Shown: one piece after another, positions 1 through 64,000 of the stretch | How positions within the stretch are numbered: the stretch's first letter is position 1 | How the letters are laid out: each line of letters starts with the position of its first letter | Source of the DNA: Streptomyces sp. NRRL S-1022 | GTDB lineage: Bacteria; Actinomycetota; Actinomycetes; Streptomycetales; Streptomycetaceae | Reading direction: 5' to 3' | DNA length: 64,000 nucleotides | Assembly: GCF_000720135.1 (NCBI RefSeq) | Contig: NZ_JOIU01000006.1 | Location: forward strand, 186,001 to 250,000 | Notes under the pieces: model-generated | What the model was told of the DNA's origin: nothing | The model's database searches: none | Seen by the model: the letters and a program-made list of their open reading frames with translations, nothing else | Program-made: the position numbers and the translations under genes

Positions 1-105
1 GCAAGGTCATGGACCGACTCTGGCAGGGCGACACCGGCCCGCCAATCGGGAGTTCTCCTGACTGGCCCGGCCCGCCCCCGGGCCGGAAGCTGCTCGGTGA
101 CCGGT

Positions 106-189
106 CGGACGAGGGAGGGCTGCGGCACGTGCGGCACACCCGGCCCCCGGACGAGGGAGGGCTGCGGCACGTGCGGCACACCCGGCCCC
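106..189. repeat. 42-bp perfect tandem duplication at the start of the exporter gene
   Basis: Two identical 42-bp copies lie head to tail (106-147 and 148-189). In the exporter frame each encodes the 14 residues PDEGGLRHVRHTRP, so the duplication keeps frame. Each copy holds a GAGGGAGG Shine-Dalgarno-like stretch followed about 10 nt later by an in-frame GTG (129 and 171), so a complete initiation site may be duplicated. Confidence 0.9.
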
Positions 190-1478
190 AGGCGCGGCGA
201 GCCCGGTTCCGCGGGCGCAGCCGCCCCGGCGAACGCGACTTCCGGCGGCTGTGGGCCGGCGACGCCGTCTCCCAGCTCGGCTCCCAGATCACCCTGTTCG
301 CGCTGCCCTACACGGCCGTGTCCGTACTGCACGCCCCGGGGGACCAGCTCGGCCTGCTGCAGGCCCTGTACACGCTCCCGTTCCTGCTGGTGCCGCTGCC
401 CGCCGGACTGTGGCTGGACCACCGGCCGCTGCGCGGCGTACTGATCACCGTCAACATCGTCTGCGCCCTGCTCGTGCTGTCCGTGCCGCTGGCCGCCGCG
501 GCCGGAACCCTCCGTCTCGCCCAGCTCCACCTGGTCGCGGCCCTCGGCGGCGCGGCCACCGTGACCTCGGAGATCGCGATGTTCGCGCTGCTACCGAAGC
601 TCGTCACCGCCGAACGGCTGGCCTCGGCCAACAGCAGGCTCAACGCGGGTCTCGCGGTCGCCGTCACCTCGGGGCCCGGCATCGCGGTCTGGCTCACCAC
701 CCGGTTCGGCGCCCCTGACGCCCTGCTGGCCGACTGCCTGACCTACCTGTTCTGCGCCGCCGCGCTCGGCCGGATCACCCACCGCCAGCGGTCCCGCCCG
801 ATGCCGCGGCCCGGAGGCCGGCTGCGCGGAGAACTCACCGCCGGGCTGCGCGTCGTCCTCGGCTATCCGCCGCTGCGCCGCATCGCCGTCCACGCCGCGC
901 TGTTCAACGCCTGTGCCCAGGCGGTCAACGTCGCCCTCGTCGTCCACCTGGTCCGCGACCAGCACCTGGGCGGCCTCTACGGCCTGGTCCTCGTCGGGGG
1001 CGGACTCGGCGGCACGGCCGGCACGCTCCTCGCCCCGCCGCTGATCCGCCGGCTCGGCCACGGCCGGGCGGCGCTGACCGCGGCCGCGGTCGCGGCGCCC
1101 GCCTTCTGGCTCGTCCCCGCGGCGGCCGGCAGCCGCGCCACCGTGGTGGCGCTGTGCTCGGCGGGCCTGTTCGCCGGTTCGGCGGGCGCCGGCGCACTGA
1201 GCGTGGTGAGCACGACCGTCCGCCATCTGGCCAGCCCGCCCGCGCTGCACGCCCGGGTGAGCGCCGCTTTCCGGCTGGTCACGTTCGCCCTGGTCCCCGT
1301 CGGAGCACTGACGGGCGGCCTGCTGGTGGACGGCGTCGGCGCCCGCGCCACCCTGTGGGCCGCCCCCGCCGTGATGGTGGCCGCCCTGCTGCCCCTGCTG
1401 ACCCTCCCCGTGCGGACCCTGCACCACGTCGAGCGCCAGGACCACCGCGCCGAACCCGGCCTGGCGGCACCGGGGTAA
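129..1478 (+). CDS. MFS exporter, probable self-resistance/product efflux (MFS_3/EntS-like)
   Basis: Major facilitator superfamily permease of the small-molecule exporter group. From about residue 30 the protein begins with the family-like FRRLWAGDAVSQLGSQITLF segment. It continues as roughly 12 hydrophobic helices rich in Leu, Ala and Val, with a short basic loop (DHRPLRG) between helices 2 and 3 and a central basic loop (THRQRSRP). I chose GTG 129 because it follows a GAGGGAGG ribosome site; GTG 171 in the second repeat copy is equally possible. An upstream ATG at 9 would add a Pro/Arg-rich extension unlike the family. It lies 50 bp before a thioesterase gene and reads with the NRPS genes, so export of the lipopeptide is the likely role (inference). 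Confidence 0.8.
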   Translation: MRHTRPPDEGGLRHVRHTRPQARRARFRGRSRPGERDFRRLWAGDAVSQLGSQITLFALPYTAVSVLHAPGDQLGLLQALYTLPFLLVPLPAGLWLDHRPLRGVLITVNIVCALLVLSVPLAAAAGTLRLAQLHLVAALGGAATVTSEIAMFALLPKLVTAERLASANSRLNAGLAVAVTSGPGIAVWLTTRFGAPDALLADCLTYLFCAAALGRITHRQRSRPMPRPGGRLRGELTAGLRVVLGYPPLRRIAVHAALFNACAQAVNVALVVHLVRDQHLGGLYGLVLVGGGLGGTAGTLLAPPLIRRLGHGRAALTAAAVAAPAFWLVPAAAGSRATVVALCSAGLFAGSAGAGALSVVSTTVRHLASPPALHARVSAAFRLVTFALVPVGALTGGLLVDGVGARATLWAAPAVMVAALLPLLTLPVRTLHHVERQDHRAEPGLAAPG

Positions 1479-1528
1479 GGGAATGTCCCGACTGTTCCCG
1501 CGCCCGGGCGCGCCAACACCCTGGCCCC

Positions 1529-2297
1529 ATGAACTCGTTGCGGCTCTGGTACAGGAGCGATGAGGTCCGGATGTGGCTGCTGTGCCTGCCGCCCGGAGGC
1601 GGCGGCGCGCACCAGTTCCGGAGCTGGTCCGACCGGCTTCCGCCGGCCCTGGGCGTCGCCGCCGTGGAACTGCCCGGACACGGTGCCCGGTCCGCCGAGC
1701 CACCCCTCACCGACCTCGACGCGCTCTGCGCGCAACTGACCGCCGACGTCCTGCCGTTGCTGGGCCGGCCCGTGGTGCTCTACGGCCACAGCATGGGCGC
1801 GGTCATCGCCCACGACCTCGCCCAGGTGCTGCGCGCCGAGCGCGGCTGGCGGCCCGCCGCCCTGGTCGCCGCCGCCGGCGACCCGCCGGACCGGCCGCTG
1901 CCCGCCGCCCTGGACACCGTGTCCGACGCGGACCTGACCGGCCTGCTGCGGGCCTGGGGCGGCGCCACCGCCGAGCTCCTCGACGATCCGCGCTACCTCG
2001 CCGAGACACTGCCCCTGGTGCGCGCCGACCTCGCCCTGGTCGCCGGACGCACCCCGCGCGACCTGCCGCCGCTCGACTGCCCCGTCCACGTCTACCTCGG
2101 CGCGCGGGACACCACCGTCGACGCGGACCCGGCCGTCGCGGGCTGGGCCGGCCGCACCACGGGGGGCCACACCGTGCGGACCTTCCCCGGCGGCCACTTC
2201 TTTCCCCAGCAGTCGCAGGACGAGTTGCTCACCGCCCTGGTCGAGGACGCCGACGCGGCCGTGGGCGGCCGGCTGCTCGCGGCAGAAGGAGTGGCAC

Positions 2298-2305
<8 letters not shown>
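1529..2305 (+). CDS. Type II thioesterase
   Basis: Stand-alone alpha/beta-hydrolase thioesterase of 258 residues, the usual size of NRPS type II editing enzymes. The nucleophile elbow is GHSMGA near residue 91 and the catalytic His is in the C-terminal GGHFF motif. Such enzymes clear misprimed or stalled acyl groups from carrier domains. The ATG at 1529 is the first plausible start after the exporter stop. Its 3' end overlaps the next gene by 8 bp, and an AGAAGGAG site for that gene lies inside it. No NRPS in the window has a fused TE domain, so this enzyme or the one at 21500 may also release the product (inference). Confidence 0.9.
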
Positions 2306-5701
<3,396 letters not shown>

Positions 5702-5705
<4 letters not shown>

Positions 5706-8700
5706 GCGCCCGCCTCACCGCCGACCAGCGCAGGCTGCTGGAGCGACTCCTCGACGAACAGGCCGGACAGGCCGGGCAACCGCGCCGGGCCGCGCCCGCA
5801 CCGGGCGCCGCCGACCGGAAACGCGCCGAGCTGTCCTTCGCCCAGCAGCGGATCTGGTTCTTCGACCGGGTCCGGCCGGGCTCGTCGCTCTACACCATCA
5901 CCGGCGTCGCACGGCTGCGCGGAGCGCTCGACATCCCCGTGCTGCGCCGCGCCCTGGACGAGGTGCTGCGCCGGCACGAGTCGCTGCGCACCACCTTCCC
6001 CGGCGAGCACGAACCCTGGGCGCGCGTCGACGAGGCCGGGCCCGTCGACCTGCCCGAGACGGACCTGTCCGCGCTGCCGGAGCAGCGGCGCGCCGAGGCC
6101 GTTCGGGAGCACCTCGCCGCGGAGGCCGCCCGCCCGTTCGACCTGGCCCGCGACCGGATGCTGCGCTGCGCGCTGCTGCGGCTCGCCCCCGACGAACACC
6201 TCCTGCAGCTGTCCATGCACCACATCGCCGCCGACGGCTGGTCCCTCGGGGTCCTCATCGGCGAACTCGGCGCACTGTACGCGGCGTTCCGGCAGGGCCG
6301 GCCCTCACCGCTGCCCGAACTGAGCGTGCAGTACGCCGACTACGCCCGCTGGCAGCGGGAGCTGACCGAGCGGCCCCGCCACGCCGAGCTGCTGGAGAAG
6401 TGGACGGACCGGCTCGCCGGGGCCGCCCCGCTCGACCTGGTGACCGACCGGCCGAGGCGGAAGGAGGAGTCGTACGCGGGCGGCTGGGCCGGCCTGGAGC
6501 TGCCCCCCGGCCTCGTGACCCGGATCAAGCGGCTCGCCGACCAGGAACGCGCCACGCCCTTCATGGTGCTGTCGGCGGCGTTCGCCGCGCTGCTCGCCCG
6601 CTGGGCCGGCCGGGCCGAGGACGTCCTGCTGGGCTGCGCGGTGGCCGGCCGCGACCGCACCGAGATCGAGCCGCTCATCGGCTTCTTCGTCAACACCCTG
6701 CCCCTGCGGCTGGACTTGAGCGGTGACCCGTCGCTGCGCACGCTCGTGGGCCGGGCCAGGGAAGGCTGCACCGATCTCTACGCCTGGCAGGAGGTCCCGT
6801 TCGAGCGGATCGTGCAGGCGCTGCGGCCCGAGCGGGACCCGGGAGCGCGCGTGCCGCTGGTCCGGCACATGCTGGTCCTGCACAACACCCCCCGCCCCCG
6901 CCTCGAACTCCCGGGCCTCGACGTGACCGTCCTGCCGGTGCAGACCGGCACCGCCAAGTTCGAACTGGAGGTGGAGCTGGCCCCCACCCCGGACGGCGGC
7001 CTCACCGGCTGGATCGAGTACGCCCGGGAACTGTTCGACGAGTCCACCGCCACCCGGCTCGCCCGGGGGCTGCGGCTGCTGCTGACCGACGGCACGGCCC
7101 GGCCGGACACCCCTGTGCGGGAGCTGGACGTCCTCGGCGACGCGGACCGCGACCTGGTCGCGCGGTACGCGCGCCGCGCACCGGCGCACGACGTGGCCGG
7201 GCAGAGCCTGCCACTGCTGTTCGAACGCACGGTGGACGAGCGGCCCTCGGCCACCGCCGTGGTGCACGACGGCGTGGGCGTCGGCTACGCCGAACTCGAC
7301 CGCCGTGCCAACCGCATCGCCCACGGCCTGCGCGCGCGGGGCGTGGGCCCCGAGGACGTGGTCGGGATCGCCCTGCCGCGGTCGGCGGACGCGATCGCCG
7401 CGATGCTCGGGGCGCTCAAGGCGGGCGCGGCCTTCCTCCCGCTGGACCCCGCGCTGCCCCCGCTGCGCCTGGCCCGGCTCGCCGCCGACGCGGCGGTCCA
7501 CACGGTGCTCACCGAGTCCGACGCGACGGCCCGCCGGCTGGTGGCCGCCGCACAGGAGGACGGGACGACGGCGGCGCCGCCCGTGCTGAGCGTGACGGAC
7601 GACGCGGTCCGGCACGCCCCGCACACCCGGCCCGGCGTCACCGTCTCGCCGCACCACAGCGCCTACGTCCTCTACACCTCCGGATCGACCGGGCGGCCGA
7701 AGGGCGCCGTGAACGAGCACGCGGCCGTCGTCAACCGGATCCTGTGGATGCAGGCGGAGTACCGGCTGCGGCCCGACGAGGCGGTGCTGCACAAGACCCC
7801 CCTCGGCTTCGACGTGTCCGTCTGGGAGTGGCTCTGGCCGCTCGCCGTGGGCGCCCGCGTCGTGGTCGCCGACGCGGACGGGCGCCGCGACCCCGCGGTC
7901 ATCGCCGGGCTGATCCGCGACCACGCCGTGACCACCTGCCACTTCGTCCCCTCCATGCTGCGGATCTTCCTGGACGACCCCGCGGCGGCCGGCTGCGCCG
8001 GATCCCTGCGCCGGATCGTGTGCAGCGGAGAGGCCCTGCCGCCCGCCCTGGCGGCCCGCGTCCGGGAGGCGCTGCCCGGGGTGGCGCTGCACAACCTGTA
8101 CGGCCCGACCGAGGCGGCCATCGACGTGACCGCGTGGACCGTACCCGAGGACCTGGACGCCGAGGCGTGGGCCCGGCTGCCGATCGGCACGCCGATCGCG
8201 GGCGCGCGGGCCCACGTCCTGGACGAGCGGATGCGTCCCGTGCCGCCGGGCATGCCCGGCGAACTGTTCCTCGGCGGGCTCCCCGTGGGCCGCGGGTACC
8301 GCGGACGTCCCGGGCTCACCGCGCAGCGCTTCCTGCCCGACCCCTTCGCACCCGGCCGGCGCCTGTACCGCACCGGGGACCGGGCCCGCTGGCTGCCCGA
8401 CGGCACCCTCGACTTCCTCGGCCGGCTCGACTCCCAGCTCAAGATCCGCGGCCAGCGCATCGAGCCCGGCGAGATCGAGGCGGTGCTCGGCGCCCACCCG
8501 GCCGTCGAGCGGGCGGCGGTCGAGCCGTACCGGGACGCGGCCGGCGACCTCCAGCTCGCCGCCTACGTCGGCCTGCGCGCGGACGCGGCGGGCCCGCGCG
8601 AGGACGAGGCCGCCGAGCACGCCGAGCACGTCGACCGGTGGCGCACCGTCTTCGACGAGACCTACCGGGGCTCCCGGCCCGAGGACCCCGCCTTCGACAC

Positions 8701-10279
8701 CGTCGGCTGGGTGGACTCGGCCACCGGTGAACCCATCCCCGACGCCGAGATGCGGACCTGGGTCGAGGAGACCGTCGCCCGGATCTGCGCCCTGCGGCCA
8801 CGCCGGGTGCTGGAGATCGGCTGCGGCACCGGCCTGCTGCTGTTCCGCATCGCCCCCCACTGCGCGCTCTACCACGGCACCGACGTCTCCGCCGAGGTCG
8901 TCGGCCGGCTGCGCCGCCACACCGAGCGGCTCGACGGCACCCGCGTGGAGCTGTCCCACCGGGCCGCCGACGACTTCTCCGGCCTGCCCGCGGGCGGCTT
9001 CGACACGGTGGTCCTCAACTCGGTCGTCCAGTACTTCCCCGACGCGGACTACCTGGTGCGCGTGATACGCGGCGCGCTGTCGCTGCTCGCCCCGGGCGGC
9101 CGCCTGTTCCTCGGGGACGTACGCGACCTCCGGCTGCTCGACGCGCTGCACACCTCGGTCCTGCTGCACCGGCTGCCGCCCGACACACCCGTGCGCACCC
9201 TGCGCCGGCTGGTCGCCCGGCAGGCCGCACGCGAGGAGGAACTCCTCGTGCACCCCGCCCTGTTCGAGGCGGTCGCCGGCCCCGGTGCCACGGTCGGCGT
9301 CCTCGCCAAGACCTCGCCGTACCGCAACGAACTGACCCGCTTCCGCTACGACGTGATCATCACCCCCCGCCCCGCCGGGGCACCCTCCGCCCCGCCCGCC
9401 GGCTGGCGGCCCTGGCCGGGACCGGCCGCGCTGCCCGGCGACCGCGAGCCGGACCCCTTCGGCTGGCGCGGGGTGCCCGACGCCCGGCTGGGCGCGGACC
9501 TGCGCGCGGTCCGCGCGCTGGCCACGGCCGGCGACGACGAGACCGTGGACGACCTGCGCCGCACGCTGGCCGCCACCCCCGAGGGTCCGGCCGCCGACCC
9601 GGCCGCCCTCGCCGAACACGCCCACGCGGCCGGCCGCACGATGGTGCCGCACCTCGGAGCCGTACCCGGCACCCTGGACCTGGAGTTCCCGGACCCCGCC
9701 GCGACGCCGGCCGCCCCCGCCCGGCTCCCCGGCCCCGACGAGAGCCCCGGCACCTGGTCCGCGTACACCAACGAGCCGCGGCGCGCGGCCCGCGAACGCC
9801 TGGCCGTCGCCGCCCTGCGCGAGCACCTGGCCGGGACGCTGCCCGACTTCATGGTGCCGGCCTCGCTGATCGTGCTGCAGGAGTGGCCGCTCGGACGCAC
9901 CGGCAAACTGGACCGCTCCGCCCTGCCCGCACCCGACGGGCTGCGCCCGACCCTGGCCACCGGCTTCGTGGCCCCGCGCACCGCCACCGAACGGACGGTG
10001 GCACGGGTGTGGTGCGAGGTGCTCGGCGTCGACCGGATCGGTGTCCACGACGACTTCTTCGCCCTCGGCGGCCACTCCCTGCTGGCCGTCCAACTCGTCG
10101 GCCGACTCCGTGCCCTGCCCGGCGGCGAGGTGTCCGTGGGCGCCCTGCTGCGGGCGCCCACCGTCGCCGCCGTAGCCGCCCTCCTGGACCGGGCGGCGGA
10201 CACGGCGGCGAAACCGGTGCCCATCCAGCGCGCCGCGCGCCATCCGATCGGCGAGCCCCGGGCGGAGGAGGGCCGATGA
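5702..10279 (+). CDS. NRPS module C-A(Ser)-N-methyltransferase-T
   Basis: Elongation module of 1525 residues: condensation (HHIAADG near 173), adenylation (TSGSTGRPKG near 658), a SAM methyltransferase inserted between core motifs A8 and A10 (VLEIGCGTG near 1039), the A10 lysine in GRTGKLDR near 1398, and a carrier LGGHS near 1457. Specificity residues read D-V-W-H-V-S-L-I-D-K, the classic serine code. An MT nested in the A domain at this place is normally an N-methyltransferase, so the expected unit is N-methyl-L-serine. There is no epimerisation or TE domain. ATGA overlaps link it to both neighbouring NRPS genes, which suggests balanced, coupled translation. Confidence 0.94.
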
Positions 10280-13200
10280 GCACCAGCTTCGTGGAGCTGC
10301 TGCGCGAACGGGCCGGGACGGCACCGCACCGCCTGGCCCTGGAGTTCGCGCTCGGCGAGGACACCTACCTGCCCCTGGACCACGCCGGACTCGACCGGCG
10401 CGCCCGCGCCGTCGCCGCGCTGGTCCAGGACCACGTCCCCCCGGGCGGCCGGGTCCTGATCGTCCACCAGCCCGGGCCCGACTACGTCGGCGCCTTCCTC
10501 GGCTGCCTGTACGCCGGAGCGGTGGCCGTGCCGGTCTACCCGCCCACCGGAGCGCGCGGCCGGGACCGGCTGGCCGCCGTGATCGCCGACGCCGGAGCCG
10601 AACTCGCCCTGGCCGACCGGGAGTTCCTGGACGGCCCGGCCGACGCCCGGGACGGACTCGGCACGGCCGGCACGGTGCACTGGGCGGCCGGCGACGACGT
10701 CGACCCGGCCCGGGCCGAGGACTGGACCGAGCACCGCCCCGCCCCGGACGACCTCGCGTTCCTGCAGTACACCTCCGGCTCCACCGGCCGCCCCAAAGGG
10801 GTCATGGTCAGCCACGGCAACCTCGTGCACAACTCGGCCGTCATCGCGCGCGCCCTCGGCCTGACCGAGGACAGCCGGGCCGTCAGCTGGCTGCCGCCTT
10901 ACCACGACATGGGGCTGATCGGCGGCATCCTGCAACCGCTGCACACCGGCTTCCCCTGCACCCTGCTGTCCCCGCTGGCCTTCATGTACCGTCCGGCACG
11001 CTGGCTGCACGAACTGACCCGGACCCGCGCCACCGTCACCGCCGCGCCCGACTTCGCCTACGGTGAGGCGGTCCGCCGGGTCACCCCCGAGGACCGCCGC
11101 GCCCTGGACCTGTCGGCGCTGCGGCACGCCCTGGTCGGCGCGGAGCCGGTGCGCGGCGCCACGCTCGACCGGTTCGCCGAGACCTTCGCGGGCACCGGAT
11201 TCGACCGGTCGGCCTTCGTGCCCTGCTACGGCCTCGCCGAGGCCACCCTCTTCGTCTGCGGCGGCACCCGCCCGTCCGCCGAACCGGCCCGGCTGCGGGT
11301 GGAGCGGACCGCGCTGGACGAGGGCCGGGCCGTCGTCGCGCCCGGCGGCCCGCACAGCCGTGAACTCGTCGGCTGCGGCCGCGCCGAGGACGAGGACCTC
11401 CTGCTGGTCGTCGACCCCGCCTCGGGCCGCCCGCTGCCCGACGACGAGGTGGGCGAGGTGTGGGTCGGCGGACCCACGGTGGCGCTCGGCTACTGGCAGC
11501 GGCCCCGGCAGACCCGCGAGACCTTCGCCGCCCGGGCCGCGGGCCACCCCGGCCGGGTCTTCCTGCGCACCGGGGACCGGGGCTTCCGGCACGACGGGGA
11601 ACTCTTCCTCACCGGCCGGAACGACGACCTGATGATCGTCCGGGGCCGCAACCACTACGCTCCCGACCTCGAACAGACCGCGGAGGCCGCGCACCCCGCG
11701 CTCCAGCCCGCGCGCAGTGCCGCGTTCACCGTGGACGACGACGCCGGGGGCCGGATCGTCCTCGTCCACGAGGTGCGCGGGCGGCTGGACGCCGACGCCG
11801 TCTCCCGGATCACCGCCGCGGTCCGGGAGAGCGTGGCCGACGGGCACGGGGTGCGCGTCGACGACGTCGTCCTGGTGCGGCTCGGCGCGATCCCGCGGAC
11901 CAGCAGCGGCAAGATCCGCCGGGCGGAGTGCCGTACCCGCTGGCTGGCCGGCGACCTCGTACCCGTGGCCGCACCTCCGGCCGCCCCGGCCCCGGCCGCT
12001 GCCGTCCCGATCGCCGTAGCCCCGGCCGCCGGCGCCGTCCCGGTCGCCGGCGGGCCGCCGGACGGCCTGCTCCGGCTCGCCGCGGCCGAACTGGGGACGT
12101 CACCGGCCGCCCTCGACCCGGATGTGCCGCTGGTCGCCCAGGGCCTGGACTCGCTGCGCGCCGTGCGCCTGCTGGCGGCACTGCGGGAGGAGCACAAGCT
12201 CGCCGTGACCCTCGCCGCCCTGCTCGGCGGACTCACCCCGCGCGACCTCGCCGGCCTCCCGCAGCAGGAGCCGGTCCGGCCCGCCGCCGACGGTCCCTGG
12301 GGGCCGACCGCCGCGCAGGAACGGATGTGGCTGCTGGACCAGATGGGAGCCGGCGGCGCCTACCACATCGCGGGCGGACTGGACATCACCGGACCGCTGG
12401 ACGCCGGCGTGTTCCAGGAGTGCCTCACCCACCTCCTCGCCACGACACCCGCACTGCGCTCGGTGTTCCCCGCCGGACCCGACGGCCTGCCCACCGTGGA
12501 GGTCCGGCCGCCCGGCGACAGCCACCGGCCGACCGTGATGGACCTGTCCGGGCCGCCGCGGGAACCCGGCCGCGCGGCACGCGCCCGTGACCTCCTCGCC
12601 CGGCTCGCCGCCGAACCCTTCGACCTCGCCGCCGGGCCGCTCGTGCGGGTGCTGCTGGTCCGGCTGGGGCCCACCCGGTGGATGCTCGGGCTCGCCGCCC
12701 ACCACATCGTGCTGGACGGCTGGTCCCTGGGCCTGCTGCTGCGCCGGCTCGCCGACGGCTACCGCCGGCTGACGGCAGGCGGCACCCCGCCGGTTCCGGC
12801 GGCCGGCCGGCCCCCCGCGCCCCGCCCCGCCTTCACCGACGCCGACGCCGCGTTCTGGCGGGCCCGGATCGGCACCGCCCGACCGGTCGCCCTGCCCACC
12901 GACCGCCCCGCCCCCGCCCTGCCGACCTGGCGCGGGGGAGCGCTGCCGGTCCGCATCGACGCCGGCCTCGCCGGCCGGCTGCGGGCGCTCGCCGCCGAGC
13001 GCGGAGCCACCCCGTTCATGGTCCTGATGGCGGCCTTCGGCGTGCTGCTCGGCCGGTGGAGCGGCCAGGACGACCTGGTGGTGGGCACCGTCGTGTCCGG
13101 CCGGGGCGGGGGCGAGGACACCGAACACGTGGGCCTGCTGGCCGACACGGTGCCGGTCCGGGTCAGCCTGCGGCCCCCCGGCGAAGGCCCGGCGGACACG

Positions 13201-15642
13201 GTGGACACGGTGGACTTCACCACCGTCCTCGACCGGGTCCGTGCCGCCTGCCTGGCCGTCCACGGCCACCCGGCGAACGCGTTCCACGACATCGTCCGCG
13301 CCCTGGGCGGACAGCCCGACGGCAGCCGCGCCCCCGTCGTCCGCACCCTGCTGGTGCTCCAGAACCTGCCCGTCGAACCCTGGGAGGCGGCGGGTATCCG
13401 CGCCGAACCGTTCGAACTCCCCTCACCAGGCGCCCAGTTCGAGCTCTCGGTGCATCTGGGCGAGAGCCCGGACGGTTCGCTGGCGGGCCACGCGGTGTAC
13501 GCCGCCGACCTCTTCGACGAGGCCACCGTCGCCGGCCTGCTGGACGGCCTGCCGAACCTGCTGGCCGCGGCGCTCGACCGGCCCACGGCCCCCGTCGCCG
13601 GCCTGCCGCTGCTGACGGCCGCCGAGACCGAGGAGCGGGTCCGCACCGTCTGCAACGGCGGTCCCGCCGCCCTGGACCACGGCGTCGTGCACCACCTCCT
13701 GCGCCGGGCCGCCGGTGACTTCCCGGACGTCCGGGCCGTGGTCTGGGACGAAGGGGTGCTCACCTACCGCGAGCTGATGTCCCGCGTGCACGCGCTGGCC
13801 GCCCGGCTCGGCGCGCTCGGCACGGGCCCGGACCAGCCGGTCGCCGTCTGCCTGCCCCGCTCCCCGGAACTGGTCGTCGCGGTGTGCGCGGTGCTCGTCG
13901 CCGGCGGCGCCTACGTGCCGCTCGACCCCTCCCACCCGCCGGCCCGGCTCGCCCGGCAGGTCACCGGCACCTCCGCCCGGGTTCTGATCGGCACACAGGA
14001 GACGGCGCGACGCGTGCTGTCCGGGCTCGACGGCACCGCCACCGCACCGGCCGTGCTCGACGCCGTACCCGCCGCCGGGCCCACCGCCGGGCCGGCCACG
14101 GCCCCGGACCCGCCGCACCCTGCACCGCCGCACCCCGAACCGCTGGTACACCCCGCACACCTGGCCAACATCCTGCACACCTCGGGCTCCACCGGCGAAC
14201 CCAAGGCCGTCATGACCACGCACGCCGCCCTCGCCAACCGGCTGGCATGGGTGCACCAGGAGTACGGGCTGCGCCCAGGCGAGGCCGTGCTGCACAAGAC
14301 ACCCGTGAGTTTCGACGTAGCCGGCTGGGAACTCCTGGCTCCGCTGACCACCGGCGCCACCGTGGTCCTGGCCCGGCCCGAGGGCCACCGCGACCCCGCC
14401 TACCTCGCCCGCCTGATCACCCGGCACGCCGTCACCACCTGCCACTTCGTGCCGTCCATGCTCGACGCCTTCCTGGCGGAACCCCAGGTGGCGGCCTGCG
14501 CGCCCGTGCTGCGCCGGGTGGTGTGCAGCGGCGAGGAACTGCCGCCCGCCCTCGCCGAGCGCTTCGCCCGCGTCCTGCCCGGAGTGGAGCTGCACAACCT
14601 GTACGGACCCGCCGAGGCGGCCATCGACGTCACCGCCCACCCGGTCCCGCTGCCCCCGGCCGGCCGGACCCGCCTGCCGATCGGGCGGCCGATCGCCGGC
14701 ACCGAGGTGTACGTCCTGGACTCCGCCGGACACCTCGCCCCGCCCATGGCGCCGGGCGAGCTGTACATCGGCGGCCTCGCACCGGCCCGCGGCTACCTCG
14801 GGCAGCCGGCGCTCACCGCGGAGAAGTTCGTCCCGCACCCCTTCGTCCCCGGTGCCCGGCTGTACCGCACCGGCGACCGCGGGCGCCTCCTGCCCGACGG
14901 CAGCCTGGAGTTCCTGGGCCGGACCGACCGGCAGTTCAAGATCCGCGGACAGCGGGTGGAGGCCGCGGAGATCGAGACCGTCCTCGGCCGCCACCCGGCC
15001 GTCCGCGCCGCCGTGGTGGCGGCCCGCCCCGGTCCGGACGGCCGGCCCCGTCTGCTGGCCTGGGCGGTGGCCGGCACCGCCGCGTCACCCGGCCCCGACG
15101 GCCTGCGCGCCTTCCTGGCCGAACGGCTGCCGCCCGGACTGCTGCCCGACGCCGTGTACCTGCTCGACCGGCTGCCGGTCGGTCCGCACGGCAAACTGGA
15201 CCCGGCCGCGCTGCCCGAACCCGCGGCCCACGAGCCGGCCGGCCGGCCCGGTGCACCCGCCCGGACCGCCCCCCGGGACGCCGTGGAACGCTCGCTGGCC
15301 GTCATCTGGAGCGAGGTGCTCGGCATCGGGGAACCGTCCGTGACCGACGACTTCTTCGCCCTCGGCGGCCACTCGCTGCTGGCCACCCGGCTCGCCGTAC
15401 GCGTCCGCGCCGACTTCGGGCTGGAACTGCCGGTCGGGGAACTGCTGAGCGGCGGCCCGCTGACCATCGAGCGGCTGGCCGGCCTGATCCAGACCCGGCA
15501 GCTGACCCAGACCGACGGCGAGGAGCTGGGCGAAGTCCTGGACTGGCTGGCCGAGTTGTCCGACGAACAGGTCGCGGAACTGCTGGCCGGCCCGGGGCAA
15601 GCCCGGCAACTCCCCGACACCGCACCCGACACCGGGACCTGA
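10276..15642 (+). CDS. Starter NRPS: FAAL-T-C-A(Ser)-T
   Basis: Protein of 1788 residues that starts lipopeptide assembly. A fatty acyl-AMP ligase (about 1-560) has YTSGSTGRPKG near 165, the VPVYPPTG and SWLPPYHDMGLIGG signatures and the RTSSGKIRR end. A carrier follows (GLDSL, Ser near 624). The condensation domain has HHIVLDG near 809. The adenylation domain has HTSGSTGEPK near 1300 and specificity residues D-V-W-H-V-S-L-I-D-K (serine). The final carrier has LGGHS near 1698. FAAL domains activate free fatty acids as adenylates and load them on the carrier, so the first product is N-acyl-serine. The start codon overlaps the previous stop and follows GGAGGAGGG. Although third in gene order it should act first, so the cluster is not colinear. 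Confidence 0.94.
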   Translation: MSTSFVELLRERAGTAPHRLALEFALGEDTYLPLDHAGLDRRARAVAALVQDHVPPGGRVLIVHQPGPDYVGAFLGCLYAGAVAVPVYPPTGARGRDRLAAVIADAGAELALADREFLDGPADARDGLGTAGTVHWAAGDDVDPARAEDWTEHRPAPDDLAFLQYTSGSTGRPKGVMVSHGNLVHNSAVIARALGLTEDSRAVSWLPPYHDMGLIGGILQPLHTGFPCTLLSPLAFMYRPARWLHELTRTRATVTAAPDFAYGEAVRRVTPEDRRALDLSALRHALVGAEPVRGATLDRFAETFAGTGFDRSAFVPCYGLAEATLFVCGGTRPSAEPARLRVERTALDEGRAVVAPGGPHSRELVGCGRAEDEDLLLVVDPASGRPLPDDEVGEVWVGGPTVALGYWQRPRQTRETFAARAAGHPGRVFLRTGDRGFRHDGELFLTGRNDDLMIVRGRNHYAPDLEQTAEAAHPALQPARSAAFTVDDDAGGRIVLVHEVRGRLDADAVSRITAAVRESVADGHGVRVDDVVLVRLGAIPRTSSGKIRRAECRTRWLAGDLVPVAAPPAAPAPAAAVPIAVAPAAGAVPVAGGPPDGLLRLAAAELGTSPAALDPDVPLVAQGLDSLRAVRLLAALREEHKLAVTLAALLGGLTPRDLAGLPQQEPVRPAADGPWGPTAAQERMWLLDQMGAGGAYHIAGGLDITGPLDAGVFQECLTHLLATTPALRSVFPAGPDGLPTVEVRPPGDSHRPTVMDLSGPPREPGRAARARDLLARLAAEPFDLAAGPLVRVLLVRLGPTRWMLGLAAHHIVLDGWSLGLLLRRLADGYRRLTAGGTPPVPAAGRPPAPRPAFTDADAAFWRARIGTARPVALPTDRPAPALPTWRGGALPVRIDAGLAGRLRALAAERGATPFMVLMAAFGVLLGRWSGQDDLVVGTVVSGRGGGEDTEHVGLLADTVPVRVSLRPPGEGPADTVDTVDFTTVLDRVRAACLAVHGHPANAFHDIVRALGGQPDGSRAPVVRTLLVLQNLPVEPWEAAGIRAEPFELPSPGAQFELSVHLGESPDGSLAGHAVYAADLFDEATVAGLLDGLPNLLAAALDRPTAPVAGLPLLTAAETEERVRTVCNGGPAALDHGVVHHLLRRAAGDFPDVRAVVWDEGVLTYRELMSRVHALAARLGALGTGPDQPVAVCLPRSPELVVAVCAVLVAGGAYVPLDPSHPPARLARQVTGTSARVLIGTQETARRVLSGLDGTATAPAVLDAVPAAGPTAGPATAPDPPHPAPPHPEPLVHPAHLANILHTSGSTGEPKAVMTTHAALANRLAWVHQEYGLRPGEAVLHKTPVSFDVAGWELLAPLTTGATVVLARPEGHRDPAYLARLITRHAVTTCHFVPSMLDAFLAEPQVAACAPVLRRVVCSGEELPPALAERFARVLPGVELHNLYGPAEAAIDVTAHPVPLPPAGRTRLPIGRPIAGTEVYVLDSAGHLAPPMAPGELYIGGLAPARGYLGQPALTAEKFVPHPFVPGARLYRTGDRGRLLPDGSLEFLGRTDRQFKIRGQRVEAAEIETVLGRHPAVRAAVVAARPGPDGRPRLLAWAVAGTAASPGPDGLRAFLAERLPPGLLPDAVYLLDRLPVGPHGKLDPAALPEPAAHEPAGRPGAPARTAPRDAVERSLAVIWSEVLGIGEPSVTDDFFALGGHSLLATRLAVRVRADFGLELPVGELLSGGPLTIERLAGLIQTRQLTQTDGEELGEVLDWLAELSDEQVAELLAGPGQARQLPDTAPDTGT

Positions 15643-15734
15643 CGGCTGTGCGGGAGCTTCCCGACTCTCGCCCCGCCGTCCCGGATGACATGCTGCCAAT
15701 CAAGATCACCCGACCTCGTCCCAGGGGGAGTGCC

Positions 15735-15902
15735 ATGTCCGCGTGGGCCCGCCGCACGAGCGGCCCGGGAGGCGCACCCGCCGTGGCACCGCCGACGACC
15801 CTTCCGTCCGTGGGCCGCGGCGCCCACGGAGGTCCCGTCCCGCTCCGGGCCGGGAGCCGCGCAGCCGCCGCACCGGAACCGACACACAGGGAGCGGACAT
15901 GA
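15735..15902 (+). CDS. Possible small ORF (55 aa) translationally coupled to the MbtH gene
   Basis: An ATG preceded at good spacing by AGGGGGAG opens a 55-codon frame rich in Ala, Arg, Gly and Pro. Its TGA overlaps the ATG of the MbtH-like gene (ATGA). It lies in the 256-bp gap after the starter NRPS, the only sizeable gap in the left block besides the 73-bp gap after the MbtH-like gene. The peptide resembles nothing I recognise. It could be a leader that couples ribosomes to the MbtH start, or chance. Confidence 0.35.
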
Positions 15903-16099
15903 CCGACGCCGTGACCGCACGCTACGTCGTGGTCGTCAACGACGAGGAGCAGTACTCCATCTGGCCGGCCGGGAGGCTGGTGCCGGCCGGCTGGCGGGCG
16001 GTGGGCCGGGCCGCGACCAAGGACGCCTGCCTGGCCGACATCGAGACCCGGTGGACCGACATGAGGCCGCTGAGCCTGCGGCGGGCCATGGAGTCCTGA
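15899..16099 (+). CDS. MbtH-like NRPS chaperone
   Basis: A 66-residue protein with the full MbtH signature: [19 protein letters not shown], the Cys-Leu-x-x-Ile-Glu segment and the closing [10 protein letters not shown]. MbtH proteins bind adenylation domains and raise their solubility and activity, so one or more of the four A domains nearby probably depends on it. The ATG overlaps the stop of a small upstream frame. The next gene begins 73 bp downstream with its own strong GAGGAGGG site. Confidence 0.95.
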
Positions 16100-16172
16100 G
16101 CGCCGCCGGCCGGTCCCGTCCGGGAGCACGCCGACGTCTTGCAGGAACCGAGCCGACACACGAGGAGGGCGG

Positions 16173-17998
<1,826 letters not shown>

Positions 17999-18002
<4 letters not shown>

Positions 18003-18958
18003 CGGCGCAGACCACGGACTTCTCCCTCACCCCCGAGGAACTGGCGGCCTTCCACCGCGACGGCTTCGCGGGCCCCTTCACCCTCTACGAACCCGAGGAG
18101 ATCGCCGACCGGTGGGGCCGGACCCGGCTGGAACTGCTCGACCGCAGCCACGCCGTCTACCGCGCCGACGCGGCCGTCTCGGGCAGCACCAACATCGCCA
18201 ACTACGACCGCCACCTCGACCACCCGTTCCTCGCCCAGCACATCGGCCGCCCCGAGATCGTGGACCGCGTCGCCGGCATCCTCGGCCCCGACGTGCTGTG
18301 CTGGCGCACCGAGTTCTTCCCCAAGAACCCGGGCGACGAGGGCACCGACTGGCACCAGGCGGACACCTTCGCCAACGCCTCCGGCAGCCCGCAGATCCTG
18401 TGGCCCGGCGCATCCCGCTTCGGCGGCACCATCACCGTCTGGTGCGCCTTCAGCGAGGCCACCGTCGACATGGGCTGCCTGCAGTTCATCCCCGGCACCC
18501 ACGAGTCCATGAACTACGACGAGACCAAACGCATGCACTACGCGCCCGAACGCAACGCCTCCGTGGTGAAGGACGGCGTGCGGCGCGGCTTCTTCGGCTA
18601 CGACTACCGGGAGCTGCAGATCGACCCGGACTTCAAGCCCGACGAGTCGAAGGCCGTGTCGATGGAGATGCGCGCCGGGCAGTTCATCGTCTTCTGGTCG
18701 ACCCTCATGCACGCCTCCCATCCGCACTCCGGCAGGAGCAAGCAGATGCGGATGGGCTACGCGTCCCGGTACGTCCCCACCTCGGTGCGGATCTACCCGG
18801 ACACCGAGGTCATCGAGGAGTACGGCGGCACGGTGAGCCTGGACCGCTACGGCGCGGTGCTGGTCAGCGGCGAGGACCGCTACGGCCACAACACCCTGGC
18901 CGGACACACCACCCGGGGCGTCCCGTTCCCGCACCGCTCCCGGCCGGCGACCCGGTGA
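17999..18958 (+). CDS. Fe(II)/2-oxoglutarate non-heme halogenase (SyrB2-type)
   Basis: A 319-residue protein similar to SyrB2 from end to end, as far as I recall that sequence, with shared stretches such as [16 protein letters not shown], [18 protein letters not shown] and [14 protein letters not shown]. The iron site is His119-Gln-Ala121 with distal His238. Ala in place of the hydroxylase Asp/Glu leaves room for chloride and marks a halogenase rather than a phytanoyl-CoA-type hydroxylase. Arg257 matches the 2-oxoglutarate-binding Arg of SyrB2. Members chlorinate unactivated methyl or methylene carbons of aminoacyl groups held on a carrier. The partner A-T protein is immediately upstream and the transfer enzyme immediately downstream (TGATG overlap). 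Chlorination may be final (4-chlorothreonine type) or cryptic, setting up ring closure. Confidence 0.95.
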
Positions 18959-20067
18959 TGGACCCGTCGAGGCGCCTGGCGGAGGCCCTCGTCGACGCCG
19001 ACGCCCTCGTCCGCGCCGTGCCCGGCCTGCGGGTCGCCTCGACGCCCGGCGCCCCGCTGACCCAGGTGCGGCTGGACTCCGTCACCGGGCAGCTGGGACT
19101 GCCCCGGCTGGAGGTGGTCGCGGACCCCGACGGCCTGTGGTCCGTGGAACTGGCACTCACCAGACACCTGGCCCGGGCGAGCGCCGGGGACGGCACGGCC
19201 GCCGGGCCGGCGGGTCAGTGGCGTACCGAGGGGCCGGTCCCGGTCCGGGCCACCGACGGCACCGCGCTGCGCTGCTGGTCGGCCGGGCCCCCGGACGCCC
19301 CCGTCGTCGCCCTGGTGACGGCCTGCGGCATGCCGGCCGGGCTCACCGCGGGATGGATGCGGGCGCTCGCCGGCCCGTTCCGCGTGGTGACCTGGGAGAG
19401 CCGGGGCATGTTCGGCGCGCCGGACGCGGACGGTCCCGCCCCGCTCGGCGCGCATGACGTGGCCTCCCAGGCCGGCGACCTGCTCGCGGTCCTCGACGCC
19501 CTGGACGTCCCCGGTGCCCATGTGATGGGACTGTGCGGCGGAGCGGTCCTCGCGCTGGCCGCGGCGGCCACCGCCGGCCCGCGGGTCAGCTCGCTCAGCC
19601 TGTGGCACGGCGACTACGACCTCGGGGACGCGGCACCGCGGACGGAGCACCAGCGTGACATGCAGGCCATGATGGCGATGGCCGCCCGCGGCCCGGAGAA
19701 GGCGGCGGGCGTGCACCGGCTGATGCGCCGCCCCGTGGTGCTGGACTCGCTGCGCCCCGACATCGCCCACCACCTCATCTACCCTTACGCGACTCCGCTG
19801 TTGCTGCACCGCTACGGCCTGCTCAACGGAGCGATCATGTCCCACGACTCCCGCCCCTACCTGTCGGCCGCCCAGCCCGTGCTCGTGGTGACCAGCCGGG
19901 ACGACGTCACCGCCCACCCGGCCGGATCGCGCTACGTCGCGGCCCACCTGCCCCGGGCGCGGCTGGTCACCCGGCCGTCCGGCGACCACCTCACCGCGTT
20001 CGACGCGGGCCCGGAGGTGGTCCGGCTCGCCGAGCGGTTCCTGAGCGACGTCCTGGAGGACGCATGA
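18958..20067 (+). CDS. SyrC/CmaE-type aminoacyl transferase (Cys alpha/beta-hydrolase)
   Basis: A 369-residue alpha/beta-hydrolase-fold protein whose nucleophile elbow is GLCGG with Cys193 instead of Ser. An acid and a His are plausible in SRDD and PSGDH near the C terminus. A Cys nucleophile is typical of SyrC and CmaE, which shuttle an aminoacyl group between carrier proteins by a covalent thioester. Direct placement after the halogenase fits moving the chlorinated residue from the A-T didomain to another carrier: the one fused to the FkbM methyltransferase (next gene) or an NRPS carrier. The first 90 residues have no motif I recognise. Confidence 0.88.
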   Translation: MDPSRRLAEALVDADALVRAVPGLRVASTPGAPLTQVRLDSVTGQLGLPRLEVVADPDGLWSVELALTRHLARASAGDGTAAGPAGQWRTEGPVPVRATDGTALRCWSAGPPDAPVVALVTACGMPAGLTAGWMRALAGPFRVVTWESRGMFGAPDADGPAPLGAHDVASQAGDLLAVLDALDVPGAHVMGLCGGAVLALAAAATAGPRVSSLSLWHGDYDLGDAAPRTEHQRDMQAMMAMAARGPEKAAGVHRLMRRPVVLDSLRPDIAHHLIYPYATPLLLHRYGLLNGAIMSHDSRPYLSAAQPVLVVTSRDDVTAHPAGSRYVAAHLPRARLVTRPSGDHLTAFDAGPEVVRLAERFLSDVLEDA

Positions 20068-21503
20068 GCCAGTTCGAGGACACCGACCCGGCCGGGCGGC
20101 TCGCGGCGGTGCTGCGCGAGCACGCGGCCGTGGCCGACGCCGCCGTGGAGGTACCGGACGGCGGCGGCCCCGCGGTCGTCCGCCTGGTCCCCGACCCGGA
20201 GCGGGCCCCGCTGCTGCACCGCTCGGCGGCCGTGGAGGCGGCCGGCCGCCTCGGCCCGCTCGGCTGGCACGAGCCCGCCGCCGACCTGCGGGTGGCCGGG
20301 GTGAACCGCAGCGAGAGCGACTTCCTCCACCGCGAGATCTTCGTGGACGACGTCTACTTCCGGCACGGCGTCGACCTGCCCGCCGGTGCCGTCGTCGTGG
20401 ACGTCGGCGCCAACATCGGCATGTTCACCCTGTGCGCGGCCCGCCGCAGCCCCGGAGCACGGATCATCGCCTGCGAACCGCTCGCCGAACTCGCCGCCGC
20501 GGTGGCCGTCAACGCCGAAGTGCACGCGGCCGACGTCACGGTCGTCGCCCGGGCCGTCGGCGCCGCCGAGGGGGAGGCGGACTTCACCTTCTACCCGCAC
20601 AACAGCGTGATGTCCGGCGCGTTCGCCGACGCCGACGACGACCGGCGCACGCTGCGCGGCTACCTGCTCACCGGCGCCGACAGCGAGGGCGTGGACCCGC
20701 AGGACCGGCTCGTGGCCGACCGGCTCGCCGCCGACCTGCTGGCCGCCGAGCACCGGCGGGTCGCCGTCACCACGCTCGCCCGGATCGCCGCCGACCACGG
20801 GCTGACCCGGATCGACCTGCTCAAGATCGACGTGGAGAAGGCCGAGGAGGACGTGCTGCGGGGCATCAGCCCCGAGCTGTGGGCCGGCATCCGGCAGATC
20901 GTGATGGAGGTGCACGACATCGACGGACGCCTGGCCTCCGTCACCAAGACCCTGGAGGGCCGGGGTTTCGGCGTCGTCCACGAGCAGGACCCGCGGCTGG
21001 CCGACACCGCCTGCGTCAACGTCTACGCCCGCCGCCCCGGCGCGCCCGGGGACACCGGCGCCCGCCCGCCCGGGACCGCGCACCGGCCAAATCCCGGGCC
21101 GGTGCTGTGGCGCCTGGAGGCCGAACTGCGCGACCTGCTGGCCCGCAGGCTGCCCGGCACCCCGGCACCGGGCCGGTTCGAACTCACCACCGACCTCGGG
21201 GCGGCCGGCGAGCGCGCGGAGGAGGTGCCCCGGGCCACCGTCCCGCTCTCGGCCCGTGCCGAGGTCTTCGCCCGGGTCTGGGCGGGCATCTTCGGCGCCG
21301 AGGCGGTCCGCCCGGACGCGGACTTCTTCGACCTCGGAGGCGACTCGCTGACCGCCATGCGCCTGCTGACCCGGCTGGAGGAGCAGCTCGGCGAGGACGC
21401 GCTGGAACCGGACCTGATCTTCACCGCCGGCACCTTCGGCGCGCTGGCCGCCGCCGTCGAGGCCTCCGGTGAGCAGCCCTCCGGTCCGGCCCGGTCCCGG
21501 TGA
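20064..21503 (+). CDS. FkbM-family methyltransferase fused to a carrier (T) domain
   Basis: A 479-residue fusion. Residues about 95-330 are an FkbM-type SAM methyltransferase (VVVDVGANIGMFTL glycine-rich motif near 110, then ACEPL, and LLKIDVEKAEEDVL). Residues about 390-465 are a carrier domain with DLGGDS, phosphopantetheine Ser428. The first 50 residues (LREHAAVADAAVEVPDGG) resemble the A9 region after an adenylation core, as if the protein were cut from an MT-bearing NRPS module. FkbM enzymes usually make O-methyl ethers. A fused carrier suggests the substrate is tethered here, probably after delivery by the Cys transferase. Overlaps both neighbours by 4 bp. A GTGA junction starts the next gene. 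Confidence 0.85.
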   Translation: MSQFEDTDPAGRLAAVLREHAAVADAAVEVPDGGGPAVVRLVPDPERAPLLHRSAAVEAAGRLGPLGWHEPAADLRVAGVNRSESDFLHREIFVDDVYFRHGVDLPAGAVVVDVGANIGMFTLCAARRSPGARIIACEPLAELAAAVAVNAEVHAADVTVVARAVGAAEGEADFTFYPHNSVMSGAFADADDDRRTLRGYLLTGADSEGVDPQDRLVADRLAADLLAAEHRRVAVTTLARIAADHGLTRIDLLKIDVEKAEEDVLRGISPELWAGIRQIVMEVHDIDGRLASVTKTLEGRGFGVVHEQDPRLADTACVNVYARRPGAPGDTGARPPGTAHRPNPGPVLWRLEAELRDLLARRLPGTPAPGRFELTTDLGAAGERAEEVPRATVPLSARAEVFARVWAGIFGAEAVRPDADFFDLGGDSLTAMRLLTRLEEQLGEDALEPDLIFTAGTFGALAAAVEASGEQPSGPARSR

Positions 21504-22240
21504 CCTCCACCAGCCGGTGGTTCCACCGCCCGCTGGCCCGGCCCGCCGCCCGGGTCCGGCTGGTGGGCCTGCCGTACGCGGGCGGCGGCGCGGCGGTCTT
21601 CCGGGACTGGGCCGAGGAGCTGTCCCCGGACGTGGAGCCGGTGTGGGTCCGGCTGCCCGGCCGGGAGAGCCGGCTGGGCGAACGGCCGCTGTCCGACTGG
21701 GACGCGCTGGTCGGCGCGTTCGGCCGCGCCCTGATGCGGCACGTGCCCTCGCCGTACGTCCTGTTCGGACACAGCATGGGCGGCATGCTCGCGTACGAGG
21801 CGGCGACCGCCGGACTCGGCCGCCCACCGGAACGCGTCGTCATCTCGGCCTGCCGCGCCCCGGGCGTCGCCCGCGCCCTGCCCGCCATCCACCACCTGCC
21901 GGAGCCGGAATTCGCCGCCCGGCTGCGCGACCTGGGCGGCGCTCCGGCGGAGGTCCTGGCCAGTCCCGGCCTGTTCCGGCTGTTCGCACCCGCCCTGCGC
22001 GCCGATGTGCGGCTGGCCGAGACCTGGCCGGCGCACCCGCCGCGCCCCGTCCCCGTCCCCGTCACCGTGCTGTGGGGCGACGCCGACCCGGTCGCCCCGC
22101 CCAGCGCCGTACGGGCGTGGCGGCATCTGGCGTCCGGCGGGTTCCGGGGCCACGAGGTGACCGGCGGCCACTTCTTCCTCTCCGACCCGTCCGCCGGCGT
22201 GGTGGACCTGCTCAACCGCGAACTCGGAGCCGCCGGATGA
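21500..22240 (+). CDS. Second thioesterase (type II)
   Basis: A 246-residue thioesterase with GHSMGG as nucleophile elbow, an Asp in LWGDADPV and a His in GGHFF. GTG start overlapping the previous stop (GTGA). It is a separate enzyme from the one at 1529. In the coronamic acid pathway a discrete thioesterase (CmaT) frees the finished amino acid from its carrier. Its place between the FkbM-carrier fusion and the flavoprotein fits that role, but release of the whole peptide is also possible. Confidence 0.9.
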   Translation: MTSTSRWFHRPLARPAARVRLVGLPYAGGGAAVFRDWAEELSPDVEPVWVRLPGRESRLGERPLSDWDALVGAFGRALMRHVPSPYVLFGHSMGGMLAYEAATAGLGRPPERVVISACRAPGVARALPAIHHLPEPEFAARLRDLGGAPAEVLASPGLFRLFAPALRADVRLAETWPAHPPRPVPVPVTVLWGDADPVAPPSAVRAWRHLASGGFRGHEVTGGHFFLSDPSAGVVDLLNRELGAAG

Positions 22241-23409
22241 CACGATCCGTCTACCTGACCGAACGGCACGAGGAGTTCCGCGCCCGGGTGCGGGCGGTGC
22301 TGGACGCGCTCGCCGGGCCGGCCGGCGAGTCCTGGGAGCGGGAGGGGCGACTGCCCCGTACGGCGTGGAAGGTCCTCGGCGACGAGGGCCTGCTGGGCCT
22401 GCTGCACCCCCGGCGGGTGGGCGGCACGGAGCAGGACCTGTTCACGTCCGTGGTGTTCCTGGAGGAACTCGGCCGCACCGGCTTCGGCGGCTGCCGCGCC
22501 GCGGTGTCCGTGCACGCCTACATGGCCACGCACTACCTGGCGGCGGCCCGCGATCCCGTGCTGGACCGCGACTACCTCGCCCCCGCGGTCCGCGGCGACC
22601 GGGTCGCCGCCCTGGCGATCACCGAACCCGGCGCGGGCGCGGACCTGTCCGGGCTCGTCACCACGGCGGAACAGGACGGCGGCCACTATGTGGTCCGCGG
22701 GGTGAAGTCCATGGTCAGCAACGGCACGAGCGCCGATTTCCACGTCGTGGCCGTCCGCACCGCGCCCCCCGCCGGCTCCGGGCCGCGCGGCACGACGGGG
22801 CTCTCCCTGCTGGTGGTCGACGCCCGGCTGCCCGGCATCACCACCGAGCCGGTGGCCACCCTCGGCTGGCGCTCCGCGGGCACGGCCACGGTGACCTACG
22901 ACGGGGTACGGGTCCCGGTGGGCTGCCTGCTCGGTCGGCCCGGCAGCGGCTTCTACCAGCTGATGCGGGGCCTGCAACTGGAACGCCTGGTCGCCGCGGC
23001 GGCGGCGCTCGGCGGCATGGACCGCTGCCTGGAGGACACCCGGCGCTTCCTGACCGGACGCCGGGCGTTCGGCGGCCACCTGGCCGACCTCCAGGCCCCC
23101 GCCCACCGCATCGCCGACCTCGCGACCGAGCTCGCGGCGGCCCGTCAGCTCGTCTACCACGCGGCCTGGCTCTACGAGCAGGGGGAGTTGCCGGCCACCG
23201 AGTGCTCGATGGCCAAGCTGCACACGACGGAACTGGCGTGCCGGCTGGCCGAGACCAGCCTCCAACTGCACGGCTCGGCGGGCTACCTGGACTCCTCGGC
23301 GGTGGCGCGGATCCACCGCGACGCCCGCGCGGCCACCATCGCCGCCGGGCCGAGCGAGGTCATGCGTGATCTCATCGGACGGGCGGTGCTGCGGGCCCCG
23401 GCGTCCTGA
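22237..23409 (+). CDS. Acyl-CoA-dehydrogenase-like flavoprotein; candidate carrier-bound desaturase or cyclopropane former
   Basis: A 390-residue acyl-CoA dehydrogenase fold protein with the FAD-contact motifs AITEPGAGAD and the C-terminal GPSEVMRDLIG. At the usual MCAD base position (Glu376) it has Ala, but a Glu sits in the LQLERLV helix, as in isovaleryl-CoA dehydrogenase, so the catalytic base is probably relocated, not lost. With no other fatty-acid genes nearby and direct overlap with the halogenase set, the substrate is likely an aminoacyl-carrier. KtzA of kutzneride biosynthesis is a homologous fold that closes a cyclopropane from a chlorinated aminoacyl carrier, which is one possible role here; alpha,beta-desaturation is the other. 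Confidence 0.88.
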   Translation: MTRSVYLTERHEEFRARVRAVLDALAGPAGESWEREGRLPRTAWKVLGDEGLLGLLHPRRVGGTEQDLFTSVVFLEELGRTGFGGCRAAVSVHAYMATHYLAAARDPVLDRDYLAPAVRGDRVAALAITEPGAGADLSGLVTTAEQDGGHYVVRGVKSMVSNGTSADFHVVAVRTAPPAGSGPRGTTGLSLLVVDARLPGITTEPVATLGWRSAGTATVTYDGVRVPVGCLLGRPGSGFYQLMRGLQLERLVAAAAALGGMDRCLEDTRRFLTGRRAFGGHLADLQAPAHRIADLATELAAARQLVYHAAWLYEQGELPATECSMAKLHTTELACRLAETSLQLHGSAGYLDSSAVARIHRDARAATIAAGPSEVMRDLIGRAVLRAPAS

Positions 23410-23424
23410 GGGGCCGGCGTCCGG

Positions 23425-25845
23425 TCAGCCGGCCAGCCCCCCTTCCATCCCGACGAGCGCGGCCAGCTGGGCCCGGGAACACAGCGTGAGCTTCTTGAAC
23501 ACCCGGGCCAGATAGGTCTCCACCGTCTTGGGACTGAGCGCCAGCGCCCGGGCGATCTGCTGGTTGGTCCGGCCCTTGCTGACCAGCACGGAGATCTCCC
23601 GTTCGCGTTCGCTCAGCCGGCTGAGCCCGGTCGAGGAGTCCGCGGGGCGGTCGTCCGGCACCGGCTCGGGCGCCCCGGCCGTGCCGGGCTCCGGCTCGGC
23701 CTGCGCCGCGTCCCTCCCGGCGGTGGCGCGTGCGGTGCCGGGCGGCCCGGGCCGGTCGGTCCGGGCGCGGAGCCGGCCGGCCGCTTCGGCCTGGAAACCG
23801 CTGCCCATGCGCTCGGCGGCGCGCCGGGCGTGGTCGGCGTACAGCCCGGCGGCGGCCGTGTCCCCCCGGGCCAGCAGGATCCGTCCCGCCGCGACGGCCA
23901 GTTGGGGGACGACGTAGCGCAGCCGGTGCCGCAGCGCGAGGTCGAGTGCGCGTTCCAGCCGCCCGAGCGCCGCGGTGTCCCGGCCCAGCGCGCTCTCGGC
24001 CCGGGCCACCCAGTACAGGGTGTCCAGCGCGCGCAGCGCCGGCTCGTCGCCCAGCCCGTCCGCCAGGCGGGCCGCGCGCTGCACCAGCTCGGCCCGCCCG
24101 CCGGCCGCGGCTGCGTCGGACCCGGAGGCGAGCGCCCGCAGCGCGAGCAGCAGGGCCCGCAGGGCGGGGTCGGGTTCCGTGACGGCGCCGGCGTCCTCGA
24201 CCAGGGCCGGGCGCGGGCGTTCGCCCGCCTCCAGGCAGGTCTCCAGCAGGGCCGCCGTCGTTCGGGCCCGCAACTCGTGGGCGTCCGGCGTCAGGTTGGC
24301 GGCCGTCTTCTCCAGCAGGTCGGCGGCTTCGCCGTGCCGGCCCAGCAGGCGCAGCACCCGGGCGCGCCACAGCTCGGCGTCCGGGTGCGCCACCGAGCCC
24401 TTCTCCAGCGTGCCGTCGAACATGGCCAGGCTCCCGGCCGGATCGCCGCTCAGCGCCAGCGCCGTGGCGAGCCGCAGCCGCTGCCGGGGGTCGCCGGTGT
24501 CCGAGCGCGGGTCCAGCGTGGCCCCGAGCCAGCCGGCCGCGCGGTCGGGGCGTTGCCACAGCACGGAGCGCGCCGCCTCCTGGAGGATGCGGACGCCCTC
24601 GCCGTCCCGGGCGGTGAGCCCGCCGTGGCCCAGGTGCCAGGCGACGCGTGCCGGACAGGCCGCGCGGTCGCGCAGCGCCGTGGCCGCGCGCGCGTGGGCG
24701 CCCAGCTGCCAGGCGACGCCCGCCGTGTCGTGCGCCGTGCGGCGCACCAGCGGATCGCGGAACCGGAAGGTCCCCCTGGTGGCACCGGGCCGCAGGATGT
24801 CCCGCCGGACCAGCTCGTCCACCCCCGCCCGGGTCTCGTCCTCGCCGGCCCGCGCGGCTTCCGCCAGCAGCGCGGTGTCGAAGGGTTCCTGGAGCACGGC
24901 CGCCGCGTGCGCCACCGTCCGCCCCAGCGGGGACAGTCCGCGGAACTCGCGCAGCAGGGACATCGCCGGGTCGGCCGGAGAGTGCGGGCCGCCCGGCACG
25001 TCGTCGGCCCACGGGGCGCTCAGGGCGAGGGCGCGGAGCAGCCCGGGGCGGCCCTGGGAGGCGTGCAGCAGGCTGCGCAGCCGGGCGGGCAGCAGGGGCC
25101 GGGGCAGGAGGGCGCCGAGCTGCTCGTCGGGCAGCGGCGACAGCTCCAGCCGGGCGGACCGGCCGGCCGCCGCGGCCTCCCCCAGCAGGATGCGCAGGCT
25201 CTGCTGGTCCTGCCGGGGCCGGTGCGCGAGCGCCAGCACCACCCGCGGGGCGGGGTGCCGCAGCAGGTGCTGCAGGAGCAGGACCGAGGCCTCGTCGGCC
25301 AGGTGCATGTCGTCGAGGATCAGCAGCAGGCGGTCGCGGGAGCCGAGATGGCCGAGGAGGCTGCGGACCGCGTGCAGGGCGTGGTGGTGCTCGCAGGGGT
25401 TGGCGGGCAGCGCGACGGCCGGGGCGTGCCAGGACAGCGCCGGGAAGATGCCGGCCAGCCAGGACAGGTGGTGCGGGGAGAGCCAGGACACGGTCTGGTC
25501 GCCGACCGGTGCCAGCAGCTCGTCGAGGGCGTCGGCGAAGACGCCGAACGGAAGTCCCTCGGGGACCGATCCGGCCGCCGCGGAAGCCACCGTCCACCCC
25601 CGTTCACGCGCGCGTTCGCCGAGGGCCGCCAGGAGGGCCGACTTGCCCATCCAGGGGTCGCCCCGCACCTCGACGAGCGGCACGCCGGGTTCGTCGTGGT
25701 CGAGGACCTGTTCGAGCGCGGCGAGTTCCCGCGCTCTCGCGTGCAGGGCGTGCGCGCGCCCGTCCGCTGTCGTCGGCCGGCTGTCGGAGGGGCCCCGGGG
25801 GCCTGTCGCGTGGTCGGTGTGCCGAGTGTCCTCACGGTGTGGCAA
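23425..25845 (-). CDS. LAL-type LuxR transcriptional regulator (cluster regulator)
   Basis: An 806-residue ATP-binding regulator. Walker A is GDPWMGKSALL near residue 63, Walker B LLLILDDMHLAD near 175. A long helical repeat region (about 450-700) follows, and a C-terminal LuxR helix-turn-helix begins at LSEREREISVLV and continues TNQQIARALALSPKTVETYL. The only start with a ribosome site (AGAGGTG) is TTG at 25845; no ATG or GTG lies near the N-terminal domain. LAL regulators usually act as pathway-specific activators in Streptomyces. It faces the end of the flavoprotein gene with 15 bp between stops and shares an 830-bp intergenic region with the dehydrogenase operon, so it probably activates one or both blocks. 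Confidence 0.92.
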   Translation of the reverse strand: MPHREDTRHTDHATGPRGPSDSRPTTADGRAHALHARARELAALEQVLDHDEPGVPLVEVRGDPWMGKSALLAALGERARERGWTVASAAAGSVPEGLPFGVFADALDELLAPVGDQTVSWLSPHHLSWLAGIFPALSWHAPAVALPANPCEHHHALHAVRSLLGHLGSRDRLLLILDDMHLADEASVLLLQHLLRHPAPRVVLALAHRPRQDQQSLRILLGEAAAAGRSARLELSPLPDEQLGALLPRPLLPARLRSLLHASQGRPGLLRALALSAPWADDVPGGPHSPADPAMSLLREFRGLSPLGRTVAHAAAVLQEPFDTALLAEAARAGEDETRAGVDELVRRDILRPGATRGTFRFRDPLVRRTAHDTAGVAWQLGAHARAATALRDRAACPARVAWHLGHGGLTARDGEGVRILQEAARSVLWQRPDRAAGWLGATLDPRSDTGDPRQRLRLATALALSGDPAGSLAMFDGTLEKGSVAHPDAELWRARVLRLLGRHGEAADLLEKTAANLTPDAHELRARTTAALLETCLEAGERPRPALVEDAGAVTEPDPALRALLLALRALASGSDAAAAGGRAELVQRAARLADGLGDEPALRALDTLYWVARAESALGRDTAALGRLERALDLALRHRLRYVVPQLAVAAGRILLARGDTAAAGLYADHARRAAERMGSGFQAEAAGRLRARTDRPGPPGTARATAGRDAAQAEPEPGTAGAPEPVPDDRPADSSTGLSRLSEREREISVLVSKGRTNQQIARALALSPKTVETYLARVFKKLTLCSRAQLAALVGMEGGLAG

Positions 25846-26424
25846 GTAAGCGCACCTCTTTCGTCTGAGCCCGGGAGGGGGGAGCCCGAGGAAGCCCGAG
25901 AAGCGACGGGCCGGATTGCCGGACCCGTCTGCGGCGGCGGTCGAGTGGCGAGAAATACCGGGCGGCCGGTGACGCGCGTCAGCGCAAGATTTTTTACCGG
26001 CGACAGGATCCCAGGGTAACGAGTCGACTGCCGGATTCGGTAGTGCGGCGAAAGCGCACGTGGAACGGGCCCCGCCAAATCGCGGTGCAGCCCCGCCGTC
26101 GAAAAGAATTTAAAACTTCCGGTGGTACGGGGGATGGCGGAGGTGTGATTGCACCGTGCGGAGGTCATGCATCCGGCCACGGTGCACGGATACCAACCGG
26201 ACGGTAACCACATGTTCCGGCCACGTGTGGCGGAAAGAAGCATGAACAAACCCGAGTAGAGTCGGTCATTCAGGACCCTTCCCGGTGGCGGGATTTCCAC
26301 CTCCGGCATGTCCGGTTCTCGACCTGGTTCGTTCGGGTGATATGCGGTCAGGATTGAGTCACACCCGGGCGGGGGATGCTGCCCGGCACGCTCGAAACCG
26401 GCTGGAATGCGCACGACGGCATCC

Positions 26425-26453
26425 TTGTGCGGCCGTTTTCGAACTGATAGAAC
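26425..26453 (+). promoter_or_regulatory. Candidate promoter for the right block
   Basis: TTGTGC (26425-26430) and TAGAAC (26448-26453) are separated by 17 bp, a fair match to a vegetative -35/-10 pair, about 220 bp upstream of the dehydrogenase ATG. The match is partial and many chance matches exist. Confidence 0.3.
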
Positions 26454-26562
26454 AGAGTCGTTACCGGCTGTATTTCTGATCCATTTCAAGCAGCTGACGG
26501 ATGCGCATGACGGCCGGCCCGGCCCGGAGGCCGAAGGCCTGGCCAGGTAACTTCTCTTTCTC

Positions 26563-26590
26563 CTCCTGTCGGAACTTCTCCTGTCGGAAC
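26563..26590. repeat. 13-bp direct repeat, 15-bp spacing, upstream of the right block
   Basis: CTCCTGTCGGAAC occurs at 26563-26575 and again at 26578-26590, separated by TT, about 85 bp before the dehydrogenase start. A direct repeat in this place could be a regulator binding site. Confidence 0.55.
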
Positions 26591-26675
26591 GGAGAAACCC
26601 CCGAAACCGCCGGCGGTGGCCCCCATCCGGCCGTCCGCACGGCTGTTTCGTCCGCACCTATGTCAAAGGGGAGCG

Positions 26676-27698
26676 ATGGTTCAGCTGGCGCCTGACGTGC
26701 CCAGGGACGCGGGAGACGGCCACGACAAGACGCCCGTAGTGTGGGTGGTGGACGCTCCGGGCGGTGGATACGTCGAGAGCCCCGACATCGAGGGACGCGT
26801 CGTCGGCCCGCACGGCACCGTGCGCCTGGTCGTCGTGCCGGAAGACGAGCGGGACCGGCTGCCGGAGGCCGAGTGCGACTACATGATCCTCTGGCACCGT
26901 GTCCCGCTCGACGCCTCCTACTTCACCCGCAACACCAGATGCCGCGCCGTCATCTGCGCCAGCACGGGGTACGACCACGTCGCCGTCGAGGCGGCCCGCG
27001 CCGCCGGCACCAGCGTCTTCCACATCCCCCACTACGGCACCGAGGAGGTCGCCGACCACACCCTCGCCCTCTTCCTCGCCCAGGTCCGCAGGCTCCCCGA
27101 CCTCCGCGAGCACGTGCGCGACGGCGGCTGGGACTGGCGCTCCATCACCGACGCCCCCCGGGTGCGCGACATGACCTGGGGCATCGTCGGGCTGGGCCGC
27201 ATCGGCCTGGCCGTCGCCCAGCGCGCCCGCGCCTTCGGCATCCGGGTCTGCTTCCACGACCCCCACAACCACCCCGGGATCGAGAAGTCCCTGGGCCTGG
27301 AGCGCAGGCACTCCCTCGACGAACTCCTCGCCGACGCCGACGTGGTGAGCGTCCACGTCCCGCTCGACTCCACCACCCACCACCTGCTGGGCGCGCGCGA
27401 ACTGGACCGGATGAAGCCCGGCTCGCTGCTGATCAACACGGCACGCGGCGGCGTGGTCGACGTCTCCGCGCTGCGCCCGGCGCTGGCCGCCGGCCGCCCC
27501 GGCCGCGTCGCGCTCGACGTCGTGGAGGGCGAACCGGAACTGCCGCACTGGCTGCGCGACCACCCCCGCGTGCTGCTCACCCCGCACGCCGCCTTCTACT
27601 CCGTGGCCTCGTTGGCCGAGCTGCGCACCCGGGCCGCCGAGGCGGTCCGCGAGCTGATCGTCGCGGCACCCGTCACCTCGGCCGTACGCGTGGTCTGA
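26676..27698 (+). CDS. NAD-dependent D-2-hydroxyacid dehydrogenase (CtBP/PGDH-like)
   Basis: A 340-residue D-isomer-specific 2-hydroxyacid dehydrogenase. The Rossmann motif is WGIVGLGRIG near 177 with an acidic residue at the end of the next strand (FHDP). Catalytic Arg is in NTARGG and His in LLTPHAAF. These enzymes interconvert 2-oxo acids and D-2-hydroxy acids. The ATG follows AAAGGGGAG at good spacing. First gene of the right block, 53 bp before the radical SAM gene. With two PLP enzymes downstream it probably works on an oxo- or hydroxy-acid intermediate of an unusual amino acid; substrate unknown. Confidence 0.85.
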   Translation: MVQLAPDVPRDAGDGHDKTPVVWVVDAPGGGYVESPDIEGRVVGPHGTVRLVVVPEDERDRLPEAECDYMILWHRVPLDASYFTRNTRCRAVICASTGYDHVAVEAARAAGTSVFHIPHYGTEEVADHTLALFLAQVRRLPDLREHVRDGGWDWRSITDAPRVRDMTWGIVGLGRIGLAVAQRARAFGIRVCFHDPHNHPGIEKSLGLERRHSLDELLADADVVSVHVPLDSTTHHLLGARELDRMKPGSLLINTARGGVVDVSALRPALAAGRPGRVALDVVEGEPELPHWLRDHPRVLLTPHAAFYSVASLAELRTRAAEAVRELIVAAPVTSAVRVV

Positions 27699-27751
27699 GC
27701 GCACCGGTACCGCCCCCCGACCTCACCGCCGCTGAACCCCGAAGGATCTCG

Positions 27752-28933
27752 ATGGCTGTGGAAACCCTGTCCCCCGACGCCGCGAGGCAGGCGTGGACGG
27801 ACTGGAAGTGGCAACAGCGCAACGCGGTACGCACCTCCCGCCAGCTGAAGAGCCACTTCCCCAACTGCGACCAGCGGCTGCTGGACATCATCGACCGGCA
27901 CAACCGGACCAAGCGGTTCCAGGCGACGCCCTACTTCCTCAGCCTCGTCGAGACGGACCCGCACACGGGCAACCCGCTGGCCGACGACCCGCTGTGGAAG
28001 CAGGTCGTCCCCATCGACACCGACGAGACGGGCGACGGGGAGGACCCCTACACGTACGACGGGAAGACCGAGAACTGGGAACTGCCCAGCGAGATGGTCA
28101 CCCCGATCGCCCAGCACAAGTACGACAACCGGGTCATCGTCCGCTACGCCAATGTGTGCCACGCCTACTGCCAGTTCTGTTACGAGGCGCTGCGCACCCT
28201 GGACCGCGACTCCACCAAGGTCTCCTTCGACCGCGGCCACTGGCAGGCCACGCTCGACTTCCTGCGCGCCAACCCGCAGGTGGAGGAGATGATCCTGAGC
28301 GGCGGCGAGCCGCTCATGCACAGCAACGACCAGATCGACCAGGTGCTGACGGAGGCCCGCGCCGTCCGCCCCGACCTGATCGTGCGCCTGCACACCCGCT
28401 CGCTCACCTTCAACCCGTACCGCATCGACTCCGGTCTCGTCTCCGTACTGGCCCGGCACGACGTGACCGCGGTCGGCCTGCACATCACGCATCCCCGCGA
28501 ACTCAGCCCGGACTTCGACGACGCGGTACGCCGGCTGCACGGCGCGGTCCCCATCCTCTTCGCCAACGTCCCGCTGCTCGGCGGCGTCAACGACGACACC
28601 GGGACGATGCGGGAGCTGTGCATGGGCCTGTACCGGCGTGGCGTCCACGCCGGCTACCTGTACCACTTCATGCCGCACAGCCCCGAGGCGAGCGCCTTCC
28701 GCGTCCCCGTCAGCCGCGGGGTGGAGATCGTCCGCGCGCTCAAACGGCACATATCCAACCCCGCCGTGCCCGAATACGTGCTGCCGCACGCCACCGGCAA
28801 GTACACCGTCCCGCTGATCGACTCGCCGGACGCCTACCCGCGGCACGCCGTCGACGCCAACGGCGTCCGCGTCCTGCGCGCCGTCAACTGGCAGCAGGAA
28901 ACCATCGAGTACCCCGACCCGGAGATCGTGTGA
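27752..28933 (+). CDS. Lysine-2,3-aminomutase-like radical SAM enzyme with altered substrate site
   Basis: A 393-residue protein of the KamA family. The radical SAM cluster is C136-x3-C140-x2-C143 (CHAYCQFC), SGGEP follows at about 183, and PLP Lys350 lies in HATGKYTVP. Compared with Clostridium lysine 2,3-aminomutase from memory, the substrate-carboxylate Arg134 is Glu145, and the two Asp that hold the lysine side chain (293 and 330) align with Met307 and Val343. The C-terminal zinc Cys motif is also absent. It therefore keeps PLP and SAM chemistry but should not use lysine. An amino migration or other PLP-assisted radical step on a less charged substrate is likely. Expressed with a diiron oxidase, aminotransferases and a SAM synthetase. 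Confidence 0.88.
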   Translation: MAVETLSPDAARQAWTDWKWQQRNAVRTSRQLKSHFPNCDQRLLDIIDRHNRTKRFQATPYFLSLVETDPHTGNPLADDPLWKQVVPIDTDETGDGEDPYTYDGKTENWELPSEMVTPIAQHKYDNRVIVRYANVCHAYCQFCYEALRTLDRDSTKVSFDRGHWQATLDFLRANPQVEEMILSGGEPLMHSNDQIDQVLTEARAVRPDLIVRLHTRSLTFNPYRIDSGLVSVLARHDVTAVGLHITHPRELSPDFDDAVRRLHGAVPILFANVPLLGGVNDDTGTMRELCMGLYRRGVHAGYLYHFMPHSPEASAFRVPVSRGVEIVRALKRHISNPAVPEYVLPHATGKYTVPLIDSPDAYPRHAVDANGVRVLRAVNWQQETIEYPDPEIV

Positions 28934-29000
28934 GGAGCCGGACCCGGCTTCCCCGCACATCGCACCATCACACGGAACGACAGCGACGGAGGACAGGCGA

Positions 29001-30113
29001 GTGAGCAGGGATCTGAGCCTGGAGCGGATGCCGGCTCGGCACGGGGTGCTGCGCGACGCGCACGAGACCCCGGCCGAATCGGTGGAACGCAGGCTGAACG
29101 AGTGCCTCCGCGGCCCCGGGACGACGGTGGAGCGACTCCCCGTCCACGACGACCTGACGGCCGCACTCACCCGGAGGCTGGAGGAGGGACTGTCCCACGG
29201 GGACGACGACGCGCTGCTCGACGTCCACCGCAGCGCCTACACCGTGTACGAGACCCTGCTGGGGCACCCGCTCAGCCCGGCCGCACGGCACGAACGCAGC
29301 ACCTGGTTCAACGCGTTCCGCTCCCTGTACGAGGACCGCGTCCTCGCCGCGGACATCGAGGAGATCGCCGACCGGCTGCCCTCCGCGGGCGACGCCCGGC
29401 ACCCCGGGTTCGTCCGCGAGTGGTTCCTCGCGGCGGCGAAGGAACGCAGCGACCTCGACCGGGCGGTGGAGACCTACCTGGCGGAGAAGGCCACGACCGG
29501 CCAACTGGCCGCCTTCATCCAGGCGGACGGCTACCTCAACTACCGCTTCTACGACGCCCTCGTGCTCGCCCAGCCGCACTTCATGGAGGGCGTCAAGCAC
29601 GAGATCAGCAAGCACATGTGGGACGAGTGCGGGGAAGGCAGGCCCGACGCCGCGCACACCCTGCAGTTCACCCGCAGCCTGCGCCGGCTCGGCCTCGAAC
29701 TGCCCACCGTCCCGCCCTGGGAGGACTGGCGGCCGTACGCCGGACACAACCTCTACTTCCTGCTGGCCTGCAACCGGCGCCACTACTTCAAGGCCCTGGG
29801 CAGCCTGGCCATGCCCGAACTGTTCGACGTCGACCGCGACGCTGCGGTCGTCAAGGGCCTGGAACGCAACGGGTTCACCGCCCAGCACGACTTCGAGTTC
29901 TTCTTCAACCACATGGAGGGCGACGCCGAACACGGCCCCGAGTGGCTGGACGGAGTCGTGCTGCCCATCGTCGAGGCCGAGCCGGACGCCAGCATGGAAC
30001 TGATCACCGGCGGACTGCTGCGGATGCTGGCCATGCGGCGGTACAACGAATACCTCGCCGAGCGCCTGGGGCTGGCCGACGTACCGGACCTCCCCCAGGA
30101 GGGGAGGCGGTGA
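29001..30113 (+). CDS. Heme-oxygenase-like diiron oxidase (HDO superfamily)
   Basis: A 370-residue all-helical protein of the iron-containing redox enzyme / HDO group. Candidate metal ligands are Glu201 and His205 in HEISKHMWDECG, and His304, Glu306, Asp309 and His311 in HMEGDAEHG, the spacing expected of the last ligand helix. The family includes N-oxygenases that build nitro groups (HrmI/BelK, RohS) and C-C cleaving, alkene-forming enzymes (BesC, UndA). Which reaction occurs here cannot be read from the sequence. GTG start after CGGAGGACAG. Its stop overlaps the start of the aminotransferase gene (GTGA). Confidence 0.85.
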   Translation: MSRDLSLERMPARHGVLRDAHETPAESVERRLNECLRGPGTTVERLPVHDDLTAALTRRLEEGLSHGDDDALLDVHRSAYTVYETLLGHPLSPAARHERSTWFNAFRSLYEDRVLAADIEEIADRLPSAGDARHPGFVREWFLAAAKERSDLDRAVETYLAEKATTGQLAAFIQADGYLNYRFYDALVLAQPHFMEGVKHEISKHMWDECGEGRPDAAHTLQFTRSLRRLGLELPTVPPWEDWRPYAGHNLYFLLACNRRHYFKALGSLAMPELFDVDRDAAVVKGLERNGFTAQHDFEFFFNHMEGDAEHGPEWLDGVVLPIVEAEPDASMELITGGLLRMLAMRRYNEYLAERLGLADVPDLPQEGRR

Positions 30114-31171
30114 CCGGCGGGGAGGAGAACCCCTTCCCCTCCCTGGAGATGACCGAACGCGCCACGGGCCTGCGGGCGCGTGAACGGCTCAGCACCAACG
30201 AGAACGAGTTCGGACCGGCCCCCGAGGTGGTCCGCGCCATCGGCGCCACCGCCCGGGAGTGCCACCGCTACCCCGACTGCGACCACCACGAGCTGCGCCG
30301 GCGACTCGGGCACACCCTCGGCGTCCCCGAGGACCACGTGCACATCGGCTCCGGCATCGACGGACTGCTCGGCGTCATCGGCCGCGCCTTCCTCGGGCCG
30401 GGGCGCACCGCCGTGACCAGCGACGCCACCTATCCGACCTTCGCCTACTTCGCACGCGCCGGCGGGGCCACGGTCCACCTCGTGCCGTACCGGGACGCGC
30501 GCGTGGACACCGAGGCCCTGGTACGGCGGGCCACCGACACCGGCGCGGACGTCGTCTATCTCGCCGACCCCGACAACCCGACCGGCGGTTCGCTGGGCGC
30601 ACCGGCCCTGCTGCGGCTGGCGGACCGGCTGCCGGCCCGGACCCTGCTGGTCGTCGACGGCGCCTACACCGAATACCAGCCGCCCGCCGACCGGCCCGCG
30701 GCCGGCGAGCTGACCGGCCGGCGCATGCTCTGGCTGCGCACCTTCTCCAAGGCCCACGCCCTGGCCGGCCTGCGGATCGGCTACGCGGTGGGCGACCGCG
30801 CCCTCCTGGCCGCACTGCGCCGGGGTGGCGAGCACTACGTCGTCGGCCGGGTGGCCGAGGCGGCCGCCCTCGCCGCGCTCGACGCCGTCGGGCATCTCAC
30901 CGACACCGTCCGGCGCACCGCCGAGGGCCGGGCCCACTACGGCAGGCGGCTCACCGAGCTCGGCTACACGGTGCTGGAGGGCACGACGAACTTCGTGACC
31001 TTCCGCTGCGCCGACACCGAGACCGCCGCCGCCGTAGCCAAGCGACTCGCGCAGGCCGGGGTGTTCGTACGGCATCTGGCCGCACCCGGACTGACCGACT
31101 GCCTGCGGATGAGCATCGGTCCCACGGCCCAGCGCGAGGCGGTCCTCGCCGAGCTGACCCGGGCGGCGTGA
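30110..31171 (+). CDS. HisC-like PLP aminotransferase (class I/II)
   Basis: A 353-residue fold-type I aminotransferase close in layout to histidinol-phosphate aminotransferases: LSTNENEFGP near the start, YPDCDHHELR, the substrate/PLP motif DPDNPTGG, VVDGAYTEY, the PLP lysine in RTFSKAHALAGLRIGY and a final LRMSIG with the carboxylate-binding Arg. No histidine genes are nearby, so it is a pathway enzyme that likely aminates a 2-oxo acid or removes the amino group of a precursor. GTG start chosen from AGGAGGGGAGG directly upstream. Confidence 0.88.
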   Translation: MTGGEENPFPSLEMTERATGLRARERLSTNENEFGPAPEVVRAIGATARECHRYPDCDHHELRRRLGHTLGVPEDHVHIGSGIDGLLGVIGRAFLGPGRTAVTSDATYPTFAYFARAGGATVHLVPYRDARVDTEALVRRATDTGADVVYLADPDNPTGGSLGAPALLRLADRLPARTLLVVDGAYTEYQPPADRPAAGELTGRRMLWLRTFSKAHALAGLRIGYAVGDRALLAALRRGGEHYVVGRVAEAAALAALDAVGHLTDTVRRTAEGRAHYGRRLTELGYTVLEGTTNFVTFRCADTETAAAVAKRLAQAGVFVRHLAAPGLTDCLRMSIGPTAQREAVLAELTRAA

Positions 31172-31244
31172 GGCGGCCCCCGCCGCAGCACACGCCCCCG
31201 CCCTCCCGCCCCGAGCCCCTCCTGCTTCGAGACAAGGAGTCCAC

Positions 31245-32414
31245 ATGGCCGCACCCCTGAGCTTCCGGTCCGGATCGCAGATCGCCGAGTCGGTGTGCGC
31301 CGGGCACCCCGACAAGGTCGCGGACCGGATCTCGGACGCCGTGCTCGACGCCTTCCTGACGATCGACCCCCACGCCCGGGTCAACTGCGAGACCCTGGTC
31401 ACCAGGGACAACGTGATCGCCACCGGTCAGATCACCGCGAACGCCGAGGTGGACATCGACGCGACGGTCCGCTCCGTGCTGCGCGAGATCGGCTACCACG
31501 ACGTGGAGCGGCACGGCCTGAGCGCCGACACCTCGACCGTGCGGGTGCTGCTCGACCGCCAGTCCCGCGAGATCGCCGACGGGGTGGACCGCGGCGGTGC
31601 CGGCGACTCCGGCATCGTCTACGGGTACGCCTGCGACGAGACACCGGAACGGCTCCCGCTCAGCTGCGTCCTCGCCCACGACATCGCCCGCCGGGTCGGC
31701 GCCACCGGTGAGCAGGGCGTACCGGCGCTCGGACCGGACGGCAAGGTCCAGGTGGAGCTGTCCCGCCGGGACGGTGCCGAGCGGGCGATCGTCGTCGTCT
31801 CCGCGCAGCACCCGGCCGACCTCTCCCTGGACGAGCTGGCCGACCTGGTGGCGGGCAAGATCGTGACACCGGCGCTGGAGGACCGCGGCGTCGTGCCCGC
31901 CGACATCCACGTCAACCCGGCGGGCACCTTCGTCGTGGGCGGCACCTCGGCCGACGCCGGGCTCACCGGACGCAAGCTCATGGTCGACGCCTACGGGGGC
32001 CTGGTCCGGCACGGCGGCGGCTGCTGCTCCGGCAAGGACGCCACCAAGGTCGACCGGTCCGGCGCGTACGCCGCCCGCTACCTCGCCGCCAACGTCGTGG
32101 CCGCCGGACTGGCCGGCCGCTGCCGGATCGGCCTGGCCTACGCCATCGGCCGCCCGCTGCCGGTCTGGCTCGACGTCGAGTGCTTCGGCACGGCCACGGT
32201 CGCCCACGAGCACATCGCCGCCGTGCTGACGGCCCTGGTGGACCTGCGGGTGGAAGCGGTGATCGAGCGCCTGTCGCTGCGCACCGCCGCCTACCAGCCG
32301 ACCGCCGCCTACGGCCACTTCGGCCGCCCCGAGTTCTCCTGGGAGCGGCTCGACCTGGCGGACGCGCTCCGCTCCCGGCTCGGCGACGGGAAGACCGGCG
32401 CACCCACCGCCTGA
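31245..32414 (+). CDS. metK: S-adenosylmethionine synthetase paralogue
   Basis: A 389-residue methionine adenosyltransferase. It has GHPDK near the N terminus, GGTSADAGLTGRK and SGKDATKVDRS. Two signature positions depart from the usual enzyme: GAGDSG in place of GAGDQG, and GGGCCSGKD in place of GGGAFSGKD. A second metK inside a BGC normally means high SAM demand or SAM as a carbon or nitrogen donor. Here the radical SAM enzyme, two methyltransferases and a VioD/ACC-synthase-fold PLP enzyme are all possible users. The changed signature residues leave open altered kinetics or a methionine analogue. Start has CAAGGAG at good spacing. Confidence 0.9.
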   Translation: MAAPLSFRSGSQIAESVCAGHPDKVADRISDAVLDAFLTIDPHARVNCETLVTRDNVIATGQITANAEVDIDATVRSVLREIGYHDVERHGLSADTSTVRVLLDRQSREIADGVDRGGAGDSGIVYGYACDETPERLPLSCVLAHDIARRVGATGEQGVPALGPDGKVQVELSRRDGAERAIVVVSAQHPADLSLDELADLVAGKIVTPALEDRGVVPADIHVNPAGTFVVGGTSADAGLTGRKLMVDAYGGLVRHGGGCCSGKDATKVDRSGAYAARYLAANVVAAGLAGRCRIGLAYAIGRPLPVWLDVECFGTATVAHEHIAAVLTALVDLRVEAVIERLSLRTAAYQPTAAYGHFGRPEFSWERLDLADALRSRLGDGKTGAPTA

Positions 32415-32425
32415 GACCACCGCCC

Positions 32426-32453
32426 CGACCCCGGACTCCCGACCCCGGACTCC
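32426..32453. repeat. 14-bp tandem duplication in the metK-vioD-like gap
   Basis: CGACCCCGGACTCC is repeated exactly twice (32426-32439, 32440-32453) and followed by partial CGACTCC and CCGACGCC copies. Short slippage repeat in the 92-bp gap; no function apparent. Confidence 0.7.
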
Positions 32454-32506
32454 CGACTCCCGACGCCTCGTGCCCGACGCCTGACGAGAAGAGAGCGCCC
32501 GAAGAC

Positions 32507-33688
32507 ATGGCCCCCTTGCGGACCCGGCAGGAAGACCCCCCGATCCTCGAAGAGTGGTACCGCAGGCACCTGCCCGCCTGCCGCTTCGACATCAGCTCCA
32601 GCGGTGTCCACCCCTACTCCTTCGCGGAGGTCCGCGAGGTGTGCGCGCTGCGCGTCGAGGACCTGGACGGCATCGTCATGGACGACAGCGTCTCGGAGGG
32701 CGGCGCCGGCATCCGCCAGGCGATCGCCGACCGGTACTGCGCCGGCGACGCCGACCGGGTCCTGGTCACCCACGGGTCCAGCGAGGCGATCGCCCTGACC
32801 CTCGACGCCCTGCTGCGGCCCGGTGACCGTGTGGTGGTGCAGGAGAGCATCTACCACTCACTGGGTTACTTCCCGCGGGAGACGGGATGCCGGACGGTGC
32901 CCCTGCCGGCCGACAGCGTCCGGGACGGGGAGATCGACCCGGACACACTGGCCCGGCTGGTCACCCCGGACACGACGGCCGTCATCGTCAACTTCCCGCA
33001 CAACCCGAGCGGCCGGACCCTGAGCCCCCGGGGACTGGACGCCCTGCTGGCCCGGGTGGAGGCCGTCGGCGCCGTCCTGGTCTGGGACGGCGCGACGGCG
33101 GAGATCGCCCACCGCTGGGAGCCGCTGCCCGACCCGGCGACCCGCTACGAACGGACCGTCACCTACGGCACCTTCTCCAAGACCTTCGGCCTGCCCGGCC
33201 TGCGCGTCGGCTGGGCCGTCACCTCGCCCGAACTGCTGCGGGCCACCTTCCCGCTGCGCGACCGCACCACCTTGTTCCTGTCCCCGTTGGTCGAACTCAT
33301 CGCCGAGCACGCCATGCGGCACGCCGACCGGCTCATCGGCCGGCGCGCCGCGGAGGCCCGCCGCAACCTCGCCCACCTCACCGACTGGGCGGCCCGGCAC
33401 GGAGAACTCGTCGACTGGACCCCGCCGGAAGGCGGGGTGTGCTGCCTGCTGGGTATCCGTGAACTGGCCCACGCGCAGGACCGCACCGCGGTCGAGGAGT
33501 TCTGCCGGGACCTGCTCGCCGCACACAAGACGCTGCTGGTGCCCGGCTCCGCCTTCGACGCCCCCCGGTCGGTACGGCTGGGCTTCGGCGGGCCCGAGGC
33601 CGACTTCCGCGCCGGCCTCGAACACCTCTCGCAGTTCCTGGCGCAGCGCGCGCCGGGCTCCGGCCGCGCCGGCGCTCAGGGCGGGTAG
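32507..33688 (+). CDS. Capreomycidine-synthase-like PLP enzyme (VioD family)
   Basis: A 393-residue fold-type I PLP enzyme with striking resemblance to VioD of viomycin biosynthesis: FDISSSGVHPYSFAEVR near 27, THGSSEA near 89, VNFPHNPSGR near 161, WDGA, the PLP lysine K225 in GTFSKTFGLPGLRVGW and LSPLVE. VioD cyclises 3-hydroxyarginine to capreomycidine; related enzymes (GntC) make enduracididine. I find no VioC-like arginine hydroxylase in the window, so the substrate may be a different beta- or gamma-substituted amino acid. Last gene of the BGC. Its 3' end overlaps by 13 bp a truncated polysaccharide-lyase gene on the other strand, which suggests a recombination boundary. Confidence 0.88.
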   Translation: MAPLRTRQEDPPILEEWYRRHLPACRFDISSSGVHPYSFAEVREVCALRVEDLDGIVMDDSVSEGGAGIRQAIADRYCAGDADRVLVTHGSSEAIALTLDALLRPGDRVVVQESIYHSLGYFPRETGCRTVPLPADSVRDGEIDPDTLARLVTPDTTAVIVNFPHNPSGRTLSPRGLDALLARVEAVGAVLVWDGATAEIAHRWEPLPDPATRYERTVTYGTFSKTFGLPGLRVGWAVTSPELLRATFPLRDRTTLFLSPLVELIAEHAMRHADRLIGRRAAEARRNLAHLTDWAARHGELVDWTPPEGGVCCLLGIRELAHAQDRTAVEEFCRDLLAAHKTLLVPGSAFDAPRSVRLGFGGPEADFRAGLEHLSQFLAQRAPGSGRAGAQGG

Positions 33689-34010
33689 ACGCTGGGGCGG
33701 GGCGGGGTGGGCATGCCGTCGCCGATGAGGAAGCCGGGGTGCGGCGGCTGGTTGTAGCCGGTGTTCTGCCAGGCCAGCGCGGTGCGGTATTGCATGTCCT
33801 GGAGCAGCGTGGTGATCCTGGTGCCGGTCTGGTACGGCGTGCTGTAGATGCGCAGGGCGCGGTTGTCGGTCGTCGGCCACACGACCTCCTCCCGCCAGTC
33901 ACCGAGGATGTCCCCGGAGAGCGAGGGCGTCGCCTTGGCGGAGGAGGGCTTGCGGCCGATGTTCCGGCCCACGGTGTCGTACAGCCCGCTCACACCGGCC
34001 GACCAGGACT
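33676..34010 (-). pseudogene. C-terminal remnant of a rhamnogalacturonan lyase (PL11)
   Basis: About 105 codons on the minus strand match the end of family PL11 lyases: KATPSLSGDILGDWREEVVW, RALRIYSTPYQTGTRITTLL, ALAWQNTGYNQPPHPGFLIG and GDGMPTPPRP, ending in a normal TGA. The catalytic propeller upstream is missing, and upstream of about 34010 similarity stops. No start codon or ribosome site fits. It borders the BGC and was probably truncated when the BGC was inserted or when adjoining DNA was deleted. Confidence 0.8.
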
Positions 34011-34078
34011 GCCGACGGCTCGTCAAGGATCCTGTCGGAATCGGTGTTCGGGAATGGGGGGGGTACGGGGACCGCGTT

Positions 34079-34117
34079 CCGCACCGCCTCCCCGGAAGGG
34101 CCGGGGAGGCGGTGCGG
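34079..34117 (-). terminator. Strong hairpin terminator of the cellulase operon
   Basis: A perfect 17-bp stem (34079-34095 with 34101-34117; core CACCGCCTCCCCGG) closes a 5-nt loop, 11 bp beyond the stop of the minus-strand LPMO gene. There is no strong U tract, as is common for Streptomyces terminators. Confidence 0.85.
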
Positions 34118-34127
34118 CCGGTATGGG

Positions 34128-35222
34128 TCAGCGGGTGGTCTGCGCCGTGGCGCAGCCGATCGGACCGGCGGGGACGTTGTTGCCGGCCGAGGTGGCGGTG
34201 AAGCCGAAGGTGACGCTGCCGTCGGCGGGCACGACCCGGTTGTGGTCCGCGTTGCGGACCGTGACCGTGCCGTCGGCGGCGGTCGACCGCGTGCCGTTCC
34301 ACAGACTGCTGATCCTGGTGCCCGCCCCGGGCAGCCAGGACACGGCCCAGCCGTCGAGCGGCGCCGTGCCGTGGTTCATGACCTCGACGGAGGCCTGGAA
34401 GCCGCCGTTCCAGGAGTTCACCACGGAATAGGCGGCCATGCAGGAACCGGTGTGCGGATCCGTCGGCGTCGGCGTCGGCGTCGGCGTGGGCGTCGGCGTG
34501 CTGCCGGAGCCGCGGATGCCCGTGACCTCGCCGTGGCCGCCGTCGAAGACGATGTCGGAGCAGGAGAAGAAGTTCTCCTGGCTGTCCGAGCGGACCCACT
34601 GGATGAAGATCAGGGCGTTGCCGGTCCGTCCGGAGGGCAGCTTCAGGTCCCAGTGGTAGTGGCCGCCGTCGGTGCCCGGCGACCCCTGCTGCGGCGGATC
34701 GGTGACCGTCTGGATCAGGTCCAGGTCGGCCCAGCGCAGGGCGGAGGACGGTGACCAGCCCTGCTTGGTGACGTAGACCCGGAAGTCACCAGGATGCGCC
34801 GCCCAGTTGCTGTACTGGGCCTGGATGGTCGCCCCGCTGGTCAGATGGGTCCGCGGCCAGTCCGCGCGGGCCGCGTTGTAGGCGCGGAAGTCGTACGGTG
34901 ACCGGTCGCCCGCACTGCACAGGGTGCCGTCCGGGACGTAACCGGAGCCCCGGCCGCCGGCGTGGGAGTCGAGCACGGCGAACCAGTTGTACAGCGCCGT
35001 CGCACCGCTCTCGGCCAGCGCGTCCCGGCACGCCGGGTTGGTCGGGTCCAGCCCGCCGGTCGTCGTGTGCGCGTCCAGGTAGCACAGGTAGGTTCGCGAT
35101 CCGGGCAGCATCGCCACCCCGTGCGCCTGCGCGCTGCTCTGCCCCAGCAGGGTCAGGGCGAGCGCCGCGAGCAGGGTCGACAGGGCTGCTGCCGCCGACA
35201 TCAGTCTGTTGCGTCGAGCCAC
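34128..35222 (-). CDS. Secreted lytic polysaccharide monooxygenase AA10 with CBM2
   Basis: A 364-residue secreted copper enzyme. A signal peptide ends at SAQA, leaving His as mature residue 1 (HGVAMLPGSR), the first half of the histidine brace; the second His is in WAAHPGDFRVYV. The AA10 catalytic domain (about 34-235) is joined by a TPTPTPTP linker to a C-terminal CBM2 of about 100 residues (NSWNGGFQASVEV, conserved Trp). It oxidatively cleaves crystalline cellulose or chitin; the cellulase neighbours favour cellulose. GTG start after GAGAGGAG. Last gene of the operon, 97 bp after the GH6 gene and before a strong hairpin. Confidence 0.92.
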   Translation of the reverse strand: MARRNRLMSAAAALSTLLAALALTLLGQSSAQAHGVAMLPGSRTYLCYLDAHTTTGGLDPTNPACRDALAESGATALYNWFAVLDSHAGGRGSGYVPDGTLCSAGDRSPYDFRAYNAARADWPRTHLTSGATIQAQYSNWAAHPGDFRVYVTKQGWSPSSALRWADLDLIQTVTDPPQQGSPGTDGGHYHWDLKLPSGRTGNALIFIQWVRSDSQENFFSCSDIVFDGGHGEVTGIRGSGSTPTPTPTPTPTPTDPHTGSCMAAYSVVNSWNGGFQASVEVMNHGTAPLDGWAVSWLPGAGTRISSLWNGTRSTAADGTVTVRNADHNRVVPADGSVTFGFTATSAGNNVPAGPIGCATAQTTR

Positions 35223-35319
35223 GTTCTGCTCCTCTCGGTTCGCATCAGGCGGTGGTGCACCCCCGGCGGGCGCCGCACCGAGGCGGGCGGGGTCCGCCGG
35301 GGAGTCGGTGTACGTCGTG

Positions 35320-36786
35320 TCAGTGACCGGTGCCGCCGCCCGGGGTCACGGCCGGGTCGGCGTTGCGCACGAGCATCGCGAACTGCTCCGGGAACCACTG
35401 CCCGGCCAGCGGGGCGCCGGGCAGCGCGCCGGTCTTGTCGCCGCCCGCGCCCGGCGGGGCGTACCCGGGGTCGCACATGGGGTCCGCGGCCTTGCCCTCG
35501 TCGTTGGGGAGGTCGCTGCTCGCACCGTCCGACTCACCCGGCGGCTTCACCCACAGCAACGCGTCGAGGTGGGAGTCGGGGTAGCCGGAGGGCGCGGCCT
35601 GCGGCGGCCGCCCGAGCCCGGCACCGCCGACGTTGCACCACAGGCCCCGGTAGGTCCGGCGGTCGACGCGGGATTCGGCGACGTAGGTGTCGAGGGTGGT
35701 GCTGGTGCTCTCCGCCGTGGGACGCCCGGGGCCGCCCCACCCGTTGCGGGAGGTGTCGACGACCATGCCGGTCGACGCGGGCCAGCCGGCGGCGACGAGC
35801 GCGCGGTGGACGTTGCGGGTGAAGTCCGATTCGTCGAGGTTGGGGTTCCACCCGTAGAACTTCGAGGACTTGACCGGGTTGCCGCCCACGGGCTTGTCCG
35901 GGTCGGTCAGGAAGGGTTCTTCCAGAGGCATGTAGTTGGAGACGTTGGTGACCAGCCCGTCGACGCTGGACAGTCCGGCGGCGGTGCCCCGGGCGACGTC
36001 CGTGTACAGCTGCACGCTCTGCGCCAGGTTGCTGTCCCAGCCGAGCCACCCGGAGTTCGCGAAGTCCAGGTACGTGTAGACGTTGGGCAGCGCGTGCAGC
36101 TTGTCCAGGGCGTACCGGATGCCCTTGACGTAGATCCCGCTGCTCCCGGCCTCGGCGCACTCCGGGTCGGAGGTGTTCGTCGCCAGGTTGGGCAGGCTGT
36201 CCGGCTCGATCACCGCCGTGATGCGGATGTCGCGGTACTTCCGCTTCTTGAACACCTTCGCGATGGCGTCGATGTACTCGCTCTCGTAGCGGTCGAGACC
36301 GGCCTGCGTGAGCGGGAGTTCGCCGCCGGAGGCCTGGGCCGCGCAGTCCCGGCCGGGCAGGTCGTACACCACGAAGGTCGCGGTGATCGGCTGTCCGCGC
36401 CGCTTCTGGGCGAGCGCCAGGTCGAGGTGGTCGGCGAGGCTCCGGCGGCCGGCCTCTCCGCCCCCGCCGCCGATGGCGGCGATCCGGTCCAGCCACACGG
36501 CGGTGGGATAGCGGCCCACCTTCCGCATCTTCGCCCTGAGCCCGGGGTCGGGGGTCCGGGCGGCCGAGGTGCGGACGTGGTCGGTGTAGTCGGGGTTGAC
36601 GTAGAACGAGGCCCCGGCGAACGGGTTGTCGACGTGGTTCTCGGCGGCGGCGGCCGGGTGTGCGGTGAACTGCCCGGCCAGGCCCAGTGCCAGGGCGGCG
36701 AGCGCCGCGCCCAGCGAGGCTGCCCGGCGCCGTCGCCGGCCGTACCCCGGCCGGGGTACGGGCGCTCGGCGGATGGGGTGTGGCAT
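35320..36786 (-). CDS. Secreted GH6 cellobiohydrolase/endoglucanase
   Basis: A 488-residue GH6 cellulase. It has an arginine-rich signal peptide ending near AHPAAAA, then NPFAGASFYVNPDY at the start of the catalytic domain, the GH6 signatures VVYDLPGRDCAAQASGGE (general-acid region) and VIEPDSLPN, and WNPNLDE near the end. Length and loops look like the exo-type (CelA/Cel6B-like) members. Unlike its neighbours it lacks an obvious carbohydrate-binding module; the C terminus is a short Gly/Pro tail. It lies 46 bp after the GH3 gene in the same operon. Confidence 0.9.
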   Translation of the reverse strand: MPHPIRRAPVPRPGYGRRRRRAASLGAALAALALGLAGQFTAHPAAAAENHVDNPFAGASFYVNPDYTDHVRTSAARTPDPGLRAKMRKVGRYPTAVWLDRIAAIGGGGGEAGRRSLADHLDLALAQKRRGQPITATFVVYDLPGRDCAAQASGGELPLTQAGLDRYESEYIDAIAKVFKKRKYRDIRITAVIEPDSLPNLATNTSDPECAEAGSSGIYVKGIRYALDKLHALPNVYTYLDFANSGWLGWDSNLAQSVQLYTDVARGTAAGLSSVDGLVTNVSNYMPLEEPFLTDPDKPVGGNPVKSSKFYGWNPNLDESDFTRNVHRALVAAGWPASTGMVVDTSRNGWGGPGRPTAESTSTTLDTYVAESRVDRRTYRGLWCNVGGAGLGRPPQAAPSGYPDSHLDALLWVKPPGESDGASSDLPNDEGKAADPMCDPGYAPPGAGGDKTGALPGAPLAGQWFPEQFAMLVRNADPAVTPGGGTGH

Positions 36787-36832
36787 GTGCCCTCCTCGTG
36801 CGTACGGGGGTCGGCGGTCGGGGCCGGCGCGC

Positions 36833-39010
36833 TCAGCTGCCGGCGCAGTGCGGTGCGGGTGTGCCGGCGCTGCCGTCGGCGGTGAAGCCGAACGAGGCGG
36901 TGGCGCCCGGCGCCAGGGAGCCGTTGAAGGCGGCGTTGCGGACCGTGACCCGGCCGTCGGCCGTGCCGAGCGAGCCGTTCCAGAGGCTGTTGATGCGGGA
37001 GCCGCCCAGCTCCCAGTCCACGGACCAGCCCGTCAGCGCGACGGAACCGGTGTTCTCGACGGTGACCTCCGCCTGGTGACCGCCCGGCCAGGAGGAGGTG
37101 GTGCGCATCCGCGCGGTGCACGTCCCGGGCGCCGGTGCGGGACCGGTGCCGGAGTACGTCAGCCCGTACCCGTACGGGAAGAGCGGGTCCTTGCCGTCAC
37201 CGTCGTTGACGGGTTCCTGGGCGGACGTCCTCGGCCAGCTCACCGGCAGTCTGCCGGTGGGGGCGTGGTCGCCGAACAGGACGTCGGACACGCCGCCGCC
37301 CTCGGTCCCGGGCAGCCACGCGGCCAGCAGCGCCTTCCAGTCGGGCAGTCGGGCGGAGACGTCCAGCGGACGGCCGGAGACCAGGACCACGACGACCGGC
37401 ACGCCGCTCGCCTTCAGCCGGGCGAGGGTGCTCAAGTCCTCCTGGTCCAGCCCGAGGCCGCCCGGCCGGTCGCCGCGGCCCTCGGCGTACGGGGTCTCGC
37501 CGACAACGGCGACGGCGGCCCGGTAGCTGGAGTCGACGCCGTTGCCGTAGCGGTCGTAGGTGACCCGGGAGGGGTCGGTGACGGCGGCCCGGATGCCCTG
37601 GAGGATCGTGGTGCCGTCGGTGACGGGGCCGCTGCGGCCCTGCCAGCCGACGGTCCAGCCGCCGCTCTGGTTGCCGATGTCGTCGGCGGACTTGCCGGCC
37701 ACGAACAGCTTGGCCGACTTCGGCAGGGGCAGCACGCCGCCGTCGTTCTTCAGCAGCACCTGCGAGGCGCGTACCGCCTGCCTGGCCAGCTCCCGGTGCG
37801 CGGCCGAGCCGACCGTGGCGGTGTACGAGCGGTCGGTCAACGGATGCTCGAACAGACCCAGTTGGAACTTCTTGGTGAGGATGCGCCGGTTGGCGTCGTC
37901 GATCCGGGACACGGCGATGCGGCCGGCGGTGACCTCGCCGCGCAGCAGCGTGAGGAACTTCTTGTAGTCGTGCGGGACCATCACCATGTCGACGCCCGCG
38001 TCGACCGCCGTACGGATCTCGGCGCCGGTGAAACCGCTCCGACCGTCGAGCTGGTCGACCGCCGCCCAGTCGGACACCACGAACCCGGTGAAGCCGAGTT
38101 CGCCCTTGAGCACGTCGGTCACGAGGTACCGGTCGGCGTGCGACCGCACACCGTTCCAGCTGCTGTACGACAGCATCACCGCGCCCACACCGCGCCGCAC
38201 CGCCTCTTTGAACGGCGGCAGGTGGACGGCGCGCAACTCGGCCTCGGACACCTTGGTGTCGCCCTGGTCGACGCCGCCGGCGGTGCCGCCGTCGCCGAGG
38301 TAGTGCTTGGCGGTGGCGAGCACGGACGCGGGCCCGGCGCCCAGTGCGTCGCCCTGGAGCCCGGTGATGAACGTCGTCAGGGCGGAGGGCAGTTCGGGCG
38401 TCTCGCCGTACGACTCGTAGGTACGGCCCCACCGGTCGTCGCGGGCCACGCACAGGCACGGCGCGAAGTCCCAGTCGATGCCGGTGCCCGACACCTCCTC
38501 GGCCACCGCCCGCCCGATCCGCTGGACGAGCGCGGGGTCCCGGGTGGCGCCCAGAGCGATGTCGTGCGGGAACAGGGTGGCTCCGCGCACCGCGTTGTGC
38601 CCGTGCACGGCGTCGATGCCGTAGATCACCGGGATGCCGAGCGGGGTGGCCAGCGCGGTGCGCTGCAGGGAGTCGTAGGTGTCGGCCCAGGTCTGCGCGT
38701 TGTTGGGGCTGACGGTCGAGTCGCCGCCGGAGAGTACGGATCCGATGCGGTAGGCGGCGAGGTCGGACTGCGGGACGAGGGCGTCCTTCTCGATCTGGGT
38801 CATCTGGCCGAGCTTGTCGTCCAGGCTCATGCGGGACAGCAGGTCGGTGACCCGGTCCGGCACGGGTAAGGACGCGTCCTGGTAGGGCAGGAGCGCGGCC
38901 GGTGCGACGGCGGGCTCCGGTGCGGCTGCGGCCGGCGCGGTGAGGGCCAGGGCCGCGGCGCACACGGCCAGGGCCGTCACCGGGCTGCGGCGGGCGAGCA
39001 GGAGGCTCAT
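36833..39010 (-). CDS. Secreted GH3 beta-glucosidase with CBM2
   Basis: A 725-residue GH3 enzyme with an N-terminal signal peptide (AVCAAALALTAPAAAA). The catalytic nucleophile Asp is in GFVVSDWAAVD, substrate-site motifs include IYGIDAVHGHN, LATAKHYLGDG and QASQ-like SQVLLKNDGG, and the second alpha/beta domain ends at YGYGLTYSG. A C-terminal CBM2 of about 100 residues follows a short Pro-rich linker. A secreted, cellulose-binding beta-glucosidase would finish cellulose breakdown to glucose outside the cell. Second gene of the operon. Confidence 0.92.
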   Translation of the reverse strand: MSLLLARRSPVTALAVCAAALALTAPAAAAPEPAVAPAALLPYQDASLPVPDRVTDLLSRMSLDDKLGQMTQIEKDALVPQSDLAAYRIGSVLSGGDSTVSPNNAQTWADTYDSLQRTALATPLGIPVIYGIDAVHGHNAVRGATLFPHDIALGATRDPALVQRIGRAVAEEVSGTGIDWDFAPCLCVARDDRWGRTYESYGETPELPSALTTFITGLQGDALGAGPASVLATAKHYLGDGGTAGGVDQGDTKVSEAELRAVHLPPFKEAVRRGVGAVMLSYSSWNGVRSHADRYLVTDVLKGELGFTGFVVSDWAAVDQLDGRSGFTGAEIRTAVDAGVDMVMVPHDYKKFLTLLRGEVTAGRIAVSRIDDANRRILTKKFQLGLFEHPLTDRSYTATVGSAAHRELARQAVRASQVLLKNDGGVLPLPKSAKLFVAGKSADDIGNQSGGWTVGWQGRSGPVTDGTTILQGIRAAVTDPSRVTYDRYGNGVDSSYRAAVAVVGETPYAEGRGDRPGGLGLDQEDLSTLARLKASGVPVVVVLVSGRPLDVSARLPDWKALLAAWLPGTEGGGVSDVLFGDHAPTGRLPVSWPRTSAQEPVNDGDGKDPLFPYGYGLTYSGTGPAPAPGTCTARMRTTSSWPGGHQAEVTVENTGSVALTGWSVDWELGGSRINSLWNGSLGTADGRVTVRNAAFNGSLAPGATASFGFTADGSAGTPAPHCAGS

Positions 39011-39116
39011 GGGGGCGGGCCTTTCCTGGAGCGGTCCGGGAGCGGGGCGGCGCTGGGGTGGAGCCGGGACCCGCCCGATCGGCGGGGCGGGACGAGCGGG
39101 TCCCGGAGCGGGTGGG

Positions 39117-40232
39117 TCACGCGGTGGCGCAGGCGCCGCCGTTCAGGCTGAAACCGGACGGCTTGGCGAAGGTGCCGCCATAGCTGCCCTGGAACCCGAA
39201 GGACACCTGGCCGCCGGGCGCGATCTGTGCGTTGTAGGCGAGGTTGCTCGCGGTGACCGCCCCCGAGGACGGCGTCACGCCGGCGCCCCAGGCACCGCTG
39301 ATCTGCTGCCCCGCGGGCAGCGTGAACGCCAGCTTCCAGCCGCTGACGGGGGAGGAGCCGGTGTTGGTGACGGTGACGTCGGCGCTGAAACCGCCCTGCC
39401 AGACGTTCGTCGCGTACGCCACCTTGCAGGCCGCCGTGCCGCCGGAGCCGCCGCCGGTCTCGACCGTGGAGGAGAACGAGGTCACGGCCAGACCGGCGCC
39501 GTTCTGCCAGGGCTCGAACCCGGCCTGCACGCTGGTCAGGTACCAGCTGTCCTGCGCCAGACCCCGCGAGACGGCCTGCCGGACGAAGTCCATGACGTCG
39601 AAGCTCCAGCTGCTGATCGCCGACGGCGCGACGAAGGACAGGACGTCGTTGGAGCCGTTGTTGCCGGACCACACCTGCCACGGGCGGCCGGCGACGGTGG
39701 CGGTGCCGACCTGCGAGCCCACGGGCTGGACGGGGCCGACCTTGTTGAACCAGATCATGATCTCGGTCCGGTTGACGCCGTCGGTGCGGGGCGTGGGGTC
39801 GAGCCAGATGTCGTACGCGGCGTCGTACACCGCGTTGCTCACATAGGTGTACGAGATGCCGGTCGGCGCGCCGGAGATGGTGCTGAGCCGGGCCGGGAGC
39901 TTCGTCCCGGGCGAGCAGTTGGTGTAGTGGCAGCCGTTGAAGACGGACGGGTAGGACTTCGGGGCGCCGTTCGTCGGTACGGAGCCGTCGGCCTGGGTGA
40001 CGCGGAATCCCGAGTCGGTGGCGGTGACGCACTGCGTGTCGCTGGTGCCCCAGCGGTTGTTCTGGACGACGTAGCGGCCCTGGATCGTCGTCGACCCGTA
40101 CTGTTCGCAGATCGTGGTGTCGGCCTGGGCCGGCGGAGCGACGCTCAGCAGCGCCGCCACGGCGGCGAGTGCGGTGAGCAGCGCGCCCAACAGGCCGCGC
40201 CTTCCACGGACATGGTGCTTGGACGGTCGCAT
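39117..40232 (-). CDS. Secreted GH12 endoglucanase with CBM2 (CelB-like)
   Basis: A 371-residue secreted cellulase: signal peptide ending in PPAQA, GH12 catalytic domain beginning TTICEQYGSTTIQGRY with the nucleophile region RTEIMIWFN and the acid/base region near GFEPWQNG, then a Gly/Ser linker and a CBM2 (ATNVWQGGFSADV, SFGFQGSYGG). Length and order match Streptomyces CelB. First gene of the four-gene operon, with the CebR box and promoter just upstream. Confidence 0.92.
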   Translation of the reverse strand: MRPSKHHVRGRRGLLGALLTALAAVAALLSVAPPAQADTTICEQYGSTTIQGRYVVQNNRWGTSDTQCVTATDSGFRVTQADGSVPTNGAPKSYPSVFNGCHYTNCSPGTKLPARLSTISGAPTGISYTYVSNAVYDAAYDIWLDPTPRTDGVNRTEIMIWFNKVGPVQPVGSQVGTATVAGRPWQVWSGNNGSNDVLSFVAPSAISSWSFDVMDFVRQAVSRGLAQDSWYLTSVQAGFEPWQNGAGLAVTSFSSTVETGGGSGGTAACKVAYATNVWQGGFSADVTVTNTGSSPVSGWKLAFTLPAGQQISGAWGAGVTPSSGAVTASNLAYNAQIAPGGQVSFGFQGSYGGTFAKPSGFSLNGGACATA

Positions 40233-40264
40233 GCGGGTCCTCTCACATGACGGTGGGGGCAGTA

Positions 40265-40278
40265 CAGGAGCGCTCCCA
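40265..40278. promoter_or_regulatory. Secondary CebR-like box (12/14)
   Basis: CAGGAGCGCTCCCA differs at two positions from the 14-bp CebR palindrome TGGGAGCGCTCCCA and lies between the perfect box and the GH12 start. Confidence 0.6.
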
Positions 40279-40290
40279 TCGGTGTGTGGA

Positions 40291-40304
40291 TGGGAGCGCT
40301 CCCA
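40291..40304. promoter_or_regulatory. Perfect CebR operator
   Basis: TGGGAGCGCTCCCA is exactly the 14-bp operator of the Streptomyces cellobiose-responsive LacI-family repressor CebR. It sits 20 bp downstream of the predicted -10, where repressor would block transcription start; cello-oligosaccharides would relieve it. Confidence 0.92.
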
Positions 40305-40323
40305 TACCCTCCGTTGGGCAGGG

Positions 40324-40352
40324 ACTGTAGGGACTGCCCATGTTCCTGACAA
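40324..40352 (-). promoter_or_regulatory. Promoter of the cellulase operon
   Basis: On the minus strand TTGTCA (40352-40347) and TACAGT (40329-40324) are separated by exactly 17 bp, a good vegetative promoter. The CebR box follows it toward the GH12 gene. Confidence 0.75.
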
Positions 40353-40429
40353 GACCGACGGCGAGGTGAGTATCGAAGAGCGTTCGAAGCCGCAGGTCGG
40401 AGGGGGAGGCGTGAACGAGACCGGGTTTT

Positions 40430-40443
40430 TTGGAGCGCTCCCG
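40430..40443. promoter_or_regulatory. Upstream CebR-like box (12/14)
   Basis: TTGGAGCGCTCCCG differs at two outer positions from the CebR operator. It lies upstream of the promoter, about 139 bp from the perfect box, so repression by looping is conceivable. Confidence 0.55.
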
Positions 40444-40485
40444 AAACATTCGGCCGCGGCCGTCACGCCCGTGCCGCGGGGGCTG

Positions 40486-43272
40486 TCACAGTCCCAGGGC
40501 GCCGAGCAGGGCCGACGGGTCCGGTTCGGAGGCGGTGTCCAGATTCTGCTCGGTCCAGATGACCTTGCCCCGGGGGGCGTAGCGGGTGCCCCACATGTCC
40601 GCGAACTGCGAGACCAGGAACAGCCCCCGGCCTCCCTCGTCGGTGGTGGCGGCGCGCCGCAGCCGGGGCGAGGTGTTGCTGCCGTCCGACACCTCGCAGA
40701 CCAGGGTGCGGCCCAGCAGCAGCCTGACCCGCACGGGCGGCGCGCCGTAGCGGATCGCGTTGGTGAGCAGTTCGCTCAGGATCAGTTCCGTGGCGAAGGC
40801 CACCCCCTCCAGACCCCAGTCGGCGAGTCGCCGGCTCACCTCCCTGCGCACCCGGGACACGGCCTCGGCGTCGAACGGGACGTCCCAGGTCGCGACGGAC
40901 GAGGGGGCGAGCAGCCGGGTCCGGGCGACCAGCAGCGCCACGTCGTCGCTGGGGTGCCCGGGCAGCATCGTGTCCACCAGGGCGCGGCAGGTCTCCTCCG
41001 GTGTCAGATCCGCGTGGCCGACGGCCGAGGAGAGCAGCTCCAGGCCCTCGTCGATGTCCCGTCCGCGGTTCTCGACCAGGCCGTCGGTGAACAGCACCAG
41101 CCGGCTGCCCTCGGGCAGGTCCAGCTCCCCGGCCTCGAAGGGGTGGCCGCCGACCCCCAGGGGCGGTGACAGGGGAAGGTCGGGGAAGCTCACCCTGCCC
41201 TGCGGGTCCACCACGGCCGGCGCGAGGTGCCCGGCGCGGGAGAGGGTGCAGTGCCCGCCGACCGGGTCGTAGATGGCGTACAGGCAGGTGGCCCCGGTGA
41301 GCGGCACCCGGTCGTCGTCGCCGGGTCCGCCCTGGGTGTCCAGCCGGGTCACCATCTCGTCGAGGTGTCCGAGCAGTTCGTCCGGGGCCAGGTCGAGCGA
41401 GGAGAAGTTCAGCACGGCCGTGCGCAGCCGGCCCATGGTCACCGCGGCCTGCAGCCCGTGCCCCACGATGTCCCCGACGACCAGCGCGACCCGGAAGCCG
41501 GGCAGCGGGATGACGTCGAACCAGTCGCCGCCGACGCCGGACCGCGCCGGCAGGTAGCGCGAGGCGATTTCCAGCGCCCCCTGCTCCGGCAGGCCCAGCG
41601 GCAGCAGGTTCCGTTGCAGCGTCATGGCCAGGGCGTGCTCGCGGGAGTAGCGGCGCGCGTTGTCGATCGCCACGGCGGCCCGGGCCACCAGCTCCTCGAC
41701 CACGGCGACGTCCTCCTGCTCGAACCGGGGAGAGTCCGCGCCACGCCAGAAGTTGACCATCCCGAGGACCACCCCGCGTGCCCGCAGCGGCACCGTGATC
41801 AGCGAGCGGATGCCGTAGTCCAGTGCCTGCAGCGCCCCCTCGGGGTCCTGGGCCCGCCAGTCCTCGGCGCTGTGCAGCTCGGGCACCAGGACGGCCCTGC
41901 CCTGGCGCAGGGCCGAGGTCATCGGCGTGTCGGCCATCACGAACCGGATCACGTCGCCCACCGGCTGGAGCGGGTGCCCGGTCCGCGAGGCGCGCAGCGC
42001 GGTACGGCGCATCTGGCGCACGGCGCTCGTGGGTTCCTGGCCGTGCAGCACCGAGTCGAGGAGTTCCACGGTGACGAAGTCGGCCATCCGGGGGACCGCC
42101 ACCTCGGTCAGCTCCTCCGCCGTACGCCGTACGTCCAGGGTGGTGCCGATCCGCATGCCCGCCTCGTACAGGAAGGACAGCCGGCCCCGCGCCACCTCCG
42201 CCTGCCCGGACAGGGCCCGCAGGTCCGTGGTGTCCCGCAAGGTGGCGACCAGCCCCTGGGCGCCGCCGTACGGGGCGGTGGGCCGGATGTTCACCGCGAG
42301 CAGCCGGTCCCCGGCCGGGATGACCTCGTCGGTCGTGGGCTCCTGCGACTCCAGCAGCCGCACGAGCCGCGGCGCCAGCCCCAGCTCCGACACCTGCCGC
42401 CGGTCGGCGTCCTGAGGCAGGTCCAGCAGCCGGTGCGCCTCGTCGTTGGCGAGCAGCACGCACCCCTCGCCGTCGAGGATCAGCACGCCCTCGCGCACCG
42501 CGTGCAGCACGGCGTCGTGGTGTTCGTACATCCGGGTCATCTCGGCGGGGCCGAGTCCGTGGGTCTGCCGCAGCAGGCGCCGGCTGACCAGGGCCGCGCC
42601 GCCGGTCGCCAGCACGAGTGCCCCCGCCGCCGCGCCGAACAGCATCGGCAGCTGCCGGTTCAGCAGGTGGCTCACGTTGGCGTACTGGATCCCGGCGGTG
42701 ACCATGCCGATCACGCGCCTGCTGGCATCCGTCACGGGTACGACCGCGCGCACGGCGTCGGTGGGCTCCCCGTGGAACGTCTCGGTGAACGTCTCGCCGG
42801 CGGCGGCCCGGCCGACGCCCTCGGCCTTCGTGCCGATCAGCGAGGGGACGGTGTCGGCGAGCCGGATCCCGTGTTTGTCCAGGACGCTGATGAAGTCGAC
42901 CCGGGAGCCCTTCTGCGCCTGGTCGGCCGCCGCCTGGAGCCGGGCCGTCGGGTGCGGCGACTGCAGCGCGAGCGCCGTTCCGGGCGCGTGCGCGAACGCC
43001 TCCGCCGCGGCGAGGGAACGATCCTCCGCGCTGCGCTCGGCGTCGTAGCGCCCCTGCACGACGAGGGCGGCGGCCGCCACCGCTACCAGCAGCAGCATGA
43101 TCAGTGCCTGCAGCAGGAAGACCTGGGCGGCGAGCGTGCGGACGCTCAGGGACGACGACAGGCGGCGTCCGCGTGACGGCCAGGGCCTGCGACTACGGGA
43201 CCGGTCGGACGGCCCACGTGTGCCGGGCGGTGGCGCCGGGCTCGCCCATGGCCAGCGGGAACGTCCGCTCAT
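40486..43272 (-). CDS. Membrane sensor with PAS-GAF-PP2C(SpoIIE)-HATPase domains
   Basis: A 928-residue signalling protein. A basic N terminus precedes a transmembrane helix (about 48-70), an extracytoplasmic sensing domain with a CACHE/PDC look (SVLDKHGIRLADT), a second helix (about 210-230), a PAS segment (ILDGEGCVLLANDEAHRLL), a GAF domain (about 370-540), a SpoIIE PP2C phosphatase (GGDWFDVIPL, VGDIVGHG, LFTDGLVENR) and a C-terminal GHKL ATPase (ILSELLTNAIRYG, DEGGRGL). Such proteins act on anti-sigma-factor antagonists in stress or development pathways. Divergent from the next phosphatase gene. Confidence 0.9.
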   Translation of the reverse strand: MSGRSRWPWASPAPPPGTRGPSDRSRSRRPWPSRGRRLSSSLSVRTLAAQVFLLQALIMLLLVAVAAAALVVQGRYDAERSAEDRSLAAAEAFAHAPGTALALQSPHPTARLQAAADQAQKGSRVDFISVLDKHGIRLADTVPSLIGTKAEGVGRAAAGETFTETFHGEPTDAVRAVVPVTDASRRVIGMVTAGIQYANVSHLLNRQLPMLFGAAAGALVLATGGAALVSRRLLRQTHGLGPAEMTRMYEHHDAVLHAVREGVLILDGEGCVLLANDEAHRLLDLPQDADRRQVSELGLAPRLVRLLESQEPTTDEVIPAGDRLLAVNIRPTAPYGGAQGLVATLRDTTDLRALSGQAEVARGRLSFLYEAGMRIGTTLDVRRTAEELTEVAVPRMADFVTVELLDSVLHGQEPTSAVRQMRRTALRASRTGHPLQPVGDVIRFVMADTPMTSALRQGRAVLVPELHSAEDWRAQDPEGALQALDYGIRSLITVPLRARGVVLGMVNFWRGADSPRFEQEDVAVVEELVARAAVAIDNARRYSREHALAMTLQRNLLPLGLPEQGALEIASRYLPARSGVGGDWFDVIPLPGFRVALVVGDIVGHGLQAAVTMGRLRTAVLNFSSLDLAPDELLGHLDEMVTRLDTQGGPGDDDRVPLTGATCLYAIYDPVGGHCTLSRAGHLAPAVVDPQGRVSFPDLPLSPPLGVGGHPFEAGELDLPEGSRLVLFTDGLVENRGRDIDEGLELLSSAVGHADLTPEETCRALVDTMLPGHPSDDVALLVARTRLLAPSSVATWDVPFDAEAVSRVRREVSRRLADWGLEGVAFATELILSELLTNAIRYGAPPVRVRLLLGRTLVCEVSDGSNTSPRLRRAATTDEGGRGLFLVSQFADMWGTRYAPRGKVIWTEQNLDTASEPDPSALLGALGL

Positions 43273-43485
43273 CTCCCTTTTCTAGCACTGGAACTCCGTG
43301 ACCGGCGACCGGTGTGTCCGCCGCCGGCCGCGGCGCGGGCACGGCGACCGGGCCGGCCCCTGCGCCACCGGCCACGGGGCCCGCGCCGCGGCCGGGAACA
43401 CTCCGTTGAGTGGAGCAATCCGGGCGCGCCGCGGCCCGGCGGACCAGGCTGGGAGTCTTGTCGAGTTCCTGTGACAGGAGTCCGT

Positions 43486-44682
43486 GTGCGCAGCCCACGT
43501 ATGCCGAGACCTGGACATACCGGCCGGGAGTCGGAGGACGGTGCCGGCGTGCGGACCCGGTTGTCGGCGCCCCCGGCGTGGATGCGGTGGCTTCCGGCGC
43601 TGTACGTCGCGGTCCTCCTGGTGCTGGAGCCCGCGACGCCCGTTCAGTGGCCGGTGAGCTTCGTGCTGATCGCCCTGCCGCTCGTGGCCGCCTTCGCCCA
43701 CGGCCCGGTCGTCGTCGGCGGTGCCACCGTGTTCGCCGTCGTCCTGGAAGCGGTGCTGGCCGGCACCCCGTGCTGCGCGGGCCGCGAGGTCGGCTACCTG
43801 TGGGACCGCCACTACGTGGCCGCCTACATCTGCACCGGCCTGGTCGGCGTCCTCGGCATGATCCTGGCCGCGCACCGCGTCCGCCGCGAGCGCACGCTGG
43901 CCGACGTACGCTTCGTCGCCGACATCGCCCAGCGGGTCCTGCTCCGGCCCGTGCCGCACCACATCGGCAGCCTCCGCCTGGAGAGCCTCTACCGGTCCGC
44001 CGCCGCGGAGGCACGCATCGGCGGCGACCTGTACGAGGCCGTCCCCACCCGGTACGGCGTCCGGCTGCTCATCGGCGACGTCCGGGGCAAGGGGCTGCTC
44101 GCGGTGGAGACGGCCGCGGCCCTGCTCGGCGCGTTCCGCGAGGCCGCCCACGACGAACCCGCACTGCCCGACCTGGCCGACCGGGTGGAGACCAGCATGA
44201 ACCGCAGGGCGATGCTGCTGGGCGGGGGCGAGGTCGGCGAACGGTTCGTCACCGCCGTCTTCGCCGAGATCGCCGCGCAGGAGCCGGTGATCCGCTTCGT
44301 CAACTGCGGTCACCCGCCGCCGGTGCGGATCCGGTGCGGGCAGGTGCGGGAACTGGACAGCGGCCGTTCGGCTCCGCCGCTCAACCTCGGCATGCTGGTC
44401 GGGGAGCCGTACCACGTGGACACCTACTCGTTCCGGCCCGGCGACCTGCTCCTGCTGTACACGGACGGCATCACGGAGACCCGCGACGCCGCCGGCACCT
44501 TCTACCCGCTGCTCCAGCGCCTGCGTTCCTGGGGCAGCCTGCCGCCCCGGGAGCTCCTGGAGCGGCTCCACCACGACCTGCTGGACCACAGCGGCGACCG
44601 GCTGCAGGACGACATCGCGGCGCTCGCCGTGTGCCTGCCCGCCGCGCAGCCGTCCCTGCCGCCGCTGTCACCGGCCGGCTGA
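43486..44682 (+). CDS. Membrane-anchored PP2C-type (SpoIIE) phosphatase
   Basis: A 398-residue protein with about four N-terminal transmembrane helices (to residue 130) followed by a SpoIIE-type PP2C domain: IGGDLYEAV, LLIGDVRGKG, NCGHPPP and LLLLYTDGITETRD hold the metal-binding acids. I chose GTG 43486 because AGGAG lies five bases upstream; a downstream ATG at 43501 lacks a site. Members dephosphorylate anti-sigma-factor antagonists. It faces the sensor phosphatase at 40486-43272 across 213 bp. Confidence 0.88.
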   Translation: MRSPRMPRPGHTGRESEDGAGVRTRLSAPPAWMRWLPALYVAVLLVLEPATPVQWPVSFVLIALPLVAAFAHGPVVVGGATVFAVVLEAVLAGTPCCAGREVGYLWDRHYVAAYICTGLVGVLGMILAAHRVRRERTLADVRFVADIAQRVLLRPVPHHIGSLRLESLYRSAAAEARIGGDLYEAVPTRYGVRLLIGDVRGKGLLAVETAAALLGAFREAAHDEPALPDLADRVETSMNRRAMLLGGGEVGERFVTAVFAEIAAQEPVIRFVNCGHPPPVRIRCGQVRELDSGRSAPPLNLGMLVGEPYHVDTYSFRPGDLLLLYTDGITETRDAAGTFYPLLQRLRSWGSLPPRELLERLHHDLLDHSGDRLQDDIAALAVCLPAAQPSLPPLSPAG

Positions 44683-44721
44683 GCGCGGCGCGGCGGGGCT
44701 CCGCAAGCGCCTCCGGCCGGC

Positions 44722-45522
44722 TCAGAAGGCCGTGTGGGCGAACCAGCGGTCGAGGACCGCGGTCTCCCCCGAGACGTCGAAAGCCGCCTCCTGGTACGAC
44801 CGCCGTCCGTAGAGCAGCAGCAGGAGATCCGCCGCGGCACCAACCACCGCCACGGTGGGCGGCTGCGGCGCGGGGCCGCCGCCGGTGAGCGGCAGCAGCC
44901 GGAACCCGTCCGGGTCCAGCCGCACCCGCCACTCCTCGCCGGTGCCGGCGCACCGGAACGCGACGGTCTCGCCGTCGCCGCGCAGCTTCGTCACCCCGGG
45001 AGCGAACAGTCCCGCGTAGGGGAGGTTGACCAGGAACTCGTCCACCGCGTCAGCCGCGAGGTTCGGGTCGACGTCCGACTCCCGGCCCACGGCCTGCTCC
45101 GCGTCCACCCGGTGCACCAGCGTCTCGCAGAGCATCCGGCGGGCCCAGAACCGCGCATGCTGGTCCTCGCCCCACGCCCACATCGCCGCGCCGGGATCCG
45201 TGTCCCGTAGCACGGCCGCCACCCTGGGCACTCCCGCCGCCACCCAGTCGGCGAGGTCCCGCTCGTGCTCGGGCAGCCCCAGCTCCACCTCACGGCTGCG
45301 CGGCGGCTCCTGCACCCGCCGGGTGAGCAGGGCGCTGAACCAGCGCTGCACCGCTCCCACGTGCCGGGTCAGCTCGGCCAGCGTCCAGTCGGGGCAGGAG
45401 GGCACGGCGCCCGCGGGATCGGCGCCGCGCACCGCCTCGGCGAACCGGTGGGTCTCCCGCTCGATCGCCTCGCGATAGGTGTCGTACGGCAGGGGATGCC
45501 CCGCCCCGCTCGTCGTTGCCAT
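44722..45522 (-). CDS. Maleylpyruvate-isomerase/DinB-like mycothiol-dependent family protein
   Basis: A 266-residue member of the actinobacterial maleylpyruvate isomerase N-terminal (DinB-fold) family: CPDWTLAELTRHVGAVQRW near residue 42 contains the first metal His, and RMLCETLVHRVDAEQA further on contains the later His. Family members use or are thought to use mycothiol; the true substrate is usually unknown. Stops convergently with the phosphatase gene, 39 bp apart. Confidence 0.8.
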   Translation of the reverse strand: MATTSGAGHPLPYDTYREAIERETHRFAEAVRGADPAGAVPSCPDWTLAELTRHVGAVQRWFSALLTRRVQEPPRSREVELGLPEHERDLADWVAAGVPRVAAVLRDTDPGAAMWAWGEDQHARFWARRMLCETLVHRVDAEQAVGRESDVDPNLAADAVDEFLVNLPYAGLFAPGVTKLRGDGETVAFRCAGTGEEWRVRLDPDGFRLLPLTGGGPAPQPPTVAVVGAAADLLLLLYGRRSYQEAAFDVSGETAVLDRWFAHTAF

Positions 45523-45626
45523 CTGCTGCCGCCGTTCTGTCCTGGGCACGGGTGCCGCTTCGCTGGTCGCGCTCAGTGTGGCTGCTGGAGTCCACTCGAA
45601 GGCAAGCCGGGGCGGCCCGCGGCCGG

Positions 45627-46388
45627 TCAGCGCACCCGCGCCACTGCCGCGTAGATGCCGCTGCCCTCCGGCTCGGTGTCCGGATCCGGCGTGCCCCACT
45701 CCGTGGCGGTCACCAGGCCGGGCGGGACGAGATCCATGCCGTCGAAGAAGCGCGCCACCTCCGCGCGGGACCGGAAACCGAGTTCGATACCGCCCTTGGC
45801 GTACTCGGCGGTGACCTGCGCGGCGAGTTCCGGATAGAGGTCGGACGCGGCGTGGGACAGCACCAGGTGGCTGCCCGCGGGCAGGGTGGCGACCAGGTTG
45901 CGGACGATCCCGTGGGCGTCCTGCTCGTCGGTGATGAAGTGCATCAGCGCGATCAGCGACAACGCGATGGGGCGGTCGAAATCCAGCACCTGCCGGGCGT
46001 GCCGCACGATGGACTCCGGCTCCCGCACGTCGGCCTGGATGTAGTCCGTGACGCCCTCGGTGCCGCTGATCAGCAGCGCCTCGGCATGGCGCAGGACGAT
46101 CGGGTCGTTGTCGGTGTAGACCACCTTCGCCGACGGCGCGATGTCCTGGACGATCTGGTGCAGGTTGGGCGGGGTGGGGATGCCCGTGCCGATGTCCAGG
46201 AACTGGTCGATGCCCTGCGCGGCGAGCCAGGCGGCGGCCCGGTGCATGAACTGACGGTTCTGCCGCGCCGCGTCCTTCGCCTCGGCCGGCAGCCGTTCGC
46301 CCACGGCCTCGTCGACCGGATAGTTGTCCTTGCCGCCCAGCAGCCAGTCGTAGACCCGCGCGGGATGCGCCTTGCTGGTGTCGATCAT
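45627..46388 (-). CDS. DUF574 SAM-dependent methyltransferase-like protein
   Basis: A 253-residue protein of the Streptomyces-abundant DUF574 (Methyltransf_19) family. It starts IDTSKAHPARVYDWLLGGKDNY, the family hallmark, and carries the SAM-binding motif LDIGTGIPTPPN followed by VVYTDNDPIVL. Function of the family is unknown; several paralogues per genome are normal. Confidence 0.92.
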   Translation of the reverse strand: MIDTSKAHPARVYDWLLGGKDNYPVDEAVGERLPAEAKDAARQNRQFMHRAAAWLAAQGIDQFLDIGTGIPTPPNLHQIVQDIAPSAKVVYTDNDPIVLRHAEALLISGTEGVTDYIQADVREPESIVRHARQVLDFDRPIALSLIALMHFITDEQDAHGIVRNLVATLPAGSHLVLSHAASDLYPELAAQVTAEYAKGGIELGFRSRAEVARFFDGMDLVPPGLVTATEWGTPDPDTEPEGSGIYAAVARVR

Positions 46389-46549
46389 GGCAACTCCGTG
46401 GGACCCGAGGGCTGTTCAGCCGTGTGTTCGATCATCCTACTCACGTCCCCGCCGACGCCCGGCCGGCCGGGGCCGGGTGTGCGGGCGACCGGGGTCCGGC
46501 ACGGCGATCCGGTACGGCGATGCGCGGGCCTTCGCTGCGGACCGGTGGA

Positions 46550-47719
46550 TCACGGGGGAGGGACGGCGAGTTGGTCCACCACGGCCTGGAGACGGCCCCC
46601 GTGCTGCTCCGCGATCCGCCGTTGCCGTACGGAGCCGGTGCCCCGGTGCTGGACCTCGCTCAGCCAGTCCCCGACCCACCGGTCGTCTCCGTAGCGGCTG
46701 AGGTGCGGCTCGACCCGTTTCCAGAGTTCCTCCACCAGCCGGCCGACGGCGGTGGGGGCGCAGTCGCGGGTGTGGGTGGCGGGCAGGGCGCCGTCCGTGC
46801 CGTGCCGGGCGGCGTGCCAGCACGCCGCCCGCAGCACCAGGTCTGGGACTTGGGGCGCGGGTTCACCGGCGCGGACCGCGTCCACGGCGCAGCCGACGAG
46901 GGCGCGGACCAGGAGTGCGTAGGCCGTGGTGGCCGCGGGTTCGGCCAGCACGTCGGCGACGCGGACCTCCAGGGTGGGAAGGTGCGGCGAGGGCCGGACG
47001 TGCCAGTAGACCATCGCCGGGTCCATCGCCGCTCCGCTGGCCACGAGGTGGCCGACGACCTCCTCGTAGTGGGCCGCGCCCCGCAGGTAGGGCGGAGGTC
47101 CCGCCACCGGCCAGCGGCCCCAGACCATGGAACGCCAGCTCGCGTATCCGGTGTCCGTGCCGTCGCAGTAGGGGGAGTTGCCGGTGAGCGCCAGCAGCAG
47201 GGGCATCCAGCCCCGCAGGTGGTTGACCGACCGTACGGCCTCCTCCCGGTCCTCGACCCCGACGTGCACGTGGCAGGCGTTCACCCCCTGGTCGTGGACG
47301 AGAGGCCCGAAGCGGGCCAGGAAGGCGCGGTAGCGCGCTTTGTCGACGACGGGCGGCGGGCCGGGTCTGCCGAGCACCGCGCTGCCCGTGGGCACGAGGA
47401 GGCAGTCGTACTCGGCGGCGGCCGTGGCCGCGCCGCCGCGCAACCGGACGATCTCCGCCTCCAGTTCCCCGGCGGTGCGGCACACCGCGCTGACGGTCTC
47501 CACCTGCGCCTGCGAGACCTCCGCCGTGGCGTGCGGGGCGCCGAGCCGGCCGCGGGCGGCACCCACCACGGCGGGGGCTCTGTGCGCGACCGCCCTGCTG
47601 TGCCGGTCGGCCAGGACGAACTCCTCCTCCACGCCTACCGTCGGCGGTGCGGCCGCCTGCGCGGGAGACCGGGGTGTACCGGTGACGACGGGGCTCACGG
47701 CATCAAGCGGCTCTGGCAC
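46550..47719 (-). CDS. YbdK-type carboxylate-amine ligase (glutamate-cysteine ligase 2 family)
   Basis: A 389-residue ATP-dependent ligase of the GCS2/YbdK family: VGVEEEFVLAD near the N terminus carries the metal-binding Glu cluster, CHVHVGVEDREEAV the central signature, and LEVRVADV the later Glu. Members join an amino acid carboxylate to an amine and have weak glutamate-cysteine ligase activity; the native reaction is unclear. GTG 47719 is preferred because GGAAGGG lies eight bases upstream; GTG 47698 is the alternative. Confidence 0.85.
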   Translation of the reverse strand: MPEPLDAVSPVVTGTPRSPAQAAAPPTVGVEEEFVLADRHSRAVAHRAPAVVGAARGRLGAPHATAEVSQAQVETVSAVCRTAGELEAEIVRLRGGAATAAAEYDCLLVPTGSAVLGRPGPPPVVDKARYRAFLARFGPLVHDQGVNACHVHVGVEDREEAVRSVNHLRGWMPLLLALTGNSPYCDGTDTGYASWRSMVWGRWPVAGPPPYLRGAAHYEEVVGHLVASGAAMDPAMVYWHVRPSPHLPTLEVRVADVLAEPAATTAYALLVRALVGCAVDAVRAGEPAPQVPDLVLRAACWHAARHGTDGALPATHTRDCAPTAVGRLVEELWKRVEPHLSRYGDDRWVGDWLSEVQHRGTGSVRQRRIAEQHGGRLQAVVDQLAVPPP

Positions 47720-48108
47720 GACCAGCCCTTCCGGAAGACACAGGACGCACTGCTGTCGAGCTAGCGGACCTGGGCCACCCCCTGGCGTGCAGCGGGTGGG
47801 AGCACACATGCTCACCCCGGCGCCGAGCGCACGGCAAGCGACTGTCCGGACACCGTCGGGGCGGGCACACCGCGGGTACGGCGTACCTCGCCAGGGGCGG
47901 TGCCGTTCCGGGAGGGCGCAGGTCGGACAGCGGTTCGCGCACGGCGCGCCCGCGTGGACCGCCGGGCCGCACCGGCCCACCGCGACGCACGCGTCCAGAG
48001 GGTTCTCCAGCACTGGCCGAACTGTGACGCAATCCCGTCGGCGCCGGGGGCCGTGAGGGACAGTATGACCCGGGAAGACTTACACAACGCCGGCAGCAGG
48101 GAGGCCTG
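47720..48108. other. 389-bp divergent intergenic region
   Basis: Contains the promoters of the YbdK-like gene (minus) and the GNAT gene (plus). A 14-codon frame from 48065 ends at 48109 overlapping the GNAT start; probably not meaningful. No other structure noted. Confidence 0.5.
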
Positions 48109-48912
48109 ATGACGGACGGCCGTACGGAGTCGGTCGAATCGATGGAGCAACTCGCCGTGGTCTGGCGCAGCATGGTGCTCGACCGGGATCCCGGTGCCGA
48201 TGTGCGGGATCTCCCGGGCATCGCCGTCCGCTGGGCCGACTGCCGGTTCGCCTTCTGGAACTGCGTCACGCTGACCGACGTCGGCGCGGACCCGGCTCTG
48301 CTCGCGCAACGGCTCGGCGAGGCGGCCGGCATCATGCGCTCGAAGAAGCGCCCGGGGTTCCTGTGGCTCTTCGAGGGACTGCTGGACGACGAGGCACGCG
48401 CGGAGGTGCGGACGGCCGCCGGGAGAGCGGGCCTCGAGTACGCCTTCCCCGGCACCGGTATGGCCGGAGACCTCCTGCCCGTCCCCGAGCCGGACCACCC
48501 GGACCTGACCTTCGCCCGCGTGACGACGGACGAACAGCTGCGGGCGTACGCGGACCTGAACTCACGTGCCTACGGCTTCCCGCTGGAGGACGGCCGCGAC
48601 GGGCTCCTCGGATCCGAACTGTGGAAGCACCGGGTGCACGCCTACCTGGGTCTGCGGGACGGAGTCCCGGTGACGTGCGCCGCGACCGTGGAGGCGGACG
48701 GCCGTCTGTTCGTCGTCCTCGTCGCCACCGCGCCGGAATGGCAGCGCCGGGGCTACGGGGAGGCGGTGACCCGCAAGGCCCTGCACGAGGGAGCCCGGGC
48801 CACCGGCCTGACCCGCGCCACCCTGCACGCCACGGCGGCCGGCGCGCCCGTGTACCCCCGCATCGGCTTCGAGCCCAACACGCCGGTGCACTTCTACGGC
48901 CTGAAGGTGTGA
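48109..48912 (+). CDS. GNAT-family N-acetyltransferase
   Basis: A 267-residue protein with a C-terminal GNAT fold: the beta4 strand GRLFVVLVATAPEWQRRGYGEAVTR contains the acetyl-CoA-binding Q/RxxGxG/A motif (QRRGYG), and YPRIGFEP is the usual C-terminal strand. The N-terminal 120 residues are a less conserved extra domain, as in two-domain GNATs. Substrate unknown. ATG has GCAGGGAGG upstream. Confidence 0.88.
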   Translation: MTDGRTESVESMEQLAVVWRSMVLDRDPGADVRDLPGIAVRWADCRFAFWNCVTLTDVGADPALLAQRLGEAAGIMRSKKRPGFLWLFEGLLDDEARAEVRTAAGRAGLEYAFPGTGMAGDLLPVPEPDHPDLTFARVTTDEQLRAYADLNSRAYGFPLEDGRDGLLGSELWKHRVHAYLGLRDGVPVTCAATVEADGRLFVVLVATAPEWQRRGYGEAVTRKALHEGARATGLTRATLHATAAGAPVYPRIGFEPNTPVHFYGLKV

Positions 48913-48939
48913 CAGGCCGGCCGCGCACCGGACGGTGAG

Positions 48940-49255
48940 TCAGTCCAGCGTGTCGAGGGCGGCGAGGACGTCGTCCGGCTCGGCGCGGGCGGTGTGGTCG
49001 CTGTCGGCGAAGGCCCAGCGGATGGTGCCCGAGCGGTCGATGACGTACGTGGCCGGCACGGGCAGCGTGCGCGGGTGGCCGTCGTTGACGCGCTGGAGGT
49101 CGAAGCCGAGCCTGTCGTGGACGGCGGCGAGGACGTCGGGGAGGTCGAAGGCGAGGCCGTACTGCTTGGCCGTGCCGGAGCCGATGTCGCTGAGTACGTC
49201 GAAGTCCAGACCGTGCTTCTCGGCGGGGGTGAGCGACTCGTCGGGGGATCTGCGG
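48940..49255 (-). pseudogene. Truncated peroxiredoxin-like (AhpC/TSA) gene, C-terminal half only
   Basis: The minus strand encodes about 105 residues matching the end of AhpC/TSA-type peroxiredoxins: SPDESLTPAEKHGLDFDVLS, GTAKQYGLAFDLP, LPVPATYVIDRSGTIRWAFA and a final EPDDVLAALDTLD before TGA. The N-terminal half with the peroxidatic Cys is missing and there is no start codon. Similarity stops near 49255, next to another 5'-truncated fragment on the opposite strand. Confidence 0.75.
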
Positions 49256-49330
49256 GACGTGTGCGGACCGGCCTGGTTCCCTCAACCGACCTACGGCGTC
49301 GGCGAGTCTCCGGTCGGCGGTACGTCCTGA

Positions 49331-49564
49331 TGTCCCGGCCCCCCCCGGCGAGACCTGGCGCGCCTCCGGGACGCCGTGCCGCGCGGCCACCCCTGCCTGC
49401 TGCCCACCGAGATCATGCGGCAGCACTTCCTGGCCGACCCCGTCGGGTGGCGGCTCACCGGATTCTTCGGCTCCGAACCCGCCACGATCGGCGACCACGC
49501 CTACGACGGACCGGCGGCGGGGCGCCTCACCCGCGCTGTGCGCCCGTGCGCAGACCGTCCATGA
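49331..49564 (+). pseudogene. 5'-truncated coding remnant of unknown family
   Basis: An open plus-strand stretch of about 77 codons with typical high third-position GC (for example CLLPTEIMRQHFLADPVGW and TGFFGSEPATIGDHAY) but no plausible start; a stop lies just upstream at 49328. I do not recognise the family. Its stop overlaps the end of the TetR gene. Together with the truncated peroxiredoxin it suggests one deletion removed the divergent 5' ends. Confidence 0.45.
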
Positions 49565-50105
49565 CCAGGTTCAGGAGCCGGGCGGCGCGGGGACGCCAGT
49601 CGTCGTGCGGGTCGAGCTGCCACAGGCCCGCTATGGCCAGCAGGAAGTCGTCGGCGGTGACCCCGGGCCGTATGGTGCCGGCCTCGTCGTTGGCGCGCAG
49701 CAGCAGTTCCGCCGCCCGGGCCACCGGTGTGGGGGAGGGCTTCGCGGGGCCGCCGGGCGCGCCGGTGACCTGCCGGATCGCGTCGGCCAGCCCCGCCTTG
49801 GTCATGGCGAACTCGGAGAGCCGGTCCATCCAGGCGCGCAGGGCCTCGTCGGGCGCCCGGGTGGCGAGCAGGTGGTCCGCGCTGTCGGCGACCTGCTGCA
49901 TCTCGTGGCGGTAGATCTCCAGGACGAGCGACTCGCGGTTGGGGAAGTTGCGGTAGAAGGTGCCCTGCCCGACCCCGGCCTTCTTGGCGATCGCGCTGAG
50001 CGGGGCGTCCGCGCAGCGCGACAGCTCGGTGACGGCCACCTCCAGGATGCGTTCGCGATTGCGCTGTGCGTCGGAGCGCCGGGGTGGGTCCGTCTGCTGC
50101 GGCAC
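49527..50105 (-). CDS. TetR-family repressor of the aldehyde oxidase operon
   Basis: A 192-residue TetR regulator: N-terminal HTH (RERILEVAVTELS, PLSAIAKKAGVGQGTFYRNFPNRESL) and a ligand domain with the SbtR-like C terminus. GTG 50105 is chosen for GGAGGAGGA directly upstream; a longer ATG start at 50138 has no site. It is divergent from the molybdoenzyme operon, and two identical palindromes lie between them, so it very likely represses that operon and itself. Confidence 0.88.
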   Translation of the reverse strand: MPQQTDPPRRSDAQRNRERILEVAVTELSRCADAPLSAIAKKAGVGQGTFYRNFPNRESLVLEIYRHEMQQVADSADHLLATRAPDEALRAWMDRLSEFAMTKAGLADAIRQVTGAPGGPAKPSPTPVARAAELLLRANDEAGTIRPGVTADDFLLAIAGLWQLDPHDDWRPRAARLLNLVMDGLRTGAQRG

Positions 50106-50148
50106 TCGTCCTCCTCCAGGGCGTGGCCAAAACCTCACCCTTGCTAAG

Positions 50149-50162
50149 CGGACAGCTGTCCG
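50149..50162. promoter_or_regulatory. TetR operator copy 1
   Basis: Perfect palindrome CGGACAGCTGTCCG between the TetR gene and the aldehyde oxidase operon. An identical copy lies 30 bp downstream (start to start), close to three helical turns. Confidence 0.8.
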
Positions 50163-50178
50163 TTAAGTTTCCAGGTAG

Positions 50179-50192
50179 CGGACAGCTGTCCG
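50179..50192. promoter_or_regulatory. TetR operator copy 2
   Basis: Second exact copy of CGGACAGCTGTCCG, on the same face of the helix as the first. AGC precedes both copies at the same place (AGCGGACAG). Confidence 0.8.
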
Positions 50193-50363
50193 GTCACGTC
50201 CACGATAGCGGCGGACGCGCCCCTTCGGCAGTCGCCAGCTGCACTGCTCGGCCCCGGCATCCCGCACCTCGCTTCGCACCCGCGCCTCCCGGCCCGCACG
50301 ACACACCGTCCGTGCCGCCCGCCGGCCCCCCCGTCTGTCCTGGAAATGCGAAAGAAGCAGCTC

Positions 50364-50942
50364 ATGGCCTCATCGACGTCCAGTGTCATCACATTGCAGA
50401 TCAACGGCGAGAAACACACACTGCCCGTCGATCACCGCACCACCCTGCTCGACGCGCTGCGCGAGCGTCTCGATCTGACCGGCACCAAAAAGGGCTGTGA
50501 CCAGGGACAGTGCGGGGCCTGTACGGTCCTGCTCGACGGGCGCCGGTCCGTCGCCTGCCTCCAGCTGGCCGTGGCCGCCGAGGGCCGGGAGATCACGACC
50601 ATCGAGGGCGTGGCCGACGGCGAGCGGCTGCACCCCGTGCAGCAGGCCTTCCTCGAACTGGACGGCTTCCAGTGCGGCTACTGCACCCCCGGCCAGATCT
50701 GCTCGGCGATCGGTGTCATAGAGGAGCACGCGGCGGGCTGGCCGAGCGCCGTCACCGGGGACGTCCGCCCCGAAGCGGGGCCGCCGGCCCTGACCGCCGA
50801 GGAGATCCGGGAGCGGATGAGCGGCAACCTGTGCCGTTGCGGCGCGTACGTCTCGATCGTGGAGGCGGTGGCCCGCGCGGCGGAAGCCCGGCGGGACACG
50901 GAACACGTCGACGTCGCGGGTGCCGAGGAGGCCGTGGCATGA
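50364..50942 (+). CDS. Aldehyde oxidase/xanthine dehydrogenase family, [2Fe-2S] subunit (PaoA-like)
   Basis: A 192-residue iron-sulfur subunit with two [2Fe-2S] sites: the plant-type ferredoxin motif GCDQGQCGACTV and the second pair CGYCTPGQ and GNLCRCGAY. It passes electrons from the molybdenum centre to FAD. ATG 50364 is preferred; an ATG at 50346 would add six residues. It heads a four-gene operon (ATGA overlap with the next gene) resembling E. coli paoABCD (yagTSRQ). Confidence 0.9.
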   Translation: MASSTSSVITLQINGEKHTLPVDHRTTLLDALRERLDLTGTKKGCDQGQCGACTVLLDGRRSVACLQLAVAAEGREITTIEGVADGERLHPVQQAFLELDGFQCGYCTPGQICSAIGVIEEHAAGWPSAVTGDVRPEAGPPALTAEEIRERMSGNLCRCGAYVSIVEAVARAAEARRDTEHVDVAGAEEAVA

Positions 50943-51931
50943 GGGAGTTCGACTATCAGCGGGCGCACGACGTCGCCGGCGCCGTGGCCCTGCTCGGCGC
51001 CGATCCGGACACCCGCTTCCTCGGCGGCGGCACCAACCTCGTCGACCTCATGAAGTCCGGTGTCGAGCGCCCCGCACGGCTCGTCGACATCCGTGAACTC
51101 CCGCTGGACGAGATCGAGCCGACGCCCGAGGGCGGCCTGCGCATCGGCGCCACCGTCACCAACGGCGATCTGGCCGCGCACCCCGAGGTCCGGCGCCGCT
51201 ACCCGGCGCTCGCCCAGGCGGTACTGGCCGGCGCGTCGGGACAGCTGCGCAACATGGCCACGGTCGGCGGGAACCTGCTGCAGCGCACCCGTTGCGGCTA
51301 TTTCACCGACGTCACCCAGCCCTGCAACAAGCGGGTGCCCGGCAGCGGTTGCCCGGCCATCCAGGGCGAACACCACAACCACGCGATCCTGGGCGCGTCC
51401 GGCCACTGCGCGGCCGTCCACCCCTCGGACATGGCCGTGGCCCTCACCGCGTTCGACGCCGTCGTCCACTACGAAACGGCGGACGGTCCCGGCGAGTTGC
51501 CGCTCGCCGGCTTCTACCTGCCCGTCGGGGACACCCCGCACCGGGAGACCGCCCTGCCGCCGGGCGCGCTCATCACCGGCGTCACCCTGCCGCCCGCCCC
51601 GGTCGCCGCCCGTTCCCGCTACCGCAAGGTGCGCGAGCGCGCCTCCTACGCCTTCGCCATCGGCTCCCTCGCCGCCGCGCTCGACATCCGCGACGGCGTC
51701 GTCCGGGACGCGCGCCTGGCCTTCGGGGCCGTCGCCTCCCGGCCGTGGCGGGCCTCGGCGGCCGAGCGGGTCCTGATCGGCGCGGCCGCCGGCACCGAGA
51801 CCTACGCCGCCGCGGCGGACGCCGAACTGGCGGCGGCACGGCCGCTCCCGCACAACGGCTACAAGGTGGACCTCCTGCGCAACCTCGTGGTGGCCGTCCT
51901 GTCCCAACTCGCCGAGGAGGCCGCACGATGA
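50939..51931 (+). CDS. Aldehyde oxidase FAD-binding subunit with [4Fe-4S] motif (PaoB-like)
   Basis: A 330-residue FAD subunit of the molybdenum hydroxylase family: FLGGGTNLVDLMK and LRNMATVGGNLLQRT bind FAD. A cysteine-rich insertion (RCGYFTD, CNKRVPGSGC) matches the extra [4Fe-4S] cluster of periplasmic aldehyde oxidase PaoB. This feature sets it apart from xanthine dehydrogenases. Overlaps both neighbours by 4 bp. Confidence 0.9.
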   Translation: MREFDYQRAHDVAGAVALLGADPDTRFLGGGTNLVDLMKSGVERPARLVDIRELPLDEIEPTPEGGLRIGATVTNGDLAAHPEVRRRYPALAQAVLAGASGQLRNMATVGGNLLQRTRCGYFTDVTQPCNKRVPGSGCPAIQGEHHNHAILGASGHCAAVHPSDMAVALTAFDAVVHYETADGPGELPLAGFYLPVGDTPHRETALPPGALITGVTLPPAPVAARSRYRKVRERASYAFAIGSLAAALDIRDGVVRDARLAFGAVASRPWRASAAERVLIGAAAGTETYAAAADAELAAARPLPHNGYKVDLLRNLVVAVLSQLAEEAAR

Positions 51932-54066
51932 CCGCCGTCACCACCGGAACCGCCGCCCACGCGCCCGCCGTCGGCACCGGCCACACCCGCATCGAGGGCC
52001 GGGACAAGGTCACCGGCGCGGCCCGCTACGCGGCGGAGGTGCCCTTCGCCGGCCTCGCCCACGGCTGGCTGGTGCTCTCCACGGTCGCCCGCGGCCGCGT
52101 CCTCGCCCTCGACACCGAGCCCGTACTCGCCATGCCGGGCGTCCTCGCCGTCCTGGACCACCGCAACGCGCCCCGCCTCAACACCGACTACACCGGCCTG
52201 ATGGGCAGCCGGCCCGACCCGACCTGCGCCGTCTTCCAGCACGACAGGGTGCCGCACCTGGGCTGGCCGGTGGCGCTGGTCGTCGCGGAGACCTCCGAGC
52301 AGGCCAGGGAGGCCGCCGAGGCACTCGTCGTGCACTACGAACAGGAGCCGCACGACATCCGGCTCAGGGCGGAGCATCCCGACGCCTACCCGGTCGACGG
52401 CCATATGCCGGCGGTGACCGGGAAGGGCGACCTCGACGCCCGGCTGGCCGCCTCGGCCGTCGTCGTGGACGCCGAGTACACCACCCCCGAAGAGCACCAC
52501 AACCCGATGGAACCCCATGCGGCGACCGCCCGCTGGGAGGGCGGACGGCTGGAGGTGATCGACTCCAACCAGGGCGTCACCTGGGTCGTCGGTGAACTCT
52601 CCAGCCTCTTCTCGCTCGACCCGGCCTCCGTCCGCGTACGCTCCGAACACGTCGGCGGCGGCTTCGGCAGCAAGGGCGTGCGCGCCCACCAGGTGGCCGC
52701 CGTCATGGCCGCGACCCAGCTGCAGCGGCCCGTACGGGTCGTCCTGACCCGGCGCCAGATGTTCTCGCTGGCGGGCTACCGCAGCCCCACCGCCCAGCGG
52801 GTCCGGCTCGGCGCCGACGCCGACGGACGCCTGCGCGCACTGGAGCACAGCTCCGTCAGCCTCACCTCCACGGTGCACGAGTTCGTCGAACCGAGCGCCG
52901 GGGTGGCGCGGGTGATGTACGACGCCGACGCCCACCACACCGCCAACCGCGTCGTCCGGCTCGACGTGCCGTCCCCCACGTGGATGCGCGCCCCGGGCGA
53001 GGCACCCGGTTCGTTCGCGCTGGAGTCGGCGCTCGACGAACTCGCCGAGAAGTGCGGCATCGACCCGATCGAGCTGCGCCTGCGCAACGAACCCGAGCGG
53101 GGCCCGGTGTCGGGCCTGCCGTTCGCCGGCCGCAACCTGGCGGCCTGCTTCCGGGAGGGCGCCCGCAGGTTCGGCTGGACGGACCGGGACCGGCGCCCCG
53201 GACAGCGCCGGGACGGCCGCTGGCTGCTCGGCACCGGCACCGCGGCGGCCTCCTTCCCGTCGGGTGCCGCGCCCTCGACGGCGACCGCGACCGCGCATCC
53301 GGACGGCACCTTCACCGTGCGGATCTCCGCGGCCGACATCGGCACCGGGGCCCGTACCGCGCTCTCCCTCGTGGCGGCGGACGCGCTCCGCGTGCCCCCG
53401 GAGCGGGTCCGGGTCCGCATCGGCGACAGCGACTTCGGCCCGGCGATGATCGCCGGCGGCTCCATGGGCACCCGCTCCTGGTCCTGGGCCGTCCAGGCGG
53501 CGGCCGGCGAGCTGCGGGAGCGGCTGGCCCTGGGCGCCGACATCCCGTCGGAGGGCATCACCGTCCGGTCGGACACCACCCAGGCCATCGGGTCCCTCAC
53601 CCCGGCCGAACGCCACTCCTTCGGGGCGCAGTTCGCCGAGGTCGCCGTGGACGTCACCACCGGCGAGGTGCGGGTGCGGCGGATGCTGGGCATCTTCGCG
53701 GCCGGCCGCATCGTCAACCCGCTCACCGCACGCAACCAGTTCCTGGGCGGCATGATCTGGGGCATCTCCATGGCCCTGCACGAGGAGGCCGTCCGCGACC
53801 ACGCCTCCGGCGGCCCCGTCGGCGCCGACCTCGCGGGCTACCACGTGGCCACCCACGCCGACGTGCCGCGCATCGAGGCCGACTGGATCGACGACACGGA
53901 TCCCGACGACCCGGTGGGGATCAAGGGCATCGGCGAGATCGGCATCGTCGGCGCGGCGGCGGCCGTCGCCAACGCGGTCTGGCACGCGACCGGCGTACGC
54001 CACCGCAGCCTGCCCATCCGGCCGGACCGTGTCCTGTCGGCCGCCGCGGGGGCGCCGGATGCTTGA
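51928..54066 (+). CDS. Aldehyde oxidase molybdenum-cofactor catalytic subunit (PaoC-like)
   Basis: A 712-residue molybdopterin subunit. IEGRDKVTGAARYAAEV opens the first domain; EEHHNPMEPHAA, GGGFGSKG and APGEAPGSFALE are cofactor and substrate motifs. The catalytic Glu is in KGIGEIGIVGAAAAVANAV near the end. The Arg of APGEAPG-type loops found in xanthine dehydrogenase (RAPG is kept in WMRAPGEAPG) is present. Likely oxidises aldehydes to acids. No twin-arginine signal is visible on the iron-sulfur subunit, so the enzyme is probably cytoplasmic, unlike E. coli Pao. Confidence 0.9.
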   Translation: MTAVTTGTAAHAPAVGTGHTRIEGRDKVTGAARYAAEVPFAGLAHGWLVLSTVARGRVLALDTEPVLAMPGVLAVLDHRNAPRLNTDYTGLMGSRPDPTCAVFQHDRVPHLGWPVALVVAETSEQAREAAEALVVHYEQEPHDIRLRAEHPDAYPVDGHMPAVTGKGDLDARLAASAVVVDAEYTTPEEHHNPMEPHAATARWEGGRLEVIDSNQGVTWVVGELSSLFSLDPASVRVRSEHVGGGFGSKGVRAHQVAAVMAATQLQRPVRVVLTRRQMFSLAGYRSPTAQRVRLGADADGRLRALEHSSVSLTSTVHEFVEPSAGVARVMYDADAHHTANRVVRLDVPSPTWMRAPGEAPGSFALESALDELAEKCGIDPIELRLRNEPERGPVSGLPFAGRNLAACFREGARRFGWTDRDRRPGQRRDGRWLLGTGTAAASFPSGAAPSTATATAHPDGTFTVRISAADIGTGARTALSLVAADALRVPPERVRVRIGDSDFGPAMIAGGSMGTRSWSWAVQAAAGELRERLALGADIPSEGITVRSDTTQAIGSLTPAERHSFGAQFAEVAVDVTTGEVRVRRMLGIFAAGRIVNPLTARNQFLGGMIWGISMALHEEAVRDHASGGPVGADLAGYHVATHADVPRIEADWIDDTDPDDPVGIKGIGEIGIVGAAAAVANAVWHATGVRHRSLPIRPDRVLSAAAGAPDA

Positions 54067-55201
54067 CCTGGCCGGCGAACTGCACCGATGGATCGAGGAG
54101 GGCCGGGAGTTCGCCGTCGCCACCGTGGTGAGCGTGGGCGGCAGCGCACCGCGCGGCCCCGGTGCGGCCCTCGCCGTCGACAGCGCGGGCACCGCCATCG
54201 GCTCGGTCTCCGGCGGCTGCGTCGAGGGCGCGGTCTACGACCTGTGCCAGGAGGCGCTGCGCACCGGAGAGACCCTGCTGGAACGATTCGGCTACAGCGA
54301 CGAGGACGCCTTCGCCGTGGGACTGACCTGCGGCGGGACGCTCGATGTGCTGATCACGCCCGTGGGCGCGCGGGCGCCCGCCCGGACGGCCCTCGGACCG
54401 GCGCTGTCGGCCGCTGCCGGGGGCGAGCCGGGGGCCCTCGTCCGGGTCGCCCGCGGCCCCGCCGAGCTTCTCGGAGGGGCTCTGCTGGTCCGGTCGGACG
54501 GCACGTCCGAGGGCGGCCTCGGCGGCCATCCGGAACTGGACCGGGTGGCGGCGGCCGAGGCCCGGGCCCTGCTGGAGGCGGGCCGCACCGGCACGGTGGA
54601 CCTCTCGGCGGACGGCTCGCACTGCCCCGGCGGTCTGACGCTGCTGGTCGAGTCGAACGTGCCGCCCCCGCGCATGATCGTCTTCGGCGCCGTCGACTTC
54701 GCGTCGGCGCTGGCCCGGGCCGGCAAGTTCCTCGGCTACCACGTGACCGTCTGCGACGCCCGCCCCGTCTTCGCCACCCGGAAGCGCTTCCCGCACGTCG
54801 ACGAGGTCGTCGTCGACTGGCCGCACCGCTACCTGCGGCGCACCGCGACCGACGCGCGTACGGTCCTGTGCGTGCTCACCCACGACGCCAAGTTCGACGT
54901 ACCGCTGCTGAAGGAGGCCCTGCGGATGCCGGCCGCGTTCGTCGGTGCGATGGGTTCGCGCCGCACCCATGAGGACCGCAACCGCCGGCTGCGGTCGGAA
55001 GGCGTCACCGAACGCGAGCTGTCCCGGCTCCGCTCGCCCATCGGCCTCGACCTGGGCGCCCGCACACCGGAGGAGACGGCCCTGTCGATCGTCGCGGAGA
55101 TCGTCGCCGCCCGGCGGGGCGGCACGGGCGTCCCCCTGACCGGTGGGCGGACACCGATCCACCACGAGAACCGGGAGCCCGGCAGGCCGGCGGTCGCCTG
55201 A
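54059..55201 (+). CDS. XdhC/PaoD-type molybdenum cofactor maturation factor
   Basis: A 380-residue XdhC/CoxI family protein with VVSVGGSAPRGPGAALAV and SVSGGCVEGAV in the N-terminal XdhC domain and a Rossmann C-terminal domain (IVFGAVDFASALA, CVLTHDAKFDVPLL, GAMGSRRTHEDR, LDLGARTPEE). Such factors sulfurate or insert the cofactor into the partner oxidase. Overlaps the catalytic subunit by 8 bp; last gene of the operon. Confidence 0.9.
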   Translation: MLDLAGELHRWIEEGREFAVATVVSVGGSAPRGPGAALAVDSAGTAIGSVSGGCVEGAVYDLCQEALRTGETLLERFGYSDEDAFAVGLTCGGTLDVLITPVGARAPARTALGPALSAAAGGEPGALVRVARGPAELLGGALLVRSDGTSEGGLGGHPELDRVAAAEARALLEAGRTGTVDLSADGSHCPGGLTLLVESNVPPPRMIVFGAVDFASALARAGKFLGYHVTVCDARPVFATRKRFPHVDEVVVDWPHRYLRRTATDARTVLCVLTHDAKFDVPLLKEALRMPAAFVGAMGSRRTHEDRNRRLRSEGVTERELSRLRSPIGLDLGARTPEETALSIVAEIVAARRGGTGVPLTGGRTPIHHENREPGRPAVA

Positions 55202-55223
55202 GGGAGGGGCCCCGGCCCGTTGC

Positions 55224-57290
55224 TCAGCCGCTGTGCACACCGACCTCCCGCAGCGAGTAGCCCCACCCGGTGCCGCGCGCCGTGCCCGCGACGCGGACGT
55301 AGCGCGCCGGGGTGCCGGTGAACCGTGCGATGTCGAGGCCGCCGTCGCCCGTGGTGGTCGACCAGACCGTCCGCCAGTCCGCGCCGTCCGTGGACAGCTG
55401 GACGCTGTACGCCTTCCCGTACGCCCGCTCCCAGTCGAGCGTGACCCGCCCGACCCGGTGGGTGGAGCCCAGGTCGATCCGCAGCCACTGGTCGTCGCTC
55501 CACTCGCTGGCCCACCGGGTGTCCCGGTCGCCGTCGACGGCGCGGCCCGGCGCGTAGCTGGTGAACGGGTTCCACCACTCCGTCGAACTGGCCGTCGCGG
55601 GCGCGCCCCGGGCGAGGTCGACGCCCGCCTGGTGCCGCTCGGTCGCGCCCCAGGTGTCCAGGTAGGACTGGGCTCCCCGGAAGAGGTCGTTCACCACGTC
55701 CTGGCCGCCGACGAGCCGGATGTCCTCGATCCAGTCCGGGACCAGGCCGTAGTGCGCGGCCCCGTCGGTGTTCAGGTCCCACGTGCGCTCGCCCGTGGTC
55801 TGGCGGTCGAGGAGGGAGCCGCCGTCGACGCTGCGGAAGGGGTACACGACCTTGTCCGGGGCGTCCGCGCCCCGGGGGCCCGGCCAGCCGCCGACCCCGT
55901 TCATGTCCGTGCCGTAGCCGTATCCGACGCCGTACTTGTCCCGCAGCGCCTTGGTGCGGTTCGCCTCGGCCACGAATCCCTCGGAGCCGTGCATGTACTG
56001 GGCGACGAAGCCGCCGAGGCCGTAGACCCGCTCGGTCCAGTTCAGGTCCATCCAGCTGTGCGAGGAGATCACACCGGGGTAGGAGGCCGCCTCGAAGATG
56101 TCGAGCGCGCGGCCCACGGCCTTGACGCTCATGTGGTCGATCTCCAGCATCATCTTGCGCTTCATCATGCCGCGCACGGCGTACTCGCCGAGGTCGGTGA
56201 GCCCGCGGACGTTGCACTGCGCGTCCGAGGCGTACGAGGGGACGCTCACGCCCGCCGGGAGTTTCGCCTCCGCCCCCGGCGCCGCGGCCGAGCCGATCGG
56301 GTTGTCGTGCTGCGGGCCCGCGCACTTCTCCGTCTTCCAGAAGGTCCCGGTCGACAGGAACTGCCCGACGTTGATGGCGGTTCCGAGCGTGCCCGAGTCG
56401 AAGCGGACGCCGCACAGCGCGTTGTCGAACTTGTGGCACAGGAACATGCTGCGCACGCCCAGCGCGTACAGCTCGTCCAGGCCGGCGTCGATGTCCTTCC
56501 TGTCGCACTGCGGGACGTCCAGGATCTGCTTGCACCCGAAGGGCTCGGAGGTCTCCACGCCCAGGACGACCGCCAGCTTGCCCTGCTCGATGACGTCACG
56601 CGCCTGCGCGCTGTCGGTGACGATCCGGAACCAGCCCTTGCCCGGGCCGCCGTACATCCTGTCGACGTAGGCCTGGAGGTCGTAGGTCAGCTTCGCCTGC
56701 AGCCGGATGGACGTCATCTCGTCGCAGCCGCGGTCCTTGAAGAAGTAGACCGAGCAGATCACACCGTTGGTGACGAGGTCGTTGACGAGCACCCGCTGGC
56801 CGCCGCGCCAGGCCCGCTCCACCCAGGCGTAGTAGTTCTGCTGGTGGGTCAGGGAGTCGTGGGCGGGCCAGTCCTTGAAGGTGGGCCAGCCGACCGGGTC
56901 GTGTCTGCCGTCACCGCCCTTGGTGATGAAGTCGAAGACGGCCAGCGAGCCGTCGGGGTAGTGCTCGGGGCAGTCCTTGAGCGCGTCGGCGATGCCGGCC
57001 TCGGAGAAGACCTTGCCGCAGATGAGACGCCCGCCGAAGCCCTCGTTGGCGAACAGGTGGTCGTGGGCGTCGACGAACCCGCGCACCCGGCCCTGGGCGT
57101 CGGTGCCGGTGAACGGCTCGCCGGTGACGCCGATCTGCGAGTCCGGCGCCGGCCGTGCGCCCGGGACCCACCAGTCGTTGCCGGCCGCCGAACTCGGAGT
57201 GGGACCGAGTACGACGGCCAGGACGAGGAGGAGCAGTGACACTGCGGTGACGTGCTTGCGTCGGCGGTACGGGCGGCTGGTCATGGCCAC
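55224..57290 (-). CDS. Secreted metal-dependent hydrolase (M19-like amidohydrolase) with F5/8-type C domain
   Basis: A 688-residue secreted protein. The signal peptide is followed by GNDWWVPG. The amidohydrolase-fold region (about 65-530) has FVDAHDHLF as the first metal motif, VVLGVETSEPF, MFLCHKFDN, LEIDHMS and SSHSWMDL as later metal/substrate motifs, similar in layout to membrane dipeptidases (M19). The last 135 residues form a discoidin/F5/8 type C domain (ASSTEWWNPFTSYAPGRAVD, TRWASEW, YVRVAGT) that usually binds sugars. Substrate unknown. GTG 57290 is preceded by GAGGGACG; ATG 57284 is the alternative. Confidence 0.82.
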   Translation of the reverse strand: MAMTSRPYRRRKHVTAVSLLLLVLAVVLGPTPSSAAGNDWWVPGARPAPDSQIGVTGEPFTGTDAQGRVRGFVDAHDHLFANEGFGGRLICGKVFSEAGIADALKDCPEHYPDGSLAVFDFITKGGDGRHDPVGWPTFKDWPAHDSLTHQQNYYAWVERAWRGGQRVLVNDLVTNGVICSVYFFKDRGCDEMTSIRLQAKLTYDLQAYVDRMYGGPGKGWFRIVTDSAQARDVIEQGKLAVVLGVETSEPFGCKQILDVPQCDRKDIDAGLDELYALGVRSMFLCHKFDNALCGVRFDSGTLGTAINVGQFLSTGTFWKTEKCAGPQHDNPIGSAAAPGAEAKLPAGVSVPSYASDAQCNVRGLTDLGEYAVRGMMKRKMMLEIDHMSVKAVGRALDIFEAASYPGVISSHSWMDLNWTERVYGLGGFVAQYMHGSEGFVAEANRTKALRDKYGVGYGYGTDMNGVGGWPGPRGADAPDKVVYPFRSVDGGSLLDRQTTGERTWDLNTDGAAHYGLVPDWIEDIRLVGGQDVVNDLFRGAQSYLDTWGATERHQAGVDLARGAPATASSTEWWNPFTSYAPGRAVDGDRDTRWASEWSDDQWLRIDLGSTHRVGRVTLDWERAYGKAYSVQLSTDGADWRTVWSTTTGDGGLDIARFTGTPARYVRVAGTARGTGWGYSLREVGVHSG

Positions 57291-57568
57291 GGCCCACGTC
57301 CCTCGGTCGGCGGGATGCGCGGCCGGCCGGCGGGATGGTCGGGGCCCGGGGACACGCGCGATACCGTTTTGTCATGTCTATGTAAACCGTGCGCCACGAG
57401 GATCGCCAGTGCCGCCTGCCGAGTCAAGACTTCGGCGCCGCGGATACCCGCCGACGGGGTCCCCGGGCCGCTCGATGCCCACTCGGGCGTCGTAATAAGC
57501 TGGGTGGACGTGAGAACCGTACGTCGACGTCCGCGCCGGACAGCGGCTCGAAGGTGAGGGAGCGACCG

Positions 57569-58090
57569 ATGACATCGGAAACCGAGCGGGCCGTACTGGC
57601 GGGCGGTTGTTTCTGGGGCATGCAGGACCTGATCCGCAGGCAGCCGGGCGTGGTGTCCACCCGCGTCGGCTACAGCGGCGGTGACACGCCGAACGCCACC
57701 TACCGCAACCACGGCGACCACGCCGAGGCCATCGAGATCGTCTTCGACCCGACGGCCACGAGCTACCGCGACATCCTGGAGTTCTTCTTCCAGATCCACG
57801 ACCCGACCACCCGGGACCGCCAGGGCAACGACATCGGGCGCAGCTACCGGTCGGCCATCTTCTACGCCGGCGAGGAGCAGCACCGCGTCGCCCTCGACAC
57901 CATCGCGGACGTCGAGGCGAGCGGCCTGTGGCCGGGCAAGGTGGTCACCGAGGTCGAGCCCGTGGGCGACTTCTGGGAGGCCGAGCCCGAGCACCAGGAC
58001 TACCTGGAACGCTACCCGGACGGCTACACCTGTCACTTCCCGCGACCGGGCTGGAAGCTGCCGCGCCGGGCCTCGTCCCCGGCGAGCTGA
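57569..58090 (+). CDS. msrA: Peptide methionine sulfoxide reductase A
   Basis: A 173-residue MsrA that reduces methionine-S-sulfoxide in proteins. The catalytic Cys is in GGCFWGMQD near residue 13; [29 protein letters not shown] and YRSAIFY are all family motifs. There are no C-terminal recycling cysteines apart from that in [10 protein letters not shown], so recycling by thioredoxin or mycoredoxin is open. Stops convergently 15 bp from the desaturase gene. Confidence 0.95.
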
Positions 58091-58105
58091 CACCCTGCCC
58101 GCTGT

Positions 58106-59179
58106 TCACGCCCTGCGCCGCCGCCGGATCGGCTCGCCCACGCGGTGCAGGTGCGTGAGCGCCTCGCGGTAGGACCGCACCAGTCCCGTCTCGTGGTACG
58201 GCACCCCGATCTCGGCGCAGTACCGCCGCACGATCGGCCGGGCCCGGCGCAGGTGGACCGTGGGCATGACCGGGAACAGGTGGTGCTCTATCTGGTAGTT
58301 GAGCCCGCCCAGCATCAGGTCGGTGAGCAGACCACCGCGCACGTTGCGGGAGGTCAGGACCTGGCGGCGCAGGAAGTCGAGCTCCTGGTCACCGGTGAGC
58401 GTCGGCATGCCCTTGTGGTTGGGGGCGAAGGTACAGCCCAGGTAGAGGCCGAACAGGCACTGGTTCACGGCGAGGAACGCCACCGCCTTGCCCGGCGGGA
58501 GCACCAGGAACAGGGCGGAGAGCACAGCGGCCATGTGCGCCAGGAGCAGCGCCCCCTCCAGCATCCGGCTCTTCATGAACGGTGAGCGCAGCGCCCGCAC
58601 GCTCGCGACGTGCAGGTTGAAGCCCTCCAGGGTCAGCAACGGGAAGAACAGCACCGCCTGGTGACCACCGAGGAGACGGGCCAGACCCCGGCTGGCGCGG
58701 GCCTGCTCGGCGGACCACACCAAGATGTCCGGGGCGACGTCCGGGTCGAGTTCCTCATGGTTGGGATGGGCGTGGTGGCGGGTGTGCTTGTTCATCCACC
58801 AGCCGTAGCTCATGCCGACGCCCAGATTGCCGAACAGCCGCCCCGCGAACTCGCCGTGCCGGCGCCGCCGGAACACCTGCCGGTGCGCCAGGTCGTGCGC
58901 CACCAGGGCGACCTGCCCGAACACCAGGGCCAGGAAGGCGGCCACGGCCAGCTGCCACCAGGAGTCGCCGAGGGCGAAGAAGGCCGCCCAGCCACCGGCG
59001 AACGCCCCGACGACCAGACCCAGCCGCACCGCGTAGTAGCCGGGGCGCCGCTCCAGCAGGCCGGCCTCGGTGATCCGTCGGGACAGGCGCGCGAAGTCGC
59101 TGCCGGTACCGGCGCGCGGCCTGCCCGCGTCGACGGCGGCACGGAGGCCGGCGGGGGAGGCATCGGAAGAGATCGTCAT
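58106..59179 (-). CDS. Membrane fatty acid desaturase
   Basis: A 357-residue integral membrane desaturase with the three histidine boxes HDLAHR, HTRHH and QIEHHLFP, and four or so transmembrane helices (VGAFAGGWAAFFAL, LAVAAFLALVFGQVAL and two in the centre). Box form and spacing fit the acyl-lipid/acyl-CoA delta-6 or DesA3-like group. Divergent TetR genes are nearby but the start is not shared with them. Confidence 0.9.
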   Translation of the reverse strand: MTISSDASPAGLRAAVDAGRPRAGTGSDFARLSRRITEAGLLERRPGYYAVRLGLVVGAFAGGWAAFFALGDSWWQLAVAAFLALVFGQVALVAHDLAHRQVFRRRRHGEFAGRLFGNLGVGMSYGWWMNKHTRHHAHPNHEELDPDVAPDILVWSAEQARASRGLARLLGGHQAVLFFPLLTLEGFNLHVASVRALRSPFMKSRMLEGALLLAHMAAVLSALFLVLPPGKAVAFLAVNQCLFGLYLGCTFAPNHKGMPTLTGDQELDFLRRQVLTSRNVRGGLLTDLMLGGLNYQIEHHLFPVMPTVHLRRARPIVRRYCAEIGVPYHETGLVRSYREALTHLHRVGEPIRRRRRA

Positions 59180-59280
59180 GCCGAGAATTCTGGAGACGCC
59201 GTACGACGCGAAGAAGCCTGCCCGCCACCGTATGCCCAGGAGGGCCGCCCCACCGGCCGCAGGGGGTTTTCCCCCGGGAG

Positions 59281-59868
59281 TCAGCCCTGGACCGCGGCCC
59301 CCCGCGCGAGCAGCAGCAGGGCGTCGACCAGGTCCTCCGCCGGGCTGCCGGTGGCCAGACGGCGCAGTTGCAGGCCCATCACCACGGCCACCGTGGTGGC
59401 TGCCAGGCGCTCCGCGTCCGGGACGCCCAGGCCACTGAGGATCCGGGTGGCGAGCCGGTCGTAGGCCCGGAAGGCCTCCGCCGCCGCCTCCCGCAGCCGC
59501 TCGTCGCGCCCGGCGTGCAGGTACAGCTCGAACGGGGCGAGCTGGGCACTGTCCAGCGCCGTGCCGCACGCCACCTGGCCGGCCAGGGACGCGGCCTCCT
59601 CCACGCCGATGCCCTCGGTCCGGCACTGGTCGGCCAGCTCCGTGAAGTGCCGGGCCTCCTCGCGCACGAAGTGCAGCAGGCTCTCGCGCAGCAGCTCGTG
59701 CTGGGTCTCGAAGTGGTACGTCACCGAGCCGAGCGACACTCCCGCCTCCCGGGCGATGCGCCGGTTGGTGACCGCGGCGACCCCGTCCTCGCCGATGATC
59801 CGCAGGACGGCGGTGACGATGCGCTGGCGGGTGGAGGCGGCGGGGGCGGCGTTCGGCATGCCACGCAT
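59281..59868 (-). CDS. TetR-family regulator, divergent from SDR gene
   Basis: A 195-residue TetR repressor: HTH in RQRIVTAVLRIIGEDGVAAV and IAREAGVSLGSVTYHFETQHELL, then a variable helical ligand domain. A perfect 18-bp palindrome lies in the 111-bp gap to the SDR gene, so it most likely represses that gene and itself. ATG 59868 or 59859 may be the start. Confidence 0.88.
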   Translation of the reverse strand: MRGMPNAAPAASTRQRIVTAVLRIIGEDGVAAVTNRRIAREAGVSLGSVTYHFETQHELLRESLLHFVREEARHFTELADQCRTEGIGVEEAASLAGQVACGTALDSAQLAPFELYLHAGRDERLREAAAEAFRAYDRLATRILSGLGVPDAERLAATTVAVVMGLQLRRLATGSPAEDLVDALLLLARGAAVQG

Positions 59869-59945
59869 TGTTCCATCAGCGGTCCTGCGGCCCGGACCGC
59901 ACGTGTGCCGTCGACGTGGTGGACAGAAGCCCCCGCCATCCCTAC

Positions 59946-59963
59946 TGTTCGTTCGAACGAACA
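59946..59963. promoter_or_regulatory. TetR operator between regulator and SDR gene
   Basis: TGTTCGTTCGAACGAACA is a perfect 18-bp palindrome, 16 bp upstream of the SDR start codon and so probably covering its promoter or start site. Confidence 0.85.
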
Positions 59964-59979
59964 ACATGGGAGGGTAGTC

Positions 59980-60771
59980 GTGCACATTGCCGGGGCAACT
60001 GTTCTGCTCACCGGGGTCACAGGCGGCATCGGGGGTGCGATCGCCGCGGAGATGTCCGCGCGCGGCGCGCACCTCGTCCTCACCGGCCGGCGGCGCGAGG
60101 CGCTGGAACCCCTCGCCGACCGCTACGGTGCCCGGACGATCCTGGCCGACCTCGCCGACGACGAGGACGTCAGGCGGCTCGCCGACGAAGGCGCCGGCAC
60201 GGACATCCTCGTCGCCAACGCGGCGCTGCCCTCCAGCGGCGACCTGCTCGACTACACACCCGCGCAGATCGACCGGGCGCTCGCGGTGAACCTGCGCGCC
60301 CCCGCGATGCTCGCCCGGCTCCTCGCTCCCGGCATGGTGGCTCGCGGACACGGCCACATCTGCTTCGTCGGCTCCCTGTCCGGCCTGGCCGCCACCAAGT
60401 CCTCGTCCCTGTACACCGCGACGAAGTTCGGCCTGCGCGGTCTCTCCCTGGCCTTCCGCCAGGATCTGCACGGCACCGGCGTCGGCGTCTCCATCGTCCA
60501 GCCCGGCTTCGTCCGCGACCTCGGGATGTTCGCCGACACCGGTTCACCCACGCCCGCCGGCGTCCGTACGGTCGCACCGCGGCAGGTCGTCCAGGGTGTC
60601 ACGCGGGCGATCGAACGCAACGCCGCCGAGATCAACGTCGCCCCGCTCGAACTGCGGTTCCTGACCAGGATCGCGTCACAGTTCCCGGCGTTCGCCGAAC
60701 GGGTGCAGCGGCGCGCGGGTGCCGAGAAGACCCTGAAGGCGATCGTGGCGGCACAGCGCACGAGCCGCTGA
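59980..60771 (+). CDS. Short-chain dehydrogenase/reductase
   Basis: A 263-residue classical SDR: TGVTGGIGGA cofactor motif at the N terminus, NAALPSSG, the catalytic Ser in FVGSLSG and Tyr-x3-Lys in YTATKFG. The basic TGRRR after strand 2 favours NADPH. Substrate unknown. GTG start with GGGAGGG upstream. Confidence 0.9.
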   Translation: MHIAGATVLLTGVTGGIGGAIAAEMSARGAHLVLTGRRREALEPLADRYGARTILADLADDEDVRRLADEGAGTDILVANAALPSSGDLLDYTPAQIDRALAVNLRAPAMLARLLAPGMVARGHGHICFVGSLSGLAATKSSSLYTATKFGLRGLSLAFRQDLHGTGVGVSIVQPGFVRDLGMFADTGSPTPAGVRTVAPRQVVQGVTRAIERNAAEINVAPLELRFLTRIASQFPAFAERVQRRAGAEKTLKAIVAAQRTSR

Positions 60772-60929
60772 CGCGACCGGCCTGCCGGGCGCCCCGCCAG
60801 GACGCCGGGACCGGCGTGAGGGCCGGCGGCTGCTCATCCGGGGGCCGACGCGACCGGTCCCGCCGGCCGTCGCCATGGCGGGGGCGCGCAGTCGGGGCCG
60901 GGAGAGAGCGGAGCCGATTGCACCGGGCC

Positions 60930-61475
60930 CGCGGGCGGACGGGCTCGTTCCCACGCGGGCACCGCCGTCGGCCCCGTCCTCGCGCGGGCACCGTAGTCGG
61001 CCCGGCCCGGCGTGGGTGCCCCGGTCGGCCCCGTCCTCGCGCGGGCACCGCAGCCGGTCCGTCCCGGCGTGGGCGCTCAGGTCGGCCCTGTCCTCGCACA
61101 GGCGCCTCAGCCGGCCCGTCCTGACGTGGGCGTCTCGGCCGGCCCGTCCCGCGGCGTGGGTGCCCCGGTTGGCCCCGTCCTCGCGCGGGCGTCTAAGTCG
61201 GTCCGTCCCCGGCGTGGGCGACGTGGTCGGCCCTCGCGTGGGCGCCTCGGCCGGCCCGTCCCGCGGCGTGGGTGCCCCGGTTGGCCCCGTCCTCGCGCGG
61301 GCGTCTCAGTCGGCCGCCTCCTCGCGCGGGCATCTAAGTCGGTCCGTCCCCGGCGTGGGGGGCGTGGTCGGCCCTCGCGCGGGCGTCTCGGCCGGCCCGT
61401 CCTGGCCTGGGCGCTCAGGTCGGCCCTGTCCTCGCATAGGCGCCTCAGCCGGCCCATACCGGCGCGGGCGTCTCA
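60930..61475. repeat. Degenerate GC-rich tandem repeat tract
   Basis: About 545 bp built from variants of CCGTCCTCGCGCGGGC, GTCGGTCCGTCCCCGGCG and GGCGTGGGTGCCCCGG. Longer blocks recur with period 112 bp (61134 and 61246 copies) and 142 bp (61193 and 61335 copies). All frames are open over long stretches but encode only Arg/Ser/Pro/Ala-rich low-complexity sequence, so I treat it as non-coding. Confidence 0.75.
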
Positions 61476-62216
61476 GTCGGCCCCTTCCTCCTGTGTCGCG
61501 CCGCTCGGGCCCAGCCGTACGCAGCACTCGCCGGGCTCGGGGGCCAGCACGGCGTGGACGCCGTTGACCTCCAGGCCCTTCAGGCAGCCGCTCAGGAAAG
61601 CGTGGTTCATGCCGCACACGAGGCCGGGGGCCTTGCCGGCCAGCGGGTGGAAGGGGCAGTTGCGCAGCCGCAGCCGGGTGGGGGTCTCCCGGACGGGCTC
61701 GTAGCCGTACTGCTCCAGCAGGCGCTCGCACGCGGTCAGCCCGCGCTCGGGACCCAGCCGGCCCGGGCGGGTCTCCTCCCGCGCGGCCTCGCCCAGTCGC
61801 CGGCCGCGCTGCCCGGCGGTCCGCACCGCCGCCTGTGCCGCGTTCTCGTCTTGGCCTTCGGTGAGGACGGCGTCCAGCAGCAGGTCCGCCAGCAGTTCGT
61901 GGCGGCGGTCGGGGATGCTCACGGTGATCTGGGCGTCGGTGGGCTCGTAGACCTTGGGCTGCCTGCCGACCTTGCGTATCCCGCCCGGCGTTTCGTAGCG
62001 CGCGCGGAGCAGCCCGGCGTCGACGAGTTTGTCGAGGTGGAAGGCCGCCAGCTTGCGGGATATGCCGACGCTGGCGGCGGCCTCGTCACGGGTGACGGCG
62101 CGGCGGGCGCGGCGGATGAAGGTGAACATGCGCCGCCGCGAGTCCTCGCTCAGGACGCTGACGGAGTCGATGGCGCTGTCGGCCGTGCCGGCCTGCTCAC
62201 TCGGATCGGAAGCCAC
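61473..62216 (-). CDS. HTH transcriptional regulator with C-terminal cysteine cluster (possible Fe-S/metal sensor)
   Basis: A 247-residue ArsR/DeoR-like winged-helix regulator: SVLSEDSRRRMFTFIRRA and VTRDEAAASVGISRKLAAFH form the HTH, with a basic wing. The C-terminal half carries NCPFHPLAGKAPGLVCGMNH, SGCLKGL and a final ECCVRLG, a cysteine pattern like that of actinobacterial SufR-type regulators, which suggests an iron-sulfur or metal ligand. GTG 62216 is the likeliest start although no strong ribosome site is seen. Divergent from the DUF2231 gene. Confidence 0.75.
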   Translation of the reverse strand: MASDPSEQAGTADSAIDSVSVLSEDSRRRMFTFIRRARRAVTRDEAAASVGISRKLAAFHLDKLVDAGLLRARYETPGGIRKVGRQPKVYEPTDAQITVSIPDRRHELLADLLLDAVLTEGQDENAAQAAVRTAGQRGRRLGEAAREETRPGRLGPERGLTACERLLEQYGYEPVRETPTRLRLRNCPFHPLAGKAPGLVCGMNHAFLSGCLKGLEVNGVHAVLAPEPGECCVRLGPSGATQEEGAD

Positions 62217-62301
62217 ACGACCACGGTAACGCCCATCGGCATGGGCACAAGCGTTCTTCTCACCTCTTCCATCGAGCGTCTTGACGCCCCCTCCCAATAA
62301 G

Positions 62302-62317
62302 ACCAAGAATCGTTGGT
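62302..62317. promoter_or_regulatory. Inverted repeat, possible operator
   Basis: ACCAA-N6-TTGGT lies in the divergent gap, 25 bp before the DUF2231 start, a reasonable place for autoregulation by the cysteine-cluster regulator. Confidence 0.4.
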
Positions 62318-62341
62318 GAAACTATCGGGAGGTCGATGACG

Positions 62342-62893
62342 ATGGCCCATGAGTCACAGCTGCAGGCGAAGCGCCCGGTCAGTACCGCGCTCGCCGGCCC
62401 GTACGGCCACCCGTTCCACCCGATCCTGGTGACCGTGCCGATCGGCGCCTGGGTGGCCGGCCTGGTGTTCGACATCGCTTCCCACGCCGTGCACCGTCCC
62501 GGCTTCCTGACCCAGTCCTCGGAGTGGCTGATCGCGGTCGGGGTGATCGGTGCCCTGCTGGCGGCCATGGTCGGTTTCCTCGACCTGTTCGCGATCCCCG
62601 CCGGCACCCGGGCCTTCCGCACCGCCCTGGTGCACATGACGCTGAACCTGCTGGTGACCGCCGCCTACGTCGTCAACTTCCTCTGGCGCCACGGCGACTA
62701 CACCACCGGCAGGAGTGTCGGAACCGGCCCGCTCGTCCTGTCCGCGGTCAGCGTGGCGGCCCTGGCCGTCTCGGGATTCCTGGGCGGCAAGCTCGCCTAC
62801 CGCTACGGCGTGCGCGTCGCCGACGAGCACACCCAGGCCGACGGATACACGCCGCCCGTCTCCGGTCGCGGCAGCACGTGCACCCCCGCCTGA
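62342..62893 (+). CDS. DUF2231 membrane protein
   Basis: About 183 residues with four hydrophobic helices (ILVTVPIGAWVAGLVFDIA, LIAVGVIGALLAAMVGFLDL, LNLLVTAAYVVNFLW, SAVSVAALAVSGFLGG). The N-terminal GHPFHPILVTVPIG is the DUF2231 hallmark, possibly heme- or metal-linked by its His residues. ATG 62342 sits nine bases after GGGAGG; ATG 62336 is two codons upstream. Function unknown. Confidence 0.88.
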   Translation: MAHESQLQAKRPVSTALAGPYGHPFHPILVTVPIGAWVAGLVFDIASHAVHRPGFLTQSSEWLIAVGVIGALLAAMVGFLDLFAIPAGTRAFRTALVHMTLNLLVTAAYVVNFLWRHGDYTTGRSVGTGPLVLSAVSVAALAVSGFLGGKLAYRYGVRVADEHTQADGYTPPVSGRGSTCTPA

Positions 62894-62972
62894 CCCGCCC
62901 CCGCCCCGTCCCCGCTCATGGCGGCCGGCCCGCCCCGGCCGCCCGCCACACCCAACCGCACCTGGAGTCCCC

Positions 62973-63425
62973 ATGGACATCGCCGCACTGATCACCTGGG
63001 TGGTCACCGCCCTCGGCGGCTTCTACATGCTCGGCACCTGGATCCGGCGCGGCGGGATCCGGCAACAGCAAGCCGGCACCAGCCGCCTGCCCGCACAGGT
63101 CGTCTTCGGTCACTTCGCCCTGGCCGCGATCGGACTGGTGGTGTGGATCGTCTACGTGGTGGCCGACAGGACCGCCCTGGCCTGGACCTCGTTCGGCCTG
63201 CTGCTCCCGGTCGCCGTGCTGGGGTTCGTGATGCTGGCCCGCTGGATCCCCGTCCACCGAGACCACGCCGCCGGGACGACCGCCGCGGCCACGGCGCAGG
63301 GCGGTGCGGGGACCGTTCCCGCCGAACGGCACTTCCCGGTGCCTGTCGTAGTGGCCCACGGCCTGTTCGCCGTCGCCACCCTCGTCCTGGTCCTGCTGAG
63401 CGCCCTCGGTGTGGGGGGCAGCTGA
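62973..63425 (+). CDS. Small four-helix membrane protein of unknown function
   Basis: A 150-residue protein with helices at about 5-23, 44-65, 70-90 and 125-146. No family I can name. ATG has CTGGAG upstream. It lies 79 bp after the DUF2231 gene and ends 1 bp before the GTP cyclohydrolase start, so it is likely co-transcribed with both. Confidence 0.75.
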   Translation: MDIAALITWVVTALGGFYMLGTWIRRGGIRQQQAGTSRLPAQVVFGHFALAAIGLVVWIVYVVADRTALAWTSFGLLLPVAVLGFVMLARWIPVHRDHAAGTTAAATAQGGAGTVPAERHFPVPVVVAHGLFAVATLVLVLLSALGVGGS

Positions 63426-63426
63426 C

Positions 63427-64000
63427 ATGACCGAGAGCCCCCGCCGCACCACCGCCCTGACGGACCTGCTCGACGACGGGGGACCGGTACCCGCACGGCC
63501 CGCCCTGCGGGTCGTCCACGAAGCCGGAGGCATCGACCTGGCCGCCGCGGAGAAGGCGGCCGGCCAGTTCCTGACCGCCCTCGGCATCTCCACCGCCTCC
63601 GAGAGCCTGCGCGGCACACCGGGCCGCATGGCCCGCGCCTACGCCGAACTCTTCACCCCGCGCCCCTTCGACCTGACCACCTTCCCCAACGACGAGGGCT
63701 ACGACGAACTCGTCCTCGCTCGCCGCATACCGGTCCGGACCGTCTGCGAGCACCACCTGCTGCCGATCGTCGGCACCGCCCACGTCGGTTACCTGCCCGG
63801 CGCCCGGATCCTGGGCCTGTCCAAGCTGGCCCGCGTCGTCGAGCACTTCGCCTGCCGCCCGCAGGTCCAGGAACGCCTCACCAAACAGGTCGCCGACTGG
63901 CTGCAGACCAACCTGGAGCCGAAGGGCGTCGGCGTGGTCGTCGAGGCCGAACACGCCTGCATGACCCTGCGGGGCGTCCAGGCCACCGGATCCAGCACCA
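63427..64000 (+). CDS. folE: GTP cyclohydrolase I (truncated by window end)
   Basis: The first 191 codons of a GTP cyclohydrolase I, which makes dihydroneopterin triphosphate for folate or pterins. Zinc ligands are in RTVCEHHLLPIVG and in VEAEHACMTLRGV; GYLPGARILGLSKLARVVEHFA is the central signature. The last strand and stop lie beyond the window. It follows the small membrane protein with one intervening base, an unusual neighbour for a folate gene; it may be a paralogue outside the main folate operon. Confidence 0.95.
   Translation, partial: MTESPRRTTALTDLLDDGGPVPARPALRVVHEAGGIDLAAAEKAAGQFLTALGISTASESLRGTPGRMARAYAELFTPRPFDLTTFPNDEGYDELVLARRIPVRTVCEHHLLPIVGTAHVGYLPGARILGLSKLARVVEHFACRPQVQERLTKQVADWLQTNLEPKGVGVVVEAEHACMTLRGVQATGSST

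What the first reader, a model, noticed from the sequence alone, without database searches (positions are those of the whole stretch)
26676..33688. Undescribed amino-acid pathway: dehydrogenase, KAM-like radical SAM, diiron oxidase, HisC-like aminotransferase, SAM synthetase and VioD-like cyclase
Six consecutive same-strand genes with short gaps combine PLP-radical chemistry, a heme-oxygenase-like oxidase, a SAM synthetase and a capreomycidine-synthase homologue. I know each family separately in natural-product pathways but not this set. It sits next to an NRPS whose A domain has an orphan code, so its product is a good candidate for that residue.
Basis: partly seen in the sequence, partly recalled or inferred. 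Interest (0 to 1): 0.85.

Follow-up and report, generated by a model that had tools for sequence, protein, structure and literature searches.

The report
Amino-acid pathway beside a lipopeptide cluster
Five neighbouring genes form a conserved bacterial unit that probably builds an unknown modified amino acid; in this Streptomyces-type genome it sits beside a peptide-antibiotic-type gene cluster, while the sixth gene appears to belong to a separate, already known route to capreomycidine.

Summary
The six genes are real, intact, same-strand and tightly spaced (26676-33688), but probably not one pathway.

Genes 1-5 (2-hydroxyacid dehydrogenase, KamA-like radical SAM enzyme, HrmI-type diiron protein, HisC-like aminotransferase, divergent SAM synthetase) recur together. 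Dehydrogenase and HisC homologues accompany the KamA-like gene at 13 of 14 loci. The diiron protein and SAM synthetase are at 7 of 7 actinobacterial and 0 of 7 proteobacterial loci. NRPS genes adjoin only 2 of 14. Neighbours elsewhere include exporters, alanine racemase and, at two loci, methionine-salvage genes, hinting that SAM is spent.

Among seven genomes searched, gene 6 (VioD type) occurs in three, each also holding a VioC-like oxygenase (here about 37 kb from gene 6): the capreomycidine route.

The parts
26676..27698 (+). g1: D-2-hydroxyacid dehydrogenase (340 aa), core gene
   Evidence: GLGRIG at residue 172, TARGG at 255, TPH at 302; homologue beside the KamA-like gene at 13 of 14 loci
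27752..28933 (+). g2: KamA-like radical SAM, presumed PLP, enzyme (393 aa), core gene
29001..30113 (+). g3: HrmI-type heme-oxygenase-like diiron oxidase/N-oxygenase (370 aa), actinobacterial extension
30110..31171 (+). g4: HisC-like PLP aminotransferase (353 aa), core gene; overlaps g3 by 4 bp
   Evidence: Lys 214 in TFSK motif
31245..32414 (+). g5: second SAM synthetase (389 aa), actinobacterial extension
   Evidence: TIGR01034 401.7 bits over cut-off 309.4; 46% to the housekeeping-type copy on C12; shortened loop shared by the 7 block copies aligned
32507..33688 (+). g6: capreomycidine synthase (VioD type, 393 aa); assigned to the NRPS side, not to g1-g5
   Evidence: TIGR03947 510.7 bits over cut-off 390.9; present in 3 of 7 searched genomes, all three with a VioC-like gene
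2298..5705 (+). NRPS module C-A-PCP with unassigned A-domain code (D-M-Y-S-V-G-L-Y-C by eye): plausible consumer of the g1-g5 product
   Evidence: code positions recalled
5702..10279 (+). NRPS module C-A-MT-PCP, serine-like code by eye
10276..15642 (+). NRPS: AMP-ligase with DIP2-type C-terminal domain (read as a fatty-acyl-AMP ligase), then PCP-C-A-PCP with a serine-like code by eye
16173..18002 (+). stand-alone A-PCP, threonine-like code by eye
20064..21503 (+). FkbM-type methyltransferase fused to a carrier domain
21500..22240 (+). thioesterase

Best explanation
Genes 1-5 are a self-contained pathway for a non-proteinogenic amino acid. Its core is a KamA-like radical SAM enzyme, a D-2-hydroxyacid dehydrogenase and a HisC-like aminotransferase. 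Actinobacteria and Proteobacteria both carry this core, mostly as what looks like a free-amino-acid pathway; the actinobacterial form adds an HrmI-type N-oxygenase and a dedicated SAM synthetase. One Streptomyces lineage recruited it beside a lipopeptide NRPS. Gene 6 is separate: with a VioC-like oxygenase in the same cluster it makes capreomycidine from arginine by the known route. Shown here: intact genes, conserved linkage, the different distribution of g6, NRPS-linked forms inside a clade with NRPS-free forms, and loss of the lysine-binding aspartates in the KamA-like enzyme. Inferred mechanism, in falling confidence: (a) the KamA-like enzyme makes a 5'-deoxyadenosyl radical and migrates (or removes) the amino group of a neutral or anionic PLP-bound amino acid, not lysine; (b) the diiron enzyme oxidises an amine nitrogen to hydroxylamine or nitro; (c) the dehydrogenase and aminotransferase interconvert hydroxy, oxo and amino acid to set the final alpha-amino acid; (d) SAM from g5 is also consumed with loss of methylthioadenosine, perhaps on a PLP enzyme as in Mur24 chemistry; (e) the product is loaded by the module with the orphan code.
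For: Core linkage: 2HADH and HisC homologues beside the KamA-like gene at 13 of 14 loci with KamA-like identity of 48% or more (exception L061). HDO and MetK at 7 of 7 actinobacterial and 0 of 7 proteobacterial loci, within the stretches held; no HDO anywhere in 6 of 6 proteobacterial genomes searched, found in 3 of 3 Streptomyces genomes of the same call. Identical longest-contig lengths in the capped family listings (best 120 of 146, 584 and 1726): HDO and KamA-like 44, HDO and 2HADH 31, KamA-like and 2HADH 35, all three 24, against 0-3 for any pair when the numbers are shifted. VioD in 3 of 7 genomes and VioC-like in the same 3 (plus a weaker one in a fourth). NRPS-linked KamA-like sequences form one clade with S. 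tricolor (100/99) inside an eight-row actinobacterial clade that holds NRPS-free ones (100/99). Active-site change. HrmI match. Methionine-salvage genes beside two of three NRPS-free Streptomyces blocks, in different arrangements; in G1001 the ARD copy by the block is a second copy.
Against: No product or substrate is known; the chemistry steps rest on families and neighbours. Step (d) is thin: in G1174 the ARD gene beside the block is the only copy, so it could be there by chance; the window's own genome, G329, S. tricolor and G1175 each have one ARD hit, away from the block's contig; G091 has the block but no ARD hit at E 1e-5. The A-domain codes were read by eye from recalled positions, and the orphan-code module itself was not in the stretch of G329 that I read. 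The KamA-like PLP lysine is not aligned column for column with LAM K337 (K350 lies two positions earlier). No tailoring gene ties the block to the NRPS product. The KamA-like gene occurs without its partners in L061.
Confidence: 0.6

Rival explanations
1. All six genes make one residue: the VioD-type enzyme is the last step, cyclising a guanidino amino acid modified by g1-g5.
For: Six genes in one same-strand run, conserved in order in three genomes (window, G329, L012 with gene 6 cut).
Against: VioD (E<=1e-60) is absent from 4 of 4 searched genomes whose g1-g5 lie without the window's NRPS. A VioC-like partner exists in the same cluster. The KamA-like enzyme lacks LAM's cation-binding aspartates, which argues against a lysine- or arginine-like substrate.
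Confidence: 0.1
2. g1-g5 make a free amino-acid antimetabolite that is not incorporated into the peptide; the block is only a passenger or a co-regulated partner beside the NRPS.
For: NRPS-free loci variously carry exporter genes (AzlC and MFS by Pfam, EamA-like by eye), an alanine racemase and a GCS2-family ligase. A LuxR-type regulator gene on the opposite strand separates NRPS and block.
Against: The window block itself holds no exporter, racemase or ligase gene, and block and NRPS are conserved together in two genomes.
Confidence: 0.25
3. BesC-like chemistry: g3 cleaves or desaturates a side chain to make a terminal alkene or alkyne amino acid, the GCS2 protein in relatives playing the part of BesA and the racemase that of a resistant target.
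For: HDO plus GCS2-family ligase plus alanine racemase in three NRPS-free Streptomyces loci (Pfam on one representative each, the rest by eye); the Bes comparison is recalled.
Confidence: 0.15

Closest known systems
Lysine 2,3-aminomutase (KamA/AblA; PDB 2a5h) and its Glu, Arg and EpmB relatives
   Different: Below every curated cut-off (181 vs 525 bits for AblA, 168 vs 650 for Glu, 165 vs 600 for Arg); both lysine-binding aspartates (recalled) are Pro; a two-residue insertion after the cluster motif (CYEALR).
HrmI/BelK N-oxygenases (hormaomycin, belactosin): lysine to 6-nitronorleucine
   Same: Fold and candidate ligand set; best match by sequence profile and structure.
   Different: 22% identity; gene context (KamA-like, 2HADH, HisC, MetK) differs from that of hormaomycin as far as I recall; substrate unknown.
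Capreomycidine pair VioC/VioD (viomycin, capreomycin; streptothricin OrfP/OrfR)
   Same: g6 exceeds the VioD cut-off; VioC/CmnC-like oxygenase in the same NRPS region.
   Different: The VioC-like protein is below the VioC cut-off (364 vs 418.6 bits) and just above that of GntD, an enduracididine hydroxylase (362.9 vs 345).
SAM-consuming PLP steps (Mur24, SbzP, ACC synthase)
   Same: MTA release from SAM is my reading of the methionine-salvage neighbours at two loci (Mur24 passage in PMC10491745).
   Different: Only inferred here; sequence kinship of g4 to those enzymes was not tested.

Membership tests
Lysine 2,3-aminomutase (AblA) and named KamA relatives | Score over a curated cut-off | tested here: not met
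   all six KamA-family models hit are below cut-off
Lysine 2,3-aminomutase (AblA) and named KamA relatives | CxxxCxxC cluster motif | tested here: met
   CxxxCxxCYEAxR in 117 of 120 listed relatives
Lysine 2,3-aminomutase (AblA) and named KamA relatives | Asp pair binding the lysine side-chain amine (D293, D330; recalled) | tested here: not met
   P308 and P345 in the window protein; invariant in 17 aligned sequences; motifs Y[HY]FMP in 115 and LPHx[TS]GK in 111 of 120 listed relatives; two of the misses have Ala for P345, several others were not resolved
Lysine 2,3-aminomutase (AblA) and named KamA relatives | PLP-binding Lys (K337; recalled) | tested here: inconclusive
   invariant K350 lies two positions off in the ungapped alignment
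HrmI-type HDO | HDO fold over full length | tested here: met
HrmI-type HDO | Three His and three carboxylate ligands | tested here: met
   D185, E209, H219, H304, D308, H311 by alignment; five invariant and D308 nearly so in 15 sequences; ligand roles by analogy
HrmI-type HDO | N-oxygenation of an amine | not testable with these tools
   needs enzymology
Capreomycidine synthase (VioD) | Over TIGR03947 cut-off | tested here: met
   510.7 vs 390.9 bits
Capreomycidine route | VioC-type arginine 3-hydroxylase in the cluster | tested here: inconclusive
   364.3 vs cut-off 418.6 bits, nearest solved chains VioC and CmnC; above GntD cut-off
SAM synthetase | Over TIGR01034 cut-off | tested here: met
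bes-type alkyne pathway | HDO nearest BesC | tested here: not met
   HrmI far above BesC
bes-type alkyne pathway | BesD halogenase in the cluster | not tested
   no search made

The most novel reading that the evidence does not exclude
A previously undescribed, phylum-crossing family of amino-acid pathways is built on a new KamA-like radical SAM/PLP aminomutase for a non-lysine substrate. In actinomycetes it is coupled to an HrmI-type N-oxygenase and a SAM-consuming step, giving an N-oxidised (nitro or hydroxylamino) alpha-amino acid of unknown structure. It serves as a free antimetabolite in most hosts and as an NRPS building block in this lineage.
Probability: 0.4. Interest if true: 0.82.

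Novelty: new variant of a known kind. Interest (0 to 1): 0.6.

Why it matters
If right, the KamA-like family gains a branch with a new substrate, found with the same two partners in actinobacteria and proteobacteria, and the HrmI-type oxidases gain a set of members (146 relatives at E<=0.001), many of which share contig lengths with the radical SAM family. The product would be a new modified amino acid, plausibly nitrogen-oxidised, of use as a building block and as a lead for amino-acid antimetabolites. Splitting gene 6 from the block also gives a clean experimental design: two independent amino-acid supplies for one peptide.

Tried and rejected
Altered MetK substrate: I suspected that the short loop of g5 removes a methionine ligand (E. 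coli Gln98, recalled), but aligned to the E. coli chain that Gln is kept (RQSREI) and only the following loop is shortened, so I dropped a non-methionine substrate for g5.

Six-gene unit: disfavoured. Membership in the named KamA families: rejected. BesC-like g3: disfavoured.

Literature: 10 answered searches of an open-access library listed no paper that I could recognise as describing this gene set; two of them returned no paper, long lists were shown only in part, and subscription papers are not held. Seen beyond listings: PMC12614342 (PolF; passages), PMC8399532 (cyclofaulknamycin; passages), PMC13108848 (HDO review; passages), PMC13185094 (MboA; outline and sections 5 and 7), PMC8473136 (Pbo cluster; one passage, which lists a LAM-like gene next to an ATP-grasp gene; kinship to g2 not tested), PMC10491745 (SAM review; passages).

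Plasmid search with the KamA-like protein: 132 records, 40 listed; best hit a Burkholderia cenocepacia replicon at 48%, without 2HADH or HisC homologue in 19 kb; the other listed hits are about 32% or less. Genome sampling: KamA-like at E<=1e-60 in 1 of 396 (phylum), 2 of 392 (genus), 2 of 391 (order) genomes, each count including the window's own genome; HDO at E<=1e-20 in 9 of 394 (family), own included, of which only own, G329 and G091 are close (59-100%). The samples overlap.

Of the 41 loci I used for the counts only those with KamA-like identity of 48% or more (L012-L019, L021, L030: ten); L020 (39%, no partner found) and L022-L029, L031-L052 (24-33%) were left out, though L020 and four of these served as distant rows in the tree.

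Full report
WHAT IS THERE. The window lies at bases 186001-250000 of contig C6 of an 8.9 Mb genome. Families: D-2-hydroxyacid dehydrogenase, KamA-like radical SAM enzyme, heme-oxygenase-like diiron protein, HisC-like aminotransferase, SAM synthetase, VioD-type capreomycidine synthase. To the left are NRPS genes: C-A-PCP, C-A-MT-PCP, a protein read as fatty-acyl-AMP ligase-PCP-C-A-PCP, A-PCP, an alpha/beta hydrolase-containing frame, FkbM-PCP and a thioesterase. A LuxR-type regulator on the other strand (23425-25845) separates them from the block. To the right are cellulase-type genes (GH6, GH3-CBM2), which I take as the cluster's edge.

GENE 6 IS PROBABLY A DIFFERENT PATHWAY. A VioC/CmnC-like oxygenase lies at C6:180396-181385, 4.6 kb left of the window and about 37 kb from g6, between NRPS genes. 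The A domain of the neighbouring C-A-PCP has acidic residues at two specificity positions by eye (D-V-E-E), as would suit a guanidine. Among seven genomes that carry g1-g5, VioD (E<=1e-60) is found in three (own, G329, S. tricolor), a VioC-like gene (E<=1e-30) in those three and, weaker and without VioD, in a fourth. The four without VioD have the block without the window's NRPS in the stretch held. In G329 VioC-like and VioD are on one contig, about 36 kb apart; in S. tricolor they are on different contigs and the NRPS was not seen. One caution: the VioC-like protein is below the VioC cut-off and slightly above that of the enduracididine hydroxylase GntD.

GENES 1-5 ARE A CONSERVED UNIT. Dehydrogenase and HisC homologues (E<=1e-8) lie beside it in 13 of 14, not in L061. 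HDO and MetK homologues are at all 7 actinobacterial loci and, within the stretches held, at none of the 7 proteobacterial ones. A genome-wide search found no HDO in 6 of 6 proteobacterial genomes and found it in 3 of 3 Streptomyces genomes of the same call. In the large protein database the longest-contig lengths of HDO and KamA-like relatives coincide in 44 cases among the best 120 of each, HDO and dehydrogenase in 31, KamA-like and dehydrogenase in 35, all three in 24, against 0-3 for shifted numbers. Those listings bear names from Nocardia, Embleya and Alicyclobacillus for both HDO and KamA-like, from cyanobacteria for HDO and from Pseudomonas for KamA-like; I could not read those neighbourhoods.

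MOST RELATIVES ARE NOT BESIDE NRPS GENES. NRPS homologues lie next to 2 of 14 loci (window, G329; in G329 the stretch read did not reach the orphan-code module). L012 is on an 8 kb contig and cannot tell; L015 has one free-standing AMP-ligase-like gene; the other 10 have no hit to the window's NRPS genes at E 1e-8 within the stretch held, mostly 10 kb a side. Around the three NRPS-free Streptomyces blocks L013-L015 lie an alanine racemase and a glutamate-cysteine-ligase-family protein (Pfam run on one representative each, the others judged from their sequences). At two of the three there are also methionine-salvage genes: MtnA-type fused to a class II aldolase, and ARD, in L013; HAD-type, ARD, and MtnA-type fused to a phosphoribosyltransferase in L014. 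G1001, the genome I equate with L014, has two ARD hits, one at the block; G1174 (L013) has only the one at the block. Against a general rule: own, G329, S. tricolor and G1175 have one ARD hit each, away from the block's contig, and G091 none. Six of the seven proteobacterial loci were read for neighbours: four have an ATP-grasp-like protein (by eye; the one tested has no Pfam hit) and an MFS-type protein, two have AzlC (Pfam on one), and a PLP-type regulator gene (by eye) lies divergently. G091 adds an EamA-like transporter (by eye), a second KamA-like gene, a branched-chain transaminase and an AurF-like protein below its cut-off.

TREE. In a 31-row tree the window, G329 and S. tricolor KamA-like proteins form a clade (100/99) within an eight-row actinobacterial clade (100/99) that contains the NRPS-free L013-L015; the nearest outside row is a Nocardia protein (97/95) whose neighbourhood was not read. 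The branching of L013-L015 among themselves is weakly supported (87/20, 85/73), but with the NRPS-free G091 group just outside (100/100 for the eleven) the NRPS linkage looks derived. Long outgroup branches leave the deepest forks unsure.

MECHANISM. Shown: organisation, linkage, split distribution, clade structure, residue changes. Inferred: a radical aminomutase-type step on a non-lysine amino acid; oxidation of an amine nitrogen; setting of the final alpha-amino acid by dehydrogenase and aminotransferase; SAM spent with MTA release, for which PLP enzymes such as Mur24 give a precedent (PMC10491745, passages). The core occurs without HDO in the proteobacterial genomes, so their product is probably simpler than the actinobacterial one. 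The A domain of 2298-5705, with an unassigned code that keeps the Asp typical of alpha-amino acids (by eye, recalled positions), is the natural consumer. No call tests this.

VERDICT. The unit is most likely five genes rather than six, and its link to the peptide is plausible but derived and untested.

Noticed in passing
L058:13381-14742 and L059:2061-2984, 4193-5191: In G091 (contig length of Actinacidiphila reveromycinica) the block lies near a second, distant KamA-like gene, a branched-chain transaminase and an AurF-like diiron protein (218 bits, cut-off 620): another possible N-oxygenase.
   Followed up: partly
L054:4725-13363 (C6, left of the window): Two genes with acyl-CoA dehydrogenase domains (one continuing into A-PCP), a thioesterase-like gene, a copper amine oxidase and an arginine deiminase form another possible small-molecule cluster.
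   Followed up: no
L055:11387-12472: The VioC-like oxygenase exceeds the GntD (enduracididine hydroxylase) cut-off but not that of VioC, so its substrate could be another guanidino amino acid.
   Followed up: partly
L054:15124-18987: A large STAND NTPase with many WD40 repeats.
   Followed up: no
window 20064-21503: FkbM methyltransferase fused to a carrier-protein domain, near a stand-alone A-PCP with a threonine-like code.
   Followed up: no
L061: Burkholderia cenocepacia replicon with a 48% KamA-like gene but no dehydrogenase or HisC homologue within 19 kb.
   Followed up: partly
window 34128-39010: Cellulose-degradation-type genes (GH6, GH3-CBM2, and by eye a lytic monooxygenase-like protein) directly follow the block on the other strand.
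   Followed up: no
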